This document shows, piece after piece, positions 1 to 64,000 of a DNA stretch of 64,000 nt; position 1 is the stretch's first letter; each line of letters begins with the position of its first letter. The stretch is taken from assembly GCF_021155765.1 (NCBI RefSeq), contig NC_060118.1, positions 2,728,001 to 2,792,000 of the forward strand, written 5' to 3'. A program made the translations under genes and the position numbers. The DNA is from Diprion similis. Taxonomy: Eukaryota; Arthropoda; Insecta; Hymenoptera; Diprionidae. The notes below the pieces were generated by a model that saw nothing but the letters and a program-made list of their open reading frames with translations, was not told the origin of the DNA and ran no database searches.

Positions 1-415
1 ATAATTTAGACCTTTAAAATTTTAAAGGAGCCAATTTGAATACATGAAATATGCTCATATACATTAATAACACAGGCTAATAAATTATTATTTGCAAAAG
101 ATATTCTGATTTCAAGGACTGCCTAATTAATATTAATTGTTTCATCGCGAAAGGATTGTCACAACACAGACATGTAAATATCGTTACTTTTAAAACGTAA
201 AAGAGAACAGGAACACGTTGCAAATGAAGAATTATTTTTAATCTTTCACACTGAAATCAATATGTCCGAAGAATTTCAAAAAACATTGTCAGTATGTTTT
301 ATTTACAAATTAACTTAAGATAACTAATGTACAAATTCTTGAGAAAAAATTCATATGTACAATTTAATTTACATTTATCGACATTTGGCGTTTTGCCCTA
401 TGTATCTATTATTAC

Positions 416-1160
416 CTGATTCTTCATTAACGAAAATTCCTTGGTCAAAGTTGTCGATCGCAGAGGGAATTCTGGATTTTTTATGTGCCTCATTTTCCAG
501 TAACTCTGGTTGTGAGACTTCTAATTTTCGTTTCACTAGAATTGTAGTATGAATTATTGTGATTCTATAAATCTAAGTACGCGATACAAAATGAATTATT
601 CTTGATCAAATTACCTCTCCTTGTGTTTAACTCGACTTTTAGTAGAACTTGCTGATGACGTTGATGAGCTGTTGTTTCGTCTTCGAAAGATACATGTTGG
701 ATCATTTTCGTTGCTTCATCCAGGCCTGCAATGGAAATTGGTGTTATTTTTATGTTTAGTTTTCATACAAAGATATTACATGCTTTTTAAATGCTATAAA
801 ATTTTGTATGGCTTTGCCCTGACAGATCTTCACTATTATTGTATGGAATTACAGATAATATTCAAGAACAAAGTCTCCGGACTTTCCCTAAAAATTATAT
901 TACTTGCCTGGTATATTAATTGTCGGTAACACTCGTTTCTTCAGTTTCTTACTGTTGGAGATTTTGTCTTCGGGTTTGAAATGTGCCCCGCACATCGTAT
1001 ATACTTTGTAAATATGGTCATCGCTGATTTCGTTGAATCTCGGATGTTGTGCTCGTTGTTTCCAAATTTGAAACACATCTTTTTCGTTTTTCGGAAATCT
1101 ATGCCGGATAGATGTTTTATCACAACAGTTGAGCACACAGCACTTTGCAACTCGAGACAT
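416..1160 (-). CDS. THAP-domain protein, 5' part (three exons; continues leftward)
   Basis: THAP proteins bind DNA through a C2CH zinc finger; many are transcriptional regulators or derive from P-element transposases. Exon 1 (908-1160) encodes the whole THAP domain: C-x3-C near the N-terminus, then 44 residues to C-x2-H (CGAH), with RFP, IW and an AVPT-like VLPT segment. I start at 1160 because THAP domains normally begin within a few residues of Met; an in-frame ATG at 1196 would add 12 residues. Exon 1 ends at a GC donor (CCAG|GCAAGT). Exon 2 is 615-725 and exon 3 is 416-535, each with an AG acceptor and GT donor. All junctions are phase 1 and the joined frame stays open. After the exon 3 donor the next exon is unresolved; the nearest obvious acceptor would give an immediate stop. 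Domain identity is sound; gene end and partners are unknown. Confidence 0.8.
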
Positions 1161-1201
1161 TTTTGATTTAACACTCTTCGTCAGCAAACACTTCAAATAA
1201 T

Positions 1202-2640
1202 AGGTTCATAAAGTCGGCACCCGAAGTCAAGATAATCGACTGAAAGTTGTTTAGATCGTTTGCGCGTAGCTTGAATATGAAGAATAACACTCGGTCTCGT
1301 TTGCGCGTTCACTCGTTTTTGAGAAAAATGCAAATAAAGTTAGGGTGCTGAATTTCAGCACCCGTGTTTTGAAAATGGTATCACGCGATAGACTCACAGA
1401 ATTTGAGATATACTGTCGAGCCAATCGTTTTCGCGTCGTTTGCGCAATCAGCACCGTGAAATAATTCCGCAGAAAGAAATAAAATCACCAGTAAAAAAAA
1501 TTATTTTTGATAATTTACAATTATTCAATTATTTGGCACCAGAATGAATTACTGCGCATGCGCCGGAAGTAGTTCAGTTGCGTGCGGTCCAGATTCCAAC
1601 CGGGCAGCCCATAACACGTAACAAATGTAGCAAATAGCTTTACAGCTAAAATAATGCGTTGCAATCATTTCAAATCGTTCACGTTGTTTGCGCATCGCCC
1701 AAAATTTAAAAATGTCACAATAAATCGTTTGCGCTTTCGCGCGGTGTTGAGAAAAAGTGGAATGTACACCGGATGCTGAGTTTCAGCACCCGTGCTCTTC
1801 AAATATCAATCACTGCGCTGGCTGTTGAGGCATGCGCAATTCTGACGAACAGATAATATGAACGGGTGTAGAATTTTTGGGCTCCTCTTGGGTAGCCTAA
1901 TTTCTCTTTGCTCTGCATTATAACACGAACGTTGTTATTTCCTGGATAATTGTTGCAGGTGCTGTTTGCGCAAACAGCGCGAAACGATCTAGCGACGAGA
2001 TGCCTCGAATTTTCCAAACTGGGTTCCTGTGCGATTGATATTTAAAGTGCGCGGGTGCTGAAACTCAGCACCCGGTGTACATTTCACTTTTTCTCAATAC
2101 CGCGCGAAAGCGCAACGAATTACTGTGACATTTTTAAATTTCGGACGATGCGCAAACCACGTGAACGATTTAAAATGATTGAAACGCATTATTTTAGCTG
2201 TAAAGCTATTTGCTACATTTGTTACGTGTTATGGGCTGTCCGGTTGGAATCTGGACCGCACGGAACTGAACTACTTTCGGCGCATGCGCAGTAATTCATT
2301 CTGGTGCCAAATAATCGAATAATTGTAAATTATAAAAAATAATTTTTTTACTGGTGACTTTATTTCTTTCTGCGGAATTATTTCACGGTGCTGATTGCGC
2401 AAACGACGCGCAAACGATTAGCCCGACAATGTATCTGAAATTCTGTGAGTCTTTCGCGTGATACCATTTTCAAAACACGGGTGCTGAAATTCAGCACCCT
2501 AACTTTATTTGCATTTTTCTCAAAAACGAGTGAACGCGCAAACAAGACCGAGTGTTATTCTTCATATTCAAGCTACGCGCAAACGATCTAAACAACTTTC
2601 AGTTGATTATCTTGACTTCGGGTGCCAACTTCATGAACCT
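1202..2640. mobile_element. Fold-back DNA transposon with ~600-bp inverted arms
   Basis: Two inverted arms (about 1202-1800 and 2040-2640) flank a middle of roughly 240 bp. Ends read AGGTTCATAAAG and its near complement. The 9-bp direct repeat TCAAATAAT abuts both ends (1193-1201 and 2641-2649), so this is a complete insertion. Four short palindromes of the form GGGTGCTG...CAGCACCC lie at about 1344, 1771, 2053 and 2480. A 9-bp TSD with very long inverted repeats fits Foldback- or Mutator-type elements; that class is inference. No transposase ORF is present. Confidence 0.85.
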
Positions 2641-2700
2641 TCAAATAATACGGCAATGCGACAAGCAACAGGTGATTTCAAGGTGATTGTCGAAAGCAGA

Positions 2701-2745
2701 ATGGCTGACAAAATGGCGGTGGCTGACCTTGACGGCATCCAGGAA
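2701..2745 (+). CDS. Possible first coding exon of a rightward gene
   Basis: An ATG in the context AATGGCTGAC opens a 15-codon frame (MADKMAVADLDGIQE) that ends at a good donor, GAA|GTAAGA. No later exon was found to the right before the repeats, so the gene may be displaced, broken or not real. Its interest is position: without the fold-back element and its 9-bp duplication, this ATG would be about 92 bp head-to-head from the THAP start codon. The exon is too short to identify a family. Confidence 0.22.
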
Positions 2746-2923
2746 GTAAGAGGGAGGCGTCACACTGGGATTTGGCCGGTGACTGCAGCGCCAAGGAGTG
2801 TGCCGTGGTTGTGTGCAGTACTGAATACGGTATCGGTCGGCCTATCTTAGATTCCAGGCCCTGGGTCAGAGCCTTGTCGAATTGACCTGGAATGCCCCAA
2901 TATATATATAAATATATATATAT

Positions 2924-5590
2924 TGTGACGCTAAATTCTGTTACCCTCTGACGAGGACTTACCGTTAACACTTTGGCGCGATTCTCCAATTATTCGATAC
3001 GATATTTCAGATACGAAAAGATACTCGTTGGGCGCCAGACGCTTCAGCGTCAATTTTTAGAGAAAAGGGAAAGATACGATACGATAATAATGATTAGAGA
3101 ACCCGTTGTATGGCTGGCTAGGCTCAGGTACTCACACGAACTGGTAGAGTGGCGGTATCCAAAGGCAGTTACAACAGTTACGGAAATAAGGAAATAAAGA
3201 AATCAAGAAATAAGCTCGAATCAAGTAAATTAACAAGTCAATCAGTCGTATATTATTGATCAGTTCATAAGCGGTAGATTAGTCAATTTATTACAGAAAG
3301 TTAACAAAAGATATCTAGTCAACGAGAGTTTACGAGAGTGATTTACAAGATTTTCGATTAAAGAAGCTAAGCGATAATTCGCACAAAATAATAGGTTACA
3401 AAAGAAATTAATCGTAGGTCGAAAGAAGCGATAAAATGCAAAAAGTCTACTTAAACTAGACGTCACTGGGCGACGTAATCTTACCCAAATTTCGAAAGCG
3501 GCACTACGAGAATTGTTAATTTGTTAAATTAAAGCAAGAGTGAAATTTTAGCGAAAATCGGTAGTCGACGGAATTGACGGTAGCTTAGAACGATAGTGAC
3601 GAGAAAATAATGTTTAAATTACGACAAACGGTAATTAGCGAGAAAGATTGACAGTGATATACGATTTACAAATGTCGCTAGCTTATACGGAAGAATTATT
3701 CACGGCAAGCGAATCGATAATTACAACGGTCAAGATTACGATATTAAATTAACAAGGAAATTCGAAATTACGATAACGAGAGAAAATACAAAAGTTATAC
3801 GAGATTGAGAGGTTTAGAGAAGGGATTGCAGAGTAAAAATAATACACTAAATACACCTGGTTACAATAAGCAACTTAAGATAACACAGAAGTACGATATT
3901 CGGAAAACAAGAAAATATTACAAGGTAATAAGAAATGTAAATCAATATAAGCGATAGAAAACAAAGGTGCGGTAGTATTTAGCGGCTTAATCTACGCTCA
4001 GCTGTACTCCAAGCAGCTCAATATACGATACGAAATTTCATGCACAAAGCAAATAATATAAAACAAGCGATACGATACAAAGCGATAGGCAATACTAGTA
4101 AGAAAAGTAAAGATAGCGATAGCGACAGACAGTAGAAATTACACAAGCGTTTCTAGCATAAAATTACGAGAAGCAAAGAAAATCAGAAATACAAAAGATA
4201 TTCGGTAGTTACGAGGTCGTTCACGATAGTTTTCGGAAATTAATTACAAAACGAAATCATGCAGTCGCACGGCGGCTTACAGCACCTCAATGTCCGTGGA
4301 CCATGATTCACAAAGAAACTGGCATCATTCGATGCAACCAAAACGATAATTAAGATACGATATGAGAAACAGAAATTAGAGCAACTTCGTAACGGTACGA
4401 TGCATAGGCGAAAGCCTTACCTTAGTCGGCGACGAGATTAGGCACTGATTTTAAATTAAATTAAACTTAAAGAAAGCGAAGAAGGAAGGAAGTGAAGTTA
4501 ACGGAAGAAATTGAAGTTAAAGGAAGGAGTGAAGCTAAAAGATCAAAACGGTAGTGGGTGCGAAAAAGGTAACGATAGCGATAGCGGCAGAGGAATAAGC
4601 GATAGTGGTAGAATATAAGAGGAAGATTGAGGATTTTTAACTAAACGAGAGCGAGGTGGTAGCGAAGCTGTCTCCTGGCGGGTTGAGCGTAGAATAGGCA
4701 GAGTTCGGAGTCCGGATCAGCGATCTCGCCGGTGTTGTCAGGTGATTCTTCTTCCCCTTCGGTGGTCATTCAATCCCCACCATAATTGGGTCATCCCTCT
4801 GGCGAATATCGGCTACGCATTATCGACGATTACCGCTAGATGAGCGTAGTTGACATCACACGTACTTTTCTTCGTCTGCTGCGTCGTACGGTCCAGGTTG
4901 CCTGTCATTGGGGGTTCCCTCCACGAAGGCAGGTACTTAGGCTACCTCCGGAAGGTTACCGGATGGAGTGCAACTCCACATTGTTTGCCTCCACCGGCTT
5001 CGTCGTCTAGGCAGTGGCCAACTGCCCACGATATATCACGAAGACCATGCAGTCACACGGCGGCTTACAGCACCTCATCGTCCGTGGACCATGACTCACA
5101 ATGATTGTAGCCCTTACTGACAGGGAGGCTGCGTCTATCCTCAGGACGAGGGCTTCATCAACTTTGGACGTCGTGTTTTGGGTTCGGTCCGGCTCCTGGC
5201 CGGTAAGTCGGTGAACGACAGGCTGCGGTCTGCCCTTGATGTCGAACTTACGGCATCCGAAAAAGTAGGCATTCAAAGTTGTACGGGAGATTCATGATTA
5301 CGAAACGGTAGTTGAATTCGTCGGTAGCTGGAACTGTAGGTTTCGGTAGTTGTCGATCCCTCGGTGAATGAAAGAAACGTGTTGATCCCTCGATGATCGT
5401 GGTCGCGGTACCTGTTTAGCTTTGCGCCGAAGCGCGGGATTACAAAATTTGTACAGAAAATATTAGTAACTAGTATTTTTCGCCTATATCGTATCGAGCT
5501 TGCTTGGAGTACCCCGCCAGGGACGCGTTTTCGGTAGTTTCCTTTAGATTTTTAGTCTTGTAACGAGCCATTCTGAAATGCCACGTTACA
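2924..5590 (+). mobile_element. Solo-LTR-like repeat, family A, full-length copy
   Basis: A 2,667-bp unit begins TGTGACGCTAAATTC and ends CCACGTTACA, the TG...CA form of LTRs. It is flanked by ATAT on both sides, a possible 4-bp TSD inside a TA microsatellite. An inverted relative occupies 59628-61513. No substantial coding frame is present. A segment of about 55 bp (CGGCGGCTTACAGCACCTCA and neighbours) occurs twice, at about 4258-4312 and 5046-5100. The second copy of the family keeps only one and lacks the ~790 bp between. The solo-LTR interpretation is likely but not proven. Confidence 0.65.
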
Positions 5591-6092
5591 ATATATATAT
5601 ATTGATAAAATTGAATATACTGATAATATAAAAGAAGCAAGTATACATGTATGTATTTATACGTGTATGCAAGTATTGGATATAAGTATGGATGCAAGCG
5701 TAGTATTGTCGGGGATATATGTTGGTTGTGTCTATGGTGTCATTACCGACGGAACTACTCCGTGTAAGACATGCCTGCCTATAATACGGCGTTTAGTCTT
5801 TGCTTTCCTGGTAGTTTTACTCTAGGGGTTTTTGTAGACTTTATTGATGCTAAATAACACTTTAAACGGTTTAAATAATAGTTGTAGTATTACTGAAGTT
5901 CTGTAAAAAGATCTCGCGACCTTTGAGGTAAATATATCCCTTCAATTAATAAAAGGCAGTTAGATGTATGTAACTAGATAATATCTAGTAACTTTTGGGT
6001 TTGTCGCAAGATTCTTGTACTGAAGTTAGGTGTGGTTGGTTAGTTTATGGAATAGAAAGGAAAAAATTGTGGTGGGGCGGTCGGATGTTACA
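5591..6092 (-). repeat. Repeat family E, copy i
   Basis: Read on the minus strand it starts TGTAACATCCGACCGCCCC at 6092 and matches the plus-strand sequence at 21702-21771 plus 24302-24706 along its length. A further relative is at 10965-11257. The start resembles that of solo-LTR family B (9056-10952) for 14 bases. I take it as an old LTR or LTR-derived repeat; no coding sequence is seen. Confidence 0.55.
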
Positions 6093-6339
6093 TAAGCCCC
6101 GTTCTTACAGAACAGCTAGCGCCACAGTGCGGCAAACACATTTCGCGTGCCACTTTTATCTACCAGTTGTTACGTGCCAGCCGGTATCCACCGGGGCACC
6201 CTCTCTGTATCCTACATTACCAATGTGCAGTTACCATAGGAGAGCTTTAGGAGCTCTTACCCGTAGTTCTTAGACTAATACCGACATGCTCAATTATAAT
6301 CATAACGTGCAATATTCTTATATCGATAGTTCTCTACGC
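6093..6339. other. Unclassified sequence between repeats
   Basis: About 250 bp with no recognisable ORF, RNA or terminal repeat. It separates family E copy i from the first 1-kb TIR element. Confidence 0.3.
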
Positions 6340-7352
6340 CGAAGAGTATAAGATAGAGTGGAAGGTCCCATAAGAGCCAATGTATAAAAGCGTACCTTGA
6401 TTTTCAGCACGCTCTGGTAGCTCTGAGGAAAAGTAAAGTACCCCCACTACGATTTTGGCGCTCCCTTTAAACCGGGGAATACAGTGAAGAATTCTTAAAA
6501 CTTCTGATAATAAATTTTTTCCAATGAATTCTTCAGTCAACGCTGTTGTTACAGAACGATCTCATATTTTTCTCCATATCTGGCAGCCTATAAATATGTT
6601 TGCATGGATACAGAACATAACGTAAGTATCGCACATACACATTTCTTCTATGAATGTGATGTGAATTTAGTATAAGACAAAATTAATGAAATAAATGGCA
6701 ACAAATATCAAACACATTGTATCGAAATTATATATTTAAATAGGTAATCTTCAATATATAACATCAAAAAAGTACTTATATTTAAAAAACGTAAACAGTA
6801 ATGTCAAATCTTAATAAAAGTATATATCCGTACATAATACTGTATCATAAAGAATGGTTACATAAAATATTATATCAACTCAAAAACCTCTTGTATTTTT
6901 TATTAGTTTCTACCAAAACAACCATACACGAAAATCATTACATTTATTTTCACAGTATATGAAGATACGTGAGGAGCCACAGCATTCCCGCGAAAGTGAG
7001 GTTATATATTCATATTTACTTACAGTTGCTGTTTATTTGGTAACGAGAAAAACGTCACTTGTTTGCCGTTATTTATGCTTTGATTTTTTACATATTTGTT
7101 ATTGTCACATAATTTGATGTCACAAGAAATTGGCATCTTTGAAAAAAGTTCGTTTGTTACTCAATTCTCACCATGTATTCTTACCAGTGATTCTTACTCA
7201 GAGAATATGGCGACCGCGTCATCCCACCAACAAACAATACTACATCGCATGTTCACTGACGCTACACATACACGTTATACTTTTCCTCAGAGCTGCTAGG
7301 GGTGCTGTAATAGGGCGATACGGGTACCTTCCACTCTATCCTATACTCTTTG
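6340..7352 (+). mobile_element. 1-kb TIR element, family F, copy 1
   Basis: Starts CGAAGAGTATAAGATAGAG and ends CTCTATCCTATACTCTTTG, imperfect terminal inverted repeats. A second copy lies inverted at 8056-10964. No transposase is encoded. No 8-bp TSD is visible here, unlike copy 2, so one flank may be rearranged. Confidence 0.7.
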
Positions 7353-8055
7353 GTTATATGGATGACAGCGCCGAGAGGCTGTCGTCATGGTTTCTCCCAT
7401 TTCTCCTGTGCACTGTTTCACCGGCCATAGGCACATAAAATACGAGTAGAAAAGAAACAAAAGTTGAAAAAATAAAGTTAGCCACAGAGCATGCATCGAC
7501 GAACATTACTGTTACTGGTAGGGATGAAATGTATTATTATTGGGTTGGCGCTGCATTACGCACGCGTTGAATATCCATCCCTCGATCACAACGCCGACCC
7601 GGCGGCCATAAAGTGAGATAAATAAGCGCCCGTGAAATGAGCCACCCCCACTAACTTCGTTGCAAGACCTGTACGCACGATCTACTATACAGGTTTTGTA
7701 ACTCTAGTGGAGAGGGTGTCCCGCTTTACGGGCCTCTTTTACGTAGTTCTTACATTTACCGCTAGAGTCGCATGTTGAAATAAGTTTTGTTATGGAAATG
7801 CCTGACTGTGGACGACGCGACCTTATCGATCGGAATGACTTATGCGGTGATAGAACTAACTATTGAAAAAGAGCCCGTTAAGCGGGATTCCCCCACCACC
7901 ATAAAACCGGCCGAGTCGCCAGACCTGTATAGAAGACCGTGCCTGTATGTAAGACCGTGACTCCGTCCCACCTCAAACCACGGCAGATACGCTTCTATAA
8001 AATTTCTATTCTCGGTATGCAAGCATTGGATATAAGTATAGATGCAAGCGTAGTA
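7353..8055 (-). repeat. Family E-related sequence left of TIR element copy 2
   Basis: Short motifs such as CTCTAGCGGTAAATGT with a nearby ACGTAAAAGAGGCCCGTAAA block (seen on the minus strand near 7700-7770) recur at about 11060-11140, which marks this as the same old repeat on the far side of the inserted TIR element. The last eight bases (8048-8055, GCGTAGTA) are that element's left TSD. No gene recognised. Confidence 0.45.
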
Positions 8056-10964
8056 CAAAGAGTATAGGATAGAGTGGAAGGTACCCGTATCGCCCTATTA
8101 CAGCGCCCCTTCCAGCTCTGAGGAAAAGTATAACGTGTATGTGTAGCGTCAGTGAACATGCGATGTAGTATTATTTGTTGGTGTGATGACGCGGTCACCA
8201 TATTCTTTGAGTAAGAATCAGTGGTAAGAATACATGGTGAGAATTGAGTAACAAACGAACTTTTTCCAAAGATGCCAAATTCTTGTGACATCAAATTATG
8301 TGACAATAACAAATATGTAAAAAATCAAAGCATAAATAACGGGAAACAAATGACGTTTTTCTCGTTACCAAATAAACAGCAATTGTAAGTAAATATGAAT
8401 ATATAACCTCACTTTCGCGGGAATGTTGTGGCTCACGTATCTTCATATATTAAGAAAATAAATGTAATGATTTTCGTGCATGGTTGTTTTGGTGGAAACT
8501 AATAAAAAATACAAGAGGTTTTTGAGTTGATATAATATTTCATGTAACCATTCTTTATGATACGGTATTATGTACAGATATATATTTTTATTAAGATTTG
8601 ACATCACTGTTTACGTTTTTTAAATATAAGTACTTTTTTGATGTTATATATTGAAGATCACCTATTTAAATATATAATTTCGATACAATGTGTTTGATTT
8701 GTTGCCATTTATTCAATTAATTTTGTCTTATACTAAATTCACATCACATTCATAGAAGAAATGTGTATGTGCGATGCTTACGTTATGGTCTGTATACATG
8801 CAAACATATTTATAGGCTGCCAGATATGGAGAAAAATATGAGATCGTTCTGTAAGAACAGCGTTGACTGAAGAATTCATTGCAAAAAATTCATTATCAGA
8901 AGTTTTAAGAATTCTTCACTGTATTCCCTGGTTTAAAGGGAGCGCAAAAATCGTAGTGGGGGTACTTTACTTTTCCTCAAAGCCACCAGAGCGTGCTGAA
9001 AATCGAGGTACTCGTTTATACATTGGCTCTTATGGGACCTTCCACTCTTTCCTATTGTAACATCCGACCGGAACGTCCGTATGTTTTATTGATTATGATT
9101 ATTCCCTAACATTAGTTACCAACTAACCAAAACTCTAAATGTGAGAACTCTGTAAGAAAGTCATTCAAGGAAACTGCTTAACCATCTGAAAGTCCCTAGA
9201 TGAGGCATAACAACCATTATCATTACTCAAGAGTCCAGAAACCATATTATAGGATCCTCACATTACAGGAGACTATGATATTATTATTTTATTATCACAA
9301 TTTACTAACACCATTATATCGAAATATTATACAATACCTAGCTGCAAACACGGAGTTTAGAGCCACATTATAAGCAACCTACGCTACAGCCTACAGCCCA
9401 CGAGATAGATAAGACTATAACATGAAGATATATAATCAATATAATATAGAATTAATAACATTAGAGAAATAACCTGTAAAGGCCAGGGACTGCGATACCT
9501 CCAAATACGTAAATACAACATTCCCTTCCAAAACGCCGTATTGTGGGCAACGCGCCCAAACTTCGGAGGTAACGTAGACCTCTATTGCAGAACTGTACAG
9601 AACGCTACCTGGAGAGTGTATCAGTAACATAATAACAAAATCACCGAAGGTAAACCAACTCACGGGATGATTCTGTAGGGCGAGGCAACAAAAGGTAACT
9701 CAGGAAAATAATAATGAATAGACTATTATTAAATCATCAAAATCAAAACATCCACATTATTTTTGGAGACGAAGTATCATAGTGTTCCAGGATTAATTAT
9801 CTCCTATAAAACATATCAAATATTATATTAGGAAACGCTCTTGTATCGCAGCTAAAACATTAAGCAAGCAAATTAATCAATTATCTTGTATATAACCCTT
9901 CATTATATTCTATAGCATACTAGAACATTCTAGAAATAAAAGTACGCTTGTAATATAACGCCCCGTACGCTCGAGAACGCTGACATTGTATAAAATCAAA
10001 ACCAATATAACGATGTAGGTGAAGCTCACACGGATTCAACCCTAGGAAGCGGCGATCTCCAGCATACGCGCGTTACGCGCCCGAAGGCCACCTCATAAAG
10101 TTGTGTTAGACCCCCTACTCCTTCAGTACAACTACCAAGGGACCGCGCGCCTATCGACAAATACACTAGCGCGTTGCACCAACACACATATACATGAAAC
10201 TCATACCCATAACATACACTAATTCAAATCCTAAAAAACGAATACCACTCTAGTTCTCAATCTTAGAGAGGGGGTATGGAGCAAAGAGTTGGGGGCACAG
10301 TCCAAAGTCCAACTTTGCACCCAACACCAATAAATCCCATAGCATAGCATATCAGCCTAGTTTTAATTCTTAGAATACGGGGAAGAAATGCGTTTTGTGG
10401 GGCAATGCTCGAGGAGAGGATTTCACACCCCTATCGTTACCGCTCTGAATAAATACGAGCACCCAGCGTTCATTCGCTCTCTTGGTTTTTATCTCCAATA
10501 GCTACAATTACTCAGTAGATCCTCGCGGTAAAATCCTCTAGCATTTGCATTCCAACGACAAATCTCTGCCCGATTCATTATCCAATTTCATATTATTAAA
10601 ATTTGTTCATTCTTATTCTGTGTCTTTAATCAAAATATATTCTACTTTAAGCCAATTCCAAATCTAAATTCTGTGCTCATTTAAAACAAGTTCCTTCATC
10701 ACACCCATTCAACAGTTCCGGAAGAAGCCGTCTCATAAAAGGTAAGGTAAATATTATTCTAATAATTTATAAAAATTTCCAACTTTCTGTTAATATCCAA
10801 TTACGCGAATTCGATCAAGTTGTCCATTTCACTTCAGTGATTAATCGATATTGGCGACCCACAACTACTGATGTGAAGTCTAGCTAAACATCCGCGATAA
10901 TCTCTAGTGGCAGTTTTGGGGAATTTTCGTGGAGTGCCGCTCCGACGTCACACTATACTCTTTG
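8056..10964 (-). mobile_element. 1-kb TIR element, family F, copy 2, split by a solo LTR
   Basis: Starts CAAAGAGTATAGGATAGAG and ends CTATACTCTTTG, flanked by the exact 8-bp repeat GCGTAGTA (8048-8055 and 10965-10972). After removing the solo LTR at 9056-10952 and its 4-bp duplication the element is 1,008 bp. It is inverted relative to copy 1. An 8-bp TSD points to the hAT, P or Merlin groups; no transposase is present, so it is non-autonomous. Confidence 0.8.
9056..10952 (+). mobile_element. Solo LTR, family B, copy 1
   Basis: A 1,897-bp unit begins TGTAACATCCGACCGGAACG and ends GCTCCGACGTCACA, with the 4-bp TSD CTAT on both sides (9052-9055, 10953-10956). Its target is the right end of TIR element copy 2, so it is the younger insertion. 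A near-identical unit is at 21788-23692 with a different TSD. Near its 3' end is TTGGCGACCCACAACTACTG, also found in other LTR remnants of the window. No open gag or pol frame. Confidence 0.85.
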
Positions 10965-11257
10965 GCGTAGTATTGTTGGGGATATATGTTGATTGTGTCT
11001 AGAGTATCGTTACCGACGGAACTACTCTGTGTAAAACATGACTGCCTATGATACGGCGTTCGACTCTAGCGGTAAATGTCAGAACTACGTAAAAGAAGCC
11101 CGTAAAGCAGGACACTCTCGCCACTAGAGTTACAAGACCTGTATAGAAGACCGTGCTTTCAGGTTTGTTGCAAGATTCGTGTACTGAAGTTAGGCGTGGT
11201 TAGTTAGTTTATGGAATGGAAAGAGAAAAAATTGTGGTGGGGCGGTCGGATGTTACA
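10965..11257 (-). repeat. Repeat family E, copy ii (LTR-like start)
   Basis: On the minus strand it begins TGTAACATCCGACCGCCCC at 11257 and continues through sequence shared with copies at 5591-6092 and 21702-24706. TIR element copy 2 is inserted in it (TSD at 10965-10972). Confidence 0.6.
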
Positions 11258-11269
11258 ACAGTACGGAGG

Positions 11270-13749
11270 ACCTCCATATAGTTAGCCCCCCATGTGTATG
11301 GATTGGATTAATTCGTTTTGCAATCGTTTGTCGGTCGTTTGTCGGTCAATGATGGACTAATCCGAACGTTCGTCGGTTGTTCCTCGATTAGAAAATAATT
11401 TTTCAAAATTAGCATAAAAAATTTCTCCAGTTGGCCCCTTGACGGAACTGTTCCCGATTAATTTTGATGGTAATCGATCTAGAATCGTTTGTCGGTGATT
11501 GATGGATCATTCTCGCATAGTCAATTTGGATAGTTTCTGTAAAATCGTAGAAACAAAAATCTAATCTGGGTTGTCTATTGCTAATCGCTGCGCGGAAACC
11601 TACCATATGTGTTTATTTCATGGACTAGCAATTAAATTACATTTTCAATATGGCGGCGAGCCACCACACATCCATACCTGCCGAAAGACCATACGGATCT
11701 GAAGTGTTAACTGGGTGAGTTTCTATGAAGTGATGATGTATGTTTTTGGAAAAAATTTTCAGGAAGTTTTTCATGCATTTACAAAGAAAATATGAAAATT
11801 ATTCAACCGATAATGGACCATCAATAAGCGAAAAACGTATTTAGATCAAATTGCTTTGAAATAGTTCAACTATATTTTTATCGAGAAGCTAGGGGAAAAA
11901 ATTCGCATAGGGAATTTTTTATAGTTAGCCCCTTGATGGAATTGTTTCCGATTAATTTTGATATTAATCGATCTAAAATCGTTTGTTGGTAATTGATGGA
12001 TCATTCTCACATAGTAAATTTGAACAATTTCTACAAAATCGTAGAAACAAAAATCTAATCCGGTTATCTATTGCTAATCGCTGCGTGGAAACCTACCATT
12101 ATGGCGGCGAACAGAATCAATTTCTTAACGTCGCTCTACGGCCATGCTCTACGGTATCTCTACGGTATTCAAAATGATTCATAAGTGTGAGCTCGGAAAA
12201 AAATGTGACTCAAAAATTGAGGTTAAATAACCAACTAGTGGATAATCAACGCTCCGGTGAGATTACGACGGTAGGGTGGATCAAATAAAATGACTATTTT
12301 TTTTCCCCTTGATATAATGAAAAATTGATTGTATGGCATCTCAAAAAGGCTGCAACCGTCGAGGTTAGGAGAGTCTTTTTAGTACATTTCTGTAGAACTT
12401 TTTATGTTCTACAAAAAAGCTCTTTTGTATCTAATCGATAGAAGTAACCGTTCAAAAAATAATCGCTTTAAAGTTCTTCAATTATTTTTACCATGAATAC
12501 TAGTTTAAACACTAGATGAAACTCAAACTCTAAGAAACTCAAGCTTTAACAGCGATTATCTTTTGAACGGTTACTTCTATCGATTAGATACAAGAGAGCT
12601 TTTTTGTAGAACATAAAAAGTTCTACAGAAATGTACTAAAAAGACTCTCCTAACCTCGACGGTTGCAGCCTTTTTGAGATGCCATACAATCAATTTTTCA
12701 TTATATCAAGGGGAAAAAAAATAGTCATTTTATTTGACCCACCCTACCGTCGTAATCTCACCGGAGCGTTGATTATCCACTAGTTGGTTATTTAACCTCA
12801 ATTTTTGAGTCACATTTTTTTCCGAGCTCACACTTATGAATCATTTTGAATACCGTAGAGATACCGTAGAGCATGGCCGTAGAGCGACGTTAAGAAATTG
12901 ATTCTGTTCGCCGCCATAATGGTAGGTTTCCACGCAGCGATTAGCAATAGATAACCGGATTAGATTTTTGTTTCTACGATTTTGTAGAAATTGTTCAAAT
13001 TTACTATGTGAGAATGATCCATCAATTACCAACAAACGATTTTAGATCGATTAATATCAAAATTAATCGGAAACAATTCCATCAAGGGGCTAACTATAAA
13101 AAATTCCCTATGCGAATTTTTTCCCCCAGCTTCTCGATAAAAATATAGTTGAACTATTTCAAAGCAATTTGATCTAAATACGTTTTTCGCTTATTGATGG
13201 TCCAATATCGGTTGAATAATTTTCATATTTTCTTTGTAAATGTAAGAAAAACTCCCCGGAAAATTTTTTCCAATAACATTCATTATCACTTCATAGAAAC
13301 TCACCCAGTTAACACTTCAGATCCGTATGGTCTTTTGGCAGGTATGGATGTGTGGTGGCTCGCCGCGATATTGAAAATGTAATTTAATTGCTAGTCCATG
13401 AAATAAACACATATGGTAGGTTTCCGCGCAGCGATTAGCAATAGACAACCCAGATTAGATTTTTGTTTCTACGATTTTACAGAAACTATCCAAATTGACT
13501 ATGCGAGAATGATCCATCAATCACCGACAAACGATTCTAGATCGATTACCATCAAAATTAATCGGAAACAGTTCCGTCAAGGGGCCAACTAGAGAAATTT
13601 TTTATGCTAATTTTGAAAAATTATTTTCTAATCGAGGAATAACCGACAAACGTTCGGATTAGTCCATCATTGACCGACAAACGACCGACAAACGATTGCA
13701 AAAAGAATTAATCCAATCCACACACATGGGGGGCTAACTATATGGAGGT
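11270..13749. mobile_element. 2.5-kb palindromic fold-back element
   Basis: Two arms of about 1.2 kb are inverted copies around a loop near 12480-12545; the outer ends read ACCTCCATATAGTTAGCC and its complement. A 65-codon frame is repeated exactly on opposite strands (11983-12177 and 12841-13035), which shows how alike the arms are. Each arm also holds two diverged direct copies of a ~170-bp block (left arm about 11440-11610 and 11930-12110), giving four in all. No transposase and no clear TSD. Confidence 0.8.
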
Positions 13750-14561
13750 ATGTATGTATGTATGTACAAGCGCAGCTGCTGCGGCCATAGCAATCCCGTA
13801 TCCAGTCAATATATATATCAGTGGTTAGTGCAGAATAGCGTTCACAATTCGTCGGTAGAAGGATTTGCTATTTGGAGTTTCAAGGACTTTTAAGACAAGT
13901 TAAATAATCTAACGAGGCTTGTCAAGAATGCATGAAAATGAATCTCTCACCAAAAAAGTCTTAAGTCTGTACTGCCGCAATATTACCGAAATTATTTCTT
14001 TTTAGGCATTCTTTTTTTTCTCAGCCTCACGGACGATTTGTGAGGGCCAGTCCCATATTACCGGATAATTTTTCTAATTTCTCGGTGGTTAATTCATCTA
14101 TATCAGGCATATTTAATGTTAACTTTATGTGAGGATTCTACGCGAATTTTCAAGGCGTCTATGTTGATTGGTCCTTGCAGTGGTTTTATTCGTAGTGCAG
14201 TCGTTGCCTGAAGATGTATTTCCAGTCGCCTATGAAAGGTAAGAAAACTTTGACATTCAATCCCATTATGATCATTTATTCCCGGTTTATCTGCATTATA
14301 CGGTTGAATTGGTTCGTCTACTGCATTTCAATGTTAAATCGGTACTCGTCGATCCGAAATTACTAATCTTGGGTCTGCCGATATTTTCGCGACAAGATCT
14401 ATTGTCTAACTACGGTAATTTCCGCAAGTGTCTAATAGGACGGCACAGGTGTATGAGGAGCGCGGCCAGCAGTGCAAACGGTGCTCATCCCACGACATGT
14501 GATACAATTTCTAGGGATATTGAATGTGTCAATCAATCAGAGTGTCTGTACATACAATTAT
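13750..14561. other. No gene recognised
   Basis: A short TATG microsatellite opens the segment. A TATATATATCAGT stretch near 13809 resembles a TATA box, but nothing downstream is recognisably coding. The longest frame (about 14309-14629) runs into the neighbouring TTAA element and has no family features. Confidence 0.3.
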
Positions 14562-14565
14562 TTAA

Positions 14566-15156
14566 GGCCCCGCTGACCTGGCATGTCATATATATATTTC
14601 GTGACGTCAGAAGCGGGGAAATCGGGTGAAAACGCCTATACGAATCCTGCGATAACGACAGTATGAATCTTACTCGGAAATATTTTAAATCGTAGCTTGA
14701 ATAATAGTGTACGTGTGAATCTCAGTCACTGCTCAGGCAAATCGCTGATAATGTTTATAATAAAGAATGATGAAGTGAATAAAATCACGCGACAACAAAC
14801 ATGGCCGATCGGAGCTACCGCATGTTGAATATTCACTGATTGCACTGTTCCACAATTTCTTTGACCCTTGCCAGGGAGATTCACACGTACAAAAGCACAC
14901 ACGTTATCCGGGAAAACTTATACTATCAGTTATTTTTTTGTAAACATGGCTCGATTCGTATAGGCGTTTTTCATGTGACAGCAGCCCGTTTATGGTCCAC
15001 AAGAAGTATGTTCCGATCTGTAACTGACATCATTGGTTGGATCTAACAGAACAAGCTAATGAAATCAGCGGCCTTAGTTCACCGTTCAACGTTCAGAGGC
15101 GCTGCACGTATTTATGACGTCACGATTTGATATTTTCAAGTCAGGTCAGCGGCGCC
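14566..15156 (+). mobile_element. TTAA-flanked 591-bp element, copy 1
   Basis: Begins GGCCCCGCTGACCTG and ends CAGGTCAGCGGCGCC, bounded by TTAA at 14562-14565 and 15157-15160. TTAA target duplication is the hallmark of piggyBac-type elements. It has no transposase. It shares its right-hand TTAA with copy 2. Confidence 0.85.
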
Positions 15157-15160
15157 TTAA

Positions 15161-15751
15161 GGCCCCGCTGACCTGGCATGTCATATATATATTTCGTGAC
15201 GTCAGAAGCGGGGAAATTGGGTGAAAACGCCTATACGAATCCTGCGATAACGAGAGTATGAATCTTACTCGGAAATTTTTCAAATCGTAGCTTGAATAAT
15301 AGTGTACGTGTGAATCTCAGTCACCGCTCAGGCAAATCGCTGATAATGTTTATAATAAAGAATGATGAAGTGAATAAAATCACGCGACAACAAACATGGC
15401 CGATCGAAGCTACCGCATGTTGAATATTCACTGATTGCACTGTTCCACAATTTCTTTCACCCTCGTCATGGAGATTCACACGTACAAAAGCACACGCGTT
15501 ATCCGGGAAAACTTATACTATCAGTTATTTTTTTGTGAACATGGCTCGATTCGTATACGCGTTTTTCATGTGACAGCAGCCCGTTTATGGTCCACAAGAA
15601 GTATGTTTCGATCTGTAACTGACATCATTGGTTGGATCTAACAGAACAAGCCAATGAAATCAGCGGCCTTAGTTCACCGTTCAACGTTCAGAGGCGCTGC
15701 ACGTATTTATGACGTCACGATTTGATATTTTCAAGTCAGGTCAGCGGCACC
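15161..15751 (+). mobile_element. TTAA-flanked 591-bp element, copy 2
   Basis: Same length and orientation as copy 1, with TTAA at 15157-15160 and 15752-15755. Differences from copy 1 are scattered point changes. It sits in tandem with copy 1 at a shared target. Confidence 0.85.
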
Positions 15752-15797
15752 TTAAGACGATTACCTTTCTCTGTCACGCACGCTCACGATTGGTTAA

Positions 15798-16388
15798 GGT
15801 GCCGCTGACCTGACTTGGAAATATCAAATCGTGACGTCATAAATACGTGCAGCGCCTCTGAACGTTGAACGGTGAACTAAGGCCGCTGATTTCATTAGCT
15901 TGTTCTGTTAGATCCAACCAATGATGTCAGTTACAGATCGAAACATACTTCTTGTGGACCATAAACGGGCTGCTGTCACATGAAAAACGCGTATACGAAT
16001 CGAGCCATGTTTACAAAAAAATAACTGATAGTATAAGTTTTCCCGGATAACGTGTGTGCTTTTGTACGTGTGAATCTCCCTGGCGAGGGTGAAAGAAATT
16101 GTGGAACAGTGCAATCAGTGAATATTCAACATGCGGTAGTTCCGATCGGCCATGTTTGTTGTCGCGTGATTTTATTCACTTCATCATTCTTTATTATAAA
16201 CATTATCAGCGATTTGCCTGAGCAGTGACTGAGATTCACACGTACACTATTATTCAAGCTACGATTTAAAATATTTCCAAATAAGATTCATTCTCTCGTT
16301 ATCGCAGGATTCGCATAGGCTTTTTCACCCAATTTCCCCGCTTCTGACGTCACGAAATATATATATGACATGCCAGGTCAGCGGGGCC
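15798..16388 (-). mobile_element. TTAA-flanked 591-bp element, copy 3 (inverted)
   Basis: Again 591 bp, bounded by TTAA at 15794-15797 and 16389-16392, opposite in orientation to copies 1 and 2 and separated from copy 2 by only 38 bp of older sequence. Copies 2 and 3 together form a strong inverted repeat. Confidence 0.85.
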
Positions 16389-16500
16389 TTAACTGACGTC
16401 AGCGCCCCGAACACTCACGCTCGTTGCACAGGGCCCCGGCGCCCTGGGTTTGTTGAACATATCTTGTAAGCTTATAAACACTGCTTATAGCAGACTTAAA
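16389..16500 (+). promoter_or_regulatory. GC-rich promoter-like segment
   Basis: It contains the CRE-like palindrome TGACGTCA, a GGGCCCCGGCGCCC block, and, left of inserted copy 3, an inverted CCAAT box (GATTGG at 15788-15793). In AT-rich surroundings this looks like a housekeeping promoter. The same order, without the TTAA element, is present inverted in the MITE at 23697-24293. It could instead be transposon sequence; see findings. Confidence 0.4.
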
Positions 16501-16617
16501 TACTTGACGAATGAAATCATGACAGGCAAATGTTTTTACTTGCAACCTTGAGCAAGGTGTTATAGAAGGTTGTCAACAATTTTGTGTCACTCAACTACTG
16601 CAATTACTAGAAATGAA

Positions 16618-16770
16618 ATGCTTAGATTACCCGATGAAAAAAAAAAAAAAAATCGGCAGAAGTCACAAGTATATTGCCACGCTAAACTTCAACAGTTTCG
16701 AAAATTTTATGAGAAACACAAAAAGCAAGAACTACAAAAAACTTATGAAGAATTATTCAGTGAATGCTGA
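16618..16770 (+). CDS. Small lysine-rich hypothetical protein
   Basis: A 50-residue frame follows the promoter-like segment. It has a lysine run made by a 16-A tract at 16637-16652 and a helical C-terminal half rich in K, E and Q. The open frame extends upstream to about 16570 without an ATG. I do not recognise the family. It could be the last exon of a gene whose earlier exons were lost, or a chance frame; the A tract is a likely spot for length errors. It ends 533 bp from the PQBP1 stop, tail-to-tail. Confidence 0.3.
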   Translation: MLRLPDEKKKKNRQKSQVYCHAKLQQFRKFYEKHKKQELQKTYEELFSEC

Positions 16771-17303
16771 GGTGCAATAACAATGCCTTTCACAGCCTTA
16801 CTACATGACTTCTATTGTAATTTTTATTTCTATTTTGTTGTTCTTTCATATTAAGTTTTGTTGAGTAAAGTTTTCATTTTTTAGTGGCCAGTCCATGGAC
16901 AGATGCATGAAATCTCTGCAGAATACAGCACTGTGTATTGTATTGATACGATGTAACCTGATTAATAATAATAAAAATAATAGTAAGAAAAAGTAAAATG
17001 TCAATTCAATATAATTGAAATTTTTTGTGATAATGTATACTATTTGCACAGTCCATATTTTACCAAACGCTTGGCGAAGAGTTACTTATGAATGAACGAC
17101 AAATTGTTTTTTATTTCTTACGCAATTTTATTACGTTGAATTTTTTGATGAATCAGGAGGTGATTAGATTAATAATAAGCAAAATCACATTGAAAATCAC
17201 TCACTTTATTATGTATTTTGGAAATTCCACAATTAATTATCGTTATTCACGTTTTGCAGTAAAATTACAATTTAGAGGTACAATAGATGTCAAAATATTC
17301 TTT
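16771..17303. other. Interval between convergent genes; PQBP1 3' UTR side
   Basis: AT-rich, no ORF of note. A minus-strand AATAAA (TTTATT on the plus strand near 17203) could serve PQBP1, and a plus-strand AATAAA near 16970 could serve the small ORF. Both are weak evidence in such AT-rich sequence. Confidence 0.3.
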
Positions 17304-20300
17304 TCACTCCGATTTTTCGGGAAAAAAAACTTTTTGTTTATTCAAGCTTTCTGATTCTAGTTTGGTGACTTTATTGGAACGAAGCACTGCGCCTGGACTC
17401 GGATATGGCCGCATCTGATAAAGTGGTCCTGATGCCGTTGTATCTGCTCCTGTTTTAGCTTCATTGTGTCTGGCTAATCCATCGGACCATTTTCCTCTGC
17501 AAAATAGCATGTTTGAAAAAGATTAAGTATGATGCGTTTAAGGACTTAAGAAAATTATACTAATATAAGATTGATATTAAATTATGATAAAGTCAATTAT
17601 TAGAATAAAGATAATAAGTATAACAACCTTGGGATATCGCTGTAAGATGCTGGATCCATGGGATCCAAAGATCGATCTTTCTTCTCTTTAACACCTTCAT
17701 GTCTTTGAACACGTCGGTTGTCCAAACCCATGTATCTGTCTATAATTTCAAGTTTTTGTTCCCGTTTCGCTTCTATCTCATCTATCTGTAAATCATGGTT
17801 GCATTACACACATACACACGGCATAAATGATATGTATTTCAATACTATACAAGGGTATTCAAATTTCAATTTTCGATTGCCAAGAACTTTCTGCTTATTC
17901 ATCTCGATTTAGAGGTTGATAGCAGGTAATGTCTAAAAGCAAAACTTTTGGTATGAACACCACTCACTTGTTAATTTAATTATATAATGAAAATACAAAT
18001 AGTATATAGCTCGAATAAAGTTTGGTAAGATATTGTGAGATTGCATAGAAAAAGTGACTTGTTACCTGTGTTACGGTCTACGATTAACCTTATATTATGA
18101 TTTTGTTTTCATGAGAATCAGATTGAGTCCTATAGTAGATACTTGAATCTATAATCCTAAATATTTTTTAATTTTTTGACGCATATTAACATACACAAAA
18201 TATGCGTTAAACACGAACGACCCAAAGTGCGGTTAATTTGCGGCATAAAAAACGAAATGCATGGTTTGAAGGTCAAGAATTTTAAACTTGACGTTGCTTT
18301 TGAGAATTGAAATAAGATAAGTTTCATTAATTGCATAGATTGATTGCTTTCTTTAAGTTGTTGCAGGACATGCACCTCCATGGGCTCTTGGTCACTAGTG
18401 CTTTCGTCACTGGACATGTTATCATCTTGATCAGCTGCTTTTAAGTGCAATTCCTCACGTAATTGGGAGGCTGGTTGTGATATCTGGCACTTAGGATGTC
18501 CTGGTGGATACCATGCCACCAAATCTGATGACCAATCCCAGTAATAGTGTTGTCCACTGGTGACAATGATTAAAAATACATGAATTATTGAAATGCACAA
18601 AAAATGATGAAAACAAAAAGATTTAAACTTACGATCCTGGATCGAATACAGCTTTCCAAGTATCAGGTAATGGATACTTTAGCAAAAGTCTCATTTGTTG
18701 TTTGATGTACTTTTCTGAAGGCTGAAGTCGTCCTGCTCCCCATAATTCTTTGCATTTACTGTTGCATTCGTGATAGATATTGTACTTGTTTGGGCAGCTG
18801 CTATAGCCCTATAAAACAGTAATTTTATTCTACAATAACGGATATTGCCTGCTCATGGAAATATTGTTAATCAATCACTTTCATTATTGTTATCTTTATC
18901 ACGTGTGCCCTCAGACATATGAGAATGATTGGAGGAAAGGCCAGTGGCACAAGCCACTACTAGATGTTTGGAATAAATCTTTAGTAAATAGATAAATATT
19001 GAGGAAAAAAATTCCAAAATTCCAATGTTCTACACGTGTAGAATTTCACTTCAAGCAGACTATTTTTCCAAACGACTACTCACGAATTCGACCTTCATGG
19101 TTTAGCAGGTATTTTGTACCACTTGTGGATGTAAGTCTCTAAACAAAACTTAAGGCCACTGCGCATTGAGTTGGCTGTCTAATAGAGAAAACAGAGATGC
19201 TGTTTTTGCCCACAGTCTATTCTTTCGCGGCTCATATCTCAGTTGTTTATGGCTTAAGCCTCAATTATTTACAGTGGTTTTAGTTGCTAATTTTACACAG
19301 TTTTGAGCTAATACACTCACATCTCTACCCAACCTTGATATCGTAACAGAAAAAGCGCTGTCCAAATTACATATTTGTTTTTCATGCATTCGGGTCCATT
19401 GAAAAACTTTGTCATTGTCGTTGTCGTTTCTAAAAAGACTAAACATATGCACAATATACAGCCCAAGTGGCAAAGTGGAATCATTTATTGCTCAGTAGCT
19501 ATCATCAGGAGCGAAAAATATTGAGACAGACATGCTAAATTAAAATTTAAAAACAAATTTTCTTTCTACCACCTAAGGTATATTTTCAGCGCTTCTCAGA
19601 ATTTAAAGCAACGAATTTCAGTACAAGGGGATTACTTGTAAAATGAAACTCTAACTTAAGCAGCATTTTTCAGTACTACATCGAGATCGAGTAGAAACAT
19701 GAGTATAATGGTTTAACCTTTTAATGGTGGGGAAATGAGAATTAAAATTGACTTTCTGTTAGACATGAAATTTATAAATAAATTCAATTAATATCTTATG
19801 TGGAGTCATCAACCTGACTGTTGGTCGATATATGGATGTATCGACCAGCCCTGCTGGAAAGGTAAACTTCAATGCAGAAAACTCGACGCCAAGGTTTGAG
19901 AGTATTTTCGTATATAATTTAATGCGCTAGATACAGGGAAAATCTTTTAAAAAATCCTGGTGGTATCCTTGACCTTGAAAATTGCTGTTTCAAGATGAAT
20001 TTTTTTTTCTGCTAATTCGGTCTGGAAGTTGGTATAGTCAAGTTTTTGAATGCACTGAGTACAAAAGAGGTAGGAATGCCATTTTTAGGACAAACTAGCA
20101 GAAAAAAAAATTTATGTTGAAATAGCGATTTTGAAGGTCGAGGATGCTTCCGGGAATTCTTAAACTATTTTTGTCATATTCACGAAATAAAATTTTCCCT
20201 GAAAAAACATCAAATATGATGTGTTCCCTGGTTGGTCTATATATCGACCACTCGCTGATAAAAGGTTAAAAGTATGTAAATTAGTTGCAAGAATCATTTT

Positions 20301-21482
20301 GAATAATTAAATGTGTCCTCTTTGAACAATTGAGATATGAGCCACAGAAGAAAATACAAGAGGTTGAAGTAAGTAACGCTAATGTCACGAAACATCAGAA
20401 AGAAATTCATTGCTTTACAATTTTAGAATGACTTTCAAGGAGTTGGCCTTTAAAAAATATGGGTATTATTGATTCCGTAGAATTTACTACATTTTAGACA
20501 ATTATCACGGTACAAAGCAAAGATTTTTCTTGAACATGCATTGTTACATTAATGTTATTAACTCCAATCACATTAAAATACTGTGTGTGAAAACAACACT
20601 TCTTGTGCCACTGTTAGGTAGCCAACCAAATTGTATAGTAGCCTTTGGTATGGTTTAGAGACATATAACTATTAGCAGTACAAAATAAATTGTCGAAATC
20701 AAATTGGTATTGATCATTCAAAGAATTAGTGCGTTTGGCATGCATTACTATACGTGTTGAGTCTGATAGGGATGGTTCTTTAGTACTTTGCATGCATCTG
20801 CAATACCCAGAGAGCAAAGTTCCAATTTTTGCGAGGCAAGAGGAATCCATTCCTGCTTGATTAAATACCAACTCTGATTTCTGTGTAAACAATATTACAG
20901 CAGATCATAAAATGCTTTTAGCATTTAAGATTAATAGTAAGCAGACAGCAAGATGCTAACTGAAGCCAAATTCACTCTCAGATTGTCAGAAACTGGTACT
21001 TCATTATTTTACCGAATTGCATAATTTTGGTTTTTTGTAGGTTGCCCTATTTTTCTATAAACAAGTTGTCTTTCAAATTGTTTCCTCAAGGTGCTTTTAG
21101 TACAAGCATAACGTATAACTAGCACTTTTTGCTGAGAAACAAAATGCTATCTGGGTATCCTCATAGTCGGCACTGATCTTTACCATAAACTTTTGAGATA
21201 TATCTATTTGATTAACATCATCCTTTGCGTTATCATAGTCCTCGGCAATGATTTCCTCGTGAACCTTCTTCTTCTGATCCTTTTTTACAGATTCTGTAAA
21301 ATTTTATTTATTTGTATTTGTTCGAAAGTTAACATGGAGGTTATAAGTTAGGCTAGGTGAAGTTCGGTGAAGTTGGATAAGGTTACGATAAGTTGGGATT
21401 TTCGACGCTTACCATGTTTTTCACTTCCAGAAATAAGACCTCGCTTGGCAAGACGAGCTACCAAAGCAGCTGGAAGCGGCAT
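17304..21482 (-). CDS. PQBP1: Polyglutamine-binding protein 1 (PQBP1), six coding exons
   Basis: PQBP1 is a nuclear WW-domain protein of the spliceosome that contacts U5-15kD (TXNL4A) through its C-terminus. Exons, from the start codon: 21413-21482, 21184-21293, 18633-18808, 18376-18556, 17628-17785, 17304-17496; together 888 nt, 295 codons plus stop, all phases matching. Exon 1 begins [16 protein letters not shown], close to the known N-terminus. Exon 2 holds EEIIAEDYD. Exons 3-4 form the WW domain ([16 protein letters not shown] ... [10 protein letters not shown]). Exon 5 has [11 protein letters not shown] and exon 6 the family signature [15 protein letters not shown] followed by [11 protein letters not shown]. 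Exon 3 adds a Cys-containing stretch ([11 protein letters not shown]) not in the human protein as I know it. The exon 4 and exon 5 donors (GAG|GTGCAT and AAG|GTTGTT) are weak. Transposon DNA begins about 130 bp upstream of the start codon. Confidence 0.92.
19713..20269. mobile_element. piggyBac-type MITE in PQBP1 intron 2
   Basis: A 549-bp unit (19717-20265) begins CCTTTTAATGG, ends CGCTGATAAAAGG and is flanked by TTAA on both sides. TTAA plus a CCYT start is typical of piggyBac relatives. Near each end are GGTCGATATAT-type hairpins. No transposase frame. Confidence 0.65.
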
Positions 21483-21612
21483 TTGTGGAGATCACCGTTT
21501 AATAATTGGTATTCTTTGGAATAAATTTGATAGTTGGATCACTTGGATCAGTACGTGCATTGTTGCCAACTCTAAGCTACCAATGTTACCAATCACCAGA
21601 CTTAAACGTAGT

Positions 21613-21701
21613 TGTGACGTCGAGCGGTACTCCACGCAAATTCCCCAAAGCTGCCACTAGAGATTATCGCGGATGTTTATCTAGACTTCACATCAGTAGT
21701 T
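21613..21701 (-). repeat. Fragment of an LTR-family-B relative
   Basis: About 90 bp starting TGTGACGTCGAGCGG is the reverse complement of the 3' end of solo LTR B. It stops where repeat E begins. It lies about 130 bp upstream of the PQBP1 ATG, so it limits or contributes to that promoter. Confidence 0.65.
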
Positions 21702-21771
21702 TGTAACATCCGACCGCCCCACCACAATTTTTTCCCTTTCTATTCCATAAACTAACTAACCACGCCTAACT

Positions 21772-24293
21772 CTTAGAGCATATACAGTGTAACATCCGAC
21801 CGGAACGTCCGTATGTTTTATTGTTTATGATAATTCCCTAACACTAGTTACCAACTAACCAAAACTCTAAATGTGAGAACTCTGTAAGAAAGGCATTCAA
21901 GGAAACTGCTTAACCATCTGAAAGCCCCTAGATGAGGCATAACAACCATTATCATTAATCAAGAGTCCAGAAACCATATTACAGGATCCTCACATTACAG
22001 GAGACTATGATATTATTATTTTATTATCACAATTTACTAACACCATTATATCGAAATATTATACAATACCTAGTTGCAAACACGGAGTTTAGAGCCACAT
22101 TATAGGCAACTGCGCTACAGCCTACAGCCCACGAGATAGATAAGACTATAACATGAAGATATATAATCAATATAATATAAAATTAATAACATTAGAGAAA
22201 TAACCTGTAAAGGTCAGGGACTGCGATACCTCCAAATACGTAAATACAAAGTATTCAACATTCCCTTCCAAAACGCCGTATTGTAGGCAACGCGCCCAAA
22301 CTTTGGAGGTAACGTAGACCTCTATTGCAGAACCGTACAGAACGCCACCTGGAGAGTGTATCAGTAACATAATAACAAAATCACCGAAGGTAAACTAACT
22401 TACGGGATGATTCTGTAGGGCGCGGCAATCAAAAGGTAACTCAGGAAAATAATAATGAATAGACTATTATTAAATCATCAAAATCAAAACATCCACATTA
22501 TTTTTGGAGACGAAGTGTAATAGTGTTCCAGGATTAATTATCTTCTATAAAATATATCAAATATTATATTAGAGAACGCTCTTGTATCGCAGCTAAACAT
22601 TAAGCAAGCAAATTAATCAATCATCTTTTATATAACCCTTCATTATATTCTCTAGCATACTAGAACATTCTAGAAATAAAAGTACGCTTGTAATATAACG
22701 CCTCGTACGCTCGAGAACGCCGACATTGTATAAAATCAAAACCAATATAACGATGTAGGTAAAGCTCGCACGGATTCAACCCTAGGAAGCGGCGATCTCG
22801 AGCATACGCGCGTTACGCGCCCGAAGGCCACCTCATAAAGTTGTGTTAGACCCCCTACTCCTTCAGTACAACTACCAAGGGACCGCGCACCTATCGACGA
22901 ATACACTAGCGCGTTGCACCAACACACATATACATGAAACTCATACCCATAAAATACACTAATTCAAATCCTAAAAAACGAATACCACTCTAGTTCTCAA
23001 TCTTAGAGAGGGGGTATGGAGCAAAGAGTTGGGGGCACAGTCCAAAGTCCAACTTTGCACCCAACACCAATAAATCCCATAGCATAACATATCAGCCTAG
23101 TTTTAATTCTTAGAATAAGGGGAAGAAATGCGTTGTGTGGGGCAATGCTCGAGGAGAGGATTTCACACCCCTATCGTTACCGCTCTGAATAAATACGAGC
23201 ACCCAGCGATCATTCGCTCTCTTGGTTTTTATCTCCAGTAGCTACAATTACTCAGTAGATCCTCGCGGTAAAATCCTCCAGCATTTGCATTTCGACAACG
23301 AATCTCTGCCCGATTCATTATCCAATTTTATATTATTAAAATTTGTTCATTCTTATTCTGTGTGTTTAATCAAAATATATTCTACTTTAAGCCAATTCCA
23401 AATCTAAATTCTGTGCTCATTTAAAACAAGTTCCTTCATCACACCCATTCAACAGTTCCGGAAGAAGCCGTCTCATAAAAGGTAAGGTAAATGTTATTCT
23501 AATAATTTATAACAATTTCCAACTCTCCGTTAATATCCAATTACGCGAATTTGATCAAGTTGTCCATTTCACTTCAGTGATTAATCGATATTGGCGACCC
23601 ACAACTACTGATGTGAAGTCTAGCTAAACATCCGCGATAATCTCTAGTGGCAGTTTTGGGGAATTTTCGTGGAGTGCCGCTCCGACGTCACAACAGTATG
23701 GAGGAAGCGTGGCGACGGAAAACCGGCGAAAGAGAGGGACATAGTAAGACTAGTATTTCTCTCTTTCTACAGCAAGAGCGTACCTATCGTAATTGAGTGC
23801 CCCAAACACTGCAGCGATATTGTAATGCGAAGAACATGTCCTACACATGCAAATGCACTAGGGGGTCAGGCGATTGAAACAAGTCGGTAAACTGTTGAGA
23901 AATACATGATTGAGTGACACAAAATTGTTGATACAAACCCTATCATAACCTAAAAAATGAGTAACGTGAAACTTACCGATGAAAACTAATAAAACCTTCT
24001 ATAACATCTTGCTCAAGTTCGCGCGTAGAAACATTTCCCTGTCATGATTTCATTCATCAAGTATTGAAGTCTGCTATAGGCAGTGTTTATAAGCTTCCAA
24101 GGTATGTTCAACAAACCCAGGGCGCCGGGGCCCTGTGCAACGAGCGTGAGTGTTCGGGGCGCTGACGTCAGTCAACCAATCGCGAGCGTGCGAGACAGAG
24201 AAAAGTACTCGTCTTAATATTCCCCTCTCTGTGCCGTTTTCCACTTACACGAAAGGGTATACAAGGCTTCCTCCATACTGTATATGCTCTAAG
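21772..24293. mobile_element. 613-bp MITE with promoter-like cargo, split by a solo LTR
   Basis: Perfect 28-bp terminal inverted repeats (start CTTAGAGCATATACAG, then TATGGAGGAAGC) are flanked by the exact 8-bp TSD GCCTAACT (21764-21771 and 24294-24301). Removing the solo LTR at 21788-23692 and its duplication leaves 613 bp. On the minus strand its interior (about 24190 down to 23910) matches the promoter-like and 5' region at about 15756-15793 plus 16393-16598, with an extra ~60 bp that begins CG|GTAAGTTTC like an intron donor. Class by TSD is hAT, P or Merlin; no transposase. Confidence 0.8.
21788..23692 (+). mobile_element. Solo LTR, family B, copy 2
   Basis: A 1,905-bp unit starts TGTAACATCCGACCGGAACG and ends GCTCCGACGTCACA, with 4-bp TSD ACAG (21784-21787, 23693-23696). 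It closely matches 9056-10952 in the same orientation. It is inserted in the left terminal repeat of the MITE, which dates it as younger than that MITE. Confidence 0.85.
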
Positions 24294-24706
24294 GCCTAAC
24301 TTCAGTACAAGAATCTTGCGACAAACCTAAAAGTTACTAGAAATTACCTAGTTACACACATTCAACTACCTTTTATTAATAGAAGGGATATACTTACCTC
24401 AAAGGTCGCGAGATCCTTTTACAGAACCTCAGTAATACTACAGGTATCATTTAAACCGTTAAAAGTGTTATTTAGCATTAATCAAGTCTACAAAAACCCC
24501 TAGAGTAAAACTACCAGGAGAGCAAAGACTAAACGCCGTATTATAGGCAGGCAAGTTTTACACGGAGTAGTTCCGTGGGTAACAATACCATAGACACAAC
24601 CAACATATATCCCCAACAACAATACGCTTGCATCTATACACGTATAAATATATACATATGTACTTGTTTCTTTTATATTATCAGAATATTAAATTTTATC
24701 AATATA

Positions 24707-24935
24707 TGTAGGAGTGAGACTGGCAAGGGTTCGTTCGGGTGGTGAGCCTATGCCTACGACTCGTGTGCGTAATTCAGAGTGCTTGACTCACACCGGAGAC
24801 CACGTACGTCTATCACGACGACCGGCTCACTTCTGATCTATTGAGTCTCATGAGCTCACTCTTATATCTATCGTACGACTGACCTGCCATCTGTACTAAC
24901 CTCTTAAGTTACCATACAAGGGATTCACTCCCACA
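24707..24935 (+). mobile_element. Short LTR-like element (229 bp)
   Basis: Starts TGTAGGAGTGAGACTGG and ends GGATTCACTCCCACA, with TATA on both sides as a possible 4-bp TSD. The first 11 bases are nearly the inverse of the last 11, so a small TIR element is also possible. Confidence 0.5.
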
Positions 24936-26364
24936 TATATACCTATATCTCAATATCTCAAAATATCTAAACCAAAAACATTCTTCTTAAATGATCAAAT
25001 TATTATATTACTTGCGTTATTACTAATATTATTATATTTGAATTGTTACTATTAATTTAAATTACAATTATATTTGAATTGTTACTATTAATCCACTATT
25101 CTTACCACACTTAAGTATCTGGGGAATTATTACGCTTATTCCCGTATGAAAGAGATACTATAAGCCAAACCTAAGTTGATAAAACAATTTTGATTCCAAA
25201 TAATATTACAAGATTGTACTGCGGGCGAATCTAATTCATACCATATCGCACCACCGTCAACCTAAGGCTAGGTGACGCAACTCAAATTTTCAGAATCAGT
25301 ACGCTGCACTGGCAACGTTGCAGAGCCTTGAGGGATATATTCAATCCTAGATGAAAAAGCCTATCAGCCGATATTACTTTACCTTTAATGTTAAATGTTA
25401 AACATTATGAATAAACCCTGAAGGTGAAGCAACCCCGCAAACTTTACTATACATACTTAAACGCAACACACCCCCAAACACCTGTTCAATCTTGCACACC
25501 TGTGCGCTCTTTTTACACAAGTATTAAAATTCAATAATCAACCAAACAGCTATTACTTATCTAATATTAAAGACATTTTTAACTATAAAATAATTCTGAG
25601 ACGTTACATGAAGCCACCAGCGAAAAACATCCAAAATTCAAATTATTAAATATCATAAAACCGAACAAAGAGAGCTTTGGTAGCCAGCTAGAAGCTAGCC
25701 GGGCTACGCAGGGCAAACCATATAAGGTAACAACCAAGACGCTAATTAGGTCACCTTGATCGGAACCAATCACGGTCCAGCTACCCCCAAATCTTCACTG
25801 GTGACTCAATGTAATAAATCTGTCACCCAAAAATTGTACAGGAGCATAGGAGATTTTGCCCTATATGAACAGGTGCAGATTGGACTCCGAGAGCATTACT
25901 ATTTTAAACTTTTAACTGTTACCCTGTCGCTCTGCCCCAGAGCATTATTTTAACTAACAAGGGGACATCGCCTGGTCAGGTGACCGATTCGGACCAAATT
26001 TATACCACACGTAGGGTCCACCCAGGAGTGTAACAGGTGCAAGTTATAGGACCCACATCTCAAGCATTCTCGAGATAGAAAAAGTTAATATTTTCCAAAT
26101 GTTCATATACTATCCGCGTGGGACAGATCCTAACCGGCGCGCAGCGCAGTCGGGAACGACTCCATTTCGTAAGCGGTGGATCGCTGGATCGAACCCCGAC
26201 GGGTGTATTTTTTTTTTGTTGTCAATTTTGTACGGCTCCTGCTTATGTAATTACAGTAATATTCCTGCAAATGAATAAATAAATATATTTTTTTGTGGGT
26301 TATTTTGGTGTCACAAGGAAAAGCGATCAGGTTTCATTAATTTATTTATTTATTTATTAATATA
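24936..26364. other. Repeat-derived DNA without a gene
   Basis: Contains two direct copies of TTATATTTGAATTGTTACTA near 25034 and 25070. A block from about 25890 to 26300 recurs inverted at about 53130-53530, including GTCGCTCTGCCCCAGAGCATT-like and GGACCCACATCTCAAGC segments. No open frame with family features. Confidence 0.4.
26145..26216 (+). repeat. tRNA-like segment within a dispersed repeat
   Basis: It has an A-box-like GCGCGCAGCGCAG, a B-box-like GGATCGAACCCC and a T run at the end (possible Pol III stop). A relative on the minus strand at about 53205-53290 can form an anticodon arm with loop TTCGTAA (CGT, threonine-like). Homology between the two loci extends beyond the T run, so this is part of a repeat, probably SINE-like or a tRNA pseudogene, not a functional tRNA. 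Confidence 0.4.
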
Positions 26365-26815
26365 TGTCAGATAATCGATAAATTATAAGAGAATTACACA
26401 ATTAAATTACAGTGACACGGAAAACACAACTTTATTCAATCTTTAGAATATCAAATCTATTTGAAAAACAGTAACCAAGCCAAACAACAAAACAACAACA
26501 ATCAAACTAAAACAAGCCATCGCAATATTACATAACCGGTGACCAAAATACAATAACCGAACAACATGGTGATGGTGAAGCGACACGGCCGTACTGACTA
26601 GCACGCGTCTCGAGTGCCAAGTTTTCATTCTTCTAATTCATTTCTGAAACAATAAAACAGACATCGAACAAACCATCATTAGTTCTCGTTCGGCTTTCCT
26701 GACCATACAAGTCTGGCATATTAGCTCAGTTGAATCCCATGATATATCTACATCATGTGTGCAACCATGTGCATCGTTTTATCTATTTCATGACATTTCT
26801 CAAATTCCAAGGCAC

Positions 26816-26995
26816 CAATAGCTCTGCAGGCATGCCTTATGCATCCGTACATGTTCTAACTATTGCCTTCATCCACAATAGCTCTGCAGGCATGCCTTAT
26901 GCATCCGTACATGTTCTAACTATTTCTTCCATTCACAATAGCTCTGCAGGCATGCCTTTATGCATCCATACATGTTCTAACTATTATGACTTGCC
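26816..26995. repeat. Three tandem copies of a ~60-bp unit
   Basis: Three copies share AATAGCTCTGCAGGCATGCC and ACATGTTCTAACTAT; the third has one extra T in TTTATGCATCC. They lie inside the TRIM-like element. A plus-strand frame of 187 codons runs across them, but the third copy changes frame relative to the first two, so coding is unlikely. Confidence 0.75.
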
Positions 26996-27436
26996 GAATC
27001 ATTCTCAAGTTTCATTTAGGCTTTGCGTTCGAGGATTCTGGGTGATCAAGTCCAGCGAGCCACGAAAGCCAAAGTCGTACTCGCGAATTGAAACAACGAT
27101 AACCAACAGAGTCTCATGCTCTCTTCGGATTTCTATAAATAAATCCGGTTCAATCAAAACCACATGTTTCTGCAAATTATTGCTACATCTGTTCTCAACA
27201 ACTTATTGTCTTAACCCACAAGGGTTCATCTCAGCAAAACATGTTTGCATTCATGACCAAAAACTTTGGGCACATCAACAGTTTTCTCTTTAAAACAAAC
27301 AAGTCACTTCGCGACTTTGTTCTTACCTTCTTCGCTTTCTGCGACATGATGTCAGATACTCGATAAATTATAAGAGAATTACACAATTAAATTACAGTGA
27401 CACGGAAAACACAACTTTATTCAATCTTTAGAATAT

Positions 27437-27665
27437 TATAAGCGTGCAAACGTGTGAGAGAATGCGAGTGAGAGAGTGCGAGAGAAAATGGCGAGGGACG
27501 AAAGGAAGATGTACGAGGGAGTGGGTGCATGTACCTCAACTAGTCGGCTACAGGCCTTTGTCTAGAGAACACGCAAAGTTATTAAACTCTTATATATATA
27601 TATATACGCTGTTCGATCTCCTTGTTTTCTTCACCCTTTCCTCTTCCGAAAAGTACGTGATAATA
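27437..27665 (+). repeat. 5' LTR of the gypsy element
   Basis: 229 bp; first dinucleotide TA instead of TG. A region resembling a tRNA primer-binding site (AATCAGAAGTGGGATC) follows at once. Confidence 0.85.
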
Positions 27666-27787
27666 AATCAGAAGTGGGATCAGGACGAAATAAGACTGAA
27701 CGAGTGTAAATGTGATGTGCGACCGAGTTATTTCGACGAGAAAAAGCTCGACGTGAAAACACGGCCGACAGTGAAAAACACCAGCAA

Positions 27788-29626
27788 ATGATGACCCAGA
27801 CGAGACGACAAAGTGAAAGACTTAAAAACTCTGAACAAACGCTGGATAAATATTACAAAGTGTTAAGAAAAGCAGTAATGAGTTCGAACGACAACGTTAG
27901 ACAAAATCTAGACAAGGTCATGACGGATTCTGGTGATTACGAGTTTCATCAGAATAAAACGTTTGAAGACACAACGGTCGGCGGGGTTAGTCAGATATCT
28001 GTTGTATCGACTAATCCGACACATACGAGTACAATGTCAAGTTACCAGACGGGACAATCGACATTACCGACGAATACGACGACGATCAGTTCGATCGCGA
28101 ACACGGCCACAAACATGGCGCCAGGGGTGCAAAACACAAGCGAATATGGATTTGCGAACGATCAGCTGACAAGGAATCCGGTGACTGCACCGAACCTTTT
28201 CGTGCCGCATATCGCCTCTACGCCATTTGTGACGAGACAGAACCCGACCCTGATACCGCAAACGACGATGCCTGGATTTCCTCAACACGGATTTCAACAA
28301 CACGCAACGCAATATCAATACGCAATGCCACAGCAAGCACCAGTGATGTCAACAGGACTAAATCAGGTACCACCGTTCGATTTACAATCTTTGCTACAGA
28401 CACTTATACGAGAAACGGTTTAGAGTGTAACTGAGGCGCGAAATCTCGAGCGACCGCAACCGGTCGTATCAACAGGGTTCGACAGACAACTCGCCAAACT
28501 CGTACCCGAGTTCAACCCGAATAAAAATTCGTTGCGAACGATCGATATGTGGCTCGCGAAAATTGATGAATACGCTGAAGCGTATGGATGGTCCGGAAAA
28601 GCAACTATTCGTCACGCTTTGACAAAGTTGAAAGGAAGCGCCAAAGTTTGGCATGATTCAATGTCGACGGTGCAACGAACATGGAACCAATGGAAACGAC
28701 TGCTCAAGGACGCCTTCCCGAGTACTGTGAGAATTCAACGCAAATATCACGAGATGATCGAACGTAAGAAGCAGCCACGAGAATCGATCGAGGAATATTT
28801 TCACGCGAAGGTAGGCTTGGCGAGGCAATGCCGAATGAACGACGACGACATTATTGAAATCGTAATCGGAGGACTGATCGACAGTAATATCATCCAATCC
28901 TTGAGTATTAAGGATTTCCCATCTCTCAAAGTTCTTTTGCTAAGTCTCAAGAGAATGGAAGACCGTATGAAGATCACAAAATCCGAAGAAACGAACAAAA
29001 AAGCAGCTAATCCGAAGGATGGAGAATCCCGAGGAGCGGCTCGGAATCAAATTAAAAAAAAAGCGACTCAAAACGAAAAAGGGGATCCACTGTGCTTCAA
29101 TTGCAACGAGTATGGGCATATTTCTCTGAAGTGTCCAAAAGAACAGCGACGTAAACGATGCAATAAATGCAACAAAGTTGGTCATTTCGCGGTGCAATGC
29201 ACGGCACAAGCGACTACCGTGAAACCAGCGGCGAAAAATCTCCAAACTCTCCATATCGTTGAGGACCCGGAAGCATCACGCGAGACTGAAGAAACGAAGC
29301 AAACCAATGAAGCGGGTTGCGAACAACCACGAATATTGGCCATTAGGAATCCAGGAGAAACTGATGGAAATCTGAAATGTTTCACAGACGCTATGGTAAA
29401 CGGATTAGCTGTAAGAGCGTACGTCGACTTTGGGAGCAAATGTGTAACGCCGCGAGAGGAAGACGCTCGTAAACTGAAGGTGAGGATACGAAAACTTGAC
29501 AAACCACCCATCATCGAAGGCTGGGGCTCAGGTAAAATCAAGGTCACGGAAGCAACCGATATACATCTGGTTATCGACAAAGCACAAGCGACAGTTCCGG
29601 CCTACATCGTTCCCGATTTCGTCTAG
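27788..29626 (+). pseudogene. gypsy gag and protease region with an internal stop
   Basis: The frame opens at 27788 with a basic, Thr/Gln-rich N-terminus. It is cut by TAG at 28421-28423, but the same frame then continues through the Gag core and two CCHC zinc knuckles (CFNCNEYGHISLKC and CNKCNKVGHFAVQC, about 29095-29205). An aspartic-protease-like segment follows (about 29390-29620), where the active-site triad reads DFG instead of D-S/T-G. A second TAG at 29624-29626 separates it from pol, which is in the same frame. Knuckles bind genomic RNA in this family. The changed protease triad and stops indicate decay, unless the stops are read through. Confidence 0.85.
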
Positions 29627-32600
29627 GAAATTCCACTACTCGTAGGACAGCCATTTACGGAGCTACGAAACGTTACGGTAATCAAGCGCAAAAATTATGT
29701 ACGAGTCTTCCAAGAGAACGACGATGTTGACGACGACTTTGGAAAACTAACGACCCTAACGATTCCGGAGCTGGACGAGAGGAAAATCAGTCGCTGGGCG
29801 AAAGAACAAGTTGTTCTTCCACCGAATTACATCGGCTTTATTGGTGTTTACGCAGAGGCGACGGAAAAAGCCTCGGACTTGTTTATCGACTGGCAACAAC
29901 GAATAGAGGGGAATAAACAACATTTCGTCCCGAGATGCATTATATCCCTGAACGACGTGAAGGTAAGCCACGTGCCGGTTGTGAACAACTCTAAGGAGAA
30001 TATCGTTTTCAAACCAGGCGTGCGAGTTGTACGAGCGAACAGTTGCAAGCCGGATGGTATCGACACACGGTCGACCATAGTCCACGTCGAAGATCAAAAT
30101 TTGGAGCCGTTACCTCCCGATGCTGTACAAACAGACCCAAGTTTGAGTGACCTTCAACGTACGAAGCTAATTGAACTTCTCCAACGGTATCGCGATGTTT
30201 TTGCGATGACAGTTCAAGAATTGGGAGTGGCACGAAACGCAGAAATGAAGATTGAGCTTACGTCGAAGGAGCCAATGACTTTCCGACCTTACCGACTGTC
30301 ACATCACGAACGGAAACTGGTTAATGACATGACCATGGAATTGAAAGACTGTGGTATTATTGTTGATTCGAATTCACCGTACTCATTTCCGGTTTTGATG
30401 GTGAAAAAGAAATGGGGAGAATCGCGTATGTGCGTGGACTACAGGGCGCTGAATAAGGTAATGAAAAATGATAAATATCCCCTTCCCCTTATTGACGATC
30501 AATTAGAACGGCTAGCGGGATGCAAGTATTATACGAGCTTGGACATGGCCATGGGCTATTATCAGATACCTCTCGCCGAAGAACCCCAAGAACTGACAGC
30601 ATTCGTTACGACTGATGGCCAATATCAGTTCACACGAGTTCCGTTTGGATTGGCGAACCCACCCGCTGTATTTCAACGGATGATAAATAAAACGCTAGGC
30701 CCGCTGGCCTACACTATTGCTTTAGCATACATGGACGATATATTGATACCTACGAGGACTTTCGAAGAGGGTCTGGAGCATTTGGAGCAGATACTGGAAG
30801 TCTTTCGGGGAGCAGGACTCAAGTTAAAACTTTCGAAGTGCAAGTTTTTACGCGAAAAGGTAACCTTTTTGGGATACGATATCTCTGAAAAGGCATCCAA
30901 CCTGGTAACTACAAGCTGAAGAGCGTCGAGAATTTCCCCAAGCCAAAGAACGAACACGAAGTTCGAAGATTTGTTGGTCTGATGAGTTATTTCAGACGGT
31001 TCATCCGGAATTTCGCTATTCAAGCAGCGCCGTTAACAACACTGCTACGAAAAGATTCCAAGTTTGAGTGGAATGAGGACCAGGACGACGCGTTCCAGTT
31101 CCTACGAACGAAACTCGCCGAAAAACCGATTCTAGTCGCGTTCACGCCGAACATGTCAATCGAGCTGCACACGGACGCCAGTAGGGAGGACTCGGAGCGA
31201 TCCTTCTGCAAAGGCAACACGACGAGACATTGCGACCTGTTTGCTATGCGAGTAAACAAACCACTGAAAACGAGAAGAAATATCATTCGTACGAATTGGA
31301 AACCCTCGCAGTGGTACGGGCCACCGAGAAGTTTCGATCATTTCTTCTGGGCGAGGAGTTCACCGTGGTTACGGACTGCAATTCTGTTCGCAGCACATTT
31401 TCGAAGAAAGACCTGATACCAAGAATCGCACGATGGTGGTTACGTCTTCAAGAGTTTACGTTCACCGTAAATCATCGACCGGGAACACAGATGTCACACG
31501 TAGATGCGCTGAGTCGGGCACCCTGGGGAGGACCCGAAGAAATCCAAGACGTAGACGGATTAACGATCCTAACAAACAACGTCGAGATCGACGATTGGTT
31601 ATCAGTTGCCCAACGCGCTGACCCAAAATTACGAGAGATAATCGATAAATTACGACTCAAGAACGAAAACGATCCAGACTTTGTATTAGAAAATGGTCGT
31701 CTTTTCAAACGCGATGAAAACGAAGACGGAGTCAAACTTAAGTGGGTTGTGCCGGAAAAAGCACGATGGCAAATACTCAGGAAAAATCACGATGACATTG
31801 GACATTTCGCACTGGACAAGACTTTGGCGAAAATTAGAGAGCTGTATTGGTTTCTGAGGATGCGTCGCTACGTGAAGGGTTACATTGGAGCATGTCTGCC
31901 GTGTTTACGACACAAACATCCAGCGGGGAAACGACCGGGAAATCTGCACTCCATCGATAAGGTTGGTCAACCCTTTCACACGATCCATATCGACCACTTG
32001 GGGCCATTTGTCAAGAGTAAACGAGGGAACAAGTCATCTCATTGTGGGAGTCGATGCATTTACGAAGTACGTAGTTTTGCGACCAGTTAAAAATACGAAA
32101 TCGGCGCCTGCGATTCGCTTTTTAAAAGACATTATCTTGTTTTTCGGAGCACCGACACGACTTATAACAGATCAAGGAACTGCATTCACGAGTCGAATAT
32201 TTGAGGCGTTCTGCAAAGAAATGGATATCGTTCACGTCCGAAATTCGACGGCGACCCCGCGAGCAAACGGCCAGGTCGGAAGGTACAACCGTATGATCAC
32301 TCCCGCCCTCGCGAGCATGACTCAGGACAACGTAGGAAGAGATTGGGACGTCCACGTACGAAGCCTACAATGGGGAATCAATAACACGATTCACAAGATA
32401 ACGAAATAAACCCCGTTTTCGCTGTTGTTCAATCATACTCCAAGGAGCATAACGGGAGACGGACTCGAAAACGAGATAAAAAGCACTCCAGACGTAGACA
32501 AAAAATGATAACGAGCCATTGAGTTGATTAGGAGCGATCAACTGCGACAAGGAATTCGGTACAACGCAAAACGAGCAAAATCCCAAAAGTACTTGCCAGG

Positions 32601-33054
32601 TGATTTGGTGATGGTAGAGAGAATACCCGCGGCTACTGGGCAATCTCTGAAATTGGCTTAAAAATACAAAGGGCCGTACATTATCACGGAGGTGTTGCCA
32701 CATGATCGTTATCGCGTGGAAGATCTCCCAGGACTACAGAACACGCAGCGATTCTATTCCAACACCGTGCCTATCGACAAAATAAAACGGTGAGAATTAT
32801 TTGAAGCAGAAACCGCTGGCGAACTCGGAGCTGATTCTGACGACGAAAGGGGCGGAGATCCGAGTGACCTCAAGGAAGTCTCGAGTAATATGGACACGCT
32901 CGACTCAAACGGTAACCACGAAGATGAAGCCCACGATGATGTCGGAGATGTTCGTCAGGACGACGGGAATAAAGGAACGACCGCGTCAGACGGGCAAACT
33001 GTCCGAAAACAGCCTCTTCGTAATCGAAGAAGACCCAAACGTTACGAAGATTGA
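29627..33054 (+). pseudogene. gypsy pol: reverse transcriptase, RNase H, integrase (broken)
   Basis: Reverse transcriptase lies at about 30180-30900 with YMDD at 30728-30739. RNase H follows (LHTDAS near 31170), then the integrase zinc region (H-x-H, C-x2-C near 31790-31915) and the catalytic core to about 32400. An acidic C-terminal tail ends at 33054. Breaks seen: frameshifts near 30900, 31190 and 32025, and stops at 32407-32409, 32659-32661 and 32791-32793. The third catalytic residue of the integrase DDE set, in the GQVxRYNR motif, is Gly (codon 32278-32280) where Glu is expected. The protein cannot work as it stands. Confidence 0.88.
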
Positions 33055-33207
33055 AGATCCAAGTTTTGTGTTTTCATTTTCTTTTAAGTTCAAAGTTTTA
33101 AGTTTTATTCGAGTTTATTTACGTCAGTTGACTTTTCAAAAGTTTATTGTTTTGTTGTTGGTAAAGAAAAATAAATCGAGGACGATTTATTGATGAGGAC
33201 GGCCGAA

Positions 33208-33432
33208 TGTAAGCGTGCAAATGTGTGAGAGAATGCGAGTGAGAGAGTGCGAGAGAAAATGGCGAGGGACGAAAGGAAGATGTACGAGTGAGTGGGGGCA
33301 TGTACCTCAACTAGTCGGCTACAGGCCTTTGTCTAGAGAACACGCAAAGTTATTAAACTCTTATATATATATACGCTGTTCGATCTCCTTGTTTTCTTCA
33401 CCCTTTCCTCTTCCGAAAAGTACGCGATAATA
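33208..33432 (+). repeat. 3' LTR of the gypsy element
   Basis: 225 bp, starting TGTAAGCGTGCAAATG; preceded by a short purine-rich stretch (GATGAGGACGG). Very similar to the 5' LTR, which implies a fairly recent insertion. Confidence 0.85.
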
Positions 33433-33590
33433 ATATCAAATCTATTTGAAAAACAGTAACCAAGCCAAACAACAAAACAACAACAATCAAACTAAAACAA
33501 GCCATCGCAATATTACATAACCGGCGACTAAAATACAATAACCGAACAACATGGTGATGGTGACGCGACATATATATTTATATATATATA

Positions 33591-33650
33591 CTAGGGGCTC
33601 CGCCCCTGCGCGCCTCGCGCGCCAACCCCACCTCGGCGCTACGCGCCTCA
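33591..33650 (-). mobile_element. Helitron-like 3' terminus with three hairpins
   Basis: On the minus strand the sequence ends GGGGCGGAGCCCCTAG followed by T, the Helitron pattern of a stem-loop, CTRR and insertion next to T. Three perfect hairpins stand in 55 bp: 33593-33607 (6-bp stem), 33608-33622 (5-bp stem) and 33635-33647 (5-bp stem). The OTU frame at 34340-34783 lies upstream in the same orientation. The matching 5' end was not found. Confidence 0.5.
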
Positions 33651-33658
33651 CTAGTTCC

Positions 33659-34276
33659 TTATACACTGTCTATTCGACAGGTGAATTCATTCATGCTGAT
33701 TTCATGACATTTGATTACTTTTCTTTTTTTCATCAATCTAAGCTTCTGTTCGTTGGTTGAAAATTGGTGTTCCTTCTCCATTGATATCGATCTATCCCCT
33801 TGACTTGATATTTCTTCACTCTCCTTGAGTTCTGTTACATTACTTATGCTGACATGTTTGCCAGTATGATTGGTTGGTAGTCCTCTTGATTTATTTTCCA
33901 AATCAATAATCACAATCGATTCTTCTTATTCTTCTACACCCTTCGCTGAATTATTGTGGCTACCACTCACCATTGCTGAATTACTTTTGCTACCTCTCTG
34001 CCTGTTATTCTCCAAAATCACCGTCTTTATATTATTTTTTTCTCTATATTTGCGTTGCTGTTCACTCCGCAAAACACCTCTTTCTCTTGTGGTCAACATA
34101 GATCCTGGCCGTTCTCTTGCCTGGTTATACGAATATTTGTTTGATATTATTCCATTGCTTATTTGGTTATTCGCACTTATAATTTTATTTTCCTTTTTCT
34201 TTTGTGATACGTCCGACCATCCATCGTCTCCATCGTCTTGTCTGCTGATTAAAACTCCTCCTTTCTCCATTGCCAA
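33659..34276 (-). pseudogene. Open segments downstream of and in frame with the OTU ORF
   Basis: Two frames (33926-34276 and 33659-33913) are in the same reading frame as the OTU ORF and are separated from it and each other by single stops. They are rich in charged residues, Asn and Ser, with a basic RSEQQRKYREK stretch. Possibly the eroded C-terminal part of one long transposon polyprotein; no domain recognised. Confidence 0.35.
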
Positions 34277-34339
34277 CGTAAATCCTGGTTGTCCTTTTGA
34301 CTGTTTGGTGATATATTTATATTTACTATCACTTGCTTG

Positions 34340-34783
34340 TTACTTTTGATACTTATTACTCATTATCTGAATTTTATTTTGGTTCTGCAAGACATCAAAG
34401 TGTCCACCGTCTCCGTCGCCGGTGAAGAGTCGCGAGAATTGTCTTTCATTTTGGGATCTGATTTGGTGTGGATGAATTTGTTCTCCACGATACACGATTA
34501 AACATATCTTAAAAATTTCCGCAGCTGCAGCTAATTCTGCTTCTCCCCCGTAAATTCCATTTTTATTCATGTGTGATTTGTAATCACCAGGTGACCTAAT
34601 CACGGCACCGTTTGACTCATTACCTGTGATAAAACCCGCAAATGTAGACCAATTATCAACTATGTTTGAAACGATACTCAGTCTCACCTCTGCGTGTCGA
34701 TCTTGAGTGCCGCGTACACAATACGCCAGCGCGCAAAAAAGGCAATTCCCATCGGGAATCATCTTGATAATTCTCGTTTGCAT
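34340..34783 (-). CDS. OTU-type cysteine protease domain, likely Helitron-derived
   Basis: A 147-residue frame carries the OTU signature: PDGNCLF (catalytic Asp and Cys) near the start, a YGGEAELAAAAEIF helix in the middle and GGHFDVL (catalytic His) near the end. The family hydrolyses ubiquitin linkages in host enzymes, and the domain also occurs in Helentron-type transposon proteins and some viruses. The Helitron-like end 0.7 kb downstream favours the transposon origin. All catalytic residues appear present. No Rep or helicase domain is found upstream, so the element is partial. A host OTU gene is less likely since no introns or other conserved regions are seen. Confidence 0.7.
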   Translation of the reverse strand: MQTRIIKMIPDGNCLFCALAYCVRGTQDRHAEVRLSIVSNIVDNWSTFAGFITGNESNGAVIRSPGDYKSHMNKNGIYGGEAELAAAAEIFKICLIVYRGEQIHPHQIRSQNERQFSRLFTGDGDGGHFDVLQNQNKIQIMSNKYQK

Positions 34784-35380
34784 TTTTATATTTTGTGTGT
34801 CAGAAACAGATAACTATAAAAATATTTGTCAAAGACTGTCATAAACAGCCGATGACAGCTGTCAATCACTTAACACTAACTTCATAGCAACAGCAACTTC
34901 ATTATTAAATGAGTTTATTTTAAAATACTCCACGTTCGACTTCTCTGCGCACATCTTGTTATGAACATAGGAAGTTTTGTTTGCTAGATGCTTTTCGTTT
35001 TTTTTTCTGCATCTCACCCCACCGCCAATTTTATGCGTATACTATTGTTATTATAATCTTTTTTACCTGTTGCTATGCGGTACAGGATTTTTTTATTAGA
35101 ACGATATATACTGATGTCGGAGAAAGGCCAGATATCACTCGCGAACTTTGAGTTTTGCGTGTGGGACGCATGTTGAACCACCGTTTTATTTAACAAGATG
35201 AAACTGAACTTAACTTATCTAACAAAACTGTTTATAACGAGATTAATGTTCAATATTTTATATACACGTCCATTTGAATTTCGTGCCGTTTATTATTTTT
35301 ATGTCGTTTCCCTAGAGATCGAATAGAAGAAGGCGGTGATGATCCTCTTCGTTGTTCATTTCATTATCCTCGACACGGCC
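34784..35380. other. No gene recognised
   Basis: About 600 bp between the OTU frame and the giant palindrome. It holds short low-complexity T runs and no recognisable protein, RNA or repeat end. Confidence 0.3.
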
Positions 35381-37599
35381 AGGGTGACCAAGATAAGGTG
35401 GCCAACCCCCTCCAAAATCCAGCCCCGTGGGTTTTAAAAAAATTTTTTTCACGATTTTGAGAGGAAATTTGACGAACCTTCCGATGGCAAGGTCGAAATT
35501 TTTTTGGAAGTTACCATTTTTGCGTGCAAAAAAAAAATTTTTGATTCCGCACATCAAAATAGGTTTTGATTTTTTTTGTTGACAAAATAAAATTTACCGA
35601 ATTCGGAGATCAAAAATTTTCCGAGATCCGTCAAACCACTCGCCCACAAATAAATCGCAAAATTCGACTTTTGTAACCAAAATTCGGTTCTAACTGGCGG
35701 AACAGGTGGAATTGGAATATCTGTCAAAATTGATCCGCGCCAACTTCACCCGAGTCCAGGTAGCGTATAAGATACGTCATTGACGATTCTGCGCGATGGG
35801 TTTCGCTTGACAGACTTTCTCACAATGCTATGGCAGCTAGACAAGAAGCAAGATTAGAATTCCGAAAATATCTGCATTGCGCCAACGGTGACAAAAACGT
35901 CGGCATTTGAAATTGGCAATGATAATTAACGCCCCAGCAGCATAACGGGAGGTTAAAAAGCATCTTGTTAACGCCGGTTGCCGGTGGCAACCGCTGCAGC
36001 GCTCGCCCGTAGCCAATCGGCGGCCGATCGGCATTCTGCTGTAACCCTTTACCGATGACGGGTTGATGCAACGCAAAAATTGCAATACTTTAGTATTTTT
36101 CAGCGATGATACGTTGTCTTGGATGTGGAGCTAGCTTACGTTCGGAATTTTGAAGATTTTGCAGAATGCGGTGGGCTTGGTTTGATTCATTACCGGGCAA
36201 CCTAGCTGTAACACCGAACACACACGGGCTGAGTTGAGTTAAGCTGTTCTGTCAGAGTGCAGCCTTATCGACGGAGGCAATGCACTCTTATTTCATGCGA
36301 AAATCATTTGAAAAAAACCACCACACTCGACCCAAAATCCAACAGTACATTTATCGTTCGCCTCCAAATTTGAGTGTTGAAGAAAAGGGTTTGCAAGTTT
36401 TTTTTTTGTATGAGTGAGACTCTCTATTGGGCTTCGGGCATCCTCGGCTATATCCGATTCATATAAGAAAAAAAGGGGAAGGGGAAAAGGATGCTCGTCA
36501 GCCAGCTTAGTTATCTAACCGGTAGTCTTTAGTCCTGATGTGTAAGCCGCAGCGACAGCGTGCTTGATCCTGTGATGTACCTGTATTAATAAATAACACT
36601 TAAACTATCATAACCAGTGTCAGCTCCTCCAAATACCTCAAAATTGAGGTTAATTCATTCATCTTGCGGAAGAAATACCAAATAAATTGTTGATCCGGAC
36701 ACTGTGTATTTCCTTTCGTATTGAGCGTATTTCCGCGGTAGCAACGGTGGCCAAATTTTCTGTGATTCTAGTAGTAAAAAATGAGTGCAGTATTGAAGTA
36801 TGGCGGAAGTATGACTGAAACACGAAAGATGTACGAGGAGGATAAAGAAATTATCGCAAGTTAAAACAGGTACATATACCTTTTACCTGTGATTTTTTTT
36901 TTACTCTGTGGGCGACAAACATTTTTTTAAATAATTTTTATTAATTTTTTTTTCATAAATACAGTTGCCACGCTTCACGTTCAATTTCAATTCGATGACA
37001 GTCAACCATTATTCAATGAGTATTTACATGTGCAATACAACGTTTTGTTTCATTCAAATATGCAGAATCCATCAATTAGTGACCCAGAAAGAGGGGGTGA
37101 ATTTTTTTCATGAAATTATATGATACGGATCAAATCCTGATTCAACTGGGCTATTCCCGGTTCGACTCATCTCTTTCGAACGATCGGTACCTAAGATAAT
37201 TTTCAAGAGCGCGCGTGTCGTTTCTTTTGGACCATTGTACATATTCTCACTCTCGCTTTATTCACCCATTTGTTCGTTTCTTTGTTTTTATTGCGACTGA
37301 AGTCGCAGTTTCATAAATACAGTGATACAACATAGGGCTGGAGACGTGAAATTGATGCATTATTTACTGAAAATTAAATTTTTTGACAAGCCACAAGTGC
37401 ACCAAGCCGACTTACAAGTCTGAATTGGTGAATTGGCGAAATCTGTGAGACTGTATTGGTGCAAGTGCTGTTTTTTTTTTGTTTTTTTTTCGCGCGTCCG
37501 TGGCCAAATTGGTGGGGAAATCTTTTATAGACTATCCTGGGTAGAGTACCGTCACTCCCAGGAGTGTGGGACTCGCCTTACGGAATACCCACTAAAACC

Positions 37600-39340
37600 A
37601 CCACCAAAAGCCATTCCTTGCGGTTCCCTCCTCACCTCACGGAACTGCCGTCGTGCCTGTTCTGAAAAGTCGAATATTACAATAAGTGGAACGTCATATT
37701 TCGATGAAATTTAATCTAATATTTCCGAAACGATAGATGGAGTTTTGCGTGCGTCAAAGTCAAGCGTATTTATGAGCTCGACTTTTCACCACTGATCGCA
37801 ACACTATTCTCGTGTTACAGCCATAATGAGGATCAGATTTATGCAAAATAAGAAACGTTCGTCCGAATTTTGTAGTATTCAATACGAGCGTTTATTAAAA
37901 ATAATATGATCTTACGGTTTACTTCGGATCTCGCTCGGCATTACCGTCCGACAAATGCCATTCCTTGCTGTTCTCCTCGCCTCACGGAACTGCCGTCGTG
38001 ACTGTTTCAAAGAGTCAAATATCACAATAAGTAAAATACAAGGCGCATATTTCTACGAAAATCTATTCAATATTCCGGAAACGATAGATTCAGATTTACG
38101 TGCATCAAAATCAAGCGTATAATGTGAGCTCGACTTTTCACCACTTATCGTGACACTATTCTCGTATTACAACTATGATGAGGCCCAGATTTAATCGAAA
38201 TAATAAACGTTCATCCCAGTTTCGTAGTATTCAATACAAGCGTTTAGTAAAAAGAATCTGATCTTACGTTTCATTTCGGGTCTCGCTCAACGTTACCGTC
38301 CGCCAAATGTCATTGCCTTGCTGTCCTCCTCACCTCACGGAACTGCCGTCGTGCCTGTTTCGAAGAGTCAAACGTTACAGTAAGTAAAATACGAGGTGCA
38401 TATTTCTACGAAAATGTATCTAATATTCGGGAAAAAGTTAGATCCAGTCGTGCCTGGTCGTTTGGTAGATAAAATCTCATCTTACGTTTCATCTCTGGCC
38501 ACGCAGTCACTGTTACCGTTCGCCAAAAGCTACTCCTTGGTGTCGCCCTGCTGTTGTCTGCCTATTTTCAACAATCAAATATCAGGATGAAAAAAAATAC
38601 CAGGCCCATATTTCGATAAGAATGAATGTATCATTTTTGAAACGATAGATGCAGTTTTGTTTTTATAGCAATTGAACGGATGTAAATTCTACTTTTCACC
38701 ATTTTCGTGACACTATTCTCGCATTACAGAAATGCTGAGGCTCATATTCATTTGAATTGAGAGAAGCGTTCGTCACAGTTTTTCAGCATTCAATACACTC
38801 GTTTGGTGCATAAAATCGGATCTTACGTTTCATCTCTGGTCACGCAGTCACTGTTTCCGTCCGCCAAAAGCCCCCCTGCTGTCGCCCACACACCACGAAA
38901 CTGTCGTCATGCCTGTTTTCAACAATCAAATGTGACGATGAGAAAAATATGAGGCGCATATCTCGATAAGAATAAGTGTATTATTTTCGAAACGGTAGAT
39001 GGAGTTTTGCTTGTATCCCAATCTAACGGATGTAAACTCTACTTTTCACCATTTTCGTGACGCTATTCTCGCATCACAGAAATGCCGAGGCTCAGATTTA
39101 TTCCAAATAAGAAGTGCTCATCACAGTTTTGCAGCATTCAATATGAAAGTTTAGCAAAAAATAAAAAAACTGCTCTTACGTTTCATTTGTGATCACGCCA
39201 GCCTTTCGTGTCCGCCGATAGTCATACATTGCTTGTCCGCGAGACCTATCCACGGAACTATCGTCGTACCTGTTTTCAACATTAAAAAGTCAGAATAAAA
39301 AAAAAATACGAGGTGCCTTCAGAGTGAAAATGACTGTAAT
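37600..39340. repeat. Degenerate tandem array, left arm
   Basis: About six units of roughly 210-355 bp share ACGGAACTGCCGTCGTG, TTTCACCACT..., ...GACACTATTCTCG and CTTACGTTTCAT motifs (unit marks near 37638, 37982, 38335, 38545, 38900 and 39253). The array lies just downstream of the left transposase stop codon. Function is unknown; subterminal arrays can bind transposase in other elements. Confidence 0.7.
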
Positions 39341-39530
39341 GTTATTCAAAGATCACCAACAGTTTTGTGTGCAGTAGCAAACAAACATCGCCTTAACGTT
39401 TCGCCGTTTTTCGTAATATTATTTTCAATAAGAATAAATCATCATAATTTCGTACTATGATCATTATATTATTCCTCTATCGTATTATTATATTCATTGA
39501 ATATTTGTAAAAAGAATCACATCTCACATT

Positions 39531-42153
39531 TCATTCCTGGTTCCGCCGCCTCAGGAGCTGCTCTATGTGCCCTCCGTTCCTCTCAACGGTGAGTGCGAGC
39601 CGTTTTGGAATCGACCTTCGCACCCGTTGCAGCTCCCTAACAGGAATTGCGGCACACGCTTCGGCGATGCGGTGCCGCATGTCGTGTTTCGTGGTGGGCC
39701 TCCGTGCGTACACGATTTCCTTGATTCTGCCCCAGAACCAGAAATCGCAGACCGTAAGATCCGGTGAGCGTGCTGGCCACCTCACCGGTCCTCTCGTCCC
39801 GATCCAACGCCCCGGGAACATGGCGTCCAGGATTGCCATGTTCTCGTTGCTGTTGTGAGCAGGGGCCCCGTCCTGCTGCCACCAAATCTGGTCCATAGGG
39901 ATGGCGTTTCCGTCCATCAGACGTGGGACTTCCTCGGTCAGTACAGTTCTGTACTTGGCGGACGTCAAGTTTCCGTCGAGGAAGATGGGCCCGAGGATCC
40001 TGTCCCCTTCTATTCCGACCCAGACGTTGAGCTTCCAGCGGTGTTGGCGGTCCTGCTCTACAATCCAGCGTGGATTTTCCTGAGCCCACCAACGGCAGTT
40101 CTGCTTGTTTACGATCTCCAGGTTGGTGAAGATCGCTTCGTCCGTGTGGCACACCCTTCGGTAGAAGTCTGGATCTTCCCGGAGTCGGTCCAGTCCCCAG
40201 CGGCAGTAGGTCAACCTTCGCTCGTCATCGCCTGGGTACAGCTTGTGTAGCCGAACGTGCTTGTACGGACGGAACGATTGTCCTTTTACGATCGTTCTTA
40301 CAGATTCTCGCGGAACCTCTGTAGGGAATTAATTATTTCGTTTACAAGGCATAAATAGACAACTATTGCATTCGCCCTTAAATACACGTCGAATTCCCCA
40401 CTATAATTTGCGTGAAAATTTCTTTTCTCTGACAAATCTCACCGAGTACATCCACGGATGACTCGTAAAAAAAATTCGCATCAACCGCGGCGGAAATTAC
40501 TCGCTGAATTGACGTGTGAATAGATTTGTGAATTTATTATGATTCACCCGAATTAATGAGAATTAGATCAAATTAATGCAGGATAACTTGATTAATGTGA
40601 ATCACCCACAATAGATTTGTGAATTTATTATGATTCACCCGAATTAATGAGAATTAGATCAAATTAATGCAGGATAACTTGATTAATGTGAATCACCCGA
40701 ATTTTCTGAGAAATAACCGAATTGCTGTGAATTAAGTCAAGTTGATTTTGATTAGTTTGGATTTATGGTACAATTATCTTTTCACAGAGAGCAATAATGA
40801 AATTGACGTCAGAAATTGGGTTGATAAAAATGAAAAAAAAAGAAAATGAAAATAATAATAATAATAATAGTAAAAATAATTTAAATTAACAGAAAATACA
40901 AAAGAATGAATTGAAATTTTTTCAATTTCGCTCGGATTAGACTCAGTTATCTAGAAAACATTAAAATTCATAGATTGAAATGAACTTATTTCAATACAAG
41001 AAATGTATCTGAATTGGAAAAATTAATTTGAACTGAGAAATAAAAATTCAATTGGACAGAAAGGAAAATAATGTAAATTAACGAGAATTGCAAAAGAATG
41101 AATTGAAATATTCTCAAACTCGCTGGAATTAGTGTGAATTATTGAGAAAAAATTGAATTAATTAAGTGGAATTAAAGCAATCTAACTGAATGAAAAAAAA
41201 AATTAATTCCAAATATTTATTTACACTAATTCAGCTAAAAAATTATGGTGTCACTCAAATTTCAATTTATCTCCCCCTTGCATGAAATGGACCACTCAGC
41301 TAGGCTACGCAGCATTGATTTGAATGTGAATGAATAAGATAGCGTCGATGCTGGTAAATTTGAAATTTCTGGAGATGCCGGAAGAAATATTTGAGAAATC
41401 ATACAATCACCGGACCAATCACAAGTTTATCAGAAAACGAAATTTAATTTTTTACAGCTTTCACAGACGCTTCAGAAGTTTTTGATATTTTTCACTCCGA
41501 AGCGGATGCATGAAAAAATGAGGCGCGAAAATTGGTGATTTTATAGACGCTATTACGTCAAAAAATTCAAGAAAATCATCGCCAGACAGGGTGCACATTA
41601 ATGAATTCGGCACGGAATGCCCCATACGCACAAAAAGTATAACTCAGAAAAAAGAAACATACGCAGTGTTCTGGCCAGGCGTCTGAGACTCTGTCTCCCG
41701 TTTTCCCGGATAGCGTTTTCCACTTCTTCTCGCACGGGACCGTCCACCACCGGCTTGATCCGTTGTTCTCGTGGCCGCTCCAGCACGCCGTGCTCCGCCT
41801 CCGTTGCCGCAAGCCTAGACACGAAGTTTCGCATATGCGAATCATACATTCTTAAAAACTTTGCTAAGCATAGTTTTTTTTCTTACAGACACAGAATTGA
41901 CGTAGCCGATATTTATATCACATTTAATATTTGTAATATACTCTCGAGGGCAGTGTGCGCAAGCTGCATCGAGTTCTAGTGCAAATTTGAAAATTATTTC
42001 ATTGCGAACACGGTACCTTCGGAAGGACTGCCTCGACGGTGGCTGCTCGTCCTCCGGGAACCGCTCTCGGTACGTCCTCGCCGATCCCGCGAAGTTGTTC
42101 CCTGTCTCCGCCAGTATCCGGTGCATCCTGGTGAGCCGCACTTCCCTGTCCAT
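39531..42153 (-). CDS. Tc1/mariner-superfamily transposase, left-arm copy, three exons
   Basis: A DDE transposase that would cut and join element ends. Exons are 42017-42153, 41663-41814 and 39531-40318, with GT-AG introns; total 1,077 nt, 358 codons plus stop. The N-terminus (MDREVRLTRMHRILAETG, then YRERFPEDEQPPSRQSF) is a DUF4817-like helix-turn-helix; exon 2 carries a second HTH part (RKPV/IKPVVDGP type). Exon 3 has the catalytic core: TDEAIF, WWQQDGAPAHN and SPDLTVCDFWFWG. I count 41 residues between the second and third Asp, so DD41D. The frame is intact. It is the mirror image of the gene at 42986-45608. Introns in such a gene are notable. Confidence 0.85.
40521..40700. repeat. Tandem duplication with 91-bp period, left arm
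   Basis: Two nearly identical units starting TAGATTTGTGAATTTATT, at 40521 and 40612; mirrored at 44439-44618. It lies in transposase intron 2. Units contain GATTCACCCGAATTAATG and its near inverse GATTAATGTGAATCACCC. Confidence 0.8.
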
Positions 42154-42985
42154 CCTGATCTACAATTTTCTATCAAAAACTATTCTAACAATACGACTAT
42201 AACAACTTAGCGGTAGTAAAATTAACGTTGAAATAAAAATACTCTTAAACGGCTAACAATGCTACAGATAAATGTATGAAATTAACAACTATCACTGATC
42301 TTAAGGGTAACACAATGATTGAGAACGTAACAAGAATGCTTAAAAGGTAAAAAATACTGTAAAGGATGTGATGAAAGTTGAAAATGATGTCGGTTTTTTG
42401 TTGATTTGCGGATGAAAGTTTTTGGGTGCGTGGAGATGCTTCGAATAATTCTTAGCGTCTGTTTGCCGAAATAATCGGGAGACGATGCCAGATCTTAGTT
42501 TGTTATTTATCGCGCGATGCGCCGAGCTGCGTTTGTTGGTCACGAAGGTATTCATTTGTTATAACAGGCCGCTGACCCATAGTTCGTGAAATAATCACGA
42601 CAATTGACGCAGCTCGGCGCATCGCGCGATAAATAACAAACTAAGATCTGGCATCGTCTCCCGATTATTTCGGCAAACAGACGCTAAGAATTATTCGAAG
42701 CATCTCCACGCACCCAAAAACTTTCATCCGCAAATCAACAAAAAACCGACATCATTTTCAACTTTCATCACATCCTTTACAGTATTTTTTACCTTTTAAG
42801 CATTCTTGTTACGTTCTCAATCATTGTGTTACCCTTAAGATCAGTGATAGTTGTTAATTTCATACATTTATCTGTAGCATTGTTAGCCGTTTAAGAGTAT
42901 TTTTATTTCAACGTTAATTTTACTACCGCTAAGTTGTTATAGTCGTATTGTTAGAATAGTTTTTGATAGAAAATTGTAGATCAGG
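42154..42985. promoter_or_regulatory. Shared divergent promoter region of the twin transposases
   Basis: The 832 bp between the two start codons are palindromic except for the 74-bp spacer 42533-42606. Both genes therefore have the same upstream sequence for about 380 bp. I see no clear TATA box placed at a defined start, so promoter function is inferred only from the gene arrangement. Confidence 0.45.
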
Positions 42986-45608
42986 ATGGACAGGGAAGTG
43001 CGGCTCACCAGGATGCACCGGATACTGGCGGAGACAGGGAACAACTTCGCGGGATCGGCGAGGACGTACCGAGAGCGGTTCCCGGAGGACGAGCAGCCAC
43101 CGTCGAGGCAGTCCTTCCGAAGGTACCGTGTTCGCAATGAAATAATTTTCAAATTTGCACTAGAACTCGATGCAGCTTGCGCACACTGCCCTCGAGAGTA
43201 TATTACAAATATTAAATGTGATATAAATATCGGCTACGTCAATTCTGTGTCTGTAAGAAAAAAAACTATGCTTAGCAAAGTTTTTAAGAATGTATGATTC
43301 GCATATGCGAAACTTCGTGTCTAGGCTTGCGGCAACGGAGGCGGAGCACGGCGTGCTGGAGCGGCCACGAGAACAACGGATCAAGCCGGTGGTGGACGGT
43401 CCCGTGCGAGAAGAAGTGGAAAACGCTATCCGGGAAAACGGGAGACAGAGTCTCAGACGCCTGGCCAGAACACTGCGTATGTTTCTTTTTTCTGAGTTAT
43501 ACTTTTTGTGCGTATGGGGCATTCCGTGCCGAATTCATTAATGTGCACCCTGTCTGGCGATGATTTTCTTGAATTTTTTGACGTAATAGCGTCTATAAAA
43601 TCACCAATTTTCGCGCCTCATTTTTTCATGCATCCGCTTCGGAGTGAAAAATATCAAAAACTTCTGAAGCGTCTGTGAAAGCTGTAAAAAATTAAATTTC
43701 GTTTTCTGATAAACTTGTGATTGGTCCGGTGATTGTATGATTTCTCAAATATTTCTTCCGGCATCTCCAGAAATTTCAAATTTACCAGCATCGACGCTAT
43801 CTTATTCATTCACATTCAAATCAATGCTGCGTAGCCTAGCTGAGTGGTCCATTTCATGCAAGGGGGAGATAAATTGAAATTTGAGTGACACCATAATTTT
43901 TTAGCTGAATTAGTGTAAATAAATATTTGGAATTAATTTTTTTTTTCATTCAGTTAGATTGCTTTAATTCCACTTAATTAATTCAATTTTTTCTCAATAA
44001 TTCACACTAATTCCAGCGAGTTTGAGAATATTTCAATTCATTCTTTTGCAATTCTCGTTAATTTACATTATTTTCCTTTCTGTCCAATTGAATTTTTATT
44101 TCTCAGTTCAAATTAATTTTTCCAATTCAGATACATTTCTTGTATTGAAATAAGTTCATTTCAATCTATGAATTTTAATGTTTTCTAGATAACTGAGTCT
44201 AATCCGAGCGAAATTGAAAAAATTTCAATTCATTCTTTTGTATTTTCTGTTAATTTAAATTATTTTTACTATTATTATTATTATTATTTTCATTTTCTTT
44301 TTTTTTCATTTTTATCAACCCAATTTCTGACGTCAATTTCATTATTGCTCTCTGTGAAAAGATAATTGTACCATAAATCCAAACTAATCAAAATCAACTT
44401 GACTTAATTCACAGCAATTCGGTTATTTCTCAGAAAATTCGGGTGATTCACATTAATCAAGTTATCCTGCATTAATTTGATCTAATTCTCATTAATTCGG
44501 GTGAATCATAATAAATTCACAAATCTATTGTGGGTGATTCACATTAATCAAGTTATCCTGCATTAATTTGATCTAATTCTCATTAATTCGGGTGAATCAT
44601 AATAAATTCACAAATCTATTCACACGTCAATTCAGCGAGTAATTTCCGCCGCGGTTGATGCGAATTTTTTTTACGAGTCATCCGTGGATGTACTCGGTGA
44701 GATTTGTCAGAGAAAAGAAATTTTCACGCAAATTATAGTGGGGAATTCGACGTGTATTTAAGGGCGAATGCAATAGTTGTCTATTTATGCCTTGTAAACG
44801 AAATAATTAATTCCCTACAGAGGTTCCGCGAGAATCTGTAAGAACGATCGTAAAAGGACAATCGTTCCGTCCGTACAAGCACGTTCGGCTACACAAGCTG
44901 TACCCAGGCGATGACGAGCGAAGGTTGACCTACTGCCGCTGGGGACTGGACCGACTCCGGGAAGATCCAGACTTCTACCGAAGGGTGTGCCACACGGACG
45001 AAGCGATCTTCACCAACCTGGAGATCGTAAACAAGCAGAACTGCCGTTGGTGGGCTCAGGAAAATCCACGCTGGATTGTAGAGCAGGACCGCCAACACCG
45101 CTGGAAGCTCAACGTCTGGGTCGGAATAGAAGGGGACAGGATCCTCGGGCCCATCTTCCTCGACGGAAACTTGACGTCCGCCAAGTACAGAACTGTACTG
45201 ACCGAGGAAGTCCCACGTCTGATGGACGGAAACGCCATCCCTATGGACCAGATTTGGTGGCAGCAGGACGGGGCCCCTGCTCACAACAGCAACGAGAACA
45301 TGGCAATCCTGGACGCCATGTTCCCGGGGCGTTGGATCGGGACGAGAGGACCGGTGAGGTGGCCAGCACGCTCACCGGATCTTACGGTCTGCGATTTCTG
45401 GTTCTGGGGCAGAATCAAGGAAATCGTGTACGCACGGAGGCCCACCACGAAACACGACATGCGGCACCGCATCGCCGAAGCGTGTGCCGCAATTCCTGTT
45501 AGGGAGCTGCAACGGGTGCGAAGGTCGATTCCAAAACGGCTCGCACTCACCGTTGAGAGGAACGGAGGGCACATAGAGCAGCTCCTGAGGCGGCGGAACC
45601 AGGAATGA
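42986..45608 (+). CDS. Tc1/mariner-superfamily transposase, right-arm copy, three exons
   Basis: Mirror copy of the left-arm gene. Exons 42986-43122 (donor CGAAG|GTACCG), 43325-43476 (acceptor GTCTAG|G, donor CTGC|GTATGT) and 44821-45608 (acceptor CCCTACAG|AGG); phases 2 and 1 join cleanly to 358 codons ending RRRNQE. The junctions rebuild the expected HTH (SFRR-LAATEAEHG and LARTLQ-VPRESVRT). The catalytic Asp residues are present as in the left copy. Identity of the two copies means either could supply full-length enzyme if expressed. Family assignment rests on motif recognition; the exact subfamily is not certain. Confidence 0.85.
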
Positions 45609-45798
45609 AATGTGAGATGTGATTCTTTTTACAAATATTCAATGAATATAATAATACGATAGAGGAATAATATAATGATCATAGTACGAAATTATGATGA
45701 TTTATTCTTATTGAAAATAATATTACGAAAAACGGCGAAACGTTAAGGCGATGTTTGTTTGCTACTGCACACAAAACTGTTGGTGATCTTTGAATAAC

Positions 45799-47539
45799 AT
45801 TACAGTCATTTTCACTCTGAAGGCACCTCGTATTTTTTTTTTATTCTGACTTTTTAATGTTGAAAACAGGTACGACGATAGTTCCGTGGATAGGTCTCGC
45901 GGACAAGCAATGTATGACTATCGGCGGACACGAAAGGCTGGCGTGATCACAAATGAAACGTAAGAGCAGTTTTTTTATTTTTTGCTAAACTTTCATATTG
46001 AATGCTGCAAAACTGTGATGAGCACTTCTTATTTGGAATAAATCTGAGCCTCGGCATTTCTGTGATGCGAGAATAGCGTCACGAAAATGGTGAAAAGTAG
46101 AGTTTACATCCGTTAGATTGGGATACAAGCAAAACTCCATCTACCGTTTCGAAAATAATACACTTATTCTTATCGAGATATGCGCCTCATATTTTTCTCA
46201 TCGTCACATTTGATTGTTGAAAACAGGCATGACGACAGTTTCGTGGTGTGTGGGCGACAGCAGGGGGGCTTTTGGCGGACGGAAACAGTGACTGCGTGAC
46301 CAGAGATGAAACGTAAGATCCGATTTTATGCACCAAACGAGTGTATTGAATGCTGAAAAACTGTGACGAACGCTTCTCTCAATTCAAATGAATATGAGCC
46401 TCAGCATTTCTGTAATGCGAGAATAGTGTCACGAAAATGGTGAAAAGTAGAATTTACATCCGTTCAATTGCTATAAAAACAAAACTGCATCTATCGTTTC
46501 AAAAATGATACATTCATTCTTATCGAAATATGGGCCTGGTATTTTTTTTCATCCTGATATTTGATTGTTGAAAATAGGCAGACAACAGCAGGGCGACACC
46601 AAGGAGTAGCTTTTGGCGAACGGTAACAGTGACTGCGTGGCCAGAGATGAAACGTAAGATGAGATTTTATCTACCAAACGACCAGGCACGACTGGATCTA
46701 ACTTTTTCCCGAATATTAGATACATTTTCGTAGAAATATGCACCTCGTATTTTACTTACTGTAACGTTTGACTCTTCGAAACAGGCACGACGGCAGTTCC
46801 GTGAGGTGAGGAGGACAGCAAGGCAATGACATTTGGCGGACGGTAACGTTGAGCGAGACCCGAAATGAAACGTAAGATCAGATTCTTTTTACTAAACGCT
46901 TGTATTGAATACTACGAAACTGGGATGAACGTTTATTATTTCGATTAAATCTGGGCCTCATCATAGTTGTAATACGAGAATAGTGTCACGATAAGTGGTG
47001 AAAAGTCGAGCTCACATTATACGCTTGATTTTGATGCACGTAAATCTGAATCTATCGTTTCCGGAATATTGAATAGATTTTCGTAGAAATATGCGCCTTG
47101 TATTTTACTTATTGTGATATTTGACTCTTTGAAACAGTCACGACGGCAGTTCCGTGAGGCGAGGAGAACAGCAAGGAATGGCATTTGTCGGACGGTAATG
47201 CCGAGCGAGATCCGAAGTAAACCGTAAGATCATATTATTTTTAATAAACGCTCGTATTGAATACTACAAAATTCGGACGAACGTTTCTTATTTTGCATAA
47301 ATCTGATCCTCATTATGGCTGTAACACGAGAATAGTGTTGCGATCAGTGGTGAAAAGTCGAGCTCATAAATACGCTTGACTTTGACGCACGCAAAACTCC
47401 ATCTATCGTTTCGGAAATATTAGATTAAATTTCATCGAAATATGACGTTCCACTTATTGTAATATTCGACTTTTCAGAACAGGCACGACGGCAGTTCCGT
47501 GAGGTGAGGAGGGAACCGCAAGGAATGGCTTTTGGTGGT
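45799..47539. repeat. Degenerate tandem array, right arm
   Basis: Exact mirror of the array at 37600-39340, downstream of the right transposase stop codon. Confidence 0.7.
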
Positions 47540-49671
47540 GGTTTTAGTGGGTATTCCGTAAGGCGAGTCCCACACTCCTGGGAGTGACGGTACTCTACCC
47601 AGGATAGTCTATAAAAGATTTCCCCACCAATTTGGCCACGGACGCGCGAAAAAAAAACAAAAAAAAAACAGCACTTGCACCAATACAGTCTCACAGATTT
47701 CGCCAATTCACCAATTCAGACTTGTAAGTCGGCTTGGTGCACTTGTGGCTTGTCAAAAAATTTAATTTTCAGTAAATAATGCATCAATTTCACGTCTCCA
47801 GCCCTATGTTGTATCACTGTATTTATGAAACTGCGACTTCAGTCGCAATAAAAACAAAGAAACGAACAAATGGGTGAATAAAGCGAGAGTGAGAATATGT
47901 ACAATGGTCCAAAAGAAACGACACGCGCGCTCTTGAAAATTATCTTAGGTACCGATCGTTCGAAAGAGATGAGTCGAACCGGGAATAGCCCAGTTGAATC
48001 AGGATTTGATCCGTATCATATAATTTCATGAAAAAAATTCACCCCCTCTTTCTGGGTCACTAATTGATGGATTCTGCATATTTGAATGAAACAAAACGTT
48101 GTATTGCACATGTAAATACTCATTGAATAATGGTTGACTGTCATCGAATTGAAATTGAACGTGAAGCGTGGCAACTGTATTTATGAAAAAAAAATTAATA
48201 AAAATTATTTAAAAAAATGTTTGTCGCCCACAGAGTAAAAAAAAAATCACAGGTAAAAGGTATATGTACCTGTTTTAACTTGCGATAATTTCTTTATCCT
48301 CCTCGTACATCTTTCGTGTTTCAGTCATACTTCCGCCATACTTCAATACTGCACTCATTTTTTACTACTAGAATCACAGAAAATTTGGCCACCGTTGCTA
48401 CCGCGGAAATACGCTCAATACGAAAGGAAATACACAGTGTCCGGATCAACAATTTATTTGGTATTTCTTCCGCAAGATGAATGAATTAACCTCAATTTTG
48501 AGGTATTTGGAGGAGCTGACACTGGTTATGATAGTTTAAGTGTTATTTATTAATACAGGTACATCACAGGATCAAGCACGCTGTCGCTGCGGCTTACACA
48601 TCAGGACTAAAGACTACCGGTTAGATAACTAAGCTGGCTGACGAGCATCCTTTTCCCCTTCCCCTTTTTTTCTTATATGAATCGGATATAGCCGAGGATG
48701 CCCGAAGCCCAATAGAGAGTCTCACTCATACAAAAAAAAAACTTGCAAACCCTTTTCTTCAACACTCAAATTTGGAGGCGAACGATAAATGTACTGTTGG
48801 ATTTTGGGTCGAGTGTGGTGGTTTTTTTCAAATGATTTTCGCATGAAATAAGAGTGCATTGCCTCCGTCGATAAGGCTGCACTCTGACAGAACAGCTTAA
48901 CTCAACTCAGCCCGTGTGTGTTCGGTGTTACAGCTAGGTTGCCCGGTAATGAATCAAACCAAGCCCACCGCATTCTGCAAAATCTTCAAAATTCCGAACG
49001 TAAGCTAGCTCCACATCCAAGACAACGTATCATCGCTGAAAAATACTAAAGTATTGCAATTTTTGCGTTGCATCAACCCGTCATCGGTAAAGGGTTACAG
49101 CAGAATGCCGATCGGCCGCCGATTGGCTACGGGCGAGCGCTGCAGCGGTTGCCACCGGCAACCGGCGTTAACAAGATGCTTTTTAACCTCCCGTTATGCT
49201 GCTGGGGCGTTAATTATCATTGCCAATTTCAAATGCCGACGTTTTTGTCACCGTTGGCGCAATGCAGATATTTTCGGAATTCTAATCTTGCTTCTTGTCT
49301 AGCTGCCATAGCATTGTGAGAAAGTCTGTCAAGCGAAACCCATCGCGCAGAATCGTCAATGACGTATCTTATACGCTACCTGGACTCGGGTGAAGTTGGC
49401 GCGGATCAATTTTGACAGATATTCCAATTCCACCTGTTCCGCCAGTTAGAACCGAATTTTGGTTACAAAAGTCGAATTTTGCGATTTATTTGTGGGCGAG
49501 TGGTTTGACGGATCTCGGAAAATTTTTGATCTCCGAATTCGGTAAATTTTATTTTGTCAACAAAAAAAATCAAAACCTATTTTGATGTGCGGAATCAAAA
49601 ATTTTTTTTTCGCACGCAAAAATGGTAACTTCCAAAAAAATTTCGACCTTGCCATCGGAAGGTTCGTCAAA

Positions 49672-50929
49672 GGGCATAGCCGAATAAGCATGCCAAAAGT
49701 GCCCTTTCACCAAATGGATTCTTCGATGACCAACTGTTTCCTCTTAGTAAATGACTCACCCATACCAAATTTAAGCCTTCTACCTCCATTTTGTTCGAAG
49801 TTATCGCAAAAAACGTGATTTTTAGCCGTTTCGCGATAACTCCGCTATTTCTACTCGAAAAATTCCAGAAAAAATCACAAATCCAGCAGATGTTCGTACA
49901 CATATTGAGGATTTTTTTCAGATTTTTCAGTATTAACCTGGATCTCACAAAAATTTTTGAACATTTGGATCGCTGGTTTCCGGTGGATTTTGAAAAGGTA
50001 CCACCTTGTTCTTATTACAGTATAAACATCTGCATTTATGTGATTCTTTGTAATTTTTTCAGATTCTTACGATCGGTGCGTCATTGTCAAAAAAATCAAA
50101 AACTGACATTCTCAACTATTTTATGGGCACGACTTCAAGATAAGGGCACAGCTAGATAGGCCGGTCGAAAGTGCCTTTACGCCACATGATTCGCGGACTA
50201 AATTTTGTTCCGAAGCAAGTGAAATACATATTTTCACATGTAAGTTGATGACCCCCTCTTCTCAATTTTTTTTCGGTGCGACACCTATCATTAGAAAAAA
50301 TCGGCCAGAATAAAAAGGTTCCTGTTTGTGGAAAACGTGAATTTAGTGAATGGAATTGTGAATACGTGATTCACTAATTCTACAGAATCACACTATGCAG
50401 ATCGGCATGGCACATGCCCCTAGAGGGCGATAGCCATGATTTTCTAGAGGAAAATTGGTCAAAGTGCAGCTCCTTCAGATGGATGATTTTCTGGAAGAAA
50501 ATTGGTCGAAGTGTAGCTCCTCCAGATGGCATGTCGAACCTCATCATGGCTATCGCCCTCTAGGGGCATGTGCTATTCCGATTTGCATAGTGTAGTTTTG
50601 TAAAATTAGTGAATCCCATATTTACAATTCCATTCACTCATTCACGTTTTCCACAAACTGGAACATTTTTAATCTGGCCGATTTTTTCTAATGATAGGTG
50701 TCGCATCGAAAAAAAATTGAGAAGAGGGGGTCATCAACTTACACGTGAAAATATGTAGTTCACTTGCTTCGGAACGAAATTCAGATCTGCGAATCATGTG
50801 GCGAAAAGGCACTTTCGACCGGCCATAAAATTTGGTATGGGTGGGTCATTTACCAAGAGGCAACAGTTGGTCATCGAAAGAATCCATTTGGTGAAGGGGG
50901 ACTTTTGGCATGCTTATTCGGCTATGCCC
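49672..50929. mobile_element. 1.26-kb fold-back inserted in the right arm only
   Basis: Begins GGGCATAGCCGAATAAGC and ends GCTTATTCGGCTATGCCC. The left arm reads CAAATTTCC at the equivalent site, so the insertion lies exactly between AAA and TTT with no TSD. Arms are unequal: about 390 bp of the left half (near 49780-50160) has no partner. The loop region repeats TTTCT(A/G)GA(G/A)GAAAATTGGTC twice near 50450-50500. No transposase. Confidence 0.75.
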
Positions 50930-51207
50930 TTTCCTTTAAAAATCGTAAAAAAAAATTTTTCAAATCCCACGGGGCTGGATTTTGGAGGGGGGTGGCCACC
51001 TCATCTTGGTCACCCTTTATATAGGTGTATTCGTCCAATCTTTATATTAACTTCTTATTGGCTACCGCAAGAACTGGGATGGTATCGATCATAAAAACAT
51101 GGCAAACAATAATTATTTCGACAGCAGGCACACGTGATAAATGATGAGTTCCCGCATCCGCAGGATTTTTTTAAAATATCCACCGCAAAGCAAACCTCGT
51201 TCACGTT

Positions 51208-52848
51208 TTAGAAAGAACTCCTGTCATCAGTTAATTTGGCAGCGAACCAAGCGTATTGCAGCATGTCGCAAAATATCGGAGAAGATAGCTGATGGTGAAC
51301 AATAGATTGTATTTTGATGCAATCTTCCCTTGAAGTTATTTCCCTGTCTTGTTCAATAATATAAGGACAGTTCTGAAGTTTCTTGATCAAATTTTTAACT
51401 TGGCGATAGAAATATACGTCGCATGGCTGCACCAACGGAGTACACTTTGGTGGAATGACCTTCAAGCTACACGTTGGTAAACCGTCCTCATCGGTGAAAA
51501 TCTTGTCATACAATACTGGATTCGTCTGGCCACCCCAAGAATCAATCAGCAACAGAAATTTCTCCTCCTTAACGTATGGCTTCATCACGTCAGTCAAAAA
51601 ATCTCTATAAAGTGCTGTGGTCAGTTTACCGGACTTGGACGATGTGATGACGACGTTCGTATACTTTTCCGCGTATTCATCTACAGATTTTTGGAACCAT
51701 GGTCCAAACTTGCCCGTGGTCTCTTGCAAGCAAACGTAGACAGTCGGAAGTAGTTTACCCGATAGGCTCATTGCATACTGTGCCGTGTATGAATGCGTCA
51801 CCTTATTCATGTCTTTTCGTTTCACCAGGACCACTTTAGACCCACACGCGGCAAGTGTTCTGTTGTACGTGGATTAGTATTGACACCCTAAACAAAAGAA
51901 GTGGAATAATTACATCATGTACACGGAATTTTTGTCGGATACGTAATAAAATTACATTTTTAAATACCTGTTTGATCAGTGTTTATCACGAAATCCTGGT
52001 CAAAATTCGGAATTAACGCTCGTGTCTGGAGCCTGAAGTTTTCTGCCCCAGCCAGGGTTTCCTCGATAGTAACGGTTTCTTGTTCTGATACGGATTTTCT
52101 TATTTTCCTTTGGCGAATGTTATGTCTTGCTTTGAATTGGATTACCCAGGACTGGGAAGCTTTGAATTGCAAATCAGGAAATTAGCTCGCAGTAGCTAGT
52201 GCCCATTGCTGTAGGTTTCTCGTTGTGACCTGCTGGTTGCATTGTCGAGCTTCTGTGAAACGATCGTTTACCCAGAAATCAAGTGTATTATATTTGTCGT
52301 TGATAGTTCCACCACTTCTGATTTGTTTTTCCCATCTTCTCAAGTCGTCCATTCTCTTGAGGTGATGTGCTCCTTTTCTTTTTAGGGTCTGCAGGCTCCA
52401 CTCTGGATTCGTTTTTGCCAAATTCACCACCTTTATTTTATATTCCAGGGGAATGAAGTCTTTTTCGGCATTCATAATTTTTTCGGGTGGCTCGTAATCG
52501 TCATCTTCGTTGTCCGGTTGCGATGCGGATTCTTTTACCTCTTCCCATAAGCCTTTTTGACAAATTTCGTCGAACGCTATCAGTTCATCATCCGTCACAA
52601 GTTTATTTTCTGTAATTGTTTCCCGTATACTGTGATACATTTTCTCGCCAATTTCGATGTGTTCTTGCTTGATTACCGTGGGGGTTTCCGTCGCGATGTG
52701 ATCATTTTCCACAAGAAGTTGTTCGCAATATACATACAAACGCAGGTTTGAATAACACTTTCGAATCTTCAATATCTTGGGCTTCCACATCAGGTACACT
52801 GTCTTCGGCTGGTGAAGGACCGGAAACTTCACTTTTATCGTCGGACAT
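51208..52848 (-). pseudogene. pogo-type (DDE_1) transposase with CENP-B HTH, broken
   Basis: An ATG at 52848 opens an acidic N-terminus (MSDDKSEVSGPSPAED) that changes frame near 52740, by frameshift or an unrecognised intron. The main frame then has a CENP-B-like HTH region and the first catalytic Asp in INTDQTG. A GT-AG intron (about 51892-51966) separates this from the core, with LLLIDSWGG (second Asp) and PLVQPCDVYFYRQ (third Asp). Two in-frame TAA stops are visible, one at 52182-52184 and one just after the intron, about 15 codons before the downstream open frame. Transposases of this group cut their own ends; some were recruited as host DNA-binding proteins. This copy is dead. Confidence 0.75.
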
Positions 52849-53689
52849 TTTTCGAAAATAACGATGCTGCTACCTCGGAGTTTAACAAGCGAATGTGGCT
52901 TACATGACTCACAAGAACCGGTACCCCCTATTCCAAATCTTTTGTTCGTATGCAGCTGTCCTTAGCAGGTCAGAACAGGCCCAAGTGATAGACCCCAACG
53001 AGTTCTGCAGGCCTGATTTACAGTTGGAATGGGTCAAAACTTCTTGGAATAGTATGGGCGAAGTTACTTGTATTATTCGTGGAAGCCGAGACCTCGGAAT
53101 CACGAAGGTGTATCTTTTTCACAGTCGAATATTTATTCATTTATAGGAATATTATTGTAATTGCATAAGCAGAAGCCGTAGAAATTACAAAGTTGACAAA
53201 AAAAAAAATTACACTCGCTGGAATTCGATCCATCGATCCACCGCTTACGAAGCGGAGACGTTTCCAGCTGCGCTGCGCGCCCGTTGGAATTAGCCTCACG
53301 CGGATAGTATATGAACACTTGGAAATTATCAATTTTTCCTATCTCGAGAACGCTTGAGATGTGGGTCCTATAACTTGCACCTGTTAGACTCTTGGGTGGA
53401 CCCTACCTGTGGTATGAATTTGGTCGGAATCGGTCACCTGACTCAGGCGATGTGCCCTTGTAAGTCTGTAACTGTTGCCCTGTCGCTCCGCCCGAGAGCA
53501 TTATTATTTTAACTTTGTAACTGATACTTTGTCGCTCCATCCGAGAGCATTGTCTTGTGCATTTGTACTCTTAACTATAACGTAAATTAATAAACATTTA
53601 AGTGTATTAAAAATCAAAATCCTTAAATTTTAATTAAACGCACCTCAACTACCTGGTCCTTCGCCGCTCCACGAAGCTACCTGTTGTGC
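52849..53689. repeat. Repeat-derived interval, includes inverted copy of the 25890-26300 block
   Basis: From about 53130 to 53530 it is the reverse complement of 25890-26300, including the tRNA-like part (about 53205-53290). A ~50-bp segment with TGTCGCTCC(G/A)(C/T)CCGAGAGCATT is tandemly repeated at about 53470-53560. A frame at 52895-53146 has no family features. Confidence 0.45.
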
Positions 53690-53922
53690 AGTACCACCAA
53701 GTTCGAGCAACAAAGGTAAGTTGACTTCTATATTTCCATTATAGTGAATTCCTTTCAAATCATCAATCCCATTACGCGAACTTATCAATGTTGCCCATTT
53801 CACTTTAGTGATTAGTCGAAATTGGCGACCCACAACTACTGATTGTACGTCCCAGTTCATTTTCGCGACTCAATTTCGAGTCTAACTCTTAAGTTGTCCG
53901 GAATTGACCATTAGGACGTCAC
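53690..53922 (+). repeat. 3' end of an LTR related to family B
   Basis: Shares GTGATTAGTCGAAATTGGCG and ACCCACAACTACTGAT with the solo LTRs and ends ATTAGGACGTCACA. The matching 5' end was not located, so it is listed as a remnant. Confidence 0.55.
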
Positions 53923-53929
53923 AAGTTGT

Positions 53930-54183
53930 GTGTAATAATAAAGGCCGTACCACGATCAAACGCAGACGCGTGCGCAAACGCAAACGCAATCGCAAGCGGA
54001 GGTCGATCGCCATTGGTTGTTGAGGCCAAGTCGTCCTACTTTAGCCAATGAAACTTGATTGTCCAATAAAGTTGTATATTATTTTGGACAAATATCTAGG
54101 AACATAAGCGCAAGCCATTTTAGAATCAGTTCTAATTTTGCGTTTGCGTAGGAAGGAAGTGTTGTTTGTGATGTCATTACGCG
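53930..54183 (+). promoter_or_regulatory. Probable promoter region of the MADF gene
   Basis: Contains repeated GCAAACGC-type motifs (about 53960-54000), an inverted partner TTGCGTTTGCG near 54136, and two inverted CCAAT boxes (ATTGG). This is compatible with a promoter directly upstream of the first exon, but the inverted motifs could also mark a small MITE. Confidence 0.35.
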
Positions 54184-54700
54184 GTGAACGAATCTGAATT
54201 TGAAATGAGTGACGAAATAAATGACATTATAATTATAAACATCCAGGGATTCCCTCATCTATATAATAAAAAGGATCCGTATTATAAAGATTCGATAAAA
54301 CGCGAAAATTCATGGAAAACCATCGCTATACTCACAGGAATGACTGGTATGTATATATTGTTACGAAGGGTAAAATCACCCGTTTTACCCCTCTTTCAAA
54401 TGATCTAGTAGTCGGCTTGTAATGCAAGAAGTATAAGCGTTCTCATGTTACAAAATGAATAGGGTTGCTGCGTCAACCGCTATTATTGTAAAAACAGTCC
54501 TATTTCAGACTTAAAACGAGAAACACATATTGTCATTAAAGCCTTTTTCTTCCAAATATTTTACATACCGCCTTTTATTGATTCCGATAACTAAGCTCAC
54601 GTACCCACATTTTATTTGAAACGCGAGTCCGTTTCACTGGTGTCAGAATCGGGATTTAGAGAGCTTTTCTTTCGCGAATCAATTCTGTGCGCGATTTAAA

Positions 54701-56225
54701 ATGAGTGCCAGCCGTCAAACACGCTCCAGACGCCAAGAAAGCTGCGGAGATCGTCCTTCTCAGGACGAGACGCTTCAGGCACCCGCGCCAACCTTGGCGC
54801 CTTCTTCGGCTTCTGTAGAGACAACGCCGACCTCAGTTATACCGCTTGACTTCCTGAAAGTCCTGCAACATCAACAAGATGTAGCGGAGCGTCAACAACA
54901 ACAGCTTTTCCCGTTACTACAGGCACAGGAACAACAACGTTGTCAAGAACCGCGAGAGCTGCGTGAGCAACGCGATCAAGAACAACGAGAGCAGCGTGAG
55001 CTGCAGCAGAGAATCCTCGAGGCGCATTCACGCTCCGAAGAAAGGATGCATGAACTCGTTCAAATCACACTAGCAGCTCTCGGAACCGACAGAGAGACCA
55101 GAGGATCCGAAGGAAGTCCTAGAACTCTACGACCCTCTCCTGTTCCCTCTCCTGTCGTTCTGGCTGCTCCAAGGTCTGTTAACTTCCGTAGAGATGTTGA
55201 AACATCTCCTGTCGTCAGATCAAACGTGCATCAAAGTAATTTAGATCAGTCTTTCCTGAGCTACCAAAGGGGTGACCCAGAGGTTCATTTAAATGACGCT
55301 AGAGAAATTTCTCAAATACCTCAAACAAGGCTTACAGCGTCCGTAAAACCTCCTACTTTTGACGGGCAGATTTCGTGGTCAGACTTTGAAAGTCAATTTT
55401 TAGCTGCTGCCTTCCATAATAATTGGAACACTGTAACCAAAGCGACTAATCCCGCAGTTTCTGTCTTATCAACTTTGTCTCCCTCTGAGACGTTGAATTA
55501 CGAAAAATTGAGCTCTGCTCTGAGACTGAGATTTGGTACAGAACATTTAAAAAAATTACACTTGACTCAGTTACAAAACAGACGACAGAAACGAGACGAG
55601 GATTTGGCCACTCTTGGTCAAGACATTGACCGGTTAGCTAGAGCAGCCATTCCAGATGGCGGACATTTAACTGATTTTATTGCCGTGGATGCGTTCATTA
55701 AAGCAATCAGTGATCCCGAGATTAGAATTGCTGTAAGTACAGCCGGGGTCACTGCACTTCGGGAAGCCATTGTTAAGGCCCTCGAAATCGAGGCAGTTCG
55801 ACGGCAACAGAGTTTGCCAGGTAGAAGTTGGAAAAGACGCCCCTGAAGAGCGTCCGCAAAACAGCTCAGGACAGACCAGGCCAAATGCCCAAAAGAATAA
55901 TAGCTGTAATAGAAATTTTCAAAATAAAAATAATCGTGGTTCTCCTCACAACCAGGGCGGAAGACCCGAATACGCCAAAGAGAGTGAAGACAATAGGTCC
56001 ACTCTCAGTTGCTTATTTTGTAAACGAAAAGACCACGATGCCAATCATTGTTTCGCGCTAAGACGTAGAGCAGAGGCTCCGTCCGAAAATTCAAACTCAG
56101 ATATATGTAATTGGCGTAGTAAAAATGCTTTATACTCTGAAAACAATAATTGGAGAAACCATGATTCTCGAGTCAGAGCAGGAATAGAGCTGCAGATGGG
56201 AATTTTCCTAATCAATAACCTTTAA
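54701..56225 (+). pseudogene. gag of the gag-only element, frameshifted
   Basis: The first frame (54701-55846) has a Gln/Glu/Arg-rich coiled N-terminus (about residues 60-125) and a Gag core beginning PPTFDGQISWSDFESQF. The stop at 55844-55846 is followed, in another frame, by an Asn-rich region and one CCHC knuckle (CLFCKRKDHDANHC near 56010), ending at 56225. A single frameshift near 55780-55846 separates Gag core and knuckle; programmed shifting is possible but less likely than decay. Confidence 0.75.
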
Positions 56226-57439
56226 TTTTATTCTAATTTTTGTTGACAGCTACTTCTAATTTAACTTCAACTAACTCTTCACAAGATTATTGAACTTTGT
56301 TTAGGATTAGACATTCCACAGAGACTCTTCTGTCAAACGAGAATATTTCTAACCTTGTATTCTCATGTATCACATGTCAAAAAGAGACGTTAACAGTCAA
56401 CTCCTTTTTGTTCCATATCTTCTTCCACAAAGGTTAATTTTACAAAAGCTGATTTTCTCTCAGTTTTGTTTGCTCCTAGAAGATTCTTCTTTTGAATCGA
56501 CTTTTGTGTCGGACCGGCTCTGATTTCTTTATAGTCTGAATGGAGCCAAGATTACTATTTTCATGGTCGATAAGCGATTATTTGATTTTCGCGTTTTTCT
56601 AACCCATGTGTCAGTTTTTGTCAGCACTTTTTCAGGTTGCTTTTTGACACAACTCCGTTTTCCTTTACCCTCTTCTAGAACCTTAGGATGACTGAAGACC
56701 CCGATTTTAAAGAAGCACTCAACATTAATCCAGATAAGATCGTTTATTTTCTCTCTTTCAAATGAAAATAAAATCTATACGATCCGTGGTTTTCCCAAAT
56801 TCGCTTAGCGAGATCGGATTGGTCTGCCTTCAGTCACGTCTGTCCTCCCAATCTAGGGTGTGCAGTTTCCGAAAGAATTCGGGACCGGCTCGCCTCCTTT
56901 CCCCTCCCTCGTTCCCGAAGGTTGAGAAGAGGCCCCAAAAGCTTCCTAAGGCCACCGTCAATTTTGGACTCCTATTGGAACCTCTCCTGTCCCCGTGGTC
57001 CTTTTCCCAGATCATTTCCGCTCGATTTGGGTTTTCCTGATTTCCGGAATTTGGGAACTGGCCGCTCCTTCGGATTTTACACGAAGCTGTACACCACACA
57101 CTTTTACACTGACCTTTGTGAAAACACGGCACATAAAATTTTAGAAATTCAGTTCAATGCTCGAATATCTGCTCAAGGTTTTCTGTGGTTTACCTTGAGA
57201 CTGTGGGCAAATGCCAGATAGCAGAAAGGGAGTCTTTGGATTTTTAGAGCCACAGCTTCGACTCACCTTCGAGCACCGTCTGCTAGATCAAATTCATTAT
57301 CGTCTTAATTTGTACGAGTCGGGACGATTCTTTTCGTCAGGGGGGAGTAGTATTACAAAGGATAAAATCACCCGTTTTACCCCCCTTTCAAATGATCTAG
57401 TAGTCGGCTTGTGACGCAAGAAGTATAAGCGTTCTCATG

Positions 57440-58275
57440 TGTGACGTTACTTTTGGGGCTGCGACCTTTCACGCCACAATTGAGTTTTTAAATGTTATAC
57501 GATGAACAAATCGGGGTAAGAATAGTAAGAATAATAAATAAATATACGAACAAATCACGAATACGTTATCACTGAACAAAGACCCCGTTTATTGGAATTG
57601 GTACCCGAGAGGGTAAATGCAAAAAATGCAGCGATGGTATATCCATAAATAAGATAACAATAGACAATCATTCACACACTCAATCACACTCGTTAAAACA
57701 CGCCGAAGTTGAATTTACAAAGGCAGAAAAAAAGAGACTACTTGCTGTGAAATGACGCTAAATTAAAGAAATGACTCGACGTTCAAAGGATTCTAAGTTG
57801 CAGCAAGTAGTCTATGTGAGGTAAAGAAAATAATACAAGTTGTCCGTATACAGTAAAAAGACGAATGAATGAATGTGGCACAGGCACCCACTATTCATTC
57901 ATTTGTAAACTGAGCTATAATCGTCCTGGTGAAATGGATGGCTCCACGGCTCCGAAGATGTTAAAGTTGGTGATGGTCTTGTGAAGAAATCAATAATTGA
58001 TCGTCACCAATTATTGATTTTGAGGTCCATCTGGATCCGGTATTGATTTCGATATTCGTTTTTTGACGTGAAAACTTGTAGGCGGATGCGTTTGAACTTT
58101 CTTGATACTTTATAATTACATTACACGTGATTGCAAAGAAAGGGCGAATTTACGGCGACCTGTCGCCTCGGCGTCTTCCCGTAGAGTAGACCGTCTCGTT
58201 GTCGGAAACCAGCGTTCCAGCAACTTGACCTATTAGTATGGCTCTTTGCCTATGGTAATACAGATTCCTGTTACA
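57440..58275 (+). mobile_element. Solo LTR inside the 3' LTR of the gag-only element
   Basis: 836 bp, starting TGTGACGTTACTTTTGG and ending ATTCCTGTTACA, with exact 4-bp TSD CATG (57436-57439, 58276-58279). The uninterrupted 5' LTR confirms the target. It is the youngest layer of this nest. No coding frame. Confidence 0.85.
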
Positions 58276-59627
58276 CATGTTATAAAATGAATAGGGTTTC
58301 TGCGTCAACCGCTTTATTGTAAAAACAGTCCTGTTTCAGACTTAAAACGAGAAACATATTGCCATTAAAGCATTTTTCTTCCAAATATTTTACATAGTGC
58401 CTTTTATTGATTCCGATGACTAAGCTCACGTACCCACATTTTATTTGAAACGCGAGTCCGTTTCAATATGAATAAATTGATTTTACTATCATCGAAACGG
58501 TACTACTTTGTACTGTACGTTGACTGTACTTCATTATTGCAACTAATCATTGTGGATATTGCACGCTTAAAGTGAACGACTGCCAGACAAGGTGAAAATC
58601 ATTGCGCGACAGGCATTGTCATGAGAAGAAGAAGGCTGACCTAGTGGAATTGGCGCAATTTGCATGTCTGAAAGTTCTCAGCAACTGGTCAGGAGCATGA
58701 GTTTCCTGGATACAATTGTATGTATGTACATCACAGCAAGTACTTATAGCAGCTGAAAATTTCAAATACAACCAGATATTGCACATAATTACTAATCTCC
58801 TGAAATTAGTGTATAAAATGTTCTTATTATTTCATTGCTTTATACATCACGTTCCAGCACCAGTGGAAATTATGGAACACGATTCATCAGTAAACAAATA
58901 TAGGGTATAGCGATTCAGAAACCGTACCCGTTGATGGGACCGCCGCTTCTCCACAGCCATCAACATCTGGCATTTACGTGGTGTCTGCTTGCTCAGGAAG
59001 AATAATTTCAAGTTTGCTCACGAAAGAAAGTCAAATGCTATCTCATCATGAAAGTACTGTTTCTTCTCGATCGTTCGTACGTATCGCTCCTCCATTATCA
59101 TCTCCAGTTGCAAATCCATCTCCGTGGCCTACGCATACATCAAAAGTATCCACCCCAGTTGGTAGGTTTCGCACGATATCGAGTAGTGATCGTGAAGAAT
59201 CATCTAGTTCAATTAGCTATTCGGACCCTTCTCTAAAAGAAGAAATACTTTGGAATCAAACTGATGATGCCGATCCAGTGCATAGAAATTCTGGCACTGA
59301 GTCCAAAGAACACAGGCTGAAGCAATCACGGAATGATGAGGCGAATGTGGCTATAATGATTGCTCTGGGATCAAAGAACTTTTATAAAGGGGAAATTGAT
59401 GCATCTTATACCCGCATATGACAAAACAGAGCTACAATAAAATATTATAAAATTTTGCGTGCCATACTGGACTACTTGCGAATGTGTGCTAAATATGTTT
59501 ATTTAGTTTAAGAAGAAACACAAAGAAGTACAAAATTATTTCATATCTAAAAAGATTTTTAATATTGCTGAACAATCAGATTATGATGTATCCATGGAAT
59601 ATTGTATATTTAAACTATATAATATAC

Positions 59628-61513
59628 TGTAACGTGGCATTTTAGAATGGCTCGTTACGAGGCTAAAAATCTGAAGGAAACTACCGAAAACGCGTCCCTG
59701 GCGGGGTACTCCAAGCAAGCTCGATACGATATAGGCGAAAAATACTAGATACCAATATTTTCTGTATAAATTTTGTAATCCCGCGCTTCGGCGCAAACTA
59801 AACAGGTACCGCAACCACGATCATCAAGGGGTCAACACGTTTCTTTGATTCACCGAGGGATCGACAACTACCGAAAACTACAGTTCCAGCTACCGACGAA
59901 TTCAACTACCGTTCCGTAAACATGAATCTCCCGTACAACTTTGAATGCTTACTTTTTCGGATGCCGTAAGTTCGACATTAAGGGCAGACCGCAGCCTGTC
60001 GTCCACCGGCTTACCGGCCACAAGCCGGACCGAACCCAAAACACTACGTCCAAGGTTGATAAAGCCCTCGTCCTGAGGATCGACGCAGCCTTCCTGTCAG
60101 TAAGGGCTACAATCATTGTGGTCCACGGACGATGAGGTGCTGTAAGCCGCCGTGTGACTGCATGATTTCGTTTTGTAATTAATTTCCGACAACTTATCGT
60201 TGAGCGACCTCGTAACTACCGAATAACTATCTTTTGTATTTCTGAATCTCTTTGCTTATCTTTTGTATCTCTGAATTTTTTTTGCTTTTCGTAATTTTAT
60301 GCTAGAAATGCTTGTGTAATTTCTAGTGTCTATTACTGTCGCTATCTTTAATTTTCTTACTAGTATTGCCTATCGCTTTGTATCGTATCGCCTATTTTTA
60401 TATTATTTGCTTTGTGCATGAAATTTCGTATCGTATATCGAGCTACTTGGAGTACAGCTGAGCGTAGATTAAGCCGCTAAATACTACCGCACCTTTCTTT
60501 TCTATCGCTTATATTGATTTACATTTCTTATTACCTTGTAATATTTTCTTGTTTCCCGAATATCGTATTTCTGTGTTATCTTAAGTTGCTTATTGTAACC
60601 AGGGGTATTCAGTGTATTATTTTTACTCTGCAATCCCTTCTCTAAACCTCTCAATCTCGTATAACTTTTGTATTTTCTCTCGTTATCGTAATTTCGAATT
60701 TCCTTGTTAATTTAATATCGTAATTTAGACTGTTGTAATTATCGACTCGCTTGCCGTGAATAATTCTTCCGTATAAGCTAGCGACCTTTGTGAATCGTAT
60801 ATCACTGTCAATCTTTCTCGCTAATTACCGTTTGTCGTAATTTAAATATTATTTTCTTGTCACTATCGTTCTAAGCTACCGTCAATTCCGTCAACTACCG
60901 ATTTTCGCTAAAGTTTCACTCTTGCTTTAATTTAACAAATTAACAATTCTCGTAGTGCCGCTTTCGAAATTTGGGTAAGATCACGTCGCCCAGTGACGTC
61001 TAGTTGAAGTAGACTTTTTGCATTATATCGCTTCTCTCGACCTACGACTAATTTCTTTTGTTAACTATTATTTTTGTGCTTAGCTTCTTTTATCGAAAAT
61101 CTTGTAAACTACTCTCATTGACTAAATGTCTTTTGTTAACTTCCTGTAACCAATTTGACTAATCTACCGCTTGTGAACTGATCAATAATATACGACTGAT
61201 TGACTTGTTAATTTACTTGATTCGAGCTTATTTCTTGATTTCTTTATTTTCCTTATTTCCGTAACTGTTGTAACTGCCTTTGGATACCGCCACTCTACCA
61301 GTTCGTGTGAGTACCTGAGCCTAGCCAGCCATACAACGGGTTCTCTAGTTATTATTATCGTATCGCATCTTTTCTTTTTCCCTAAAAATTGACGCTGAAG
61401 CGTCTGGCGCCCAACGAGTTTCGTATCCTAAGTATCGTATCGAATAATTGAAGAATCGCGCCAAAGTGTTAACGGTAAGTCCTCGTCAGAGGGTAACAGA
61501 ATTTAGCGTCACA
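59628..61513 (-). mobile_element. Solo-LTR-like repeat, family A, inverted shorter copy
   Basis: 1,886 bp; on the minus strand it begins TGTGACGCTAAATTC at 61513 and ends CCACGTTACA at 59628, colinear with 2924-5590. It lacks about 790 bp lying between two 55-bp direct repeats of the longer copy. Flanks ATAC and GTAC are an imperfect possible TSD. Confidence 0.65.
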
Positions 61514-63470
61514 GTACATATAAATAGGCCATTACATATTCAACCTCATTTGCTATTATTTGATTCGCAATATTGTTCATCAATTGTCATTAATCATTCA
61601 GAACAGAGGAACAAGCTAATGTTTTGGGGGGAGGGAGAAGGGGAGGGGTACCTGGGGCAACGGACCCATAATGTGAGTACACCCCTGGGTAGATATTTCG
61701 AAACTACACAATTTTTGTCGAAACCATTTCTGTATACTTCAGATTGCCTTTTTCGAAATTGAGAAAAATGCACTTTTCAATACAAAAAATTGCACCAACA
61801 GCGGTGGCGCAAAAAGGCGCAACTTTTTATTTTTATTTTCACTAAACAATACATCCAGCTACAAGTTAAAATAAAAAAAACCGCTGGACAATGCCGGACA
61901 AGTCAAGTTTTCTCTGAGTGTTTACGATTTTTCGTTGCAATTTTACGGTAATTTTAGCAAGAATCATTCTTTTTTTGATATCACATGCATCAATATTATG
62001 AAATGAGAATTTCATGATGATATTGTCCTCACCTTCCCTTTTCGAATCCATTTTTTGGATATTTTTTCCGTTGGTTATTGTGGCCTTCAGCACGTTCTAA
62101 ATATAACACTGAGAATTGCACTCGGAGCGCGATGCGTCTAGCTCGAGCGAGGGTCACTTTAGAACTGGAATACAATAGCAGGTATAAGGGATGAACCCCT
62201 CCCAAGACTGGAATCTGACGCTCCGACTATTACTCTACCTGACCCCCCACTTCAAAACCCCGAAAATAAAACTTCATTTTTGACCTTTTGGCCAGAGATT
62301 TGCGATTCTGTCCCACTGTGCGTTGGTTGTATTGAAGCTTTTGACTTCCGCGGCAACCCCCTCGTGCTTCACGTTTTCAAATTTACACGTCAGTATGATG
62401 TTGACCTTCACATTTCCCTCATCACGCTGTACCAGCTTCAATTTTTTCGACGGTAATCCGCTGCGCGTCACTCAGAAAGGCCTCCAAATCCTTATGGCCA
62501 AGATTGGTGACAATGCCGGTGCGAATCCGGTTAGCAAAAGCACTATGGCTGGTTTCATTTCAAACCACCCAGCAAGGTCAGGACAAAAAATTCAAACGAC
62601 TTGTAAATAATTTATATGATTCTTTGGGTAATTTAAGGGGACCCGTATTTGGGCATTTTGCTTCAGAAAAATTTCATCTCTCTGCACAGCTATTACCATT
62701 TTTTGTCAAAAACTCGTATTTACGGATTCCGTAAATTTACTGTTTTTTTTAAAGTGCTATAACTTTTGAACGAATTAACGGATTTGAGTGACTTTTTTTT
62801 CAAAATGTGCGTATTTTTATCTTCTTTCAGAAAATCATAAGTTTAGGAAGATCGACACAAAATCGCCGGAGTTATTCAACGTAATGTAAAATAATCCGAA
62901 AAAATTCAACCCCGATTTTCGGGAATTGCGTATTTTTTTTTTCTTTCACCAATTTTTTCTCGAATAGTTCTTCAAAGATACTAACTTTTCGCACAAGTTT
63001 CGTTAGCGGATTAGTTCTGTAAAAAGAGTTATGAATTTTTCAATATTACGATTTTTTATATTTTCAGGTAGCTTATATTTTGTACTGTAAATCGATTTCT
63101 TTATGTCGCTACATTGTTTCTTTCTGTTTCATACATGTATACGACGAAATAAGTGGGTAAGAGAAGTATGAAAAATCCATTCAAAAATAAGACTATATTA
63201 ATCCCAAAACAGTTCAATATTACAATAAACATGAATTCACTATAACTATGTTTGAAGCATCTCACACATCGTTAAATTATTTGAATTGTTGCTTCTTCAA
63301 CCCAAGGGTGCTGACTTGTTCTTGTAGTAAAGGTACAGTTCGTATTTATATAGATATATAGATATTTCATATAGACACGAACTGTGTGTCCACATAGATA
63401 TATAGATATTATATATAGACTAGCTGCTGATATTCCCTCACTCGCTAAAGCCCGCTCGGATTGGCTGATT
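61514..63470. other. No gene recognised
   Basis: Scattered short frames only. A minus-strand frame at 62274-62471 and a plus-strand one at 62323-62610 overlap and neither shows a known domain. A TAGATATATAGATAT-type simple repeat lies near 63345-63420. Confidence 0.3.
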
Positions 63471-63499
63471 TTTGTGCTCGTGCGCTCTCACAGTCTACT

Positions 63500-63660
63500 G
63501 TACCGACCGTCGATCAAAATGGCGCTACCTATTTATCGACCGAAGGTTCAACCTTACCGACAGTGTTATCAGCCGAGGGTCAAAATCTTGCTGCTTTACC
63601 GACTGTTTCATCGACGGAAGGTCAAAATCACGCGGCTTTACCATCGGTCTCGCTGTTATT
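63500..63660 (+). repeat. Tandem repeat with ~48-bp period
   Basis: Three to four units share TCGACCGAAGGTTCA-type and TTTACCGACTGTTTCATC-type segments. In one frame the repeats read as a 16-residue Ser/Thr/Leu-rich motif (TVSSTEGQN and variants), open from 63461 to 63775. No family recognised; coding is uncertain. Confidence 0.5.
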
Positions 63661-63779
63661 CCCCCCCCCCTACCGACGGTCGAGGTTTAGCGGAGACGTA
63701 AACCCTTCTGTTCCCAACGTGCCCATCTCAGGAATGTTCCGGTTAACTTTCAGCGGCTTGCGGTGTGATATTTGACACC

Positions 63780-64000
63780 CTACATTCCGCAATTAACAGT
63801 TCCGAGAATTGTTTTCGTTAACCCGATATCAATTACGTGACATTCTTTTCTCGAAAACTGCTTGTGTGGTCCAAGGACCAGTATGATATCAACCACGTAA
63901 CATTCGACAATTAATAATTCTGAGAATGGCTGGGGTGAACCACGTGACATTCCGTTCCCACGATATCGAACCACGTGACGTTCTGTTTGAGTCCAAGATC
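63780..64000. repeat. Degenerate repeats with CACGTG motifs, cut by the window end
   Basis: Four versions of CACGTGACATTC (two with one or two changes) occur at about 63833, 63894, 63940 and 63973, each preceded by a GATATC-like box in three cases. The array runs out of the window. Confidence 0.55.

Follow-up and report, generated by a model that had tools for sequence, protein, structure and literature searches.

What is a 15.6-kb palindrome with a spliced transposase gene in each arm: a new class of transposon, a fused pair of elements, an artefact of assembly, or a rearranged member of a known superfamily? The palindrome, here copy A, occupies 35381-51016 of the window, the 64-kb stretch of the Diprion similis genome that was analysed (NC_060118.1: 2,728,001-2,792,000). 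An earlier note on this DNA had described equal arms of 7,065 bp, a 74-bp spacer and an intact three-exon transposase in each arm, all of which we confirm. Read on opposite strands, the arms (35468-42532 and 42607-49671) align without indels and with a single substitution, 35528 A / 49611 G. Each arm runs from its terminus through ~4 kb with tandem repeats to the transposase gene, and the two join head to head, directly upstream of the gene starts.

35381..35467, + strand: left outer terminus, 87 bp; other copies start 1 base further out, CAGGGTG after TA
35468..42532, + strand: palindrome left arm, differs from the right arm at 1 of 7,065 positions
36375..36643, left arm, mirrored at 48496-48764, right arm: 269-bp insertion, with TTGAG flanks at 36370-36374 and 36644-36648
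37605..39143, left arm, mirrored at 45996-47534: tandem repeats of ~350 bp, between gene and terminus
39531..40318, - strand: transposase exon 3, left arm
41663..41850, - strand: transposase exon 2, left arm
42017..42153, - strand: transposase exon 1, left arm
42533..42606, no strand: 74-bp spacer, identical to the letter at four loci, with reversed orientation in copy B
42607..49671, - strand: palindrome right arm, from the arm-versus-arm comparison
42986..43122, + strand: transposase exon 1, right arm
43289..43476, + strand: transposase exon 2, right arm
44821..45608, + strand: transposase exon 3, right arm, with catalytic triad and stop codon
49672..50929, no strand: nested Spy-like element between AAA and TTT, right arm only
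50930..51016, - strand: right outer terminus, 8/87 differences from the left terminus

Because 1,258 of the 15,636 bp of copy A belong to the nested element in one arm, the palindrome proper measures ~14.4 kb. The nested element has AAA on one side and TTT on the other, and AAA precedes all nine full ends of its family in five other copies (two partial end matches were excluded from this count); like members of the Spy group, it has inserted in AAATTT without target duplication. The outer 87-bp termini of copy A (35381-35467 and 50930-51016) are identical at 79 of 87 positions. Both are damaged, and the left one adjoins a piece of a different repeat. To judge from sister copies, the true end would lie one base beyond this, CAGGGTGACC following TA; TA plus C stands ahead of AGGG at five of the eight ends examined, including both ends of copy C. 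A search through the flanking repeats for an empty site of copy A or C found no clean one. Copy A consists almost wholly of long inverted repeats and in this sense is foldback-like, a label of architecture and not of descent. Rfam and tRNA scans of the 64-kb window returned no matches. A large cargo element was considered and ruled out: apart from exon 3, no arm open reading frame of at least 70 aa exceeds 171 aa, the longest ones overlapping exon 3 in other frames.

The two genes encode identical proteins of 370 aa, and their introns of 166 and 1,344 bp start with GT and finish with AG. At the three best loci (copies A, B and C) the frame is open in all six gene copies, with shared splice sites. 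The catalytic triad has D(89)D(41)D spacing, and its residues D168, D258 and D300 are invariant across 21 aligned proteins. The predicted model of exon 3 resembles the catalytic domains of Sleeping Beauty and Mos1 (E 2e-9 to 9e-9), and a search of PDB sequences matches the transposase to Sleeping Beauty (E 5e-4). Coding columns differ less than the remainder (14/1,110 versus 159/5,557, p = 0.0013), and a dN/dS of 0.76 between copies A and C, from 14 changes, gives a weak sign of selection on the protein.

This is a DDE/D enzyme with the predicted catalytic fold of the IS630-Tc1-mariner superfamily, and the element has the terminal inverted repeats that the superfamily requires. Its second and third D are 41 residues apart, and the placement with the DD41D groups (rosa, VS, LTIR) rests on this spacing; the tree comprised unnamed homologues, one Neodiprion and one Prorops protein. 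The closest protein is from Neodiprion, a diprionid sawfly. Tc1/mariner elements typically, though not necessarily, contain one open reading frame of ~340 aa in 1-5 kb (PMC8472432, PMC5490172), a pattern from which two three-exon genes in ~14.4 kb depart. The suggestion that the palindrome represents a new class is not supported, in view of the DD41D transposase (its sequence, triad and predicted fold) and of single-gene relatives in the same genome that share the order of gene, tandem repeats and terminus. Given this enzyme and these relatives, we place the palindromic family within Tc1/mariner, as a variant and not as a class of its own.

The earlier note had proposed searching the genome for the terminus, and such a search finds both outer ends kept at three loci. 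Four loci with differing flanks have the identical 74-bp spacer between two arms, and a fifth locus has kept both arms and lost the centre. The palindrome thus recurs as one unit at several loci, and a spacer so repeated takes it beyond chance. The idea of a fused pair acting as one unit holds for the unit but not for the fusion, as two complete elements would leave a terminus at the centre and none is found there: the centre sequences examined contain no inner terminus, and a 320-bp left-end query has no match at the centres of copies A, B or C. A composite transposon of two whole elements is rejected in the same way, no terminus having been found on the inner side of the arms.

The arms show concerted evolution: in 173 of 6,667 columns those of copy A agree with each other yet differ from the two agreeing arms of copy C (this count excludes the truncated right arm of copy B, which a separate arm comparison includes; the six-arm alignment omits copies D, C10, C7 and C12 as decayed or partial). 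The 269-bp insertion with its 5-bp target duplication (TTGAG) is mirrored in both arms of copy A and missing from all other copies that cover the place, and 51 bp are absent from both arms of copy C and from copy C only. The mirrored insertion and the concerted sites bear out the proposal that the two copies correct each other, at least in that the arms exchange changes. Homogenisation is not universal: in their outer part the right and left arms of copy B differ at 30/2,365 positions, and in the decayed C10 copy the two arms agree to 87% near the centre.

Could transposition itself rebuild one arm, so that low divergence merely dates the insertion and no conversion occurs in place? The arms of copies A and C are very similar along most of their length, as this would predict, and the nested insert of copy A has not reached the left arm. 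We nonetheless regard it as unlikely. In copy A the inner arms differ at 1/7,065 positions and the 87-bp ends that lie outside the one-sided insert at 8/87 (Fisher p = 3e-15), which is unexpected in a rebuilt element; this contrast is partly a local rate effect, since the outer 87 bp are also more variable between other copies (5/87 between B and C, against 34/5,799 over the longest shared arm stretch). Copies B and C moreover have the same arm-specific alleles at 42283 and 42408, two central sites where insertion thus left the arms as they were. Arm-to-arm conversion in place, after insertion, is strongly suggested. A chimaeric right end of copy A, we note, could weaken the argument from 8/87 versus 1/7,065, and the argument from shared alleles draws on two sites.

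The same genome holds a second palindromic family, not closely related, whose gene starts lie beside the centre and whose spacer is 90 bp. In the tree it is the sister of an ordinary single-gene family; no homology of its centre to the region upstream of the single-gene family's gene was found at their divergence. A pair on C13, tried as a third palindromic family, was rejected as two elements of the single-gene family lying tail to tail, and is uncounted. That pair is a precedent for two separate insertions of one element meeting by chance, here head to head, but each of its elements shows its termini at the middle, where the palindrome centre has none found, and the spacer recurring at four loci would need four identical coincidences; we give this explanation almost no weight. 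An assembly fold-back, in which chimeric reads create the mirror arm and of which near-perfect contig palindromes are a classical warning sign, we reject as extremely improbable: the flanks on the two sides of copy A are unlike, its nested insert is in one arm only, its outer termini differ (8/87), the same centre is present at other loci, and the assembly resolved 12 arm differences in copy C.

We therefore think it probable that the family is a low-copy, autonomous-looking DD41D Tc1/mariner palindromic unit that arose by duplication of one half and whose arms are homogenised by conversion. Most likely, one half of a single-gene ancestor (the gene with its downstream end) underwent an inverted duplication, possibly during gap repair in which each of the two broken ends copied the same terminal repeat. 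The two ends of the unit would then be the same end, still pairable by the transposase, so that the whole palindrome could move, being excised and inserted at TA; we infer that the family has transposed in this way and may be mobile today. Once inserted, gene conversion would carry insertions, deletions and point changes from arm to arm. With both genes starting close to the head-to-head junction of the arms, the centre probably acts as a two-way promoter and would drive expression of both genes.

Inserted transposons are expected to decay, each copy mutating alone. Where a mobile unit has its gene in both arms of a palindrome that converts itself, this decay could be slowed or biased. More tentatively, and with more doubt than belief, cut-and-paste transposons may repeatedly turn into palindromes as a way to survive, with at least two independent origins here: by doubling its gene head to head, an element would acquire two interchangeable ends and a built-in repair template, and arm conversion could then keep the transposase intact in otherwise decaying copies. 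With a second palindromic family alongside a sister family that has a single gene, the origin and advantage of palindromes become testable within one genome.

A search of open-access literature (titles and abstract openings) found no description of a transposon palindrome with a transposase in each arm. Bacterial composite transposons are likewise single mobile units with a transposase gene at either inverted end, but each of their arms is a complete insertion sequence with an inner end, unlike the terminus-free centre here. Tc4 of nematodes is a near-palindromic DNA transposon, likewise almost entirely inverted repeat; it is small and its palindromic form is not known to carry a transposase, whereas the present element is large and transposase-bearing. 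In sex-chromosome palindromes a short spacer separates near-identical arms that conversion keeps similar, and arm-to-arm gene conversion in them has reportedly been described in a willow study and an ape genomes study. These are segments of host chromosomes and not mobile elements; the palindromic transposon, whose copies hold both mirrored and unmirrored events, makes such conversion measurable outside sex chromosomes. Within Tc1/mariner, the aphid LTIR clade (DD40-41D) and rosa (DD41D) measure 2.3-2.4 kb with one transposase listed, and the LTIR terminal inverted repeats of ~460 bp are unusually long for the superfamily; they share with our element the DD41D spacing and unusually long repeats, but have no gene inside the repeats, and the main text mentions no introns (PMC5490172). 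Bee DD41D/VS elements share the spacing and hymenopteran hosts; they are 1,024-2,258 bp with a single open reading frame, and the text describing them mentions neither palindromes nor introns (PMC8472432). Galileo, of the P superfamily in Drosophila, has a P-type enzyme, which the transposase here is not by sequence search and predicted fold. According to its study (PMC4168063), Galileo repeats hold at most a piece of an open reading frame (over 500 bp) in place of the whole gene found here, its longest copy lacks a transposase segment, and that study found no functional copy. Yet its terminal inverted repeats, up to 4.2-4.7 kb, resemble our arms in that they contain tandem repeats, have recruited internal sequence and have taken insertions from one repeat into both (PMC4168063).

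Copy A, the palindromic element at 35381–51016, belongs to a real multi-copy Tc1/mariner-type transposon family whose palindromic unit carries two open transposase genes and whose arms are homogenised against one another. Each arm runs inward from a terminus through ~4 kb with tandem repeats to the transposase gene, and the two flank a central spacer.

Copy A and other features of the window:
34340–34783, minus strand: ORF with an OTU-protease domain, left of A
35104–35380: LTR-like repeat, ~270 bp, adjoining the left end of A
35468–42532: left arm of A, reverse complement of the right arm
42607–49671: right arm of A, reverse complement of the left arm
49672–50929: nested Spy-like element, 1,258 bp, between the right arm and right terminus of A
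51208–51834, minus strand: DDE_1 (pogo/Tigger-like) transposase fragment, right of A
11270–13749: palindromic repeat, 2.5 kb, 96.8% self-complementary
15157–16392: palindromic repeat, 1.24 kb, 95.6% self-complementary

The earlier note had described 7,065-bp arms of equal length around a 74-bp spacer with a full three-exon transposase in each, and this layout holds: the arms differ by one substitution and no indels over 7,065 bp, the spacer is 74 bp, and both arms encode an identical 370-aa product. The introns (166 and 1,344 bp) start with GT and end with AG, and the arm begins 379 bp upstream of the transposase ATG. The outer termini, 87 bp each, are identical at 79 positions. TA plus C directly precedes AGGG at five of the eight element ends read; the left edge of A touches a fragment of a ~270-bp repeat found elsewhere in pairs ~5 kb apart, as LTRs are, which may explain the lost TA. 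A flank-based search of the genome found no clean empty site of the palindromic element.

The transposase contains the triad D168, D258 and D300, or D(89)D(41)D, which is invariant in all 21 aligned proteins. Pfam gives only weak matches under the curated cut-offs (best, DUF4817), and phmmer against the PDB a single weak match, Sleeping Beauty. The structure model of exon 3 (mean pLDDT 80.6) best matches the catalytic domains of Sleeping Beauty and Mos1. Triad and fold model thus place the element, proposed earlier as a possible new class of large palindromic transposon, within the Tc1/mariner type instead. Among 511 proteins found, the nearest, at 81% identity across 71% of the query, is a predicted protein of the sawfly Neodiprion fabricii whose homology is joined near the exon-3 boundary of A; a diprionid sawfly is thus the probable host.

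The nested element has terminal repeats of ~104 bp and internal inverted repeats, and a genome search identifies it as a member of a multi-copy family. In five other copies, AAA directly precedes the terminus GGGCATAGC at 9/9 full ends (two partial matches excluded), while the sequence beyond differs. The copy in A has AAA at one side and TTT at the other, resembling Spy elements, whose reported hallmark is insertion into AAATTT with no target duplication (PMC4482050).

Sister copies were sought across 269 Mb in 60 contigs.

Sister copies of A:
C9:10554791–10568324: copy C, 13.5-kb palindrome, both ends present, arms 99.8% alike
C9:10484580 to about 10495156: copy B, right outer arm lost to a repeat array
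C14:454665–475095: copy D, decayed, both ends kept, centre deleted
C10, about 506,400–512,000: decayed copy
C7: decayed single-arm remnant

The 320-bp left end of A gave 11 genome matches: six are both ends of A, C and D, one is the left end of B, another lies in the inner portion of the right arm of A, and the remaining three are partial or distant (72–77%). The spacer is identical letter for letter in A, C and the C10 copy, and also in B, where its inversion merely reflects the opposite orientation of B because the arms mirror one another. In A, B and C all six transposase genes are open, with identical splice-site sequences. A and C differ at 14/1,110 coding sites versus 159/5,557 other sites (p = 0.0013, coding lower), but dN/dS is 0.76 from 14 changes, so selection on the protein is weakly supported.

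The suggestion that two copies in a palindrome can correct each other is borne out by concerted sites and a mirrored insertion. Across the 6,667 columns of a six-arm alignment with letters in all five long arms, 173 are sites at which A's arms agree, C's arms agree and A differs from C; A's arms are unlike at 9 and C's at 13. Both arms of A contain an extra 274-bp segment, TTGAG plus 269 bp followed by a second TTGAG, the 269 bp beginning at the same base at which a separate copy, C10:1732117–1732382, begins. The segment is missing from B's left arm, both C arms, both D arms and a distant C12 copy (the place lies beyond the extent of B's right arm). That two separate insertions hit the same base in each arm is not credible, and the segment was therefore copied from arm to arm in A. 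Both C arms lack a 51-bp stretch that A, D and the left arm of B have.

Homogenisation in place, rather than solely at transposition, is strongly suggested by the contrast between inner and outer parts of A (below) and by central sites 42283 and 42408. At these two sites the same arm-specific alleles occur in B and in C, in matching orientation, so insertion of these copies left the arms un-reset there. At six further sites A's allele persists in the right arm of B, and the other allele is common to the left arm of B and both C arms; the reverse pattern, with B's left arm, is seen at site 41400. Most simply, C was homogenised after separating from B, although B's right arm may have recombined with another copy. 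Homogenisation can also fail: B's right arm has many private changes, with B's arms differing at 30/2,365 positions in the outer part read, and the arms of the C10 copy are just 87% alike close to the centre. In the latter (about 8151–9530 of its locus, L030), one arm has ~5x the divergence from A seen in the other (63 versus 12 substitutions in about 650 columns). The inner arms of A show 1 difference in 7,065 positions versus 8 in 87 for the outer 87 bp (Fisher p = 3e-15), which the one-sided nested element separates from the arm and which are T-rich and generally more variable (B versus C, 5/87 there and 34/5,799 in the longest arm stretch). Arm differences in A and in F2, a second palindromic family, lie near the outer ends, whereas in C ten of the 12 BLAST differences between the arms lie no more than ~1 kb from the centre.

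Copies of F2:
C5:6091438–6097091: palindrome of 5.65 kb carrying a divergent pair of transposase genes (L029)
C11:13936853–13939812: second copy, comprising left arm, spacer, 72 bp from the inner side of the right arm and a piece of terminus

The F2 genes each have two exon-like stretches, open and alike in both arms. The aligned arm stretch, about 2,790 positions, shows 6 substitutions, all among its outer 314, and 130 gap columns. The spacer is 90 bp; that of the C11 copy, in which the remainder of the right arm is deleted, is equal in length and matches in its first half. The F2 arm begins about 165 bp ahead of the ATG. In a 27-protein tree, F2 is sister to the single-gene family F3 (100/100) and remote from A's family; on these sequences, palindromes therefore probably arose twice, each time centred a short distance ahead of the gene. 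F3 measures about 5.6 kb and occurs in many near-identical copies (loci including L032, two elements tail to tail, and L039–L041), and looks like a recent burst; its end pattern has 483 genome-wide matches, many in pairs about 2.7 kb apart, representing shorter relatives.

F3 has the order gene, tandem repeats, terminus, as does each arm of A. A's palindrome resembles two copies of such a downstream half fused head to head, the other half having been lost. One possible source is gap repair: if each broken end copied the same terminal repeat, this structure would result, with a short unequal spacer. Fold-back replication would have the same outcome. Long TIRs that recruit internal sequence, with insertions passed between TIRs, are described for Galileo (PMC4168063), and DD40-41D elements with TIRs of about 460 bp for aphids (PMC5490172). 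A's element, which belongs to another superfamily than Galileo and has the whole gene within both repeats, takes this trend to its completion.
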